Below are positions 1-64,000 of a stretch of 64,000 bases of DNA, piece after piece. The stretch comes from Crambe crambe. Its lineage: Eukaryota; Porifera; Demospongiae; Poecilosclerida; Crambeidae. Below the pieces are notes generated by a model, which had not been told where the DNA came from, ran no database searches, and saw nothing but the letters and a program-made list of their open reading frames with translations. The DNA lies in NCBI GenBank assembly GCA_963924555.1, contig OZ004593.1:2042480-2106479 (forward strand). The letters are read 5' to 3'. Both the position numbers and the translations under genes were made by a program. Position 1 is the stretch's first letter, and each line of letters begins with the position of its first letter.

Positions 1-3000
1 GTCCATGTATTGCTGCATGAAGGAGGGGAGTGTCACCACTAATGTTCTTGCACATTGCACCACATCCTTTGTCTAGAGTGAGGTACTGTACAACAGGTAG
101 ATGTCCATTGGCTGCAGCTAGGTGTAATGGAGTCTGTTCATATTTATCCAAACTACATGGACTACATCCTCGTTCATCAATCAAGTACTTGATAATGTTG
201 AGATGTCCCTCCATTGCTGCCACATGAATTGCATTGCGACCATTGTTGTTGACTATGTCAAGGGTGCTTATTGAATTGGAGATGAGAAATTGAACGACCT
301 CCATGTGTCCATGTATTGCTGCAAGAAGGAGGGGAGTGTCACCATTAATGTTCTTGCACATTGCATCACATCCTTTATCTAGAGTGAGGTAGTGCTTATT
401 GAATTGGAGATGAGAAATTGAACGACCTCCATTTGTCCACATGCTGCTGCACAATGGAGGGGGGTGCTACCATTAATGTTCTTGCACATTGCACCACATC
501 CTTTGTCTAGAGTGAGGTACTGTACAACAGGTAGATGTCCATTGGCTGCAGCTAGGTGTAATGGAGTCTGTTCATATTTATCCAAACTAGATGGACTACA
601 TCCTCGTTCATCAACCAAGTACTTGATAATGTTGAGATGTCCCTCCATTGCTGCCACATGAATTGCATTGCGACCATTGTTGTTGACTATGTCAAGGGTG
701 CTTATCCAATTGGAGATGAGAAATTGAACAACCTCAATGTGTCCACACATTGCTGCACGATGGAAGGGAGTATTGCCATTGATGTCCTTGCCCATTGCAT
801 CACATCCTTTGTCTAGGGTGAGGTACTGTACGACAGGTAGATGTCCTTTGGCTGCAGCTTCATGCAATGGATTCTTTTCATATTAATTTTATCCAAAAGA
901 TATGGACTACATCCTTGTTTTTCAACCAAGTACTTGATAATGTTGAGATGTCCCTCTGTTGCTGCCACATAAATTGCATTTTGACCATCGTTGTTGGTTA
1001 TTTCAAGGGTGCTTATCGAATTGGAGATAAGAAATTTAATGACCTCCATGTGTCCATATGATGCTGCATAATGGAGGGGAGTATTGCCATTGATGTCCTT
1101 TCTCATTGCATCACATCCTTTGTCTAGAGTGAAGTACTTTATAACAGGTAGATGTCCTTTGGCAGCTAGGTGTAACGGAGTCTGTTCATATTTATCTAAA
1201 CAAAGTGGACTACATCCTCGTTGTAGTAGATGGATTGAATGAGTGTTTGTCTATGAAGTACTTCACTACTTCCAAGTGGCCCTTCTCAGCTGCATAATGC
1301 AAACATGCATAACCATAAAAATTTCGAGAGTGAGGGTCATTGATTTTCTCTAGGAATTTCACATTATCAAGTTTCCCTCCATAAGCAGCATAGTGAATAG
1401 GGAGGTCATGTTTGTATATAGTCTGATAGGTGATTTCTGTTAGGGGAGATATTTGTGAGATATTTGACAAGTTCCAAATCTCCGAATTGAGAAGCATAAT
1501 AAAGTGCTGTAGCATTATAAGCACCTCCAATGAAAGGATCAAGATATATTTGCTCCACTAAGTACCTCACTGCATCAAGGTGTCCACATATTGAAGCAAG
1601 GTAGACCAGAGTAGAGCCCTCTCCATCAATACATGTGGGATCACATTTCATATCTTGAATAAAATACTTGATTGTTGGAATGTCTCCACTTTGTGCAGCA
1701 TAATGTAAAGGAGACCTACTTAGTTTATCCAAACAACATGGACTACATCCTTGTTCCTCAACGAAGTACTTGATAATGTTGAGATGTCCCTCCATTGCTG
1801 CCACATGAATTGCATTGTGACCATATTTGTTGACTATTTCAAGGGTACTTATCAAACTGGAGATGAGAAATTGGACAACCACCATGTGTCCATGCATTGC
1901 TGCATGATGGAAGGGAGTGTCACCGTTAATGTCCTTGCATATTTGATCACATTCTTTGTCTAGAGTGAGGTACTGTACGACAGGTAGATGTCCATTTGCT
2001 GCAGCTAGGTATAATGGAGTTATTTCATATTATCCAAACAACATGGACTACATCCTTGTTCGTCAACCAAGTACTTGATAATGTTGAGATGTCCCTCCAT
2101 TGCTGCCACATGAGTTGCATAGCAACCATTGTCGTTGACTATTTCAAGGGTGTCTATTGAATTCGAGATGAGAAATTGAAGTACCTCTTTGTGATCATTC
2201 ATTGCTGCATAATGGAAGGGAGTATCGCCATCAATGTCCTTGCACATTGGATCACATCCTTTGTCTAGAGTGAGGTACTGTACGACAGATAGATGTCCAT
2301 CAGCTGCAGCTAGGTGTAATGGAGTCCGTTCATATTTATCCAAATGACATGGACTACATCCTTGTTCGTCAACCAAGTACTTGATAATGTTGAGATGTCC
2401 CTCCATTGCTGCCACATGAGTTGCATAGCAACCATCGTCGTTGACTATTTCAAGGGTGTCTATTGAATTCGAGATGAGAAATTGAAGTACCTCTTTGTGA
2501 TCATTCATTGCTGCATAATGGAAGGGAGTATCGCCATCAATGTCCTTGCACATTGGATCACATCCTTAGTCTAGAGTGAGGTACTGTACGACAGGTAGAT
2601 GTCCATTAGCTGCAGCTAGGTGTAGTGGAGTCCGTTCATATTTTATCCAAATGACATTGACTACATCCTTGTTTGTCAACCAAGTACTTGATTATGTTGA
2701 GATGTCCCCCCATTGCTGCCACATGAATTGCATTGTGACCATAGTTGTTGACTGTATCAAGGGTACTTATCAATCTGGAGATGAGAAATTGGACAACCTC
2801 CATGTGTCCATGCATTGCTGCATGATGGAGGGGAGTATTGCCATTAATGTCCTTGCACATTGGATCACATCCTTTGTTTAGAGTGAGGTACTGTATGACA
2901 GGTAGATGTCCATTAGCTGCAGCTAGGTGAAATGGAGTGTGTTCATTATTATCCAAACAACATGGACTACATCCTTGTTCGCCAACCAAGTACTTGATAA

Positions 3001-3420
3001 TGTTGAGATGTCCCTCCATTGCTGCCACATGAGTTGCATACCAACCATTGTCGTCAACTATTTCAAGGGTGCCTATTGAATTCGAGATGAGAAATTGAAG
3101 TACCTCTTTGTGATCATTCATTGCTGCATAATGGAAGGGAGTATCGCCATCAATGTCCTTGCACATTAGATCACATCCTTTGTCTAGAGTGAGGTACTGT
3201 ATGACAGGTAGATGTCCATTAGCAGCAGCTAGGTGTATAATGGAGTCAGTTCATATATTTATCCAAATGACATGGACTACATCCTTGTTCATCAACCAAG
3301 TACTTGATAATGTTGAGATGTCCCTCTGTTGCTGCAATATGAACTGCATTGCGACCATCATTGTTGACTATCTCAAGGATTCTTATTGAACTAGAGATGA
3401 GAAATTGGACAACCTCCATG
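1..3420 (-). pseudogene. Ankyrin-repeat array, decayed tandem copy (unit A), runs off the left edge
   Basis: Read on the minus strand, nearly every stretch encodes ankyrin repeats of the family seen in the intact copy at 9522-14324 (motifs such as GHLPVVQYLTLDKGCD and EGHLNIIKYLVDEQGCSP). It cannot be read through. Lesions seen: an in-frame TAA at 2566-2568, a one-base loss near 2030, extra bases near 885, 2640, 3236 and 3255, a frame change near 1400-1440, and an internal deletion near 390 that leads into TAG at 379-381. A block typical of the C-terminal end of the intact protein (about 1740-1215) is followed by more array, so two units have been joined near 1209. Homology stops abruptly at 3420 with no death-domain exons. 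Either a pseudogene or, less likely, a badly assembled live gene. Confidence 0.8.
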
Positions 3421-3451
3421 TTGTTGGTTGTGCACGTATTATAAGTAGCTA

Positions 3452-6400
3452 TCTAGCTATATGCTTCTGAATAGTGCAGCAGAAATAATTATTAAAACTA
3501 CTGCTCCCAAAATGGCTTGAAGAGTACCATGCAGACACTCATCCCTTACCTAGCCCTTAGCCCTAGCCCTAGCCCTCAGGCTCTAGGTCTAGCTGCTACT
3601 TTTTTTTTCTTTAATTATAGCTACATAGGCCAGTTTTACTGACCTAATGTATTATTATTATTAGACTGCAAGACCTATAGCTCTGTTAATAGTATCCGGC
3701 TGCCGCCACTACGATTATTTTTTGAAGAGTGAGTTTAATTGGACCCTGTGAACTGTGCTATGCAAACTCAGTAAATCCATACCTATTTGATTTTATGTTT
3801 TGGGGCGAACTGGCTCTTGATATTGGGTCGGTAGGTAGAAATGAATGATTCTCATCATCATAGTAAAAAGAACAGTTTACTCCTTGGTGGTGTGAGTTTG
3901 GGTTTTTAGCCACTACTATTAACTGTTTGACATAGCTAATGATGCTACGCTCTATCTTAGCTGGGAATGCTATAAAGGAAGAGCATGCAGCAGCAAGTAT
4001 AAAGCATGAAAAGTGTGAATTTAGATACATAGGTAATATTCAGACACCACCCCCACGTTTATGTACTACCCACACAACATTTCGCTGAACAGGATAGTGC
4101 CCCCTCCCAGCACCGGTCACAATACAACCAGCTGTGCCAGAAGTAGCCCTCTGATACCATACTAGCTAAATTTTCAATTTAGCTTTGCCCAATTAAATTT
4201 ACCATTCTGACATCAGCATACGTAGGAAAGTCGGTGGTGCAACTTGATGAGAGGATGCCATTCCTGACTACACAGTAGCTATAGGGAAAGTATAGCAGCC
4301 ACATGAAGTCAGTAATTTTTAAAACTTATAGCTAATTAGCTAAGTGCCAATAATTATATGGAAGATATATACAGTATGGGTCTTATATGACTAAAGGCCT
4401 CAAAATTTAGTGTAACCACACAGCAAGAAGTTAGAGGCAACAGCAGTTAGACTACAGTTGAGCTTGTATCCATGGAGAGATCCCACCCAAAGACCTTTTT
4501 CATAAAAATGGTTGGTGTCTGAATATGAGGCTATGGTTGGCCTTAGCTTTTAGACTTTTAGCTAAAACTAATACTTCAATATGTTATATATTTCACTTTT
4601 AGTTGCTAAATCGAAAACTAATAAATAGCTACTGAATTCAGTACATCATAATAAATTATTTTACTTTCAGTTGCTAAATCAAATCAAAAACAAACCTATA
4701 GCTATCAACCTGCTTTAATAATAAACACCAAAAGGCTTAGGGCTAGGGCTAGTAGGGCTAAAAGTATTACCAAAACTAGGGAAAAACTAGTAGCTATAAG
4801 GTGAGAAGAAATAATAGGTACAGAGCTTGCCAATTCTAGTGTGAAGCAAAATAGACCGTCCAATAAAATCTTGAAAGCTTCAAAAAAACAACAAAAAAAT
4901 AAAAAAATAAAAACAAACAAAAAAATACAGCAACACAATCACCACATCACATGATTAAGAAAACTGCTACTAAAGACTTGGAAGAAAAAGACCCTGACAT
5001 TTGGAAGCTCTTGTACGTATTTTGTACATAGTTATCAGAGCCTGAGGAGGTTGTTACTTCTTTCTTCAGGCTCGTGTTTATTGTATAGACATGCATGTCA
5101 TTTTAGGCTACTAAACTTTGCATAGGTGATAACCTCCTCTGTGTTCTATAATTATTTTATCTGTACCAATTGTTGTTGAAATCTTTCTGGTTGCAGATGC
5201 TGCAAGATCCCACTTCAATCTAATCTAAAATAAGTAGTGTAGCTACTTCTACTGTGACTGCCACTTAAAATTAGCCTATCTGGCTAGTAACAAAATAATG
5301 GTAGCTAGATGGCTATAAAGTTAGCATGTTTCTAGAATCGTCACAGTATCTTCAAAGTATGGTACATGGGGATGCTGTCATGTGGCAGTTGAAAGATTCC
5401 TTATCTGGCAAATAATCCACCACCTTGTACGTAGTTTCCCAGAACAGATTTTTTAAACACTTGTCCCTTGATAGTAACACGGGTGATCCTTGCTGGCCTC
5501 TGGTTAATTTCATCATCGATCACTTTAACCAAATCTTCCAAAGTTACCCCACTGTTGGGATTGAAAGAAACCTTGAGATTGAACCCCTCACGAGTCACCC
5601 ATGCTCTCTGACATGATCAGCTATGCAGGTCCACATAAATGATGCCATTTTTCTAACTTAGCTTCAAATGACTAGCTGGTAGCTAGCTGGTAGCTACTTA
5701 AATAAAAATGTGAAGCACTTTCCTGTTTTGGTGTCACTGTGGGTACAATAATCTAGGAAGTATACGCTAAACCTGGAAATGGTTTATGGTTTCACTGGTT
5801 ATATTCACAGCCAATGTTTTGGCTGGATAATTTATGAAAAGCCCCCTCAGTGAATACCACAACTTCCTCCTATCTGCCCACTTATTGACATTCTTTGAAT
5901 GGGGTGCAAAGTGGATAGCAGGTCAAAGGTCATAACACTGTGTGGTAGAGTCATAAGAGTGGAGGGGGTGTAATAAACCGAATTATGGGCTTAAGCTTTA
6001 CTTGCCATAATGCTTTGCATTTCCCAGTAGCTACGTAGCTAGTATCATGTAAATTGCTTCCAACCTGTTCTCAAAGCTATTTCTGAATGTCTCTATAAGT
6101 TTCTTGTTCTTCCCAGACTTGCCTCTTTAAATTGACAGTCATGCTTAGGAAAGATGTGTGGAATGCCTAAATATGATGGATGTTGTGCCAGAACTCTGAA
6201 ATCTGTAGTCACAGAAATCAAAGGTTATCATGGACTGCATGTATGGATGAAGAAGTCCTGGTCACTCCGAAGGATGAGGCTAATGAAACAGGAAGAGTGA
6301 CACTAACAGTAAATCACTGGTAAACTTATGGCTATATTTTATCATCCGCCATCATCAAAGTTCAGAGTGACAAGAGACCTGCAAGTCATGTAATGGATTA
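3452..6400. repeat. Duplicated block, copy 1 (matches 38436-41185)
   Basis: This gene-poor stretch matches 38436-41185 in the same order over nearly all its length, with small indels. It starts at the shared text around ctgctcccaaaatggcttga and ends in the 3' flank of the ankyrin units (aagtcctggtcactc near 6250). Part of it (about 4660-5900) also matches 27495-28760. It contains a small reading frame on the minus strand (5401-5598), described separately. Nothing else that looks coding was seen. Confidence 0.85.
5401..5598 (-). CDS. Repeat-borne coding fragment, copy 1 of 3, function unknown
   Basis: The minus strand encodes a short peptide containing LEDLVKVIDDEINQRPARIT. The same frame recurs at 28217-28519 (longest copy) and 40278-40469. 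I do not recognise the family. Here the downstream part has drifted after the motif SVLGNY through a small insertion. It is more likely an exon captured by a repeat than a working gene. Confidence 0.35.
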   Translation of the reverse strand: MTREGFNLKVSFNPNSGVTLEDLVKVIDDEINQRPARITRVTIKGQVFKKSVLGNYVQGGGLFAR

Positions 6401-6526
6401 TCATAGCAGCTCATAAAAACTTAATCACCAACACATATCTGAAACGATATAAATAGATAGTAAAAGCAAGCAAAAATTAATCATAGCAAAACATAATACT
6501 AAATTGAAATCAATACATGAACACAC

Positions 6527-9174
6527 TTATTTTATGTAGCTTAGTAAGTATTTCTCCACATCAGAATGGTCATAGAGTTTTGCATAATCAAGTGGAGTTT
6601 TACCTCCTTCCCCTGTGAGTAATGGAGAGCACTCAAGCTCCTCAATATAAAACTTGACCACCTTCATTCGTCCGTCGCTGGCAGCCCAGTGGAGAGGTGT
6701 GTCTTGACAGGAGTCTCGACAGAGTGGGTCACAACCCTTCTCAAGAGTGAGGTAAGAGACAACTTGTAAGTGTCCATTAAGAGATGCAAAATGAAGAGGA
6801 GTGACTTGATCAGGATTTGTAGCAGATGGATTAAATGAGTGTTTGTCGATGAAGTACTTCACTACTTCCAAGTGGCCCTGCTCAGCTGCACAATGCAAAC
6901 ATGCATGACCGTAAAAATTTAAAGAGTGAGGATCATTGCTTTTCTCAAGGAATTTCACATTATCAAGTTTTCCTCCATAAGCAGCATAGTGGATAGGAAG
7001 GTCTTGTGCATTGTCTGATAAATTAATGTCAAGGAAAATATCAGTGAGATAGCTGACAAGTTCCACGTCTCCATATTGAGAAGCACAGTGAAGTGATGTA
7101 ACATCAACGGCCTCTCTAATGAAAGGATCAAGATGTATCTGTTCTACTAAGTACCTCATTGCATCATGATGTCCACCTATTGAGGCAAAGTGGACCAGAG
7201 TAGAGCCCTTTCCATCAATACATGTGGGATCACATTTCATATCTTGAATAAAATATTTGATTGTTGGAATGTCTCCACTCCATGCAGCATAATGTAAAGG
7301 AGACCTGCTATGCTTATCCAAATGATATGGACTAAATCCTTGTTCTTCAACCAAGTACTTAATAATGTTGAGACATCCCTCCATTGCTGCCACATGAATT
7401 GCATTGCGACCATTGTTGTTGACTATGTCAAGGGTGCTTATCGAATTGGAGATGAGAAATTGAACGACCTCAATGTGTCCATGTATTGCTGCATGAAGGA
7501 GGGGAGTGTTTCCATCATTGTTCTTGCTTATTACATCACATCCTTTGTCTAGAGTGAGGTACTGTACAACAGGTAGATGTCCATTGGCTGCAGCTACGTA
7601 GGTGTAATGGAGTCTGTTCATATTTATCCAAACTACATGGACCACATCCTCGTTCATCAATCAAGTACTTGATAATGTTGAGATGTCCCTCCATTGCTGC
7701 CACATGAATTGTATTGCGACCATTGTTGTTGATTATTTCAAGGGTGCTTATTGAATTGGAGATGAGAAATTGAACGACCTCCATGTGTCCATGTATTGCT
7801 GCACAAAGGAGGGGAGTGTCACCATTAATGTTCTTGCACATTGCATCATATCCTTTGTCTAGAGTGAGGTACTGTACGACAGGTAGATGCCCATTGGCTC
7901 CGATTCAATAAGCACCCTTGAAATAATCAACAACAATGGTCGCAATGCAATTCATGTGGCAGCAATGGAGGGACATCTCAACATTATCAAGTATTTGGTT
8001 GATGAACAAGGATGTAGTCCATGTAGTTTGGATAAATATGAATACACTCCATTACACCTAGCTGCAGATGAGAAATTGAACGACCTCCATGTGTCCATGT
8101 ATTGCTGCATGAAGGAGGGGAGTGTCACCATTAATGTTCTTGCATATTGCATTGTCTAGAGTGAGGTACTGTACGACAGGTAGATGCCCATTGGCTGCAG
8201 CTACGTAGGTGTAATGGAGTGTGTTTATATTTATCCAAACTAATGGACTACATCCTCGTTCATCAACCAAGTACTTGATAATGTTGAGATGTCCCTCCAT
8301 TGCTGCCACATGAAGTGCATAGCGACCATTGTTGTCGACTATTTCAAGGGTGCTTATCCAATTGGAGATGAGAAATTGAATGACTTCTATGTGTCTATAT
8401 GTTACTGCATAATGGAGGGGAGTGCTACCATTAATGTCCTTGCACATTGCATCACATCCTTTGTCTAGAATGAGGTACTGTATGAGTGTCAAATCTCCTT
8501 TAAAAGCAGCGATGTGTAAAGGACTAATTTTTTCTTGACCCAACACTGTTGATGGTACACAGCCTTTCTCTATGAGGTACTTGACAATAGATGAGTGTCC
8601 ATTTGTTATAGCTATAGGATCAGAGGACTATGATTAATGTTGACATTTCCAAAGATATCCTCGAGTGATGAATATGATGTTAAGTTTAATACTAAATGAT
8701 GAATCACTTCTTCATGGCCTCCTTCACAGGCATATTCTAATGGAGTATGATTATTGTCATCATAACAGAGAGCTTCAACATGTTGATCATCCAATAGATA
8801 CTGCATTAAGGAAAGGTGGCCCTCACTAGCTGCAATATGAAGAATTGTGTAATTTCTAACTCCTGGTAGAGTTGGATTACATCCTAAATCTTCAGTAAAG
8901 TACTTTACAACATGCAAATGTCCATTCATGGCTGCACGCACAGTGTATAGCAGTGTTACCATTTTTATCCTTGTTCAATGGATTGTAATCACCTCTTTCT
9001 ATCATGGTTCTAATTTCATTCAAAGTTCCCTCAATTGCATCCATATGCAAGGTGGAGAGCTTTATGAGTGATGGCAACACAAGGTCTGTCTCCCTCAAGT
9101 TTAATGATGGCAACTTCACTGCTCTATCAAGCATTTGCAAGAATGGTTCTGTAAGGTCTCTCACGTACACAGCC
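6527..9174 (-). pseudogene. Ankyrin-repeat gene, decayed tandem copy (unit B)
   Basis: This is a shorter copy of the 9522-14324 exon. The C-terminal third (6527-7660) is open and ends in EKYLLSYIK, close to the EKYLLAKLHKISV end of the intact copy. The N-terminal part also matches (DLTEPFLQMLDRAV), beginning at an acceptor-like ttcatttag before 9174. Between them are lesions: a segment at about 7898-8068 lies in the opposite orientation, a short deletion lies near 8150, a one-base loss near 8632, a four-base insertion near 8945 and a two-base loss near 9160. The upstream death-domain and linker exons are absent; the sequence passes straight into the 3' flank of the next unit. A pseudogene is the simplest reading. 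Confidence 0.85.
7898..8068 (+). repeat. Inverted single ankyrin unit inside unit B
   Basis: Within a minus-strand array, these about 170 bases read as ankyrin repeat on the plus strand (HVAAMEGHLNIIKYLVDEQG). The flanks resume minus-strand repeat on both sides. Both breakpoints fall at or near the palindrome ctgcag. Confidence 0.85.
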
Positions 9175-9521
9175 CTAAATGAATTGTACCGCAACAGGTA
9201 ATATCGCTATTATATCGCTATTATTATGGACTGCATGTATGGACGAGGAAGTCCTGGTCACTCCGAAGGATGAGGCTAATAAAATAGTACTGTATGTACA
9301 CTAACCGTAAATCACTGGTAGACTTTATAGCTATATTTTATCATCTGCCATCATCAAAGTTCAGAGTGACAAGAGACCTGCAAGTCAGTGCACTGTACAT
9401 GTAATGGATCATCATAATAGCTCATAAAAATGAATTAAAAAACTTAAATCACCAATTATCTGAAAAGATATAATTAAACTCATGAGATAGTAAAATTAAT
9501 CATAGCGAAACATAATACTCA
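9175..9521. other. 3' flank of the intact ankyrin gene, duplicated
   Basis: No gene seen. About 9225-9400 matches 6233-6390 and 40975-41165 (shared gtcactccgaaggatgaggc). This is the region just downstream of each ankyrin unit, so it was duplicated along with the genes. Confidence 0.75.
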
Positions 9522-12500
9522 TTAGACACTTATTTTATGTAACTTAGCTAGTAAGTATTTCTCCACATCAGAATGGTCATAGAGTTTTGCATAATCCAGT
9601 GGAGTTTTACCTCCTTCCCCTGTGAGTAATGGTGCATTTAGTTCCTCGATATAAAACTTGACCACCTCCATTTGTCCCTCACTGGCAGCCCAGTGCAGAG
9701 GTGTGTCTTGACAGGAGTCCCTACAGAGTGGGTCACAACCCTTCTCAAGAGTGAGGTAAGAGACAACTTGTAAGTGTCCATTGAAAGATGCAAGATGAAG
9801 AGGAGTGATTTGATCAGGATTTGTAGTAGATGAATCGAATGAGTGTTTGTCAATGAAGTACTTCACTACTTCCAAGTGGCCCTGCTCAGCTGCATAATGC
9901 AAACATGAATAGCCATAAAAATTGAGAGAGTGAGGATCATTGCTTTTCTCAAGGAATTTCACATTATCAAGTTTTCCTCCATAAGAAGCATAGTGGATAG
10001 GAAGGTCATGCTTAAAGTCTAATAAATTGGTGCCAAGGAAAATATTAGTGAGATAGCTGACAATTTCCACATTTCCGAATTGAGAAGCATAATGAAGTGA
10101 CGTAGCATCTGTGGCTTCTCTAATGAAAGGATCAAGATGTATCTGTTCTACTAAGTACCTCATTGCATCATGTCCACCTATTGAGGCAAAGTGGACCAGA
10201 GTAGAGCCCTCTCCATCAATACATGTGGGATCACATTTCATATCTTGAATAAAATATTTGATTGTTGGAATGTCTCCACTCCATGTAGCATAATGTAAAG
10301 GAGACCTGCTATGCTTATCCAAATGATATGGACTAAATCCTTGTTCTTCAACCAAGTACTTTATAATGTTGAGATGTCCCTCCATTGCTGCCACATGAAT
10401 TGCATTGCGACCATTGTTGTCGACTATGTCAAGGGTGCTTATCGAATTGGAGATGAGAAATTGAACGACCTCCATGTGTCCATGTATTGCTGCAAGAAGG
10501 AGGGGAGTGTCACCATTAATGTTCTTGCACATTGCATCACATCCTTTGTCTAGAGTGAGGTACTGTACGACAGGTAGATGTCCATTGGCTGCAGCTAGGT
10601 GTAATGGAGTCATTTCATATTTATCCATATGACACGGACTACATCCTTGTTCATCAACCAAGTACTTTATAATGTTGAGATGTCCCTCCATTGCTGCCAC
10701 ATGAATTGCATTGCGACCATTGTTGTTGACTATGTCAAGGGTGCTTATCCAATTGGAAATAAGAAATTGAACGACTTCCATGTGTCCATGTATTGCTGCA
10801 AGAAGGAGGGGAGTGTTGCCATCGATGTCCTTTCCCACTGTATCACATCCTTTGTCTAGAGTGAGGTACTGTACGACAGGTAGATGTCCATTGGCTGCAG
10901 CTAGGTGTAATGGAGTCTTTTCATATTTATCCATATGACATGGACTACATCCTTGTTCATCAACCAAGTACTTTATAATGTTGAGATGTCCCTCGATTGC
11001 TGCCACATGAATTACATTGCGACCATTGTTGTTGACTATGTCAAGGGTGCTTATCCAATTGGAGAGGAGAAATTGAACGACCTCCATGTGTCCACACATT
11101 GCTGCAAGAAGGAGGGGAGTGTCACCATCAATGTCCTTTCCCACTACATCACATCCTTTGTCTAGAGTGAGGTACTGTACGACAGGTAGATGTCCATTGG
11201 CTGCAGCTAGGTGTAATGGAGTGTGTTCATATTTATCCATATGACATGGACTACATCCTTGTTCATCAACCAAGTACTTTATAATGTTGAGATGTCCCTT
11301 GATTGCTGCCACATGAATTACATTGCGACCATTGTTGTTGACTATGTCAAGGGTGCTTATCCAATTGGAGAGGAGAAATTGAACGACCTCCATGTGTCCA
11401 TGTATTGCTGCAAGAAGGAGGGGAGTGTCACCATTAATGTTCTTGCACATTGCATCACATCCTTTATCTAGAGTGAGGTACTGTACGACAGGTAGATGTC
11501 CTTTAACTGCAGCTATGTGTAATGGAGTCTGTTCATATTTATCCAAACGACATGGACTACATCCTTGTTCGTCAACCAAGTACTTGATAATGTTGAGATG
11601 TCCCTCGATTGCTGCCACATGAATTACATTGCGACCATTGTTGTTGACTATGTCAAGGGTGCTTATCCAATTGGAGAGGAGAAATTGAACGACCTCCATG
11701 TGTCCATGTATTGCTGCAAGGAGGGGAGTGTTGCCATTGATGTCCTTTCCCACTGTATCACATCCTTTGTCTAGAGTGAGGTACTGTACGACAGGTAGAT
11801 GTCCATTGGCTGCAGCTAGGTGTAATGGAGTCTTTTCATATTTATCCATATGACATGGACTACATCCTTGTTCATCAACCAAGTACTTTATAATGTTGAG
11901 ATGTCCCTTGATTGCTGCCACATGAATTGCATTGTGACCATTGTTGTTGATTATTTCAAGGGTGCTTATCCAATTGGAAATAAGAAATTGAACGACTTCC
12001 ATGTGTCCATGTATTGCTGCAAGAAGGAGGGGAGTGTTGCCATTGATGTCCTTTCCCACTGTATCACATCCTTTGTCTAGAGAGAGGTACTGTACGACAG
12101 GTAGATGTCCATTGGCTGCAGCTAGGTGTAATGGAGTCTTTTCATATTTATCCATATGACATGGACTACATCCTTGTTCATCAACCAAGTACTTTATAAT
12201 GTTGAGATGTCCCTCGATTGCTGCCACATGAATTACATTGCGACCATTGTTGTTGACTATGTCAAGGGTGCTTATCCAATTGGAGAGGAGAAATTGAACG
12301 ACCTCCATGTGTCCATGTATTGCTGCAAGAAGGAGGGGAGTGTCACCATTAATGTTCTTGCACATTGCATCACATCCTTTATCTAGAGTGAGGTACTGTA
12401 CGACAGGTAGATGTCCATTGGCTGCAGCTAGGTGTAATGGAGTGTGTTCATATTTATCCAAACTACATGGACTACATCCTTGTTTGTCAACCAAGTACTT

Positions 12501-15500
12501 GATAATGTTGAGATGTCCCTTGATTGCTGCCACATGAATTGCATTGTGACCATTGTTGTTGACTATGTCAAGGGTGCTTTTAGAATTGGAGATGAGAAAT
12601 TGAACGACCTCCATGTGTCCATGTATTGCTGCAAGAAGGAGGGGAGTGTCACCTTTAATGTTCTTGCACATTGCATCACATCCTTTGTCTAGAGTGAGGT
12701 ACTGTACGACAGGTAGATGTCCATTGGCTGCAGCTAGGTGTAATGGAGTCTTTTCATATTTATCCATATGACATGGACTACATCCTTGTTCATCAACCAA
12801 GTACTTTATAATGTTGAGATGTCCCTCGATTGCTGCCACATGAATTACATTGCGACCATTGTTGTTGACTATGTCAAGGGTGCTTATCCAATTGGAGAGG
12901 AGAAATTGAACGACCTCCATGTGTCCATGTATTACTGCAAGAAGGAGGGGAGTGTCACCATTAATGTTCTTGCACATTGCATCACATCCTTTATCTAGAG
13001 TGAGGTACTGTACGACAGGTAGATGTCCATTGGCTGCAGCTAGGTGTAATGGAGTCTGTTCATATTTATCCAAACTACATGGACTACATCCTTGTTCATC
13101 AACCAAGTACTTGATAATGTTGAGATGTCCCTTGATTGCTGCCACATGAATTGCATTGTGACCATTGTTGTTGACTATGTCAAGGGTGCTTTTAGAATTG
13201 GAGATGAGAAATTGAACGACCTCCATGTGTCCATGTATTGCTGCAAGAAGGAGGGGAGTGTCACCTTTAATGTTCTTGCACATTGCATCACATCCTTTGT
13301 CTAGAGTGAGGTACTGTACGACAGGTAGATGTCCATTGGCTGCAGCTAGGTGTAATGGAGTGGATTCATATTTATCCAAACTACATGGACTACATCCTCG
13401 TTCATCAATCAAGTACTTGATAATGTTGAGATGTCCCTCCATTGCTGCCACATGAATTGCATTATGACCTTTGTTGTTGACTATTTCAAGGGTATTTTTA
13501 GAATTGCACATGAGAAATTGAACAACTTCTTTGTGATCTTTCATAGCTGCATAATGGAGGGGAGTGTTACCATAAATGTCCTTGCTCATTGGATCACAAT
13601 GTTTATCCAAGCAAAGGTATTTTATGATAATTGAATTTCCTTTAAGAGCAGCAACATGTAAAGGACTAATTTTTTTTCCATCAAATTCTGTTGATGGATT
13701 ACAACCTTGCTCAATTAGATACTTAACGATAGATGTGTGTCCATTCACTATAGCTATGATCAAAGGATGTTGAGAACTCTTGTCGTCTCCAAAGATATTG
13801 TCAAGTGATAAATATTCTTTTAAATATGGTACTAAATGATGAGTTACTTTTTCATGTCCTCTTGCACAGGCATATTCTAATGGAGTGTGTTTATTGTCAT
13901 CATAACAGAGAGCATCAACATGTTGACCATCCAGAAGATACTGAACTAAGGAAAGGTGGCCTTCTCTCGCTGCGATATGAAGAATTGTGGAATTTTTAAC
14001 TCCTGGTAGAGTTGGATTACATCCTAAGTCTTCAATGAAGTACTTTACAACATGCAAATGTCCATTAATGGCTGCACAGTGTAAAGCAGTGTTACCATTT
14101 TTATCCTTGTCCAATGGATTGTAATCACCTCTTTCTACCATGATTCTAATTTCATTCAGATTTCCCTCACTTGCATCTTTGTGCAAGAAGGAGAGTTTCA
14201 TGATATCCCACAAATCTAGTGATAATGACTCAAGGTCTTTGTGTTCTATGAGTGATGGCAAATCAACTGCCCTGTCAAGCATTTGTAAGAAAGGTTCTCT
14301 AAGGTCTTTCTCATGTACACAACTCTAAAATGAATAATATTAGCTACAAGTAACAGCTATTGAAAGTGAAAATCCATTATACATACCTCTATATAGTCTG
14401 ATGTTAGAGTTTTAGCATGAAGGGTTGATGTCTTCCTACCAACATTTGTAATAGAACGAACATCAGAAATACTGATTCCAGAATCAATAACTGTGCATAA
14501 TTAATATGAAAGGTGTACTGTATACATAGCTAATGATTATCTCATAGATATAGCTACCTGGATCAAGTTTAGTTTCATTCAGCTGGAGCTGTTCAGCAGT
14601 ATTTGTAATAGAGGAATGAATATCAGAAATACTTGCAGCAGAATCTATTTCTCTAGTATCTGTACAGTACACAATAATGCAACAAATTAGCTAATGATTA
14701 TCTCATAATTATTGTAGATATAGCTACCTGGATCAAGCTTAATTTTTTTAGCTTTATTCAGCTGGGGCTGTTCAGCAGTATTCTGGTCATGACCACACCT
14801 ACCAACTGGCAGGATTGAAGAAAGAATGCTTGCGTAATCAATATCTGTAATTATACAACAAATAATAAGCTTAGTGATTATCTCAATTATTGTAGATATA
14901 TCTACCTGGATCAAGCTTGATTTTTTTAGTTTCATTCAGCTGGAGCTGTTTTGATAAAAGAAAACAAAATATAAACATGACCTACATAATATGCATGCAT
15001 AATACCTACCTCCTGTTGATTGACGGAGTAAACAAATTCTCCACTTGAAATCTTTATAACTTGTATCTCCCTGAGTGCTTGTATCTGTTCAGTAGAAAGT
15101 GGGAAGATGTATCTCTCAACGAAATGTGGTATTAAAAAAACCAGTTTGATGCTTCCATTCCCTATCGAATAGAGACGTAATACTCCAGTTACTGAAACGT
15201 GAAAAATCTCACTGAGATTCCTTGTCAGTAATAATAGGTGATTCAAGGAACAATTTTTATATGCTTTGTCCAGGGTAATGAAAACTTTGGCTTGATTAGT
15301 ATCAGATCCGAATTTTGATGGGCACTCATAGAGTCTACTCTTAGCATATTCTTGAAATGCATTCTCATACTTTAAAAGTTCTTCTTTGTCATTTTCTGTG
15401 CCAAGATTAAGAATTAGTTGTTTCAGGATCTGGTAGCTGAAGAAGGATGAATACTTTCTTACTATCAAAAGTGCTTCATCTAAATCTTCAGCTTTACTTA

Positions 15501-16463
15501 ACATTTCATACTCTTCTGCAAATAGAATCTGATTACTATCACATGCATATGCTTGATCGAATGCTTGAAATCCTAGCAAATGCTTGGCAAGCTTCCTTAC
15601 TGGGATTTCTCTCTCTTCCAGAGATTTCTGGAATTTTGTAAAGAGTGCTTCATATTTCGATAAAATAAGCATTGACCGTGCTCTATTTTTCTGCTCTCTT
15701 CTTTCACACTCCCCTGCAGAGAATCCACTTTCTGATAAAGTTATGGAATGAATACTATTATCATCCACTTCAAATACTGGTTTAGGCTTTACTTTGGCAC
15801 TTGGAGCTGTAGTCCCTTTTTGCTTCACACTAATATTGGATGATTGAATATTCGTTCCTTCATCATTACTTGCTTGAATACTCATTCCTTCATCATTGCT
15901 TGCTTGAATACTTGTTCCTTCATCATTGCTTGCTTGAATACTCGTTCCTTCATCATTGCTTGCTTGAATACTCGTTCCTTCATCATTGCTTGTTTGAATA
16001 CTTGTTCCTTCATCATTGCTTGCTCGAATACTCGTTCCTTCATCATTGCTTGCTTGAATACTCATTCCTTCATCATTGCTTGCTTGAATACTCGCTCCTT
16101 CATCATTGCTCGCTTGAATACTCGCTCCTTTAGCTTGAATATCCATTCCCTCGTCATTGGTTGCTTGAATACTTGTTTCTCCACCTTTTTTGTGTTCATA
16201 TGCTAAGGAATAAAAAAGTCTTTTATTGAAAGAAGCTACAGCTTCTGCTAACTTTCTCCAATTCGGACATCCGAACTTCTTTACATCATAATTAAGACAA
16301 GACCACTCCTTGACCACTTCGGCAAGACGATCAAAGCATAGAGGGTGATTTGCAGCGATAGTATCTAAAATAGACATGGATATCCCTAGATTGCAACCAA
16401 TTGTTTTCCAATGAGCCTCAACTGGTTTCAGAGCACGTATTACATCATTAAAATCACTTTCAC
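9522..16463 (-). CDS. Death-domain / ankyrin-repeat protein (large, multi-exon)
   Basis: Predicted intracellular death-fold adaptor or receptor. Exons by splice sites and phase (5' to 3' on the minus strand): 16463-15010, 14945-14906, 14844-14728, 14659-14558, 14490-14387, 14324-9522. Together they encode about 2205 residues with no stop; one or more earlier exons are missing, since the first exon starts in phase 1. Residues about 1-85 form a death domain (motifs WKTIGCNLGIS, VKEW, WRKLAEAVA). A linker of about ten 10-residue repeats (SIQASNDEGT) follows, then a region of about 210 residues (from YEALFTKFQKSL to SGEFVYSV) of unknown function that I recall as common in this sponge. Four short exons lead to about 45 ankyrin repeats. 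Stop at 9522. A start at the first ATG of the last exon alone is possible but would drop the death domain. Confidence 0.8.
10310..13660 (-). repeat. Eleven tandem 306 bp units (three ankyrin repeats each)
   Basis: The ankyrin exon contains eleven copies of a unit of about 102 codons (DKYE..TPLHLAAANGH, then GDTPLLLAAIHGH, then HNAIHVAAIKGH). Most copies differ by a few bases, and the spacing is 306 bp or differs by whole codons; one copy near 11720 lacks a single codon. Such uniformity suggests recent expansion or gene conversion. Confidence 0.9.
14387..14945 (-). repeat. Serially duplicated short linker exons
   Basis: Three short exons share the ending LQLNE(T/K)..KLDPG followed by the donor CCAG|gtag, at 14945-14906, 14844-14728 and 14659-14558. 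A fourth (14490-14387) is more diverged. The symmetrical ones are phase 1-1 and multiples of three (117 and 102 nt), so each can be skipped without a frame change. This implies exon duplication and possible alternative splicing. Confidence 0.7.
15838..16134 (-). repeat. 30 bp coding minisatellite
   Basis: About ten tandem 30 bp copies encode SIQASNDEGT-type decapeptides in the linker of the death-domain/ankyrin gene. The truncated exon copy at 20830-21309 has only about three units, so copy number varies between copies. Confidence 0.9.
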
Positions 16464-16534
16464 CTACAATAATAGAAAAAGATAAGAAAGTAAAGCTAAC
16501 AAAATATAATTAAGTTTATCAGTATAGTGGGTGT

Positions 16535-16721
16535 TGTAGTGTTTAGCGTATCACAATGACTGTATCATTATTATCTAATTATGTATCACTCTTGTTATTT
16601 CCTTGTATCATAAACATGTTATGATGTAATAGATAGACATGTGATATAGACCTCATGCTTATGTAGACATTGGAAAAGAAACTAAAGAATCCATTGTCAT
16701 CCATAGAGTTGGAATACTACA
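16535..16721 (+). mobile_element. 5' LTR of a Ty3/Gypsy element, with primer-binding site
   Basis: A 187 bp segment begins TGTAGTGT and ends ATACTACA, giving the TG..CA ends with short inverted repeats usual for LTRs. Two bases later comes TGGCGACGAGGA (from 16724), a plausible primer-binding site matching a tRNA 3' end in CCA. gag begins at 16770. No second LTR was found to confirm the borders. Confidence 0.6.
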
Positions 16722-16769
16722 ACTGGCGACGAGGATTCAACAAGACAGTTATTTCAAAGTGCTTCAACT

Positions 16770-17576
16770 ATGGCTTTCAAGGTTGAAGTTACACCGCTCC
16801 CAATGTTTGACCCCATGTCAGATCCCAGTTCCCTCAGTCAACGCTGGAAAGCTTGGAAGAACAGGTTTGAGACATACATCTCAGCCATTAATGTCACAGA
16901 TGGCAAACAAAAACGTGCTTTGCTGTTGTACCAAGCTGGGCAGGAGACCCAAGAGTTGTTCGATACGTTCACAGATACAGGAACAGACTATGCAACAGCC
17001 ATGACTAAATTAGACACTTATTTCAACCCCAAGAAAAATGTGGACTTTGAAACATTCAAATTCAGACAAGCAACTCAACAAGAGGGTGAGACAGTCGATC
17101 AATTTGTCACACGTCTGCGCAAATTGGCAGCCACCTGTGAGTTCACAGATCTTGACAAAGAGCTCAAGTCAGCTGTAATACAGCATTGTCAGTCAAAGCA
17201 GTTACGACGTTTTGCCTTGAGGGAAGAAAATCTCACATTGGACAAGCTATTGACCAAGTCTCGAGCATTAGAAGCAAGCGAAAATCAAGCTAGGGGGATA
17301 GAACAGTCGAGTCATGAAAAGATCAACTATCTCCGTGAACCAAAAAAGACAACAGGTCACAGTTCTCAACATAAAAAGCGTACGTTTTCCCAGAATCAGT
17401 GTCGCAAGTGTGGTTTTAATTGGCCTCATGTAGAAAGTCCATGTCCGGCAGCAGGAAAAAATTGTCGCAACTGTGGGAAGGCTAATCATTTTGCTAGAAT
17501 GTGTCAGAGCAATAAGACTCACTATACTCAGCAAGGTCAACCTCAGCGAAAGTCAGCACACAAGCATAAATCATAA
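16770..17576 (+). CDS. gag: Gag of Ty3/Gypsy retrotransposon
   Basis: 268 codons from ATG 16770 to TAA 17574-17576. The middle is a retrotransposon Gag region (ETVDQFVTRLRKLAATCEF), which forms particles and packages the element RNA. The C-terminal end has two cysteine clusters: an atypical CRKCGFNWPHVESPC and a regular CCHC zinc knuckle, CRNCGKANHFARMC. The stop is in the same frame as pol, which stays open from 17577, so Gag and Pol are separated only by one TAA. In related elements these are often one frame. Whether the stop is read through or is a disabling mutation cannot be told here. Confidence 0.9.
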   Translation: MAFKVEVTPLPMFDPMSDPSSLSQRWKAWKNRFETYISAINVTDGKQKRALLLYQAGQETQELFDTFTDTGTDYATAMTKLDTYFNPKKNVDFETFKFRQATQQEGETVDQFVTRLRKLAATCEFTDLDKELKSAVIQHCQSKQLRRFALREENLTLDKLLTKSRALEASENQARGIEQSSHEKINYLREPKKTTGHSSQHKKRTFSQNQCRKCGFNWPHVESPCPAAGKNCRNCGKANHFARMCQSNKTHYTQQGQPQRKSAHKHKS

Positions 17577-20462
17577 GTTCATCAAATCTCAGTCACACCA
17601 CCACAAGACGACAATAGTGATGACAAAGAATTCTTGTTCGTTGTGGGCCAGGGTGTCAATGATAAGAAAGTACCGAAAGTTACAGCTTCCATCAGTGGAG
17701 TTCCAATCAGCATGACCATTGATACTGGAGCTTCGACCAACATAATAGATGAAGCAACATTCACGAAAATTGAAAAGCAGTCGTCAATCAAACTTCAATC
17801 AACATCTACTCGTATTTTCGCATATGGTTCATCATCCCAGCTAGTCACACTCGGAAAATTCAACGCTTCCATCACAACTGGGAGTATGAGTACTGAGACA
17901 ACTTTTCACGTGGTGCGAGGAGCACATGGATCACTCTTGAGTTATACTACTGCACATGCTCTTGGTGTCGTGGATGTCAAGATTAATGCTATCACAGCTG
18001 GAGATGAGTTGACACAGAAGTACCCTACCCTCTTTGATGGAATTGGAAAGCTTAAAGACTTTGAAGTCAAGTTGCACATCGATCAATCTGTAAAACCAGT
18101 TGCTCAACCAGCCAGGAGAATACCATTTCACTTGAGAAAACAAGTTGAAGCAGAGCTTGAAAGACTTGAACAGCAGAACATTATCGAAAGGGTAGATGGG
18201 CCTACCCCATGGGTTTCTCCTTTGGTAGTAATTCCCAAGAAGAGTGGTGAGATACGTTTATGCATCGATATGCGAATGGCAAATAAAGCTATACTCAGAG
18301 AACGTCACCCGACACCCACAGTGGATGACCTTATACATGCCATGAATGGGTCAACTGTATTCTCCAAGCTTGATCTGAGATCAGGCTATCACCAATTGTC
18401 ACTTGCTCCAGAGAGCAGGTACATCACAACCTTCTCAACACACAAAGGCCTGAGACGGTTTACAAGACTGAATTTTGGAACTAACTCAGCGAGTGAATTG
18501 TTTCAACATGTGGTGAGTGAACAAATCAGGGACATTCCAAATGTGATGAATGTGAGTGATGACATCATTATTTTTGGGAAGACACAACAGGAACATGATA
18601 ATGCTCTAGAAGCCGTCTTCAATCGGTTTGCTAAGATTGGTCTGATTCTCAACAAGAAGAAGTGTGAATTGAGCAAGAACTCTTTGTCATTTTTTGGATT
18701 TGTTTTCTCCTCCACAGGTGTTTCTCCTGATCCGGCAAAGGTGAAAGCAATTCATGAAGCACAGCCACCAACATCGGCAAGTGGAATCAGAAGCTTTCTC
18801 GGTATGGCCACTTACTGTGCAAAGTTTATTCCCAATTTTAGTGATATCACCAAACCATTGAGAGAATTGATAAAAAAGAATACTCATTTCCAGTGGGGAG
18901 ATGATCAGCAACAAGCCTTTCAGAGAGTTAAAAATTTACTCACCAGTGATACTGTAATGGCATATTTTGATAACAACAAAATAACAGAGCTGGTTACAGA
19001 TGCATCACCATGGGGATTGTCGGCAATTCTCTCACAGCATACATCCGGTCACAATGATCGCAAGATAGTTGCTTTCGTCAGTAGATCACTGTCAGATGTT
19101 GAACAGAGATATTCTCAAACAGAAAAGGAGGCACTCGCCATTGTCTGGGCGGTGGAACGTCTTCACTTGTATCTCTGCGGTGGTCATTTTCAACTCATAA
19201 CGGATTGCAAGCCAGTGGAGTTGATTCTTAATAATCCAAAATCAAAGCCACCTGCTCAAATTCAGAGATGGAATCTGCGTCTCCAAGAGTACGATTTCTC
19301 AGTAGTCCACACAAAAGGAATCGACAATCCATCTGATTTTCTGTCAAGGCATCCTAGTCAATATACAACTCCACAACAAGAACAAATGGCTACAAGATAC
19401 GTAAACTTCATCTCCTCCCATGCTGTTCCCAAGGCAATGTCACTATCTGAAATTGAGGAAGCAACAAAAGAGGATGTCACATTGCAGAAATTGGCAGATT
19501 TCATCCGCACCAATGGCTGGGACTCACTAAATGATTTATCTGACCAGACAGGAGTGAATATGACTGAATTGAAGCAATTTTCAAAGATTAGTGAGGAATT
19601 GACAGTGAATGACGAGGCCAGCATTATATTGAGAGGATCTCGAATTATAATGCCAGAAAAGCTAAGAGAAAGAGCAGTAAACATCGCTCATGAAGGCCAT
19701 CAGGGCATAGTGAAAACCAAGCAACTTATCAGAGAAAAGATATGGTTTCCAGGTCTGGATGACGAAGTGAAGAAAGTTATCAGTGACTGTTTAGCCTGTC
19801 AAGCAAATGGACCAGACCAACGTCCTGATCTGTTGCAAATGTCTCCATTGCCACCAGACCCTTGGCATACTGTACATATTGATTTTTGCGGACCGTTCCC
19901 AACTGGAGAGTATCTTTTGGTTACAATTGATGCATATTCGAGGTTTCCTGAAGTTGACATAGTTCGGTCAACCGCAGCCAAAGGGACAATTAGCAAGTTG
20001 CAGAGGATCTTTTCTACACATGGTATCCCAAAGATTGTCAGAAGTGACAACGGTCCACCTTTCACTAGCCATGAATTCAAGATATTCATGAATGAGTATG
20101 GCATCCAACATCAACGATGTACTCCCCTATGGCCACAAGCAAATTCAGAGGCTGAGCGGTTCATGAAACCATTGACGAAAGCTGTTCGATCAGCTCGTTT
20201 AGAAGGACGTGATTGGCACAAAGAGTTGTATGTTTTTCTACTTAATTATCGTGCTACTCCACATGTGACTACAGGAGAGTCTCCATCCAAATTGCTTTTT
20301 AATCGTATGATTAAGACCAAACTTCCACAACTGGCACCAGAAAATAACCAAAGTGATAAAGACTTACGACAAAAGGATGAAAAAGCCAAGGAAAAGATGA
20401 AGAGATATGCTGACAAGAAAAGAAAAGCACAGCCATCGAAACTTGTAAGTAGCTCTAGCTAG
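17577..20462 (+). CDS. pol: Pol of Ty3/Gypsy retrotransposon (protease, RT, RNase H, integrase), 3' truncated
   Basis: Open in the same frame as gag from base 17577; the first ATG is at 17634. In order: aspartic protease with DTGAS; reverse transcriptase with a VSDD catalytic box (the form seen in K02A2.6-like Gypsy elements); RNase H with VTDASPWG and TDCKP; integrase with an HHCC zinc-binding region (HEGHQG to CLACQ) and all three DDE residues (the D of IDFCG, the D of RSDNG, the E of NSEAE). The frame runs off after AQPSKL into sequence that looks like host DNA, and no 3' LTR follows, so the element is truncated at its 3' end. Internal frames are intact, which suggests a fairly recent insertion. 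Confidence 0.92.
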   Translation, partial: VHQISVTPPQDDNSDDKEFLFVVGQGVNDKKVPKVTASISGVPISMTIDTGASTNIIDEATFTKIEKQSSIKLQSTSTRIFAYGSSSQLVTLGKFNASITTGSMSTETTFHVVRGAHGSLLSYTTAHALGVVDVKINAITAGDELTQKYPTLFDGIGKLKDFEVKLHIDQSVKPVAQPARRIPFHLRKQVEAELERLEQQNIIERVDGPTPWVSPLVVIPKKSGEIRLCIDMRMANKAILRERHPTPTVDDLIHAMNGSTVFSKLDLRSGYHQLSLAPESRYITTFSTHKGLRRFTRLNFGTNSASELFQHVVSEQIRDIPNVMNVSDDIIIFGKTQQEHDNALEAVFNRFAKIGLILNKKKCELSKNSLSFFGFVFSSTGVSPDPAKVKAIHEAQPPTSASGIRSFLGMATYCAKFIPNFSDITKPLRELIKKNTHFQWGDDQQQAFQRVKNLLTSDTVMAYFDNNKITELVTDASPWGLSAILSQHTSGHNDRKIVAFVSRSLSDVEQRYSQTEKEALAIVWAVERLHLYLCGGHFQLITDCKPVELILNNPKSKPPAQIQRWNLRLQEYDFSVVHTKGIDNPSDFLSRHPSQYTTPQQEQMATRYVNFISSHAVPKAMSLSEIEEATKEDVTLQKLADFIRTNGWDSLNDLSDQTGVNMTELKQFSKISEELTVNDEASIILRGSRIIMPEKLRERAVNIAHEGHQGIVKTKQLIREKIWFPGLDDEVKKVISDCLACQANGPDQRPDLLQMSPLPPDPWHTVHIDFCGPFPTGEYLLVTIDAYSRFPEVDIVRSTAAKGTISKLQRIFSTHGIPKIVRSDNGPPFTSHEFKIFMNEYGIQHQRCTPLWPQANSEAERFMKPLTKAVRSARLEGRDWHKELYVFLLNYRATPHVTTGESPSKLLFNRMIKTKLPQLAPENNQSDKDLRQKDEKAKEKMKRYADKKRKAQPSKLVSSSS

Positions 20463-20829
20463 TAGATTTCAATAGTCTCATGCGCCGACCACAAGGGAAA
20501 GAAAGGGTCTGGTGACTTGCCTATACACGACTTGTCCTGTTCTCCCATGAATCCTGGGAAATAATACTTCATGTTATGATTGGCACTACTAATCTACATG
20601 TATGTTGACAAAACCGTGTGCCTCATTAATTCAGGCCCGTACACAAAGGGGGTTCAGGAACCCTAATCGGGCACCCACACATGCACTGTGCATGATTAAT
20701 TTCAACGTGTGCAAATGCTGAGTTGGCAGATTAAACAATTGTGGCTGGCTAGTAAGAGGAAGGGAGTCTCTTGAAGTACTTCAAGACTTAGGAAGACACT
20801 GAGCAAGGATCAAGTGGAGCAAAAGAAAG
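20463..20829. other. Gap between Gypsy pol and the death-domain exon relic
   Basis: No reading frame of note. It lies where the end of pol and the 3' LTR would be expected, but no LTR copy is visible beyond a short match (catgttatgat) to the 5' LTR near 20570. Confidence 0.5.
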
Positions 20830-21309
20830 TTATAGAATGAATACTACTATTCTCACATTCTTCATATACTTTTTTAGGCTTTATTTTGGCACCTGGAGCA
20901 GCTGTAGCCCCTTCTTGCTTAACACAAATATTGCTCACTTGATTATTCGTTCCTTCATCATTGCATGCTTGAATACTCGTTCCTTCAGTGCATGCTTGAA
21001 TATTTATTTCTTCACTTTCCTCTTTGACATCTATTTTGTGATCATATGCTAAGGAATAGAAAAATCTTTTATTAAAAGAAGCCACAGCTTCTGCTAGCTT
21101 TCTCCAATTCGGACGTCCGAACTTCTTTACATCATAATTAAGATAAGACCACTCCTTGACCACTTCAACAAGACGATCAAAGCATTGAGGGTGATTTTCA
21201 GTGATAGTATCTAAAGTAGACATGGATATCCCTAGCTTGATACCAATTAATTTCCAACGAGACTCAACTGGTTGCAGAGCAAATATAACATCACAAATAT
21301 CACTTTCAC
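20830..21309 (-). pseudogene. Truncated second copy of the death-domain exon
   Basis: It begins at the same phase-1 acceptor (tcgtag before 21309) as the exon at 16463 and encodes a full death domain (WKLIGIKLGIS, VVKEWSYLNYD, WRKLAEAVA), about three decapeptide repeats and the start of the following region, up to SSIHSIT. Homology then stops near 20830 without a donor site. It could be an alternative 5' exon, but the lost end argues for a relic left by the duplication that made the tandem genes. Confidence 0.7.
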
Positions 21310-21419
21310 CTACGATAACAAGTGAATATTTTTTAGCTGAGAAGTGAAGTACAAATAATTTCATGTTTGAGGTGTGAAGCAATAATCTTAAGCACACACA
21401 TGGTGAAATGATACTTCGC

Positions 21420-22420
21420 TAACTACAGCTATGTAGCAAGGTAGCTACAGATTTACCCGTAACAAAATGTTCACTACAAAATTTCAAATAGTTCGTGCAG
21501 CTCATAGCGGTTTTTTTACTATTCCATGTGCAATCCTTTCCCCAAATGATGGAGTGAGCTTGAGCAATAAAGTTGTGTATTAAGGTTGCAAACTGTACCA
21601 ATATTATGAGAGCCAACTGTTCTGTGTAGGTGTTTGCAGTGCTCATGTAACCTGACTATATACGTACCTATGTTCCCACCATTTTTCCAAGTATCAATTA
21701 AACTATGAAAACTGGATTTTTGATGGTGATTCAGAAGTCCACCAAAATGTGATACATCCAAAGCAGGGATTCAGATTGTAATTTTAGCACATAATTTAGA
21801 TGACTGAAAGATGATAAAATATGGTAATTAAGACAGAAGCTGTTGGTACGTGGACCAAGCTTCTATGCAACATAAAGAATTGCTGAAGTTGGACAATGTG
21901 TCTGGATCACTTTAAAAAAAAGGTATAGTTGGTCTCACTAACATACAAGATAGCTCAGGATCACAGAAGTTTATATAGCATGTACTACTGACTCTCTCAA
22001 CCCCAGCCACACTGGAAGAAAGTTAAAATTAATTCTCAGCCTTTCCTCTAATGGCTGGCTAACTAAAGTGGACTCAAGTCCATGTGTGAGGAAATTGATA
22101 ACAATTAGCTTAATTATTGGCGAGCAAAATAAGCCCCTCCCCCAATCATGCAAATTGAGATTGAGATTTGAGATATTATTATCATTATTATTGTAGTATA
22201 CTAGCTAGTTAGACTCAGTAGACTAAATATTTTTCAACTACTTTATACAAAATCACATGAAACTGGAACAGACACACACAAACCATAACCACTAACAGGT
22301 TCAGATGTGCACAGAAAGAAACAATCACATGAACAGAGAGGCAAAAACTAGCACAGCACATTCTCACATTAGCTATCTAACTACATGTACTGTAGTAACT
22401 TGTCTGTAATACAGATTACA
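21420..22420. other. Unassigned non-coding DNA
   Basis: No convincing coding region, RNA gene or repeat border was seen. Short frames present lack recognisable domains. Confidence 0.5.
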
Positions 22421-22714
22421 CAAGTAAGGGAAAAAACATTTCTTGAAATGAAAAAAAGATGTAGGGATGACCACTGTTTGAAAAAGTAAGGAAATAAGAA
22501 GGATGGAAATGTTATTCTGTATATCCAGCCAACAATCCCTACATATACGTCGGGTAGCTTTAGATTATAGTGCAGTAATGTACGTATATGTAGGGATTGT
22601 TGGCTGGATATACAGAACAAAGATTGATCCCATTTCCATCCTTCTTATTTCCTTACTTTTTCGAGCAGTGGTCATCCCCTACATCTTTTTTCACTTCAAG
22701 AAATCCTTACTTGT
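22421..22714. mobile_element. Foldback element, family 1, copy 1
   Basis: A long near-perfect inverted repeat: the left arm starts caagtaagggaaaaaac and contains tgtagggatgaccac; the right arm ends ttacttgt. The arms, about 130-145 bp each, meet around 22560. Related copies are at 54644-54942, 55488-55777 and 55780-55871. The right flank (22715-22872) matches, in reverse, the flank of the copies near 55400. It carries no protein. RNA from it would form a long hairpin. Confidence 0.85.
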
Positions 22715-22955
22715 TCCTGGTCTTTTTTTTCCTCTCTTTTATGGTTTTAGTTATGTATAGATTTCATTCTTCTATGTGTGATGCAGGGACAGATGAAAGA
22801 AGAACAGCATAGCAGCCCAATCATTATTTATCAACGAGTCAAGGTGTTGTTATTGTTGAGCTATACTTGAAGGTCGAAGATGCTGAAATAGAGTCACACT
22901 GGCCACGCATACAAAATCTACAGCTAGTTCATAAAAGAAGCGGTCCAGTCTAATA

Positions 22956-23079
22956 CAGTGGATCTCCACTGCGTTCGAATTTCCGTATGCAGTATACAGG
23001 AAGCATGTATTTAAAAACAAAGCATACACTTCCAGTGTATGGAATACGGAATATTTGAACGGAGCATAAATCCACTTCA
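22956..23079. repeat. Imperfect inverted repeat, about 50 bp arms
   Basis: The left arm, beginning cagtggatctccactgcg, pairs with the right arm ending gagcataaatccactt, with several mismatches. It probably comes from a small palindromic element. Confidence 0.6.
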
Positions 23080-23627
23080 ATGTGCTAGGAATCAAGTATG
23101 AAGAGCAGAAGACAAAGCAGTGTCATTTTACAACAATTCCTAAAATTGCCGTTTTCATCCGGGTCATTCATCATCTTTCACGCCATTATTTCAGAAATGG
23201 TTCATTCAAATGCTATAATTTTTGTACCAAACTACTTAAAAATAGCTCTGCTATAGTCCTTTACCTTTAACTTGACATGTTCAAAAATAATTCGTCATTT
23301 TCCAACCTTGCTAGCTTTCAACCTACAACGTGGCAGACATTTTATAGAATATGCCCCGTCCCATGCACGTGATTCTTAGCTCCTGTGCATGTGATTCTTG
23401 GGCATCTGACTGCAGAGCGTAAACCCGCGGCACTGGTCTGGTTATGAATCAAACCTTGATGCAACACTAATTTTTACAGCAAGCGAGCAAGTATTTCTAT
23501 AGGCTGATATTTATTTGTGCTTCAACTCCTTAGATGAGTGGCAGGCGGCTGCATACATAAAAAGCTATAATGCTACAACTCTTTATGTAGATGATTTTGC
23601 TGTTGAGTTTATATGTAACAAAGCACT
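23080..23627. other. Unassigned non-coding DNA
   Basis: No feature could be supported here. Confidence 0.45.
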
Positions 23628-23770
23628 TGATCATAACTGGCCCTGTGAGGTTGCATTCCAATAACAAATGAATAACCACTGGCCCTGTGAGGTTGAATAA
23701 CCACTGGGCCCTGTGAGGTTGCATAAATGAATAACCACTGGCCCTGTGAGGTTGCATTCCAATAACAAGT
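23628..23770. repeat. Minisatellite, about four copies
   Basis: Four copies of a unit built on actggccctgtgaggttg with spacers containing gcattccaataaca or gaataacc. Copy length is uneven (about 28-45 bp). Confidence 0.85.
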
Positions 23771-24477
23771 GAATATTGCCACTATGAATACTTTTGTGAT
23801 CCACCCCTTGAAGTCAAGTAGAGTTATGTCATAAGACAAGTTACTCAAGGATCTTGATGATAACCTTATTTTTTAAGGGCAGAGTGTGGCTTTATAGTTC
23901 CACATGTTCTTTCCTCCCAGTGTGCTTAAAATTATTCCTTCCACCTCAAAACGCAAAGTTATCTGCTAATTTTGTTATAGCTTTCTGCATGCAAAAACAG
24001 ACAATGGTTATTATTAGCAAAAAAATACACCCACACGCAGCCATACACACGTAATTCGCTTCTTTTTTTCCTTTTTTCATTCATTTTTCATACAAGAACA
24101 TTGCAAGATGGAAATACTTAGAGTACAAAACTTTCAGCTCCTTCACTTCTTGCCTCTTTGTTCAAGTTTCTAGTTTTAAGATGTCCCTTTGAATATACCA
24201 TGTACTAAGACCTAAGGATGACCTTCCTTATCAGAAGGGGTCATTACTAAGACTAAGAGCATATCATCTATTGTATCACTTCAGCAAATTTGGAGGTAGA
24301 AAAAGCGATGAAATCTCATAGGGAAAAGAGTCCATACAAAAAGTAAGCTTTAACTGAGGCATGATAGTCTTCACATAAGTAGCTACTATTGCTGGCTAGC
24401 TAGCATGCACACTTGCACGTGCTTGTGTAAATAATTGCGAAATATAAGCAAATTACTGTAATTCAACTCACTCAGTT

Positions 24478-25442
24478 CTTTGTCTGAAATAGTAGGCAAA
24501 ACTTTTTTCACATCATCATCATCTAAGAAACCAAAAGTAAGTGGCAGACTACTAGATTAGGAAACAAGCTACCTTACTTACACACTATACATACCAGCAT
24601 AGGTATAGATAGTCTGGAATCACGTAATACTTTGAATTGTTTCCAACTTGGGCACACGTCAAAATATAGTAGCCACAATGAAATGTCATAGCATAAGCCT
24701 TTCCCATATCCTGCGAACAAAAATATCTCTCCCAGATATTTTAGAACAACCCTCGATAACCCAGCTTCGCAGCTGTATGGTTTTAAACTTTGTTGTAGCT
24801 GTATAGCCATTGAGAAAGGTCAATAGGTCATGACATCATTAGCTATCATAATACTCATTTAGCAGATTTTCTGCTAAAAGAACAACTTGAAGTGTTACGT
24901 GATTCCAGACCCTCATACTTCAGCTCAGGGCTGCACTACCCTCTGTGTGATGTTAATTGTAAACACTTACTTGAAAGTGGCCCAGGGTTCAATTCTACAT
25001 CTCCTGACAATAACAGAAGTAGAAAAGAGAGAAAGCTAGAAAATAGCATCTTAATAATGCTATATAACTTGAACGTCCAGTTCATACATTCAGTGGATAC
25101 AGCTTTAAGCCTTGATACTTGAGCCGAGAGCTTCATAAAAACGAGTGAATCACTTGAATATGAACGATAGGTATGAAGAGCTTTCACTCTTAAATGATAG
25201 AGGGGTTGCTTTAGGTGTGAGACTCTCTCCTCCTTCCTCCTCCTCCTCCCCCAGAAGGAATGGATGGCACAGATGAGGAGCACAAAGCCAAAGACAGCCA
25301 GCCCTGATTGAGGGAGGGACATGGTCCTCTCCATCTGCAGGCTGGTGGTGAGGGGACGTCTCATCTCCCACTGAACCTGCTTCCACAAGTAGCGACCGAC
25401 AAGTCTCGCATGCGAGACCACAGCTCGAGATTGATGGGGCAT
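24478..25442 (-). CDS. Membrane leader ending in a 2A-type motif; partial gene
   Basis: Exon 25442-24971 runs from an ATG (MPHQSRAVVSHARL) for 157 codons to a donor CTTTCAA|gtaagt. It encodes a likely membrane segment (SGLAVFGFVLLICAIHSFW) followed by RRRRKEE, then a second hydrophobic stretch (MLFSSFLSFLLLLL) directly before GDVELNPGP. That last motif fits the 2A consensus D-V/I-E-x-N-P-G-P, at which ribosomes release the upstream chain and continue from the final proline. A possible next exon, 24522 to about 24478, continues in phase with DDDVKKVLPTISDKEL, which resembles the lead-in to the death domain of the gene at 46631. The rest is not found; the intron contains a transposon relic. Leader plus 2A: fairly sure. 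Downstream part: weak. Confidence 0.55.
24574..24810 (-). pseudogene. RecQ-type helicase relic
   Basis: The minus strand encodes KYLGEIFLFAGYGKGLCYDI, which resembles the motif I region of RecQ-like helicases (VF..LPTGYGKSLCY) in a decayed form. The flanking text gcagattttctgct near 24860 also occurs in the Mutator-like element at 53994-54566, which carries a clearer RecQ fragment. It probably sits in an intron of the 2A-containing gene at 25442. Confidence 0.4.
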
Positions 25443-25626
25443 AATGTCCCTCAACAATGTCGTAGCTAGCTAGAGAGCTAGGATTGGATAACTAGCAATT
25501 CAAGCTATATTGAACCTGACAGGGTCACCTGCGAACAAAGGCCGAGGTAACTAGTAGCAAACAAAGCCTATCTACTGAACTGACAAGAATCGATGTTTAG
25601 TCAAGGCAGCCCCGCCCATTACATGT

Positions 25627-25636
25627 GCGCATGCGT
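25627..25636. promoter_or_regulatory. Palindromic GCGCATGCGT motif upstream of the 2A gene
   Basis: NRF-1-like core, 185 bp upstream of the minus-strand ATG at 25442. A perfect GCGCATGCGC lies 240 bp upstream of the helicase ATG (30551-30560), and GCATGCGC lies upstream of the ROCO gene near 50547. Confidence 0.35.
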
Positions 25637-25774
25637 ATAAAAGTTGCAAGTTTGCATTTATATGCATAATGCATACTAGCTACATTAGGAATTGAGCTTA
25701 TATTTAAGTCAACCTGACAACAGCACACACACAAGGGACCCTTTATTCTGAGCACAGTTTCCTTTCAGCGTTCA

Positions 25775-26640
25775 TGATGGAGAACCAGGGGTATGAGAAC
25801 AAGGGCTAGGGGTGACTGCACTTCCATTTGTTGCCAGGAAGCACAATGGCGATATAGGGTCAAACCAAATAGATCATCTTCATATTATATACACAGTGGG
25901 GGCCAACAGAGGAGGAGAGTCTTAAAAGATAATAATTTACGTACAAGATATTATACCACATAATGCATATAGGGTACATGATATGCACCAGTTAATTTAT
26001 TGGGGGCACTAGCTCACCAAGAAAATTCTTTCTCCTTTCATTACACAATGTGAATTCCAGCACTCAAGGTTGTAGCTATACACACTTATAAGGTGCATGA
26101 TGTTTTGCTGTGGTGCAACCTGTGCCCTCTGTCTCAAAAGTGGGGTAGGGGGAGGGAGGGGATTCCTACAGTAACACCCATGATATGATAAGAGCCTAAA
26201 TTCTGCTGACAGATAAGTCAATTGAAGTGCATAGGGATATGTCTTATGGATAATAGCTAGCTAATATAAATTGTATGGTGGAAACTACTGAGCTTAAAGT
26301 TGGAGGATATAGCTATAGCTAACAGCAGAATATATCTTTCAAAATACTGTATAGAGCTCATAAGCCTGAATTTAACCCGCCATTTTTGTTTAATTACCTT
26401 AAAAGTTAGCTAGCTACTGTGTTGTGTAGAGTACACACCTACACTACTACAAAAATTAAAAGACATTTCCTATTAAGGCAAAATAACTGTAGCTTAAAAA
26501 AATCATCCTTGCCATTTGCACTGTCGAGCTCTTGTAACCTTGACTGTTGAGCTCTTTATAAGAGCTCAACAGTGCAAATGGCAAGGACGATTTTTGCAGG
26601 TACCCTGGGTATAGCCAAGAAGAAAAATAAGCAGAAGATT
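25775..26640. repeat. Dispersed repeat block, copy 1 (matches about 28790-30200)
   Basis: It shares ordered segments with 28790-30200, for example ttgttgccaggaagcacaat, the gctgtggtgc..cctgtgccctctgtctcaa segment and the catccttgccattt hairpin arm. No gene seen. Confidence 0.75.
26505..26596. repeat. Compact hairpin, arms about 38 bp
   Basis: The left arm aatcatccttgccatttgca..gagctctt pairs with the right arm aagagctcaacagtgcaaat..tt almost perfectly around a short loop. The copy at about 30055-30105 keeps only one arm. Confidence 0.8.
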
Positions 26641-26778
26641 TTTGAGATTAATCCATGTAGTAAGCCATAATATATGAGCATGGCTATTGGAAATGATATA
26701 CTTGCAGATGTGTTAGGAACACCTATAAGAATGAAGTAGGTGAACTAATTACATAAGAATTTATCAACAGTGTTATAG

Positions 26779-27072
26779 CTATTTGATAGCTACCACAATT
26801 AAAATCAACACTATATGCAGACTATGGGACAAGGCCGTATTCGAGGCGCCAGGGCAATTGCCACAGTCCTTCATGTTATCACCATCCCAGTGTTCACAGA
26901 TGATTTCGCCTGTCCTGTTTGTGGGCACAAGTACGGCAGGAGCAACCTTCCCGCGGATCACATTGCCAAAGTTCACCTTGGCTGCGAACTCAAGCACCTG
27001 CTGCACCTTCTCACAACCCCTTGCAAGGAAACTTTTGAAAAAGGCACTATCACTCAGAGCAATATTGCACAT
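26779..27072 (-). CDS. Small uncharacterised ORF, about 97 aa
   Basis: From ATG 27072 the minus strand encodes a peptide with MCNIALSDSAFFKSFLARGC at its start and several cysteines (CEHWDG, DCGNCPG). Base composition is clearly richer in G and C than the flanks, as expected for coding DNA. I do not recognise the family. The plus strand is also open in two frames, so the coding strand is not certain. It may be one exon of a larger gene or a captured fragment. Confidence 0.3.
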   Translation of the reverse strand: MCNIALSDSAFFKSFLARGCEKVQQVLEFAAKVNFGNVIRGKVAPAVLVPTNRTGEIICEHWDGDNMKDCGNCPGASNTALSHSLHIVLILIVVAIK

Positions 27073-27494
27073 AACTCTTTAGCAAGTTATTATTGTATCA
27101 TGTCACATCATGAGCCTGACGTTATTTCACATATTTTCTCTCTGTAGCTAAGCTTATGTATCCCTTGCGGGCTTTATAATGAAATTTTGAAATTTTTGAA
27201 ATTTTTACTATGCAATAACTACGGAATATATTATTGATATGATGCTGCAGTCAGAGTACATACCATATATGGGTTAGTTTGTGTGATGACCAAGAGTACA
27301 AGTCGACCATTCGTCGATTTCATGGAGCCGTAGGTAGCCATAGACCTTGCTTTATCCTTCTATCCTCGTCGCCAAATGTGGACACATGTCTCTTACACAC
27401 AAAGTTTATTCTCAACAAGGGGCCAGCTAAACTTGGGGGCCATCCCTACTTAAAATTTTTATTTAGAAGAAATATTTTGCACTCACTTATGAGA

Positions 27495-28760
27495 CTTATT
27501 CACTTTTCTACAGTTGCTAAATCAAATCAAAAGCAAACCTTAGTTTGAGTGTACAGTATTATGACTAGCTATAGCTATGATATAGCTATTATATAGCTAC
27601 GTATAACTGCTAATTTTAGTTCCACCAAAACTACAACCAAAACTAGGGACTAAACTGTAGCTAGTGTGAGCATCTATAAGAAACAAATAACTTCACCCAT
27701 AGCTACATATGCTATGTCTAGTGGGAAGCAAAAAATAGACAGGGGGAAAAAACAGACAAAAAAAAAACACTTACGGTAGCTACTCACACCACCACATAGC
27801 TAGCTAGCTACACCACAGGAATCTGACAGGATTAAGAAGACTGCTACTAAAATAAGACCTGGATATTTAATGGAAGCTCTTGCAAAATTAATCAGAGGAG
27901 GTTCTTCCTTCAGGCTTAACTATTGTAGCCATTTTATTTTTAGGCTACTAAACTTTGCATTGGTGAAAACCTCCTCTGTGTTCTGTTACAATTGCTGAAA
28001 AAACTGTTGAAGTCTTGCTGGCTGCAGATCCTACAATAAAAGAACTGCAAACTCTTTTTTTTTTAATTCAGCATAATAGCTATATCATGTCCCTAGCAAT
28101 TCTAAAATAAATTGTGTGCACTCATATAGCTAAAATTAGTCATCTAGTATCTAAATAATGCTATAATAGCTATAGCTACATAAAGTTAGCATGGCTCTAG
28201 AATTGTCACAGTATCTTCAAAGTATGGTACACGGGAATACTGACATGTGGCAGTTGAAAGATTCCTTGTCTGGCAGATAATCCACCGCCTTGTAGTTTCC
28301 CAGAACAGATTTATTAAACACTTGTCCCTTGATAGTAACACGGGTGATCCTTGCCGGCCTCTGGTTAATTTCATCATCGATCACTTTAACCAAATCTTCC
28401 AAAGTTATCCCGCTATTGGGATTGAAAGAAACCTTGAGATTAAGCCCTTCACGAGTCACCCATGCTCTCTGAGCATCACTGACGTGATCAGCTATACAGG
28501 TCCACATAAAGGATCCCATTTCAAACTCAGCTTCAAATGACTTGTTGGTAATGCAAGCTAGATGCAGGTACTTAAATAAAATATGTGAAGCACTTTCCTG
28601 TCTGTGATATCATGCTGCCTGGGGAGGTTTGCTGGGGTAGCTTACAGGAAGTACCAAGTAGCTACAAAACCTGGAAATGTTTATATGGTTCACTGGTTAC
28701 ATTCATAGCCAATGTTTTGGCTGGATAATTCGCGAGAAAGCCCCTTCATGAATATCACAA
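27495..28760. repeat. Duplicated block, partial third copy
   Basis: It matches about 4660-5900 and 39600-40570 (the other two copies) in order, with many small indels. It contains the longest copy of the repeat-borne coding fragment (28217-28519). Confidence 0.75.
28217..28519 (-). CDS. Repeat-borne coding fragment, copy 2 (longest), function unknown
   Basis: 100 codons from ATG 28519: MGSFMWTCIADHVSDAQRAW at the start, LEDLVKVIDDEINQRPARIT in the middle, then DYLPDKESFNC near the end. The frame stays open upstream of the ATG for several codons, so it may be part of a longer exon. Three copies keep the central peptide nearly unchanged, which suggests recent copying or selection. Family unknown to me; a captured host exon or a piece of an element's own protein are both possible. 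Confidence 0.4.
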   Translation of the reverse strand: MGSFMWTCIADHVSDAQRAWVTREGLNLKVSFNPNSGITLEDLVKVIDDEINQRPARITRVTIKGQVFNKSVLGNYKAVDYLPDKESFNCHMSVFPCTIL

Positions 28761-28789
28761 CTTCCCATAATAATTACAGTACTAACATA

Positions 28790-30200
28790 TTCTAGAACCA
28801 GGGGTATGGGAAAGAGGGGTCTACTGTGACCCGACCAATGCTGTGGTGCATGACTCCACTTCCATTTGTTGCCAGGAAGCACAATGGCGGTAGGGTTGAA
28901 CCAAATGGATCACCTTCATATTATACACAGTGTGAAAGTTAAGGGGGCCAACAGAGGGGGAGGGATAACATCACATAATGCATATAGCTAGGGTAGTTTA
29001 ATGATGAAAGTACCAGTGAATTTATTGATTGAGGGGCACTAGGTATAGGTATCTATGACCTAAATTGACATTATAGAATACTTATTTTCTGACCAATGGG
29101 TGTGGCCCTCATTAAAAACAAAAACAAAAAAAACACTTCTCCATGAAAAGGTAAAAGTATCAAGTGAATGCAAATTAGACTATTAATTAATAGGTATTTG
29201 ACTAATATTATAAAGACTGGGAAATTGCACGGTTGGATAACTTCAGCCACTGATTTATTAGACTTAATTCTCTTTGATTGTTGTCCAGTATGTCCATCTC
29301 AACATTATGTTGAAACAGAGCAGCATTGATAGGTTGTTACTGCATGCATGAACAGAGATACAAAGCTAGCTATAACCTGCATGAGAGCACCGATTTCTTA
29401 GACCAAGGTCACTAACCATAACTTTTAGTATAGATATTAGCTTTAGTGGCTACCTGCATGCATGCATGCATGGAGTTAATCTACCTCACATGAGTCTAGA
29501 CTACAGTACTGACTCATGGGGTGCATAACTACTCACCCTCCTTTGCAGAATAAAACTGCTGCGGATTTCACTGTGTGGCAAAGAGAAAATCATACCTTTA
29601 GCTAGCTGTTTTTATTCATTATGGTTCAGTCCTGCTCACCAACATGATGGACCTGTGATATGCATTGGTATTGGTATATAGTGTAGGAAGATGATTTTTA
29701 ATGGGGGGCATGCAACAAAGTTTGATCGAGTATCATTCTCCTTTCATTGTACACAATATAAATTCCAGCACTCAAGGTTGTAGCTACATAGCTACTTGTA
29801 AGGTGCATGATATTTTGCTGTGGTGCTCCCTGTGCCCTCTGTCTCAAAAAGTGGGATAGGAGAGGGGAGGCTGGGGTTCCTACACCCATGATATGATAAG
29901 AGCCTGAAAAGTACGTAATCAGGTAGCTAATTTTGAATGACAGGGAATTTCTGAATTTCACCCGCCATTTGCTTTACCTTAAAAGCTAGCTACTGTGTAG
30001 AGTATACACACCTACACTATTAGCTATATGAAAATTATAAAATAACTGCTTTAAAAAATCATCCTTGCCATTTCCACTGTTGAGCTCTTGTACCTGCAAA
30101 GATGGGGTCCTGGGTAGCTATTATTACAGTCATAACTTAGAGATGGAATGAGTTAGTAGCTAATGCTGAGCTAGATCGATAGTAAGAAGATTTTGAGATC
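28790..30200. repeat. Dispersed repeat block, copy 2 (matches about 25775-26640)
   Basis: It matches the block at 25775-26640 in order, with an extra unmatched segment of about 600 bp (about 29050-29640). No coding region recognised. Confidence 0.7.
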
Positions 30201-30550
30201 AATCCATGTAGCTAAATACAGTACTGTAGACTAAGTGTTGTGTTGCATAGAGACACTCAAATAACCACTGTTGACAAATACGTATGGGGTCAGTTCACTT
30301 TGGAAACCTACTTCATTCTTATAGGTGTTCCTAACATCTCACTACTGGGAAGTATCATTTCCAATAGCTATGCTCATGTATGGCTTAAGCTTACTATTCT
30401 GCCATCGTTCTATAATGAATTCAAACCACCCAGATGTCACACAAGATGTTCTTGCCTTCATCAGCTCCAACTTAATCCCAAGCTTAATACTAGCTAACCT
30501 TTAGTCTGGTTGATAAGAACCTGATCTATTTGGTTGAGGTATGTCCGTTT

Positions 30551-30560
30551 GCGCATGCGC
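30551..30560. promoter_or_regulatory. Perfect palindrome GCGCATGCGC upstream of the helicase
   Basis: The core matches the NRF-1 binding core, 240 bp before ATG 30801. Regulatory role is an inference. Confidence 0.4.
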
Positions 30561-30800
30561 TAAATAATAACTATGACGCACGATCATGAAGCCTGACCAT
30601 GTGCTGAAAGGAATATCAGGAAACAGAGTGAGTAGACTATCATCTTGTCTATCAGCTAGACTACTTCTGTCTTTTTCTTTTACACAGATATTAAAATTTT
30701 AGTTTGACCACATGCTATCTAGCTACTGACCTACTGATCCAGATATTAGGAGTCAAGTGAGTAGCTACTACATAGCTTCTATCATAGCTACAAATTAGTC

Positions 30801-33800
30801 ATGGATCATCTTAGCGAGATCATCAAGCAGGAGAAAAAAACTTGTGAAGAAAATAATGCCAAAGAAACATCCAAGCTAAAAGAGTCGCTTCGTGCTCTTC
30901 CTAAGAACCTAACTTTACAACAGCTCCGTGATTTTGAAACGAACAAGAAACTGTTAGAGGGTTCAATCGATGAGAGCAACTTGCGTAAAGAGGTATTCCT
31001 ACATTACTGTGGTGAGATCGAAGCTGAGTTGGAAGAACTTAAATCTTCCTCTGTGGACTTACCAACATGTATTGAACTATTAAATGCCAAGTTTGAGAGG
31101 GAACATAACCGTTATGAAAAAGGTTTTCCAATATATGCGCACCGACTCAACATCATGAGAGTGATTGAAAGTAAACAGGTGTGTATTGTTATCGGCGAGA
31201 CAGGTTCTGGTAAAAGCACTCAGCTGGTCCAGTTCTTGTATGAGGCTGGATATGCAACCAACGGTATGATTGTTTGCACTCAGCCGAGAAAGCTGGCTGC
31301 CATTTCTTTGGGTGAGCATGTGAGTAGAGAAGTGAAAGAAGATGTCGGTGAAACGTATGGTTATGTTGCTTCAAAAAGTAAACGCTATGAGAAGACAAAG
31401 GTGGTTTTCATGACAGACCACAGCCTTCTCAATGAATGCATAGCTGATCCTAACCTCTCCAAGTACTCGTGTTTGGTGATTGATGAGGCCCACGAGAGAA
31501 GCATTCACACTGATATCTTGATTGCTCTGATCAAGCGTTGTCTACCCAACAGGGAAGACTTGAAAGTCATCATCACTTCAGCCACCATTAATCCAACTCT
31601 CTTCTCTCGCTACTTTGGCGGGAAAGAAGCATGCCCAGTAGTCGAGGTGCCAGGTCGCACGTATCCAGTTGAAATGAATTGGGAAGAATCTGAAGTACCA
31701 ATTGTCACTCGAAACTATGTATCTAAAGCTGTGAACAAAGTCCATGATATTCATATCAGCAATTACAATGAGCCAGGAGATGTACTTGTTTTCCTCACGT
31801 CTCCTGTTGAGATTGAAAAAGCCTGTAAGTTAGCACTGGAAGCACTGAAAAATGAAGTGGTCATTCTTCCCTTACATGGAAAACTCCAGCCAGAAGACCA
31901 GCAAAAGGTGTTTGAGCCTGTTGACGGGAAACGGAAAGTGATCTTTTCCACAAATGTTGCCGAAACTTCTGTTACAATTTCTGGCATCAAGTACGTGATT
32001 GATACTGGTCTGTCTAAAGAATTGTGTTATGACCCACAGAAGAATATGAATTCTCTTGAAATAAGGCCAATCAGTAAGAGTTCAGCAAATCAACGAAAGG
32101 GTAGGGCTGGTCGAACTGCTCCAGGAGAGTGTTACCGCTTGTATTCAGAGAGCGACTATGACAAAATGCGAGACGATTCTGTCCCAGAAATTCTTCGAAT
32201 CACTTTAGCTTTCGCTGTCATCAAGTTGTATGAGTTCGGGATAAAAGATATCCATTCCTTCGAATTTGTGGAAGCACCAGATAAAAATGCACTGGATAAA
32301 GCTGTTGAAAACTTGAAATTTCTTGGTGCTATTAAAGACGGAAAGCTCACTGACCTTGGAAAGAGAATTGCTTTGCTTCCTCTGGATCCAAGTCTGTCTA
32401 AAATCCTATTCGATGCTATCGAAAGGGGAATTGGTATTGAAGCCGTAGCTGCTGTGGCAATCTCTACTCTGGCCGGCAGGATATTTTTTCGACCCAGCAA
32501 TGATGAATCAAAAGCCGAAAGTGACAGAAAACGTCTCCCTTTCTGTCAGCTGTCAGGAGATCAGATGACTTACTTGCATACATATTTCGAGTGGTCTCGT
32601 CAAAAACGACAAGATCGAAACAAATGGTGCGTTGAGAATTACGTCAATGCCAAGAGCATGAGGATGGTACAACAGATAGTTGATGAATTGCGATTTATTT
32701 TAAAACAGAAGTGCAATATCGACATGCCATCTAAAATTATTTCACTCGATAATGCAAGTGAGATTTTGCCTCGACTCTTCTTCGATGCTTTTTTGCAGAA
32801 TATTTGTGTCCACTTAGGACATAGAAATGTCGGCTATTGGTGCAAACAGCTCCCAACAGAGCAATTGGCCATACACAATGGTTCATCCCTTTACTATCTC
32901 AGTTCCATCCCTCAGTGTGTGATCTACGAAAAGACTCAAAAAACTAGTCGCCATTTTTTGCTTCAAGCACTACCTGTTCATGAGGAATGGATCCAAGATG
33001 CTATAAGTAAGGGTCAACTCCAATGCCACCCTGCCGAATCTTCCTTGTTCAAATTTTATCAACTTCACTGTTTATCCTTTGATAAAATCGGACCCAGTTT
33101 GTCTTCAAAGCTGACTCAGAAATTCCCAGAGTCCAGAAGAAAGTCAGTACCAGAGTTTAGCTATTTTGACATACAACCAGTGTTTGAGCATTCTCGACAG
33201 CATGGAACTCTTGCAGTTTACTGTCAAGAAATCTACCACAACCAAGTGCAAGGATTAGTGAGCAACTTCATCGAATCCACCAAGAAAGAGCTGAAAGAAG
33301 AATCTCATGAGTGTGGTATACTGAGTGACAACGATGATGTACGAATTATCATTGGTGCTGGTGGTTCCATTCAGCGTTTACTCATGCCAGATGACTTTCA
33401 AATAATCATCGTTCGAGGATTGAATGACGAATTCATACCAGCTGCCACTGAAGAGCTGAAGGCATATGGGGAGTGCAGTGTCGAACGTAAGTCTACATGC
33501 ATTGTTGTCAAGTACCAGGATTCAGCTGATGCTTTGAAGGCTCTAAATCATCGATTCGCAAATCCCAGTATTGTGATACAGCAGTACAAGAACCAAAAAA
33601 AGCACCAATTTTGCATGAAAGTGGAGTGGAGTCGGAGGGCACGTCGTGATCATGCATTTATCAATTTCAGCGACAGTAATTTCTTTGATAGATATTTCTC
33701 TCCTTCATTTTCTCAGTATCGTAAAGGTCTTATCAAAGATACCATATCTGAACTGCGATTTCAAGCCAACAATGCAAAACATTTCATAAAGGTTAATGCT

Positions 33801-35465
33801 ATTCGGTCAGACACAACTAAAGAGCTCATTATATCTCGGCTTCTTCATCTTGTACCTCAGGCTGAAGAAACTGTATTTAATCAGTATGCATCTATAGCTT
33901 TCCTATATGATGCTCCGTTCGAAGAATCAGAAGATAACCTTGCTCGACAAAGAAATTCCTTTCGTTCAAGTCTGGCTCGGTATGCTACACAGAATAAGTA
34001 CTATGTGAACTTTATTGATCCGAAAGATAAGAAGACAGTGATGTACAGAGCATTTGTTTATTGTGATGATGCAGACACCTATATTAAAGCTGTGAAAGGG
34101 TTGCAAGAAGAAGGAAGTAAATACACATGTGAGTTAACTTTATCTTCCTCGGTACGGTACACTCGTCAAATGTTTTCTGTGATTGAGGCTTCCATTCAAG
34201 AATTGTGTGAGCATTATTCAAAATCTCAGATGCCTGTTAAAATTGAATATGGCAAGAAAGATAAATGGGGGAATAGATTTATCGAAGTGTCCTCCAGTTA
34301 TATCGATGCATTTAAAGAAGCTAAAGAGAGTTTGAGCAGAATTGTTGAACCGGATGTTATAACTGTCACCAAACATGAAGAAAGTATCTATTTATCCACA
34401 GTTCATTTTATGGAAAGTGTGAAAAAAATTCAAGAAAACTCTAAAACTTATATCAAAATTGGTTCAAATAGTGTCACAATATATGGCACAAAAAAGCAAC
34501 GTGAGGTGGCTAAAAAAGATATTGAAAAGGATATCAAGACCTTGATGCAAGATGGAACCCGCTGCTATAAAATCGACTTTAAAAAGTTTAGGCCTGGTCT
34601 AATGAAAGAGCTGATATTGAAATATGGTGCCAATGTTGTCGGAATATCCCTCACAACTAAAGACATCAAAGCAGCCAGACTAGACCCCAGGAAACAAATT
34701 CTCACTCTCTTTACCACTGAGGCAGCTTATCGATCTTTTTTCGAAGATTTGAACAAGTTTAACCCCAATTGCAAGGGTGTTACTCAACAAGCTACTATTC
34801 ACGATGCGACAAAAGAGAATAGTGAGTGTTGTGTGTGTTTTGAGACACATGATCACGAAAGGCAAACAGCCTCTTTTATTAGACTCGAATATTGTGGACA
34901 TGTTTATTGTAAAGAATGCGTTGAATTGCAATTACAATCAACTTCAATCACTTTCCCTATCACTTGTGCAACAGAAGATTGTGAGCAGGAACTTGTTTGG
35001 AAAGACTTCGAAAATCTATTTCGTATTGGAGTGAAGAGTTTACGAGACATCACATCTGCTTCTCTTAAAGCTTATGTATCAAAGAATACAGCTACTGTTC
35101 ATAATTGTATCACTCCTGATTGTGAAATGGTCTATCTTTATTCAGAGAGTGGTCAGAGATTTATCTGTGGTCAATGTGGTGCTAACATTTGTACCCACTG
35201 TCACACCACTTGGCATGAAGGTTATACGTGCAGTGCCTATAAAGATCGTGATAATCGAGATGCCCAGTTAAGAGCTTGGATAACTAGAGATAAGGCTAAT
35301 CGCAAAATGTGTCCAAAATGTGAAGTCCCCATTGAAAAGAATGGTGGTTGTTTACATGTGACATGCACACAATGTAGGAGCCACATCTGCTGGAAATGCC
35401 TACGCTATTTCTGTACAGCAAAGGAATGCTATGTTCACCTGGGTAATTGTGCTGGAGGTTATTAG
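30801..35465 (+). CDS. DEAH-box RNA helicase fused to a RING-IBR-RING (RBR) ubiquitin ligase module
   Basis: One uninterrupted frame of 1554 codons from ATG 30801. Residues about 130-480 form the helicase core: Walker A GETGSGKST near 131, DEAH box (VIDEAHERS) near 226, TSATIN, and motif VI QRKGRAGRTAPGE. Helicase-associated C-terminal domains follow to about 750, then a long region of unclear fold. The end is an RBR module: RING1 from CCVCFE near 1341, IBR with CGQCGANICTHCHTTWH, and RING2 with CPKCEVPIEKNGGCLHVTC, which keeps the cysteine expected to carry ubiquitin (GGC). The product should unwind or remodel RNA and transfer ubiquitin. The same fusion is known in plant DEAH11/DEAH12. No intron is visible, unlike the neighbouring multi-exon genes. 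Confidence 0.93.
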   Translation: MDHLSEIIKQEKKTCEENNAKETSKLKESLRALPKNLTLQQLRDFETNKKLLEGSIDESNLRKEVFLHYCGEIEAELEELKSSSVDLPTCIELLNAKFEREHNRYEKGFPIYAHRLNIMRVIESKQVCIVIGETGSGKSTQLVQFLYEAGYATNGMIVCTQPRKLAAISLGEHVSREVKEDVGETYGYVASKSKRYEKTKVVFMTDHSLLNECIADPNLSKYSCLVIDEAHERSIHTDILIALIKRCLPNREDLKVIITSATINPTLFSRYFGGKEACPVVEVPGRTYPVEMNWEESEVPIVTRNYVSKAVNKVHDIHISNYNEPGDVLVFLTSPVEIEKACKLALEALKNEVVILPLHGKLQPEDQQKVFEPVDGKRKVIFSTNVAETSVTISGIKYVIDTGLSKELCYDPQKNMNSLEIRPISKSSANQRKGRAGRTAPGECYRLYSESDYDKMRDDSVPEILRITLAFAVIKLYEFGIKDIHSFEFVEAPDKNALDKAVENLKFLGAIKDGKLTDLGKRIALLPLDPSLSKILFDAIERGIGIEAVAAVAISTLAGRIFFRPSNDESKAESDRKRLPFCQLSGDQMTYLHTYFEWSRQKRQDRNKWCVENYVNAKSMRMVQQIVDELRFILKQKCNIDMPSKIISLDNASEILPRLFFDAFLQNICVHLGHRNVGYWCKQLPTEQLAIHNGSSLYYLSSIPQCVIYEKTQKTSRHFLLQALPVHEEWIQDAISKGQLQCHPAESSLFKFYQLHCLSFDKIGPSLSSKLTQKFPESRRKSVPEFSYFDIQPVFEHSRQHGTLAVYCQEIYHNQVQGLVSNFIESTKKELKEESHECGILSDNDDVRIIIGAGGSIQRLLMPDDFQIIIVRGLNDEFIPAATEELKAYGECSVERKSTCIVVKYQDSADALKALNHRFANPSIVIQQYKNQKKHQFCMKVEWSRRARRDHAFINFSDSNFFDRYFSPSFSQYRKGLIKDTISELRFQANNAKHFIKVNAIRSDTTKELIISRLLHLVPQAEETVFNQYASIAFLYDAPFEESEDNLARQRNSFRSSLARYATQNKYYVNFIDPKDKKTVMYRAFVYCDDADTYIKAVKGLQEEGSKYTCELTLSSSVRYTRQMFSVIEASIQELCEHYSKSQMPVKIEYGKKDKWGNRFIEVSSSYIDAFKEAKESLSRIVEPDVITVTKHEESIYLSTVHFMESVKKIQENSKTYIKIGSNSVTIYGTKKQREVAKKDIEKDIKTLMQDGTRCYKIDFKKFRPGLMKELILKYGANVVGISLTTKDIKAARLDPRKQILTLFTTEAAYRSFFEDLNKFNPNCKGVTQQATIHDATKENSECCVCFETHDHERQTASFIRLEYCGHVYCKECVELQLQSTSITFPITCATEDCEQELVWKDFENLFRIGVKSLRDITSASLKAYVSKNTATVHNCITPDCEMVYLYSESGQRFICGQCGANICTHCHTTWHEGYTCSAYKDRDNRDAQLRAWITRDKANRKMCPKCEVPIEKNGGCLHVTCTQCRSHICWKCLRYFCTAKECYVHLGNCAGGY

Positions 35466-35731
35466 TGAGCTAGCTACAAGGTCACATGTCAATGTTTTGA
35501 AAAAAATTTTTTGTGATTTTTTTTGTTTTGTTTTGTTTTTTGTTTTGTCTTTTTTGTTTGTTTTTGTTGCTATAGCTACTACCATAATTTTTGTGATGAC
35601 TAACTAGCTATGCACCCACTGTAGCTTATTATTCTTACTGTACAGTGTAGCTGTTGTTAAGATTATGCTTTGCTTTATAATCATGAGTGAGAATTACATG
35701 TATAGCATTGGCCAATATTGGCATAAATTGT

Positions 35732-35737
35732 AATAAA
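35732..35737 (+). terminator. Polyadenylation signal AATAAA of the helicase gene
   Basis: Canonical AATAAA, 267 bp after the stop, following a T-rich stretch. Confidence 0.6.
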
Positions 35738-35751
35738 AAATTGTTTGATAG

Positions 35752-37648
35752 TTAACAGTCCCGCCTCCACTTGTACTTTGAGATCAGCAACATCAACATC
35801 ATTGTTGGCACTTTATCAATGAAACCAGCCTCCTTCCCTTCCTCAGCTGAATAATGCTTGCCAGAAACCATCACAAAGTGAGCATCAGGCTTGAAGATCT
35901 TTGACCTGCATTTTTTTTGCTTTCCACTGTATTTAGACCGAACCTGGTCCAGTTTATCCTCCCTCCCTCCCTATTAAGAAAGAGCTTCATACTCTAGGCT
36001 AACTAAGCTAGAGGAACAGTAAAACCTCCAAACAGCAGCCAAGCTTAGGACAGGTTTTTGACCTTTGTAGAGACTGTGGCCAGCAGGCGGCTCAGCGGGC
36101 TTGAGCCCCCCTTTGATTTAACATGAGAATAGTAGCTAAGGAAGATTATTAATTTCTTCCATGTGCTCAAGAAATTATATATCAATCAGCATGTGGATGC
36201 ATAAATAATATAATGCGTGAACACCATGACCTCACTTTCATCCTGACATTCTAATCAATACTTTATCAGTGATAGATGAATCGCTAATGTTAATTCATGG
36301 CCAATCTATTCAACGATTCCTGGAAAGTTGAATCAACATGTTGACACGAGCACTTATTGCTGAATGGGGATTTGACATTCCATTAGTTCCTCAAGAGACC
36401 ACAAACATTTCCAGACCAAACCCATCAACTACAGGCATCATACACACTCTAGCTCTCCTGGTGAGCACTTAGGGTACTTGAATCTTTAGAATTCCACGGA
36501 ATTTAGGGGCCTTTAAGATGCTTATAGCTAGCTACATTCATATTTCTGTACACACATCATTTAGCCTGGCTGGCCAGAACAATGACATGATAATAGGGGG
36601 CATATCAGGGGTGGAATCTTAGATCAGGTATGGCCTGAACACTTTTTAGTCATGAACTTTTACCTTCTACACAGCAAAAATTTCCCCCAGAATGCACCAG
36701 ATTCAATCTAAAATCAAAATTTTTCTTGGGGGTGGACATACTCCTAGATGGTGCACTTTGCGCACTGTGTAGTCACCAGTACACTACCTGATCACTTCAA
36801 TTTCGAAGGCTCCATCCCTGCATATGATCTGGTTGAAGGCATGAAATAGTCTGCATGCACATGACAAACAGTACAGTGATCCCTGGATTATAAGACCCTG
36901 CAGGCCACCTGCCTTATTATACCACTTTCGTCTTCTTCTGCAATACGTCCGGCTCGCGAGACTACATGATACCATAGCTACAGTGATATGATGCATAAAG
37001 ACTGTCAACACTGTCAACACCACCCTCGGAGAATGAAAATGTGTAACATTTTAGCTGATAGACTTAATAAGCTATTATAGAAATTTATTCTGGCTGATGA
37101 TCCTCCTCAGGCCAGGGGTGGTTTCAGTTTGGGGACTGCCTCACAAAATGCAGCTATTTGCAAAACATCAGTGGGTGCGCTTTAGGGTGTGATTAAGCAA
37201 AAGTAGGCATGGCACATGGAAAATTTTTTCCCCACACAAGTACATGAAGCAATAACCTTCAGCCACCCCTTTTCTGAAATCCTGGCTACAGCTCTGAATA
37301 TTGTAGGAAAGGTCATCTCATTCCATTCAGTTTGGCTGTTGTAGAGAGTTTGGTTGCTTTTCAAAGTCTCCTTGTTTCAAGATTTCACTGTAAATCCTAG
37401 GCGTACAGTTGCATGGTTGGGCTTAGCTACCATCTTTCACTTTGCTAATTCCAGCAGTCTGAATGGGAAAGTGCAGCCAAGTGGAATAATTGGTGTGAAA
37501 AACCATCCTTGCTTGGCTTGCATGATTCTGAAGTCATGTGCCAGAGCCAGCATAGCTCCTCCTCCAATACAATGAATGTCATTATTAAAGCTGATAATCA
37601 TTATAATGGGGCACCTATAGCTCTCTCGTGAAATGGACCAGTTATCTC
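35752..37648 (-). pseudogene. Enoyl-CoA hydratase/isomerase-like pseudogene, two exons visible
   Basis: The upstream exon (about 37580-37437) encodes HCIGGGAMLALAHDFRIMQA and FPFRLLELAK, the oxyanion-hole region of the crotonase family (fatty-acid oxidation isomerases). The second (35905-35752, after an acceptor tgcag) encodes HFVMVSGKHYSAEEGKEAGF, which matches the later part of the same fold. Soon after IDKVPT the sense continues only in another frame (DVDVADLKVQVEAGLL), so a frameshift breaks it. The N-terminal half is missing: upstream there is a stray helicase fragment instead. Called a pseudogene for these reasons. Confidence 0.65.
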
Positions 37649-37785
37649 TAATGAAAGCAGCCAGACTAGACCCCAGGAAACAAATTCTCACTCTCTTTAC
37701 CACTGAGGCAGCTTATCGATATCGATTAGCTATTTTTTGAAGATTTGAACAAGTTTAGCTAACCCCAATTGCAAGGGTTTTTCAA
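37649..37785 (+). pseudogene. Stray copy of part of the DEAH-RBR helicase gene
   Basis: About 130 bp match helicase bases 34668-34785 (shared agccagactagaccccagga and gaagatttgaacaagttta) with small insertions, one of which adds tatcgattagcta-type text. It is too short and broken to function. Confidence 0.9.
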
Positions 37786-38435
37786 TTAATTAATGATTAA
37801 GAGTCCAAACCTGGTACCAAGTAAGCTGGGTTGTAGATGCTTAGCATATTTCAATAAGAGACCTTAACTACAATATTTAGGGGAGTTATGGCCTAAACAG
37901 TTCGATTTTTCTGAAAAAAGGGCTACCTTTGTGGCAGTTTGTGGGAACTTACCTGGTACCATGGTTCTGGATAGTTGTTGACCTTAAACTTCGGTTCAAA
38001 TGGAAGGTTCTCAGTGGATAATAGACCTTAACTATAACAAATGTGGAAATCCTGTTCTAAACACTTTTTGTCCTACGGACCTAAAAGTATGCACACAATA
38101 CAGTGAAAAATAAAAGGACAGTTTCACTTTCAATGACATTTTATTCCATATATATATAATGTAGAAGGGTGTCTGTATATCTGTACCAAGTTTCAGTCTT
38201 CCAGAACCTGTAGTTCAAGAAAAATAAGCAAAAACACAAAAAAGGACCAAAATTCAAAAAATCTACTCTCTAAGTGTACACACACTGTATGTGTGCAGTG
38301 TACGCTAAAATGTCCCTACATATACAACACTCCGGCTATAAATGTGCAGTGTACACTTTCATTTTTACAGTGTTCATGAAGTTTAAAGTTGATACAGTTG
38401 AAACTGTATCAACCGTAGCTATACTTCACTTATAG
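37786..38435. other. Unassigned non-coding DNA
   Basis: No gene seen. It includes a short repeated text on cagtgtaca near 38300-38370. Confidence 0.4.
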
Positions 38436-41185
38436 ACTTGGTTGTGTATCTATATGCTTCTGAATGGTGCAGCAGAAATAATTATTAGCTACAACTACTG
38501 CTCCCAAAATGGCTTGAAGAGTACCATGCAGACACTCATCCCTTACCTAGCCCTTAGTCCTAGCCCTCAGGCCCTAGCTGCTAAATTATAGCTACATATA
38601 GGCCAGTTTCACTGACGTATTATTATTAGACTGCCAGACCTATAGCTCTGTTAATAGTATCTAGCTGCCGCCACTACGATTATTTTTTGAAGAGTGAGTT
38701 TAATTGGACCCTGTGAATTGTGCTATGCAAACACAGTAAATCCGTACCTATTCGATTTTATGTTTTGGGGTGAACTGGCTCTTGATATTGGGTCGGTAGG
38801 TAGAAATGAATGATTCTCATCACTTATAAAAAAGAACAGTTTACTCCTTAGTGGCTGTGAGTTTTGGGTTTTTATTAACTGTTTGACATCTAATGATGCT
38901 ACACTCTATCTTAGCTGGGAATGCTATTAAGGAAGAGCATGCAGCAGCAAGTATAAAGCATGAAAAGTGTGAATTCAGATAGCTACATAGGTAATATTCA
39001 GACACCACCCCCACGTATGTACTACCCACACAACATTCCGCTGAACAGGATAATACCAGGCCCCCTCCCAGCACCGGTCATGATACAACCAGCTGTGCCA
39101 GAAGTAGCCCTCTGATGTCTGCATACCATAGCTACTAGCTAAATTTTCAATTTAGCTTTGCCCAATTAAATTTACCATTCTGACATCAGCATACATAGGA
39201 AAGTCGGTAGTGCAACTTGATGAGAGGATGCCATTCCTGACTACACAGTAGCTATAGTGAAAGTATAGCAGCCACATGAAGTCAGTATATAATTTTTAAA
39301 ACTTATAGCTAGCTAATTAGCGAAGTGCCAATAATTATATAGAAGATATATACAGTATGGGTCTTATACGACTAAAGGCCTCAAAATTTAGTGTAACCAC
39401 ACAGCAAGAAGTTAGAGGCAACAGCAGTTAGACGATAATTGAGCTTGTATTCATGGAGAGATCCCACCCCCTATAGTGTAAACATACCTTTTTCATAAAA
39501 GTGGTTGGTGTCTGAATATGAGACTACGGTTGGCCTTAGCTAATACTTCAATATGTTATATATTTCACTTTTAGTTGCTAAATCAAAAAGTAATAGCTAC
39601 TGAATTCAGTAGGTCAATATATTTTACTTTCAGTTGCTAAATCAAATCGGGTATACTATGACACTATAGCTATCACCTGCTTTAATCAAAAAGCTTAGGG
39701 CTAGGGGTAGTAGGGCTAGAAGTATTACCAAAACTAGGGGCTATAAGGTGAGAAGAAACAATAGGTACATAGCTTGCCAAGTCTAGTGTGAAGCAAAATA
39801 GACCATCCAATAAAAATCTTGAAAGCTTCAAAAAAAACAACAAAAAAAACAAAAAAAAAACAATAACAACAACACAATCACCACATCACATGATTAAGAA
39901 AACTGCTACTAAAGACTTGTGAAGAAAAAGACCCAGATATTTGGAAGCTCTTGTATCTTGTACATAGAGCCTGAGGAGGTTGTTCATTGTATAGACATGC
40001 ATGTCATTTTAGGCTACTAAACTTTGCATAGGTGACAACCTCCTCTGTGTTCTATAATTATAAATAATAAAACTGTACCAATTGTTGTTGAAATTTTTCT
40101 GGTTGCAGATGCTGCAAGATCCCACTTCTAACCACAAACTTTTGTTTATAAATATACCCATGTCCCTATTATAGCGACAATTCTGTATGCACTTCTATAC
40201 TGTGAATGCCACATATCAAATTAGCCATCTAGTAACAAAATAATGGTAGATATAAAGTTAGCATGTTTCTAGAATCGTCACAGTATCTTCAGAGTATGGT
40301 ACGATGCTGTCATGTGGCAGTTGAAAGATTCCGTGTCTGGCAGATAATCCACCGCCTTGTAGTTTCCCAGAACAGATTTTTTAAACACTTGTCCCTTGAT
40401 AGTAACACGGGTGATCCTTGCCAGCCTCTGGTTAATTTCATCATCGATCACTTTGACTAAATCTTCCAAAGTTATCCCGCTGTTCCAAGTAAGCTTGGAA
40501 ATGCTTATGGTTGATTAGGTTTCACTGGTTACATTCACAGCCAATGTTTTGGCTGGATAATTTATGAGAAAGCCCCTCAATGGATACCACAACTTCCTCC
40601 TGTCTGTGCATATCTTGCCCACTTATCGACATTCTTTGCATGTGGTGCAAAGTGGATGGCAGGTCAAAGGTCATAACACTGTAAGACTAGCAGAGTCATT
40701 AAAGTAAAGAACTTAGCTACATATTTGGGAGGTGTAATAAAAATGGGTTTAAGCTTCACTCGCCACAATGCTTTGTGTTTCCCTATTAGCTAGCCTGTTC
40801 TCAAAACTATTAATTTGAGCTTGTGCCCCCTCATAATTAATTTTAATGCCTAGCTATCAGAGAATAATCTCATACATCTGCACACCATGATTAAAAGTTT
40901 CTTGTCCTCCCAGACTTGCCTCTTTAAACCCTATTGACAGTGAGGAATGCCTGAAGATGATGGATGTAGTGTCAGGACTGCATACATAGCTATATGGATG
41001 AGGAAGTCCTGGTCACTCTGAGTCTGAAGGATGAGGCTAATGAAGCATGAAGAGTGTACTGTGTATATGTACACTAACAGTGAATTACTGGTAACCTGTC
41101 AAACTATTTCTATTTCATCACCTGTCATCGTCAAACTGTCAAAGTTCAGAGTGACAAGAGACCTGCAAGTCAGCTAGTGCACTGT
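38436..41185. repeat. Duplicated block, copy 2 (matches 3452-6400)
   Basis: It has the same order of segments as 3452-6400, from ctgctcccaaaatggcttga through the repeat-borne coding fragment to the ankyrin-gene 3' flank (about 40975-41185). It then leaves homology before any ankyrin sequence. Confidence 0.85.
40278..40469 (-). CDS. Repeat-borne coding fragment, copy 3
   Basis: The same peptide as at 28217-28519 (ARITRVTIKGQVFKKSVLGN, then DYLPDTESFNC). Here the N-terminal part is lost just before the LEDLVKV motif by a deletion at about 40484. Confidence 0.35.
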   Translation of the reverse strand: MEDLVKVIDDEINQRLARITRVTIKGQVFKKSVLGNYKAVDYLPDTESFNCHMTASYHTLKIL

Positions 41186-41556
41186 AACTATCATATAATT
41201 AGATTGCTACTGCAGCTCAACATAGAAAACATAATGCACAACTTCATAACTAGCTAATATTACTTTGTGATAGACTGAAACACTGCACAACTCACACTTA
41301 AGAAAAAGAAAGTATATAGCTAAAACCACAAACAACACTGTTAAAATGGTGGTGTTACAATTGCACCTATGGTGTTAATCCCTACTCCAATAGGTGGTGC
41401 TATTTCATAGCAGATTGGTGTACATTAGCACTATGGGTGCCAAATTAAGGCAAAATAAGTTTAGGATTAACAGCTGCTGTTTTAATTTAGCACTATATTG
41501 GTACACACTTTCTCCAGATGGTGCAATTATAGCACTTTAGCTGACGTGGCATCTTT

Positions 41557-43106
41557 TTATGGAGCAAATTTTAATGTGATATGCAGTAATAAGTCAGTGC
41601 TATGCCTTACAGGTCTCATAGGAAGTACTTGAATACACAAAAGATCTGAAAATTTGACTAAAGATGAATGATCAGTACGTCTGACAATCCATGAATGAAA
41701 ATGTGAGTCAAACTGTACAGTTTCGAGCTGTCCAAGATCAAGCAACACAACAGAGCCCTTTCCCACATATATGTTCTTGACTTCACCAAATAGTGGCTGC
41801 TCACAATCAGTTACACTTCTTATCACAGCTATCTTTGGTTTTACCAAGATTCCATTAACTTTGACCCACTTGGCACTACACATAATAGTTTATAATCATT
41901 GATTCTGCAGTTTTTGGAATTCCAACCTCACCAAAAAACATTATCATTGCCAGTAAGACTTAGCTCCGCTGCATGTTCAGTGTGTTCTACTCGTACTTCC
42001 TTTCCTAATGAATAAATGTGCATGCAAATAAAATATCAAATATCACCAGTGATCCATCTAAGCATAGTTATGTATGTACCTGGTCCTACATCAACATGAT
42101 TTGAGAGAAAATTTTCAGAATTTAGAGCATGCATAACACTGAAAGCACTGATGCCTCATTGCCAGGGAATAATAGATGTTGATAAAATTTCCTATGGTAG
42201 AGGATAGGTGCTTAAAGTATTGATGCTTTGCCTCGTAACACATAGCCTAATACCTGATTAGTGGGCCAATGCTATGAGATCATACAATAAAAGCAATAAT
42301 GGCTTATTTATAACCCTGCTTCATGGGTATTCAGTGGGCATTAAATGGAAACAAGAGGTTTAAGATGGGATCCATGTAGTACTATAATATTAATTTAAAT
42401 TACCGGTCAAGAAAACAGGGTATATGAACCAAAAAGTGCATTTTCGGTATAATTGAAGCATCAGGATACAATAGTTGGAATTCTGAAAGATGATTTTCCA
42501 GGGTGACTTGAAGATATGATGGCGTATCAGGCTGAACAACCTGGGCAAAAATAAGATCAAGTATATCCAATAGTTCGAGATAATGCTGCCAGTGAGGATC
42601 ACTTTCAGGAACGTTTCATCCTATCAAGAGTGGAAGATAGCGAGCCAGTGTCCACATTTTAGAAGCTATAATAATTATTCTGTAAAATAAATTACTATAA
42701 CACACCTGCATTAATAAAGTACTGGTTGCATAGTTTGTAGTCTGCTCATACCTGACTGGTTCAAACTTCCATCACTAGATGAAAATGTAGTGGGATAAAT
42801 TATAGTAGGTTTTGTTTCCATGTAGCCATAATGAAAAATTTTTATATGATGGTTGAGATCATCAAGACTGAACAGCTGCTTTTCGCCTATGTAATGTTTC
42901 AGCATCAGTTTGATCTTATATAGAACATATCCTTCAAGCAGATCATGCATAATATCTGGTGGCAAACCATAATCACAGATATCATAAAAGGTGAGGTCAT
43001 TAAGTGGAGTTCGGCTATTTATCCCGTAAGTGGTGGAATGATAAGAACGGTCATCAATTCTTTCAAGGACACTACACATTCTATCGTGTTCTTCAGGTGA
43101 ACGCAA
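41557..43106 (-). pseudogene. Transposon-like multi-copy gene (HDLLEG family), broken
   Basis: Three exon-like pieces in order on the minus strand: 43106 to about 42750 (LPPDIMHDLLEGYVLYKIKL, donor after LNQSG), about 42690-42403 (DPHWQHYLELLDILDLIF and SIIPKMHFLVHIPCF), and about 42230-41557 (FINIYYSLAMRHQ, then KWVKVNGILVKPK near the end). I recall proteins of this layout as highly copied in cnidarian and sponge genomes and probably transposon-derived; the enzyme class is not certain. An in-frame TGA near 42620 and a frameshift near 42130 mark it as a pseudogene. It lies directly 3' of the NACHT exon, where leucine-rich repeats might be expected. Confidence 0.55.
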
Positions 43107-43204
43107 TACAAGTATTTCTCATGAAACTATTAAGAAGCATATTGAAAAATAAATTATGTATAACCTAATAAATGGGTAAAGTAATACTGACCTTCAATCT
43201 GAAC

Positions 43205-46200
43205 TCATAAAGCCTTGGACAACTGTAAAAGAAAAGTTTTGATGTCTAGTGAAAGTTCAGAAATGTCTCGAATTTCATATAAACAATGCATTAGGTAAGA
43301 ATCAAATTGGGTCAGGATTCCTTGAAAGATTTTTTCATTGTAGCCCACAATACCACACAAGAACTGACCAAAGACTCTGAGGTGTGGTATCACTTGTCTA
43401 AATCCAGATTGGGATACTATTTTAGAAGAAGCTTCATCTACTAAGTCAGAATGACATGAAACATACCAAGCAGCAAGAAACTCTTGGATGCTGAGATGGA
43501 GGAAGGAGTAGGAGGTTGCTGCACCCTCACACACGTACATCTCTTTGACTGTATTCATGAGACCTAAATGCTGGAAACCCTCTCCAACATCACTATCAGT
43601 AAACACTAGCTGCACATCTTCCTTAAACAGACCACTGTAAGCTAGTTGACTAACTCTCTTAAGGTCTATGGAAACACTTTCTGGTAGATCTTTAAGACTA
43701 CTGGGTACTCTTGTATCCTCGTCCCATTGCCCACTAGAAATCATGTGCCTCCTGATCAGAACTAGAGTAAGGGTGGTGTAGAGCTGTGTCATGGTTTTGG
43801 GCATCAGCTCTCTGCTCTTTCTGATGTCTTTGTACACTTGTGCAATAATGGCACAATTGACAGGAATGTACATCAGTGAGTTAATGACAGGGTTAGAAAA
43901 TATAAAATCCTTAAAGTGAGCAAGAACCTTGGGTTCTGATTTGAAAGCTATTTCTGCATATCTTACTTTGCACTCATCAGTGAAACCAAGTATCTCTACA
44001 TGCCTGAAACCCTGAGGAAAGTAACTCTTAAGAGCAGATGGTCGACTAGTAACAAGACGAGTAGCTTTAGGTAAGCAAGAACCACTAATTAATCGCATTA
44101 TCAAACTGTTCTCTTTACGAATCACGGAAGGCATCTCGTCAAAACCATCCAATATGAATAGGACACCCTCCCCCTCACATTTCCACACCTCATTCACTAC
44201 TTTCTGACGAAATTGCTCATCATCATGATATATCAGGTCCTCCAAGGAAGTAGCATTCTGGACCCTTCCTTCACGAAGCTTTAGCTGAAGTACCATTTTA
44301 TAGTGTTTTAATGAAGTCAAGGTGTCCCACTTCCTGCATAACTCCCAGGCCAAAGTGCTCTTACCAATGCCAGGGGGTCCTTCCACCAACACAAACCTTG
44401 TCCCTGAAGGTACAATGTCGTCCAATTCTAAAGGACTCTTTGCTCCTCTAATTTCATCCACACCACCATGCAGGGACGCTTTTGAGAAAGTGTGGTCTTC
44501 ATGAATGGTTCTACCCTTATCCACCAAAGCAAGGCTAATGAACTCACTACAAGGAGCAATGGAGAGTTTGTCATCACGAGCTACAGACTCATTCTGGTAA
44601 TATGGTTTGAGATATTTATTTGCATATTGCATCAGTGCTGAGTGCTTAACTTTCCCTTTCCTTAGAGATTTACTGGAAATCTTCTTGGAATGTTTTTTGT
44701 GATGAGTTTTCCTCCTGCGTTTTTTCGTAGTGGTCACGTGATCACTATCAAAGGAGTCAGAACCAGTGGCACTACTTGATGTAGATGATGGACTAGATGA
44801 TGAGACTACATGTTGTCTTTTCTTACTTTTCTTATGTTTGTCCAGTACCTTGTGTTTATTTCCTTTATGCTGCCTTGTGGAGGCAAAGGGTGTCTTACAT
44901 TTAGTTGGTGGAATGGAGGAAGACTGGTTAGAGCTGTCACTGTCACTGGACAAGGATGAGGCATTCCTGTATTGGATAAATATTTTGCGTGCAGTGATTA
45001 ATTGTATATACAATGATGTGTGGCAACTGTAATCTCAAATGAACACACTTTCCTACAATTAGTAGTCTAGTTCTTAAACTTTTCATCTATGTGGGGGAAA
45101 AATCTAGCAATTGGACTATATAGACAGGAAATGATGCTACTCTCTCATGCTCCGAGTACAAGTCTGTTATAATAGTAGCTGAAACACTTGATCATATTCG
45201 CTATGATATCAAGGGACATGTTTGAGAATGTACTAGAATTATTAAATTGTGATTCCTATCATTAGTGTTTAGCATAGCAAGTTGGTAATGGTCTCCAACA
45301 TTAAAAGCTAGATAATTTAGTGTGGTAATGGTCATCAATGTCATAAACACACTTCCTTGAAAATATAAGCCCCTGGATGCAGCTACCATATTCAAAACTA
45401 ACCAGGTCTACCTTCAAAGGGAGAGTGTGTTGTTCAGACTATAGGCAAGTTACTTACAGTGCAGTGCTGTTCAGATGATCTTCAACGCCACCTAAAAAAA
45501 AGAATGTAACTAGTAAAAGTATCATAGATAATACATGTAACCTCCAGCCTCAGAGGGGCAAAGTGGCAGGGTGGTGGAGAGGGATAAGGAGACAGGCTGG
45601 ACGGAGGTGGTCAAGAGGACAGGGGGGCAAGGGGACAGGATGGAGGGAAGGGGGTAAGGGGACAGGGCAGAGCAAGAGGACAGGATGGAGCCCTAGTCTG
45701 AAACATCATATTTACACTGTACCTTGCGTAATACTTACAGCTACTCCTTCTTGCCCTATTTCATGGAGTGCTGACTTGAGACTCCTCCAACTGGGTTCAC
45801 CGCTCTGCTTAAGGACATTGTCTTCTTTATTGAGCCAGGCACACACCAATTCTTCAAGCAATGGATCCATCTTCCTTAACTTGGGGTAGGAGAGTCCCAG
45901 AGCCCCACCCAACTTCCACAAATCCCGTTTGCTGAGAGTTTCAAGAGATTGAACAACTTGGAAGTGATCATCCATTGTTAGTTGTCCTATGAAGATTTAA
46001 TAGAACACATAATAGTATTGCTTCAAAAACACATCATTTAAACTGCATGCACTATATTACATGAGCAGCAAGATGCATCATAATGTATCTGTCCTCAATA
46101 TGAAAATTCAGTCCAGTGTGTGCAATGTTCTTACCAGGTCCTGGATTAGTCTCCACATCACCAGCCAGCATCAATAATAAATGCATCACCACTTGAAGAA

Positions 46201-46631
46201 GATCAGAACAATGGACCACACTAACAGCTTCTTTAAGAAGAAAAGACTTCCAATTCCCTCCCAGTGGTGATCCCACCAGGGACGAGTGGACTTTGACCTT
46301 CTCATCATCGGGACAAGAGCGGAGTGGAGCCTTCGACAGATGGGCTTGAGGTTTAGTCATCTCTCTTTGAGATTGAGTCACAGCAAGTTGCCACCACAAC
46401 AGCATCAGGAGACAGTTTAGAACAAGCAACACATGCACAACATCCAACACGTCACCTGAAGAGAGTCATTTCAAATGTCCAGACTAATTGAATTTAAAGT
46501 ATAAGCAATAAGTAGCTACTCTCACCTGCCGCCAATAAGTGATGGAGTTTGGGGGAGATAGGAAGAGAGCTGTGATGACTGTCCACCACAGAGTGAGATG
46601 ATAGGGTAGGCCTTCTGCTTGGGTCTGTCAT
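43205..46631 (-). CDS. NLR-like receptor: transmembrane leader, 2A motif, death domain, NACHT
   Basis: Exons by splice sites and phase: 46631-46526, 46455-46135, 45986-45723, 45491-45458, 44966-43205; 828 residues from ATG 46631, the first ATG after an in-frame TGA. Residues about 38-60 are a membrane segment (VVHVLLVLNCLLMLLWWQ). Residues 134-142 are GDVETNPGP, an exact 2A consensus preceded by hydrophobic MHLLLMLA; the chain would break before proline 142. A death domain follows at about 146-225 (WKLGGALGLSYPKLRKM). A serine/lysine-rich linker leads to NACHT: Walker A GPPGIGKST near 437, Walker B LFILDGFDE near 512. The frame ends soon after the NACHT helical region (LLQLSKAL) with no leucine-rich repeats. 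Predicted products are a membrane peptide and a cytosolic death-domain/NACHT signalling protein. All five exon phases agree. Confidence 0.82.
46135..46161 (-). other. 2A ribosome-skipping motif GDVETNPGP
   Basis: It encodes GDVETNPGP and ends exactly at the exon donor (GGACCTG|gtaag). In known 2A peptides the bond between glycine and the last proline is not formed and translation resumes at the proline. Function here is predicted from the motif only. Confidence 0.8.
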
Positions 46632-46684
46632 AGCAATAATACTGCCTCAAGTACTGCACTCGAGATTTCCACAGGCACACGAAC

Positions 46685-49600
46685 TCACACTTCATCATCA
46701 TTCTCCCACCCACAGCTGCATAATACACAATCAGTGGTTTGACTCTCCTGCACAATTAGCTAGTCTCAACAGGCCACATGCATTCTTAATGAACAACATT
46801 ATCATATCATCAGATATACAGGTTTTCCATTGGCCAAGCTTTTCACCCCCAGCTCTCACAGGCTACGTGCATTCTCCTTCCCTGCATGCACATATCACCA
46901 GACCTTCAAACAAAGGACAGGTCCCTCATTCAAAAGCCTTTCTAACCCCCTGCTGAGCCTGGATTCGATGTGGTCACAGCATAGACTTACATACTTTCAT
47001 CTTATAATAGAGGCACGTGCACGCCGCTCTAATTAACTGCAAAATAATTATTATATTTCAATATTACTTTCTAAAATTATTGTGCTGACAATGCACTAAT
47101 AATTGTGGAGTTCGAGTAGAAGATCAACTTGCAGGCAGGTCAGTTCTTCTTCTTCAAATACTGTGCAGATACATAGATCTAACATCAATTATTAAGAGAG
47201 TCTTGCCACAATCATGACTTACCTCTAAAATATCTTTGGCTATCCCTGCTTGGCTGTTGTCTTTGAGGGTTTCAATGAGAGCTTTCCAGCTGCGAGTATC
47301 TTTCCCATTATAGCAGGTTACCCTGTCTTCCCCATTCAACCACGCACACACCATATCAGCAGGATGGCTCTTCATCCTTTTCAATCTGGGAAAGTTCAAT
47401 CCAAGTGATCCTCCCAAATCTATTAGCTGCTCATCGTCAAGATTTCTGAGACACCGACAGACTTCATCATGGTCATCTGCTGTTAGTTGATGTGACGGGG
47501 CTTAAATAAAGATAACAATGAAATTATTTCTACTAGACAAAGGACTCTTTTACCACTGGCAATATGGAAGATGTCTCCTCTGAATTGGACATCTCCAGAT
47601 AGACTCTATAGAAGGAAACATTTTGTTTGGTCAAGAGATAAAGAGTGTGAGCAATATGTGTCCTTACTTCTCCAAACCAAACTCCATGCACTGGTTTCAA
47701 ACGAATCGGTTCCTTTCTTTTGGGATTTTGTAGACACTCCATGAACTTTGCACCTTCTTTGGCTAGCACACAGAGGTGGTCTTTCCCTGGATGTTTTGGG
47801 CACTCGAAGCAATACTTGTATTTCATGTCCAGCTGGTGATATATGTGTGATGTCACCGTCTCCAAAGTGTACCAGATAACACTGCGAATTCGGGCACACA
47901 AATCTTTTGTTGAAGTTTGAAGATTCGATTCAGATTCTTGACGTGTGATGATAACTTCGATATACAATGGTCGTGAGATTAGAGTCACCATATCATAGTC
48001 GTCTCCAACGTAAAACTTTACTTTGTTTTTCCGTATAGGATCTTGGATCATCTCCCACCCATCTAGTCTCTGGGATACAATACTGGTGATCATGTAGGTG
48101 AATATACCCATAGGCACATAACCACACTCAGATTGTAATATCAAAGGAGCTGGATCGTGACTGGAAGTTTGGACTGTTAACTCGTCATTTCTTGCACTCT
48201 TCAGGATACTTGGCATAAAGTATATGACTCCTTGAGAGGAACTAGCTCTTTTTGAGGATACGGGAATAAAGCTTGTCAAAATGTTTAGATACTCGAGAAG
48301 TTTAACGAGCTTGTCGAATGGGATGAGAGAAGTAGAGTCCGACATGGCCTTTTCTATATCATCTTGTGAAAATTGCCCACTTTCCTTAATTTCTGTTGCT
48401 CTCTTTCTAAATTTACTGAATGTAAATGTCTCCTTGGCAAGCTTTGTAACGCTATCAAATACGACTTGTACATCACAAATGACTATGTCTTTCAATGCTT
48501 CCAAGTTGGGATAGTATAAAATCAGACCAGCATGGCGGTGCAGGAACCACAATGCCTCCTGCAGCTCACTGGAGCTGATTCGAAGGCTGCCTGCTAGCTT
48601 CACACATTCCTCTAACTTCATTGTACGTATTTTTCTTTTGCGTATGCATATACTGAACATCAACCAAGAAGCGGGAATTGTGATCTTTCTGAAGCTTTTG
48701 ATTATATCTTCCAGAACTGCTCGTATTCCATCTAACTCAGCTTGGTCACCATCATAGTTATTGACTGCCAGCATCATTTGATCTTCATAGGCATTCTCAA
48801 TAGTGTCACTTTTGTAGAAGCTTGTGTTCTGAATTCTTTTCTTGAGGAGTTCATCTTTTTCTCTTAACTCTTGGTCAGTTACTTTGTCTCGATGTGTTCC
48901 CACAAAGAGAGCCTTAGATTTGAGGTGATTTGAATATCTTTTTGCAGCTCCATTTCTGTCATTTTCAAGAAAACACTCACTAAAGCATTCGATGCTAGAA
49001 AGAGCCTGAAACAAGACTTCTTCCACAGTCAAGGTAGAATCTTCCTTATCAGTGGACACACCTTCTTCATTGGTATAATACACTTTATAAAGACTGTCCA
49101 GTTGGTCTGTCAATCGGCTGAAGAGTAAATACAGGGATGGACCCATGACGAGGGCAGCATGCATTTCTAAAAACTCTGCATGACCACCAGTGTCAGTATT
49201 TATCAAAAGCACGATATCGTTCAGTAGATATTTCACTTTGTCCCAATCTTCAGCTTGCATCGATTCTCGGAAAGCAGAAAGTATTTCATCTGTATCCTCC
49301 TCCATAGTCTCTGATTTGGTGGGGTCAGTTATTGGTGATGAGGCTCTGTCTTCTTCAATAGGTGAAGCTCTGTCATTCCCAGACAGTACATCTGTGTGGG
49401 GTCGTGAAGCAGCACTTTCTTCAATGGATGTGGCTGAATCTTCCTCTGCTCTTGTAGGATCACTGTTAGCAACTTGATACAACAACTGATTGTATATCCC
49501 AGCTTCTTCTTGCAGGCTTTCTGGTTTTGACCATATCCCTGATGAGATGGTAGCAATTTCAGTGGAGAGATTCCTAATAATAACCAGTCCTCTCTCCTCC

Positions 49601-50182
49601 ACTACTCCTGTGCTTGGTTGCTCCTTCTTGTTGGCTGTCAATATATTCAAGATCTCGCCCATTAAACGAAGCAGGGTGGATGTCTTTCCCGAGCGAGGAA
49701 GACCAAAACTAACAAGCCGAACAATGTTGATATCTACAGTGAGTTTTTCTTCAATGATCTTCAAACAGGCAGTCATGTGTTGATCGATTTCATCACGGAG
49801 TGCAGTAGCTAATGAATTTTATAAAGCTATAATTATCATCTGATTCCAAGATGAGACATTCATAATAAATGTATATTGTTAGCTACAGCTGTCATTATGT
49901 CCACCAACCTAAAGATCCATCATCAACAGACAATAACAACATTTCTTCATATATTGAATAAAGTGAAAACACAATTAGCTACTAGCTAATATAGCTAACC
50001 ATAGCTACACTTACTTTGCAATGGTGAAGCTGAAGGTTGATCCATCTGTATGGAATAATAATATTATAATAATATTATTATTAGTAGTACGTATATTAGT
50101 ATTGTGTGGCTTATTCTTACCTCATTTAATGAGTAAGTGTGTGATTGATCATCCACTGAAGGCTGGTACCAAGCTGAAGGTT
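46685..50182 (-). CDS. ROCO-like GTPase with C-terminal death domain
   Basis: Exons: 50182-50121 (start unknown; phase-1 entry), 50045-50015, 49808-47668, 47605-47554, 47500-47223, 46747-46685; 854 residues if the ATG at 50045 is used. A Ras-like P-loop (FGLPRSGKTS) lies near residue 46, the DxxG switch (DTGGHAEF) near 210, and GTHRDK as the base-recognition loop near 310. A region resembling a COR domain follows, then a death domain (HQLTADDHDEV to WKALIETLKD). Members of this class (DAPK- and LRRK-related) act as GTP-dependent scaffolds in stress and death signalling. The large exon is open to TAG at 47533, but a good donor at GAA|gtaagg and a 52 bp exon join in phase to the death domain. 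The last exon (21 codons) is less certain. Confidence 0.72.
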
Positions 50183-51221
50183 CTGTAATAAATAGTGACA
50201 TAACTAGGGCAATGTACAACATTTGAGTCGCAGCGAGTGAGCGAGCAAGTAGCTAGGCTGTTATACTGATATTCATTTGTGTTTCAACTCCTTAGAAGAT
50301 TTGATGTGAGTTTATATAAAGCACTTAGATAAGTGCCTACAAGCTGCTGAGATAAGCCTTGTGCCTGCTGCCCAAAAGGCTGTAGAAATGTTGAGCTGAT
50401 AGCTAGTGCTTTGCTGTTGAGTTATGTAGTGGCAGGCAGCTGCATGCATAGAAAGCTAAGTACTTACCACAAAGCACTTACATAACAATCAATCCACCAT
50501 GCTATAAAGAAGCGCTGTAGAAATCAATCAAGCAATTACAATTGGAGCATGCGCATAAATGCACACGCAGGGCGCTACTAATGCACAACACGTACTTACA
50601 TACCTACGCCTGAGGCATGTTGGAGTGTAGACCTAGATATCAGAGAGCGCGGTAGCGCTCTCTATGTAGGGATGACCTATGACCCTCTATAGGACTAATA
50701 CAAAGTGAAGTTGGATTTTCTCAGAAAACAGTAAGTTGTAGCTGCTATGACTGCTTACCCTGTCTTTTATGCACATTCTTATCATGCAGGATAATTTTGG
50801 AGGCTGAAAGACTCGACACGAAAGAATAATAAAAGCGCTTTTTTTCATGATTTCTTATTCTTCATGTTCTTAATCATAATAATGGCACGATCTGGAGAAA
50901 AACTGGGGCGCGTTATGGCTATGTTCTATATATGAATGTGTAGCATTTTACCCCGACCAGTGCAGTGTAGCATCGGTTTAGCCTCTAGTCCGCTCAGAAA
51001 AAAAGCCGCTCTCTTAGTACAGGGACTATACAACAAAGAAATTGAACATAACGCGCATGTGTAACAAACGATAGTTGCCATGACTCTCGATCTCGTTGAA
51101 GCAAAAGGCCATTTCGACCGTAGATAGAACAGAATAATACAGTCAGCTCTAAGATAAGTTATCCTAGCTAGCTATTAGCTAGAGCTGTAAGGACAGCGTG
51201 TAAATTTTGAATGGTAGGCCT
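50183..51221. other. Intergenic region upstream of the ROCO gene
   Basis: No gene recognised; the first exon of the ROCO gene may lie here. It contains GCATGCGC near 50547 and a 22 bp hairpin at 50642-50663. Confidence 0.4.
50642..50663. repeat. Short perfect hairpin, GC-pair variant
   Basis: AGAGAGCGC, loop GGTA, GCGCTCTCT, followed by atgtagggatgac. The same motif with a T-A pair in place of C-G is at 53036-53057 and 53282-53303, and in reverse at 63094-63115. Confidence 0.85.
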
Positions 51222-52358
51222 AAACCATAGATATATTAGACTACGTACACAGGATTGGAAACAGGTCACGTGCGCCCATAATGACAATACTGACAATCCG
51301 TGTAGGCAGCTGTTCGTGCTAAATTGCCCCAAACAAACAGGGGAGGAGAAGTAGTGTGCCAAATTTCTGCTAAACTATAGCCAATCGGTAAGTTTAAAGA
51401 ATGCAAAGAGTGGGCTAGTATAGTGCTAAACAAGCATAGTTCTTAAAAAGGCTGGTTTCTCAAGTGTTAGAGGGTATAATTGCGAGTAACAATGGTAGTT
51501 CGACTTTGTGGACCTCTGGAGCTTGGATATTAAAAGTATAGTCTCTTTTTTCCCACTAATCTGTTAGGTAGTGATCATTCATATGTACATATGTACTTTT
51601 TAAAGGTGCCTGTAAAAAAATCATGTCGATGTTACTGTTTCTTCAGATTACCCATGGCTGGCTGTCAAGAAAAGCTATAGTAAAGAAGGATACTATAATG
51701 TAGCAACTAATACTGTTACTTTACACATAATTATTTCCTTTCATGTTATAATAAAAAAATGATAATAACAAGTACTGATAGTGCACTGCTGAACATCCAA
51801 TTCATCGAGAGATTTGTTGTGATATACTTGTTTTGAGGGATCAAGATGAAGAATAAAGCTGCCCCAGTGTATCCTTTCCTGCCCCTGATACAAGGAGGTA
51901 TCTCATCTCCTCATATAAGAACAACATAGTGAAATGGCTTCTTAAACCATCAATGGCAAATGGCATGCCATCTCCAGCCCTGCACAAAATTAAAACTACT
52001 TGAGTACATATGGTCAACTAGTATCTTTCATTTTATACCAAAAGTAAGGCAGCTAGACTTCTATTTTAGTAGTAGGAGTGCCACAAAACTTTTCAGTCAC
52101 CTGTTTCCACGTTTTTCTTCCATAGCAACAGTAAATAGACTAAACTGACAAGATAAACTACTACAGCTATAGGTCATTGAGCCTTTTCACTTATAATCAT
52201 AATTATTGCTGCGCTAAATACCTTGCCTTTCACCCTCTTTCTTATTTTGTGTAAGATTTCTCTGTTCGCCAGGTACCTACACGGATGGTCTATAAATTCT
52301 ACGCGCGCATGCCCTGTTTCCAATCCTGTGTACGTAGTCTAGTATATCTATGCCTAAA
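51222..52358. mobile_element. Terminal-inverted-repeat element, about 1.1 kb
   Basis: The left end aaccatagatatattagact and the right end agtctagtatatctatgcct are inverted copies over about 45-50 bp, also sharing acgtacacaggattggaaac. The interior has no transposase that I can recognise, so it is probably a non-autonomous DNA transposon. Confidence 0.7.
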
Positions 52359-52773
52359 CTTACTCGAGCGCCAGTGAGCTGTGCATTATTTAGAAACGAA
52401 AGCAGGCTCCCTAGCCGGCCCTAGCCCTAGCCCTTCATCTATGAGCTCAGAAGATTTTAATCGTTTACCAGGCTTGGTTGTGATCCAGCATTGCAACAGG
52501 AGCTATGAAAATTGAATTTCATAAAACAAAAACAGCTACAGTTACCTAATCTGGTGTAGCTTTCGGCGCTCGGGGCTGGCTATGCCAGATTAACAGTTAC
52601 CTTGCCTCCTTCCCCTAACTTAATTAATCAGCATAATATAGAAAAACAGTCATTATAAGGGGAAAAAGGCACTAACTGAACAATAATCATAACAAGCAGC
52701 TATAATGAGATATTCATAGATGCAGCTCTAATGACCTCCTGCAAAAAGAATTCTATTTAAAAAATAAAAGAAA
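52359..52773. other. Unassigned non-coding DNA
   Basis: No feature could be supported. Confidence 0.4.
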
Positions 52774-53033
52774 CAAGTAAAGAATTATTCTAATAAATGA
52801 AGGTGATGTAGGGATGACTAGTTAACTGGTCAAAAAAGAGTTGGAACAAGAGCTGAATAGATGAGTGCAAGGATGAAGTCGAATCCAGGTGCAGTCACTA
52901 GTGTGACGTACCCACATTCGACTTCATCCTTGCACTCATCTATTCAGCTCTTGTTCCAACTCTTTTTTGACCAGTTAACTAGTCATCCCTACATCACCTT
53001 CATTTATTAGAATAAATGTTTTTTCTTTACTTG
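52774..53033. mobile_element. Foldback element, family 2, near-perfect palindrome
   Basis: Arms of about 115-120 bp: the left contains gttaactggtcaaaaaagag and the right its complement, ending ttctttacttg. The centre lies near 52900 (gtgcagtcactagtgtgacg). A single diverged arm lies at about 57600-57715. Confidence 0.9.
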
Positions 53034-53035
53034 TC

Positions 53036-53511
53036 AGAGAGTGCGGTAGCACTCTCTATGTAGGGATGACTCGGACGGCCGCGCGCGCCGCCTATAGACT
53101 AATACTAAAGTGAAATTCCAGTTCCCCCACTTAGACCTAACAAAAGCTACTGTGAATGATTATCCAGCCTACTAGAGCCTACTACAATGTGCAGACCAAG
53201 TTTCAGGACCAGGGAGCTTACCGTTTCAGAAATACGGCAAGCAGGTAAATCGCTGGATTCTTCTTCTTCTCTATTATTATCAGAGAGTGCGGTAGCACTC
53301 TCTATGTAGGGATGACTCGGACGGCCGCGCGCGCCGCCTATAGACTTATACAAAAGTGAAATTCCAGTTCCCCCACTTAGACCTAACAAAAGCTACTGTG
53401 AATGATTATCCAGCCTACTAGAGCCTACTACAATGTGCAGACCAAGTTTCAGGACCAGGGAGCTTACCGTTTCAGAAATACGGCAAGCAGGTAAATCGCT
53501 ATATTCTTCTT
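53036..53511. repeat. Two tandem 246 bp copies, each starting with the hairpin
   Basis: Units 53036-53281 and 53282-53511 are nearly identical: hairpin AGAGAGTGC-GGTA-GCACTCTCT, then atgtagggatgactcgg, the GC-rich cggccgcgcgcgccgcc, and a tail ending caagcaggtaaatcgct. Part of the same family starts at 50642. Confidence 0.9.
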
Positions 53512-53516
53512 CTTCT

Positions 53517-53990
53517 CTATTATTATTATTATTCTTCTTCTTCTTATTATTATTCTTCTTAGACAACCATATCTCTCGAACCACTCAAGCTACAGCTATG
53601 ATTTCTGGACAAATCCACTCCAAATTCTACCAACTACGATCTTTTCTACTCGTTGATCCTCGAAAGAGTCGATGAAAAAGGAGACACTATGGAGCACAGC
53701 ACTCGACTAATTCAATTAGGAAGCCATCTTTTCTATAATACGCATGCGCATGTATTTGAATATCCAATTATTCGAAATCATAATATTACTCAGCTGTCTC
53801 TAGCTAGCTAGCTAGCTAGCTCTAGCTGATGATAGACTACTGTATCGATTCGGGGATTTAGATTCACCACGGTAGACTCTATTTCAGCATCTTCGACCTC
53901 CAAGTATGGCTCAACAACACAACACCTTGACTCGATAAATGATTGGGCTGGTATGCTATTGGAGAACTTCTTTCATCTGTCCCTGCATAC
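53517..53990. repeat. About 440 bp repeat, copy 1 (matches 54958-55430)
   Basis: It begins in a tat/ttc microsatellite, then gacaaccatatctctcgaac, and ends at the text gagaac..catctgtccctgcatacaca. Copy 2 is at 54958-55430; a short inverted part is at 22783-22872. Confidence 0.85.
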
Positions 53991-53993
53991 ACA

Positions 53994-54566
53994 TAGTCTG
54001 GCGTAGCCAGCCACACCCCGAGCGCGAAGCGCGAGGGGAGAGTCTGGTAACATACAATACTGCGAGTTGTCAGATTGGAATTTCCATTATGGTCAGCTTG
54101 TCGTCATGCTGCGTAATTGCGGTAAGTAATAAAAACAACACGTGGTTATATGCAGCTGCAGTGTAAAGATGTATATCTGCTAGCCTACGGTTGGTTCAGA
54201 TATAGAAAAGAAGTAAGTAAGTTTATCTAAAGCTAAAGGCAAAACACAAGCTCTTCCCAAATCCAGTTGGGAGCACAGCAAAAACATCCCTGCCAGATAA
54301 AATTGGATCACCACTTCCAATTGTTCAGGCCTTAGTGATGGATAGCTCAACTTCAGGGCAGCTTCATTTGCTGCAGTGCACTCGATAGTTTCTCCTTAGC
54401 AGCCGTCTAGTTGGCTTACTGCTGTGCATGCCTGTGGTGTACACTGTGTGGTTAGGTAATGATATTCATGAGTAGCAGATTTTCTGCTACTTCTGACAAC
54501 TCGGTGTATTGAATGTTTCCAGACCACCTCGCGCTTCGCGCTTGGGGGTGTGGCTACTCCAGACTA
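53994..54566. mobile_element. Mutator-like non-autonomous element with 9 bp target duplication
   Basis: 573 bp with inverted ends (left TAGTCTGGCGTAGCC, right GGCTACTCCAGACTA) that pair over about 85 bp, including a small GCGCGAAGCGCG palindrome. It is flanked by perfect 9 bp direct repeats GCATACACA (53985-53993 and 54567-54575). The related sequence at about 55420 is uninterrupted there, which gives an empty site. A 9 bp duplication with long inverted ends fits Mutator-like elements. The inside carries a RecQ-type helicase fragment. Confidence 0.8.
54225..54425 (-). pseudogene. RecQ-type helicase fragment inside the Mutator-like element
   Basis: The minus strand encodes SYPSLRPEQLEVVIQF and, after a one-base frame change, LSGRDVFAVLPTGFGKSLCF, which is the Q motif and motif I of RecQ-family helicases. 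It ends within a few codons. Captured gene fragment. Confidence 0.75.
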
Positions 54567-54643
54567 GCATACACATAGAAGAATGAACTCTAATCATAGC
54601 TAAAACCATAAAAGAGAGGAAAAAAGACCAGGAACAAGTAAGG

Positions 54644-54942
54644 GAAAAAGTATTTCGTGAAATGAAAAAAAGATGTAGGGATGACCACTGCTCAAAAAAG
54701 TAAGGAAACAAGAAGGATGGAAATGGGATCAATCTTTGTTCTGTATATCCAGCCAACAATCCCTACATATACGTCAGGTAACTTCAGATTATAGTGTAGT
54801 AATGTGTGTATATGTAGGGATTGTTGGCTGGATATACAGAACAAAGATTGATCCCATTTCCATCCTTCTTGTTTCCTTACTTTTTTGAGCAGTGGTCATC
54901 CCTACATCTTTTTTTCATTTCACGAAATGCTTTTTCCCTTAT
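54644..54942. mobile_element. Foldback element, family 1, copy 2
   Basis: Same arms as 22421-22714 (tgtagggatgaccactgctc and inverse), centred near 54795. The arms contain atccagccaacaatccctac at the tips. Confidence 0.9.
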
Positions 54943-54957
54943 TAATTTATTATTATT

Positions 54958-55430
54958 ATTATTATTATTCTTATTATTATTCTTCTTAGACAACCATATC
55001 TCTCGAACCACTCAAGCTACAGCTATGATTTCTGGACAAATCCACTCCAAATTCTACGAACTACGATCTTTTCTACTCGTTGATCCTCGAAAGAGTCGAT
55101 GAAAAAGGAGACACTAAGGAGCACAGCACTCGACTAATTCAATTAGGAAGCCATCTTTTCTATAATACGCATGCGCATGTATTTGATATCCAATTATTCG
55201 AAATTATAATATTATTCAGCTGCCTCTAGCTAGCTAGCTAGCTAGGTATAGGTATATGTAGCTAGAATAGTGATGATGATGATAGACTACTGTATCAACT
55301 CGGGGATTTAGATTCAACAAGGTAGACTCTATTTCAGCATCTTCTACCTCCACCTTGACTCGTTGATAGTGATTGGGCTGGTATGCTATTGGAGAACTAT
55401 TCTTCTTTCATCTGTCCCTGCATACACATA
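54958..55430. repeat. About 440 bp repeat, copy 2, with an uninterrupted target site
   Basis: Matches 53517-53990 and continues across the site where copy 1 is split by the Mutator-like element (ccctgcatacacatagaaga). Confidence 0.85.
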
Positions 55431-55487
55431 GAAGAATGAACTCTATACATAGCTAAAACCATAAAAGAGAGGAAAAAAAGACCAGGA

Positions 55488-55871
55488 ACAAGTAAGGGAA
55501 AAAGCATTTTGTGAAATGAAAAAAGATGTAGGGATGACCACTGCACAAAAAAGTAAGGAAACAAGAAGGATGGAATCTTTGTTCTGTATATCCAGCCAAC
55601 AATCCCTACATGTACGTACATTACTACACTATAATCTGAAGCTACCCGACGTATATGTAGGGATTGTTGGCTGGATATACAGAACAAAGATTCCATCCTT
55701 CTTGTTTCCTTACTTTTTTGTGCAGTGGTCATCCCTACATCTTTTTTCATTTCACGAAATGCTTTTTCCCTTACTTGTATACAAGTAAGGGAAAAAGCAT
55801 TTCGTGAAATGAAAAAAGATGTAGGGATGACCACTGCTCAAAAAAGTAAGGAAACAAGAAGGATGGAAATG
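55488..55871. mobile_element. Foldback element, family 1, copy 3, plus a solo arm
   Basis: A complete palindrome at 55488-55777, centred near 55630, is followed head-on by another left arm (55780-55871) that is cut off by the insertion of the element at 55874. Confidence 0.88.
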
Positions 55872-55873
55872 TA

Positions 55874-57264
55874 CGGTGGCCCATAAGGGCCATGTCAAAG
55901 TAAGATTTTTCAATTTCCAAACTGAACATTTCTGAAATTAATATTTCCACATTTCCAAAATGGATATTTCCAAAATGAACAATTCACTACATAGTGGAAC
56001 CTCACATACATAATTTGCCACTGTATTGGTCATGTACGGTGGCCCATAAGGGCCATGTCAAAGTAAGATTTTCAATTTCCAAACTGAAAATGCACATTTC
56101 CAAAATGCGCATTTCCAAAATGCAAAATGTCTAGCTACAATTCCACTACACGGTGGAACCATACTTTGCCACTTACCTAGGCTAGCTATACATGAATAAT
56201 TTTAGCCAGATAAATGGCTACTAAGCTAAAGCTACCAGTGCATATTAGTTGGAGGGTGTGGTCTCATTCAGTGTAGTTTTTTTAGAGTGATCCTGAAGAG
56301 TATGAAGGCTAGGCTTGCTGGAAAAGTGTTACACGATTCTATGTAGCTATATAGGTTGGAATTTGAAAAAAGCTTGTATGCATGCTGCCTAGCTAGCTGC
56401 ATGTAAGTTCATGTTTGGATCACTCTGTTTCTAATTATGTTGCTCACTCCTCTGCATTAAATATAATTTTATAAGGATACAGTTTAAGTGTGCCATCTAC
56501 CCACTCCTCTGTATAGACAGCAAGCTATATAGCTAGCTATAGTCTTTGCTACGTATTTCCAACCTTGCCATTTCCAATCTTACCATGAAGAGCAAAATAG
56601 CAAGATTGAAAATGAAATGGTAGCTAGCTAGCTAAGATTGAAAATAACAAGATTGGAAATGGTAAGATTGGAAATAGCAAGATTAGAGATAGCAAGAATG
56701 GAAAAGTTCACTTTGTAAACTAGCATAATAGCTAATATTATGTGGAGGAGTAAGCAACATTTAGAAAGAGAGTGATTGAACTTATAGGCACACAAGCTTT
56801 TCAAAATACTCCAACCTACATAAAATCATCAACTGAATGTGACCACACCCTCCAACTAGCCTATTAATTTGAGCCTGAGTTGGGTAGATTGCCATTGATG
56901 TATAGCCATGTAGCCTAGGTAGATTTAGCTATCTATATAGCTATTTATGATCTCAAAGGAACAACAGAAACAAAGCTTAGGTTGATAACACTTTACCTAT
57001 CTGAAATCTTTCAGTTGATGCATTATAGATAAACATTTTTAGTCATGTTAATTATATGCATAAACCTAGTATTCAGGGGAGGCTGCATTGCCTATAGTCT
57101 CTATAAATTGGTATACCCAACAAGACTACCTATCAATTACTATCTAGCTATGTGCATGCATGTTTTCAGAATCTTATCGATTTTGGAAATGTACATTTTA
57201 GAAATACTCATTTCAGTTTAGAAATTGAAAATTCTTACTTTGACATGGCCCTTATGGGCCACCG
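55874..57264. mobile_element. MITE with self-complementary ends and TA target duplication
   Basis: The left end CGGTGGCCCATAAGGGCCAT and the right end, its inverse, are flanked by TA on both sides (55872-55873, 57265-57266), as with Tc1/mariner-type insertion. The first about 160 bp are repeated directly at 56037. The interior is rich in attggaaat/atttccaa runs, including a short tandem at 56560-56720. No transposase is present. Confidence 0.75.
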
Positions 57265-57266
57265 TA

Positions 57267-58784
57267 CTGCACCGAGACTACCACCAATCAAGGAAGTTCA
57301 GTGTGGATGAATGCGAGTAAAAGAAGAGTGTTTTGGTAAGACTATCACACAAGAAGAAAAGGTGAGGGTGAAAGCAGTGCTTCCAGAAATGGAACTAGTA
57401 GCCTGGATAGAGGAAAGAGTGTTGCAGCTGTGGAAGAGATGCCTCCTCAGAGAATAGAGAAGATTGCTTTGCAGCTCAACATTGCAAGCAGTAGCACAAA
57501 CAATTCTCTCATGTGCTCCATAAATCTAGCTGAGTAGCTGAGCTCTAGTATGCACACTCCTTAAATTGGATAGGGGGCTGTACACATGTGACTAGTGACT
57601 TTGACTTCATCCTTATTGTTAATCAATTCCCCTCTTGATCCAACTCTTTTTGACCATTAATTTTAACTAGTCATCCCTACATCATCTTCATAATGTTTCT
57701 TCATTATTCATCCAAGCTTAGCTATTCATATGCACATGTGCGTATCGATGATGAAAATCTTCAATTTGGAAGTATGGAAATCTCTAAATGTAAGCAGGGA
57801 TGAAGGAAGGAAAGGGGTCGATCTTTGTTTTGTATATCCAATGATAGGCTCTGACATCCCACCCACGTGTTTGTTTTGCAGGTTGCTAAGGACCGATATC
57901 GAGACTGCTGAAACTTGCAGAGATAAGCTACGTAGACCACAGTGGAGGACTTATCTATGGTTGCTGATCTAACAGTTACCGAGATGCTAACCACTAACAT
58001 GTATGTATGTGAGCTGTGAGCCAATTTTAATTTTCATGACATTGATGGGTGTGGCTTCGTGAGTGCCTGCAGAAATGGCAAATGGCATCAATTAGGTACA
58101 CAAGTACTGCAGCACAGGTCTGTATCTCATGTATTCTTGAAGTAGCATGAAAGTGTCTATCAGAAAAGGCTGAAGAATTTGATATGAAAGTGGTATGAGG
58201 AGCTCTGGTGTAAGAGTTAGAGGGATCAATGTATGTAGAAAGAAAGAAAGAAAGAGAAAATCACAATTCTTAACTTGTGGTACTTCATGCATGTTCTGTG
58301 TTGGAGTGAAGCTAAGCATATCAAAGTAGCATAGTGAATAGAACTCCTTAAGGTGTACAAGCTAGCATATAGGGGGTCATTTCTACATACACACTCTCTA
58401 GATACAATACCAGTTTAGTTTCTATAGCTACTACTTCGCTAAATTATGTGTATGTACATGATGATTAACTGTCAAATACCTGTAGTAACTTATCCTTACT
58501 GTTAATTGAGACCTAGACTTACATGTAGTATCTTAGTTTCCATCCATTACTGTCTGCATGCTTCTTCCATTATTCCACTGCGCGCATTACAAGCATTGTG
58601 GGGTGAGTAAGCATGCTCAGTTCACCCAAGTTATCATGAAAAAGCAAAAGGGACTACAGAGTTTATGAAGTAAGGATGTCTTGTGGTCAAAATGTTTTTC
58701 TCAAAATTGTAAATGCCACCCACATGCAGTTGACAGGGAAACTCAATTGCTATTTGGAGTAGGCCTAGGCTAATGGTGACTTAC
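57267..58784. other. Mostly unassigned DNA with a foldback half-arm
   Basis: 57600-57715 is a diverged arm of foldback family 2 (ccaactctttttgacca, tagtcatccctacatc). The 3' exons of the ankyrin-ZU5 gene may lie here, because its last visible exon ends in phase 1 at 58785, but none was recognised. Confidence 0.5.
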
Positions 58785-61085
58785 TTGGAGCTGGGAGTTC
58801 AAAATAACATTCTCTGTCAAGACCAATGACTTTCAGTTTAGGAGGATCAGAAGCTCTACCAGTTGGTTGTATGTAAATTAGAATTTTTGGAGGGTAATTA
58901 ACACAGTCTTCAACCTTGATGTCCAACAGTTCAGGGAGATGAATATCATCCTTCAAAATCTGCAAAAGAATAATGCTGGATAATGTAGCTAACTAGCTAT
59001 ACAGCTATTTACTTTTGCTGGTTCTTTATCAAATCTAATGTTCCATCCTTCTCCATTTATCACACTGAGCATTACTCCATCTGAAGACAGTCTTGTATTG
59101 ACTTCACTTCGTGCCTCACCTCCTTCATCTAGACCTTTATATTCTTTTGTGATTCTATCATCACACACCTGAAGAAATACAGTAAAAATTATATAGCCAT
59201 AGTACACCTACTGGTTCAGTTCTGTTTACGCGAAGCAATATTTGTCATTATGAGAAGTATAGTGTGCATCCATAGAGAGTACATGTGCTAAACCTATGAG
59301 AAAGTGGCCACTTGCACATTGCCATAGCAATTACCATTCGAGGAAAGAAGGCTGGCCCCAAAAAGTTAGCAGGAGAAGAATTTATATCGAACTATACACT
59401 ATACACTGCTAGTCCGGTCGTTTCTTGGTGAGCTTTTAGTCTCAACATAATGCTGGGGGTGAGTCCTGTGACATGCTTTCTAACCACACTCCTATTTGTC
59501 CAGCTTCTCCTATAGTATGTATATACTAGCTTGAACAGCCATCTCATGCCATTACATTCCAATGAACAACCGATGCTCCTGTTTCTCTCTTCAGTCTTAC
59601 ATTCAAGTGATCGACACCCATTGTTATAACTTCTAAAAGTAAGGGGGCTAGTGTTAGGGCTATTCTTTATGCTTACACACGTATTCTCTATAGCTATACA
59701 AGTATACCTTTATGTGTATTGGATGCAAATATGCATCCCTATAGTCACACAGTACATTGTGAGGTATACCTGTATGTAAATTGGATGGCATATGCACATG
59801 CAGAATACAGCAGACACTTGAGAAGGGATGCCATGGTGTAAGTTTCGATACAACCTTGCAGAGTAGTATCCATTATCTGCATGAATTGGTAATTATTAAA
59901 ATGCTTCAGTTAATAATCTATTATCAAATGTACCTTTATAAGTATCTGAGACTTCCTTATCTGAAACTTCCTCTTCCCTCTTTCTCTTTTTTCCTATTTT
60001 TAGGATGCAGAAGTGTCTCAATGACATTTCTCCCACCTGGTCTCCAGGCCTAAATCTTCCCATTTTCCCTTGTATCTCTTTGAAGACATAGACAGGTCTG
60101 GATTCTCTGTATTGGGGAATGGAGCTGGCAGAGAGGAACACCATATCTTCACAGTCCTCTTCATTCTGTAGGCAAGCATAGTGCTGTATCTTGACTGTCA
60201 CCTCTTTCAGAAAGTCTTTCTTGTTGTGTTTAATGAGGTAGGCTGGACTTGCTGATTCATATCCATGAGGTAAGTCAAATGACCCACTGAAGCAAGGATG
60301 AATAGAGAGCTCTAGTGGTTCTTTCAATGAGTTTTCTGGAATAGCTATTTCTATCCCCACATCTTCTAATCGAGATATTGATGTACATTTAACTGTAAGG
60401 TGTTCCACTATAGGCATCTTGAAAAAGAATATCCCAGGATAATTGGAGTTCACACCTATACATGTACATAACATAACGTAATCAAGAAGTTAATTTTTCT
60501 ACTAACTGACTTACGAATATCACCACCATCTTTGTTCATTGAAGCTTGCAGCTGTTTAGTCATAGTATTATCCAAACAACATGGACTACATCCTTGTTTG
60601 TCAACCAAATACTCGAGATGCCCTCTCGCTATATGAGTAGTATTGAGGCCATTGTTGATGATTATTTCAAGGGTGCTTATCGAACTGGAGATGAAGAATC
60701 GAGCAACTCCTATGTGGCCATGTAGTACTGCAACATGGAGGGGAGCATTACCATCTTTATTCTTGTCCATCGTATCACATCCTTTGTCTAGAGTGAGGTA
60801 CCGTATGACAGCATTACCTGCAGCTAGATGTAATGGACTGCATCTGTGTTCATCAAGCAAGTACTTGATAATATTTAGATATCTCTTGATTGCTGCTACA
60901 TGAATTCCATTGCAACCATCTTTGTTGAATATTTCAAGGATGCCTACTGAAATGAGAAACAACATTTAGCTATGTGGCTAATTGCAAGATGGAAAGGATC
61001 TTATTCTGACCCTATCAATACCTGACAACACAGTCATGTGTTCATTATCTGTAGCTACAATGACTAATTGTGCAACTTCTAATTC
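58785..61085 (-). CDS. Ankyrin-ZU5 protein, partial at both ends
   Basis: Exons by phase: 61085-61022, 60946-60515, 60455-59934, 59876-59818, 59168-59013, 58959-58785; further exons are expected on both sides. The second exon encodes about four ankyrin repeats of the same family as the array at 9522-14324 (EIFNKDGCNGIHVAAIKRYL, LTLDKGCDTMDKN). The third encodes a ZU5 domain (SISRLEDVGIEIAIPENSL to VKIQHYACLQNEEDCEDM), a fold found in UNC5, ankyrins and PIDD. Later exons read YYSARLYRN, KEYKGLDEGGEARSEVNTRL and GWNIRFDKEP, a tail I recall from sponge ZU5 genes. The role is likely intracellular death-fold or adaptor signalling, although no death domain is seen in the part present. Confidence 0.75.
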
Positions 61086-61239
61086 CTAATTGAGTAGGAT
61101 TATATCCTGCAAAGCATTAATTTTATAGCATGCACAGCAGGGGCAGAAACACCACAACAAAAGTGGGAGGAGGTGGCTGGTGGCACATACCACAATGTAC
61201 TAATAATACATGTATATTATCAACTGTGATATAATTTTA

Positions 61240-62279
61240 GAAAAGGGACCACTTCACGCAGGATTTAATTTTGAGATATGCGCGTTTAAAGTTAGCCTTA
61301 GGTAAAATTAATTTTTTTATTCACTTCTTTTTTATTGCCTCCACAGTATCTTCAGTCCTTTGTCTAACTTCCTGCCAAATTTCAGGAAGTGGGAAGGCTT
61401 TGAAGTAGGCAAGCGCTCGAGTTGAAGTGAGCTACCTCACCCGGAACTTATTTCACATCCTACGTGCCCAAATTTTAATGTTCAATTACGGAGGACGTAA
61501 GAGCATAGTGCGCGGAAATAAGGGGAAATCCCCACATAATAATGAATTTTCATATCGATTGTTTCTACTGAATACACAACTTAGCTACACATATTTAGCT
61601 AGCTACAGATAGGAAGAGGCTGTGGTAGAAGCCATCCAACTTCACAGGTCAGAAAATCCAGATCTGGAGGTGCTGAATGAAGTTAATCTGTCTCCTTAAA
61701 CTCCAGGCCTGTTGACAATGAAAAACACAGCCCTGATCACACCAGTGTCTAGATTCCAACCCAGACAAACACTGCTTCCATACGAATCAACTAATAAAGC
61801 TTAAAACAGAGATAGGATAATAAAACTTACCAGTATTTTAAAACTACTGTACACTATGCATTTACAAACAGCTATCTACCCAAACTTTACCTGATCATTG
61901 TTTAGAGCTTGTCCCATGTCTTGTATATCTTAGATCACCCAAACGCTCAAAGATAAGAACGCAGTAAAGCTAAGTCTACTTCTTCTCTGCCCAGCTGCTA
62001 CACGAGGTAAGAAAAATTGAATGATGTCATCGTATTATACGGACTCACGTAGAGATTTACGGAGAATTGGGTATTGACCGGAAGTTCAATGTTTAGACGC
62101 GGTTTATTGCAAAACGCTTATTGAATCTTTCTCTGAGGCGATGCACTTCTAGCGCTTATAGCTCCGCGGCGGTTTAAGATCTAGCTTCAAGCGTAGTATC
62201 AATGAACTTCTAAGGCAATGAGCTATAGCGTGGTACTAATAACTCCATTTTAAAATTCTGCGTGAAGTGGTCCCTTTTC
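61240..62279. mobile_element. Terminal-inverted-repeat element, about 1.04 kb
   Basis: The left end GAAAAGGGACCACTTCACGC and the right end GCGTGAAGTGGTCCCTTTTC are exact inverses, and similarity continues a few bases inward. No clear target duplication or transposase was found. It lies just upstream of the first visible exon of the ankyrin-ZU5 gene. Confidence 0.75.
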
Positions 62280-62337
62280 TCAAATTGGGTCACATTACTG
62301 TCAAAAAGTGGGGGGCTACAGCGCCCGCCCCCCCCCA

Positions 62338-62582
62338 ATAAAAAGTACGGGGTAGCTTGCTGGCTATGTACTGCATTTGTCTAACTGTAGAATTGATATA
62401 CATAAACCCTACATCGCTACTGCATATAAGCTACACCTTGCAGAGATGTTCGGATTTATTGACAGCAGAGTACAAATGCAGTCCATGTAGCGATGTAGGG
62501 TTTGTGTCAATTCTATGACAGTTGGCAGAGCACAAATACAGTACATAGCCAGCAAGCTATCCCACCTTATTTCTGTACTTTA
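62338..62582. mobile_element. Foldback element, family 3
   Basis: The left arm (gtagcttgctggctatgtac, then ataaaccctacatcgctac) pairs with the right arm (gtagcgatgtagggtttgtg, then gtacatagccagcaagctat), with small indels, around a loop of about 60-70 bp. Confidence 0.85.
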
Positions 62583-64000
62583 TATAGTCGTATAGCTACT
62601 CCAGCCTACATCACTCTTTCATTTAGAAGAAATGTTTTTCCTCTCACTTGTTTGCACACTTTTTTCAAGCCTAAGGACGTCAAGAAATATACAATACGTA
62701 TGTACACGTGTCTGCATGTGAGCATTTATTACCAAATACCACGCCCGCCACAACTCAGCAAGACAGTTGTTTTTTTCTTGTGATATATACAGTGTATAAA
62801 CTAACTGTGTCTACAAAACGTTTTAGCCTTCTAGTGTTATCTATGTAGCATCTACGAAGTGTATAAACTAACTGTACTGTCTACAAAGCATTTGAGAATT
62901 TGAGTCATCCACGAAGGGCAATTGACAGTTAGGACTTGAGCTTTACTTCAATTTGAACGATACCATTCCTTAGATCAGGTGTAGAGCTTCAAGATGGTAC
63001 CAAGATTGTAGATATAGGATGAAGCAGTCGGGAGTTATGGCATCAAGAAGAAGTTATTAATGAGCGTGGGTGTTTTGTCGCTCAAGCCTACATAGAGAGT
63101 GCTACTGCACTCTCTGACATAACTCAGCTTGTAAACTTCTGTAGATACATGTCTCCAAGAGTGCTCCATATGTACTAGAATTGTATCTTTCTGCCACTCA
63201 TTAATCTGGAAAAGTCAGATATTTCCATGAATGTTCCAATTGGTCCTATTTATTGTCTAACTGCCATATCTACAGGTATGACGTCTCATGACATGACTAC
63301 GTGTGCACAAGTAAGGATAAGCACTAATAACAGGATCATTATTGTGGAAAACGAGCTGGAAAACCACAAAAAGGTTAGGAATGCAACTTTGTACAGGTAG
63401 TACATGAACCATATAGCTAAGCAGGAAAAGTCATAATAGTAAATAATTCATTCAATTGCATGTAGCTATAATAGCTAGTATAGGTAGCACTCCTGAAGAA
63501 AAATAATGTAGGCTATCTATAATTATTTCCAGCGTAGATTCAGAGCCTATTCCAGAGCCAGTGTCACCAGAAAAGTCTGGGGCATGGCCCGAGCGAGACT
63601 AGCTAGTCTGGGCTAGCAGACCTCCGGTACAAAGAGGTGTTGAGATCCAAATGAGTCCAAAGTGCAGTGTTGAAGAGAGAGAGCCAGATTCTCCCGCGTC
63701 TGGCCAGGATCAGGGCCGCCTCACCGTGGGATGAGCAATCACTCGACTAACAGTACTGCATGGACACGAAGACTCGGCATCCTGCCAGATATAGTAGGTG
63801 GGAAGAGTCCGTATTTGGCATGTTGTTTCCTCATGGTCTGGGGTAGACAGCTACGGATGGGATTATTAGGAAATCTTCAAAAACTAAAGTGATCAGCGCT
63901 TTCAGCAGTTCATTCTAAAGCTAGAAATTCGTGTATCTAGGAAGCTAGGTTATATATAGACAATTCGATCCATAGTTGTCTTATAAGCATGCAAAGGAAG
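62583..64000. other. Right edge, unassigned
   Basis: No gene, tRNA or rRNA recognised. It holds one inverted copy of the short hairpin (63094-63115). The last about 400 bp are richer in G and C (63560-63860) but no frame is convincing. Confidence 0.45.

Follow-up and report, generated by a model that had tools for sequence, protein, structure and literature searches.

Putative StopGo (2A) signals between membrane-type leaders and death-domain receptors recur in a sponge genome

The genome of the sponge Crambe crambe quite probably uses a functional-type StopGo (2A) signal as a genomic module, in which the 2A closes a membrane-type leader that is set before death-domain receptors, to judge from the motif, its context and its recurrence. 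2A/StopGo, or "ribosome-skipping", signals are best known from viruses. A pattern search of the 143-Mb genome returned 167 DVExNPGP sites (64 + 62 + 41) and 40 DIExNPGP sites, ~200 in all, with the reversed-pattern control for each core giving 0 each time, so that the arrangement noticed by a preliminary description in one stretch of 64,000 nucleotides (the window, on contig C16) proves to be recurrent in the genome. The sites are clustered and lie on several contigs. Immediately ahead of the core, (A/S/C)G together with Leu at position -5, neither of which formed part of the search pattern, is found at 56 of the 56 distinct sites read, with the upstream context of all 56 being that of the L-rich (A/S/C)G class as set out in PMC12846837, where a tested representative of the class (motif 6) supported StopGo in vitro.

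Because the loci were picked by their core, the value of pN = 0 within it is circular, and therefore only the synonymous variation, which is present inside the core among the sites compared, and searches with core-free leaders count. Two leaders with the core left off were used as queries against the genome and gave 62 and 66 matches, corresponding to 69 distinct places, one of which was left out of the count as its match spans no more than residues 1-38 of the query. An intact D(V/I)ExNPGP directly follows the leader in 67 of the 68 homologues that reach the core position (62 continuing into DVExNPGP, five into DIExNPGP), these homologues not being independent trials since many of them arose by recent tandem duplication. 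Amongst the lower-identity matches to one leader query (≤67% identity), the core is present in 19 of 20. The sole homologue without the core at the expected place (L051, G000:C11:2666000-2666400) has a leader intact to LLLCG followed by unrelated sequence, with an exact core ~0.5 kb beyond the break, which suggests an insertion between leader and core.

In the window, all exons of the 2A gene lie on the reverse strand, and the observation made by the preliminary description is confirmed in the sequence, with the five modelled exons joining into 828 codons and GDVETNPGP forming the end of exon 2. Exon 2 (46135..46455), which carries the leader and the 2A, is in phase 1 at both ends and has homologous exons at 60-odd other places. 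It contains the hydrophobic segment VLDVVHVLLVLNCLLMLLWWQLAV (46379..46450), a probable transmembrane helix with a 19-residue Kyte-Doolittle hydropathy of 2.35, and the Leu-rich run QVVMHLLLMLAG (46160..46195) immediately precedes the core DVETNPGP (46136..46159), for which a skip between Gly141 and Pro142 is predicted. The context LLLMLAG ahead of this core is that of the L-rich class with (A/S/C)G before the core (PMC12846837). The death domain follows in exon 3 (45723..45986, phase 1 at both ends), for which Pfam gives no match and whose structure model ranks with death domains; exon 4 (45458..45491) has 34 nt, and exon 5 (43205..44966) encodes the NACHT domain (PF05729, E 4.8e-22), stopping short of a C-terminal region found in the paralogue L031. 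Pfam finds no C-terminal LRR in the window protein (609-codon ORF), nor in L031 at E 1e-3, and no match for the window leader at E 0.01. In the spliced gene model and in the paralogues, the 2A is predicted to share its reading frame with the coding sequence before and after it; its position behind a membrane-type leader and ahead of a receptor with death domain and NACHT, as originally described, holds in the gene models, and the arrangement is conserved across the genome. A viral origin of the leader was also considered and rejected, with none of 24 pattern matches in viral contigs confirmed by tblastn.

The same description had placed the start of a leader of ~141 residues at ATG 46631 (exon 1, 46526..46631, donor GTGAGA, phase 1), and this leader is probably an accident, with exon 1 lacking 31 and 1 nucleotides relative to L031 and L033. 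ATG 46631 is internal and distinct from the start run of the family at 46701; read from the latter (exon 1, 46526..46701), the frame in the window stops after 59 codons, just beyond the exon junction, whereas in L031-L033 the same frame reaches the 2A and the death domain. Homology with a cluster on contig C9 (7.55-7.58 Mb) extends over 43226..49870 on the reverse strand, and was found neither beyond 49870 nor beyond 43226, making this a partial duplicate of 6.6 kb, in which a ROC/COR-like gene is represented by its 3' part and the NLR gene by its 5' part. The NACHT ORF has 609 codons in the window compared with 1085 in L031, its C-terminal half being absent. Given the partial duplicate, the frame-shifted family start and the missing C-terminal half, the window copy, which is damaged and shortened, is probably not a normal working member of the family. 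It is somewhat likelier than otherwise that this copy, taken alone, is a pseudogene fragment cut at both ends, which would yield no product and carry the motif merely by descent; against this stand the in-frame internal ATG and the NACHT ORF, which remains open across its 609 codons with a dN/dS of 0.52 relative to L031 (586 codons), so that a shortened product from this copy is possible.

Immediately upstream of this gene, the window contains a ROC/COR-like ORF with a COR-A match below cut-off and a death-type exon (47533-49818 and 47205-47500, reverse strand), which are the 3' part of a gene related to L032 and L033, both of which bear the same 2A leader; the 5' part of this gene was looked for in the window and not found. 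Just past the end of the duplicated block, an ORF at ~42713-43117 (reverse strand) with a LPPDIMHDLLEG stretch is transposase-like by eye and has no match in Pfam.

The anatomy of the leader is best seen in the intact paralogues L031, L032, and L033, in which an open frame without a stop runs from the ATG run M(M)MKCEF to the death domain, in the order of two hydrophobic segments, a linker, a Leu-rich run, the core, and the death domain. The leader of L031 has 173 residues, with the Gly of the skip being residue 173, and its two hydrophobic segments have mean hydropathies of 2.26 and 2.35 over 19 residues. Net charge in L031 is +5 before the first segment, -1 between the segments, and +2 over the 31 residues that follow the second segment. 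By the positive-inside rule, both leader ends would be cytosolic where members of the window's family are intact. Ratios of pN/pS are below 1 across all leader regions compared, with values for one leader group (n=8) and the window's group (n=4) of, respectively, 0.47 and 0.24 over the initial 31 columns, 0.25 and 0.74 in the linker, and 0.05 and 0.44 in the 16 residues ahead of the core. Across all families, 19-residue hydropathy reaches 1.6 in 33 of 45 distinct sites and stays below this in 12, in stretches of which some may enter introns or end early. The best-scoring GT donor downstream of the core, a few of these donors being weak, is in phase 1 at 44 of the 45 distinct sites, the exception being L038.

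Of 20 loci of 10 kb, 19 have a death-type exon by profile search, located no more than 8 kb downstream and on the same strand; seven of the 20 (L033, L036, L045, L046, L047, L049, and L050) supplied seeds of the profile. L035 has no death-type exon on the same strand within 8 kb by this search, the match in L034 is partial, and the only such exon of L048 is 5.2 kb away, past a long ankyrin ORF. At loci with just 1.5 kb of downstream sequence, a death-type exon is found in 8 of 30, and a first look gave 965 death-domain candidates genome-wide. Amongst 19 large downstream ORFs, Pfam finds NACHT in six (L031, L034, L042 twice, L043, and L049), with LRRs in one of these (L049), and ankyrin repeats in two (L047 and L048); four others (L032, L033, L044, and L045) have COR-A or Roc matches that fall short of the curated cut-off, and seven have no match. 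The same leader is carried by L031, which has NACHT, and by the ROC/COR-like L032 and L033, and the leader therefore extends beyond the NLRs.

Among the matches listed, a NACHT (7) or COR-A (21) match lies within 30 kb downstream and ahead of the next 2A at 28 of the 167 DVE sites, compared with 5.3 for random positions (sd 2.2, maximum 13 of 300 draws), these not being cut at the next 2A. As the lists comprise the scored subset of the first-look candidates (103 of 232 for NACHT, 150 of 339 for COR-A), the lack of a listed match says little; the NACHT of L031 itself is absent among the matches listed, and its site is credited with another 28 kb away. Most NACHT genes among the matches listed have no 2A nearby. 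A dense array of NACHT ORFs, mostly of ~1,000-1,090 codons among the matches listed, occupies G000:C9:7.06-7.53 Mb (reverse strand), adjoining a 2A-bearing cluster (7.55-7.57 Mb) and containing no exact DVE or DIE core.

The window holds a second 2A leader ORF (L037, 24936..25469, reverse strand, core at 24979-25001), which belongs to a different leader family and whose next death-type exon is in the ORF at 20810-21418 (reverse strand). The downstream part of this second gene comprises 9522-16509 and 20810-21418 (reverse strand) and includes an ankyrin-repeat ORF of 1600 aa. Two similar death-type exons also belong to it, one in 20810-21418 and the other in the ORF at 14932-16509, which contains tandem SIQASNDEGT repeats as well. 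Antisense between the parts of this gene, at 16707-20462 (forward strand), are two adjoining ORFs of 289 and 961 aa that by eye resemble a CCHC-knuckle gag and a pol of Ty3/gypsy type. Two stretches at ~22440-22700 resemble mutual inverted copies and are possibly, by eye, a small hairpin-type mobile element. A single 1566-aa ORF at 30765-35465 (forward strand) shows Pfam matches to DEAH-type helicase, KH, and IBR (RBR-type) domains, a DEAH11-like arrangement.

In the mechanism we propose, the ribosome would make the leader and be stalled by the Leu-rich run and NPG, the leader would be released without a stop codon, and translation would restart at Pro to give a soluble cytosolic receptor beginning with Pro. 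The unskipped product would be the same receptor, membrane-tethered and still facing the cytosol, and a minority of such membrane-anchored full-length form is possible. The sea urchin offers a different scheme, in which a characterised N-terminal 2A of 26 residues is a signal sequence and the unskipped product enters the exocytic pathway (Roulston 2016, PMC4981915). Were the hydrophobic 2A run of the sponge genes likewise a signal sequence, the unskipped receptor would be sent to the exocytic pathway and the skipped receptor to the cytosol, which we regard as rather unlikely overall: some leader families do have one strong hydrophobic segment right before the core and none further upstream (C1 cluster, 2.69), a layout resembling the 26-residue elements described in PMC4981915, but the window's family has two separate hydrophobic segments far upstream of the 2A, and its charges, by a reading of hydropathy and charge only, favour a cytosolic C-terminus.

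A choice made in splicing, with the leader exon kept or omitted and the 2A relevant in one isoform only, seems less probable still. The exon with the 2A and that with the death domain each begin and end in phase 1 in the window model and in L031-L033, so that the leader exon could be omitted with the frame kept; by itself this would leave the retention of the core in nearly every leader homologue unexplained, however, and would add to StopGo rather than replace it. Very improbable is the reading that the motif is inert, a relic of, say, a retrotransposon 2A, and that the product is an ordinary membrane-bound receptor. L-rich 2A is known in non-LTR retrotransposons (PMC4981915, PMC11512398) and the window copy has a degraded look, but the retained core, the synonymous change inside it, the spliced structure of the genes, and the absence of a reverse transcriptase from all 19 large downstream ORFs scanned with Pfam (large ORFs of the fetched loci only) argue against it.

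The proposed use of StopGo as a genomic module before receptors has partial counterparts in known systems. Of the precedents cited by the preliminary description, 2A in sea-urchin NLR genes stands (PMC4981915), while for sponge receptors no report of a 2A was found in the literature searched; a survey outside that literature, Rao 2025 (Cell Rep), the one most pertinent here, may already include such genes. The sea-urchin SpNLR2A, as described in PMC4981915, likewise has D(V/I)ExNPGP preceded by a Leu-rich run, close to the N-terminus in NLRs with death domains, and a membrane-targeting leader parted from its receptor, the parting being predicted here. It differs in that its characterised leader of 26 residues is a signal sequence, compared with 173 residues and two separate hydrophobic segments in L031, and in that related leaders here also front ROC/COR-like proteins; the core of the window ends at residue 142, whereas the ~26-residue 2A of SpNLR2A lies at the very N-terminus. 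Viral L-rich StopGo (motifs 2 and 6 of PMC12846837) has the same core octapeptide and the same (A/S/C)G ending of the upstream hexapeptide, but is embedded in a polyprotein that comprises capsid and replication proteins, in contrast to the cellular, exon-borne elements before receptors described here. Non-LTR retrotransposons likewise place a 2A-like sequence within a cellular genome (PMC4981915 and PMC11512398), though here it sits in spliced receptor genes, without reverse transcriptase in those same 19 ORFs.

We tentatively suggest, with somewhat less than even confidence, that a whole branch of death-domain receptors (NACHT, ROC/COR-like, and ankyrin; up to ~200 genes) consists of StopGo two-protein genes, each yielding a small membrane protein and a cytosolic receptor in a fixed ratio, with read-through giving a tethered receptor. 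Rather than just a discarded signal, the leader would then act as a functional partner, for instance a sensor or restraint at the membrane level, and it would have been distributed over the receptor types in the form of a phase-1 exon module. A 2026 survey still calls StopGo rare in cellular genes (PMC12846837); here it occurs ~200 times in one cellular genome, intact while the surrounding leader diverges, which makes a cellular purpose testable. The putative membrane-bound sponge NLRs of PMC12909245 are likewise NLR gene models with transmembrane segments, which are read there as part of the receptor; an intervening 2A would instead leave most receptor soluble. Any transmembrane segment encoded ahead of a 2A would end up apart from most of the receptor, and conclusions on the membrane NLRs of sponges drawn from gene models alone would be misleading.
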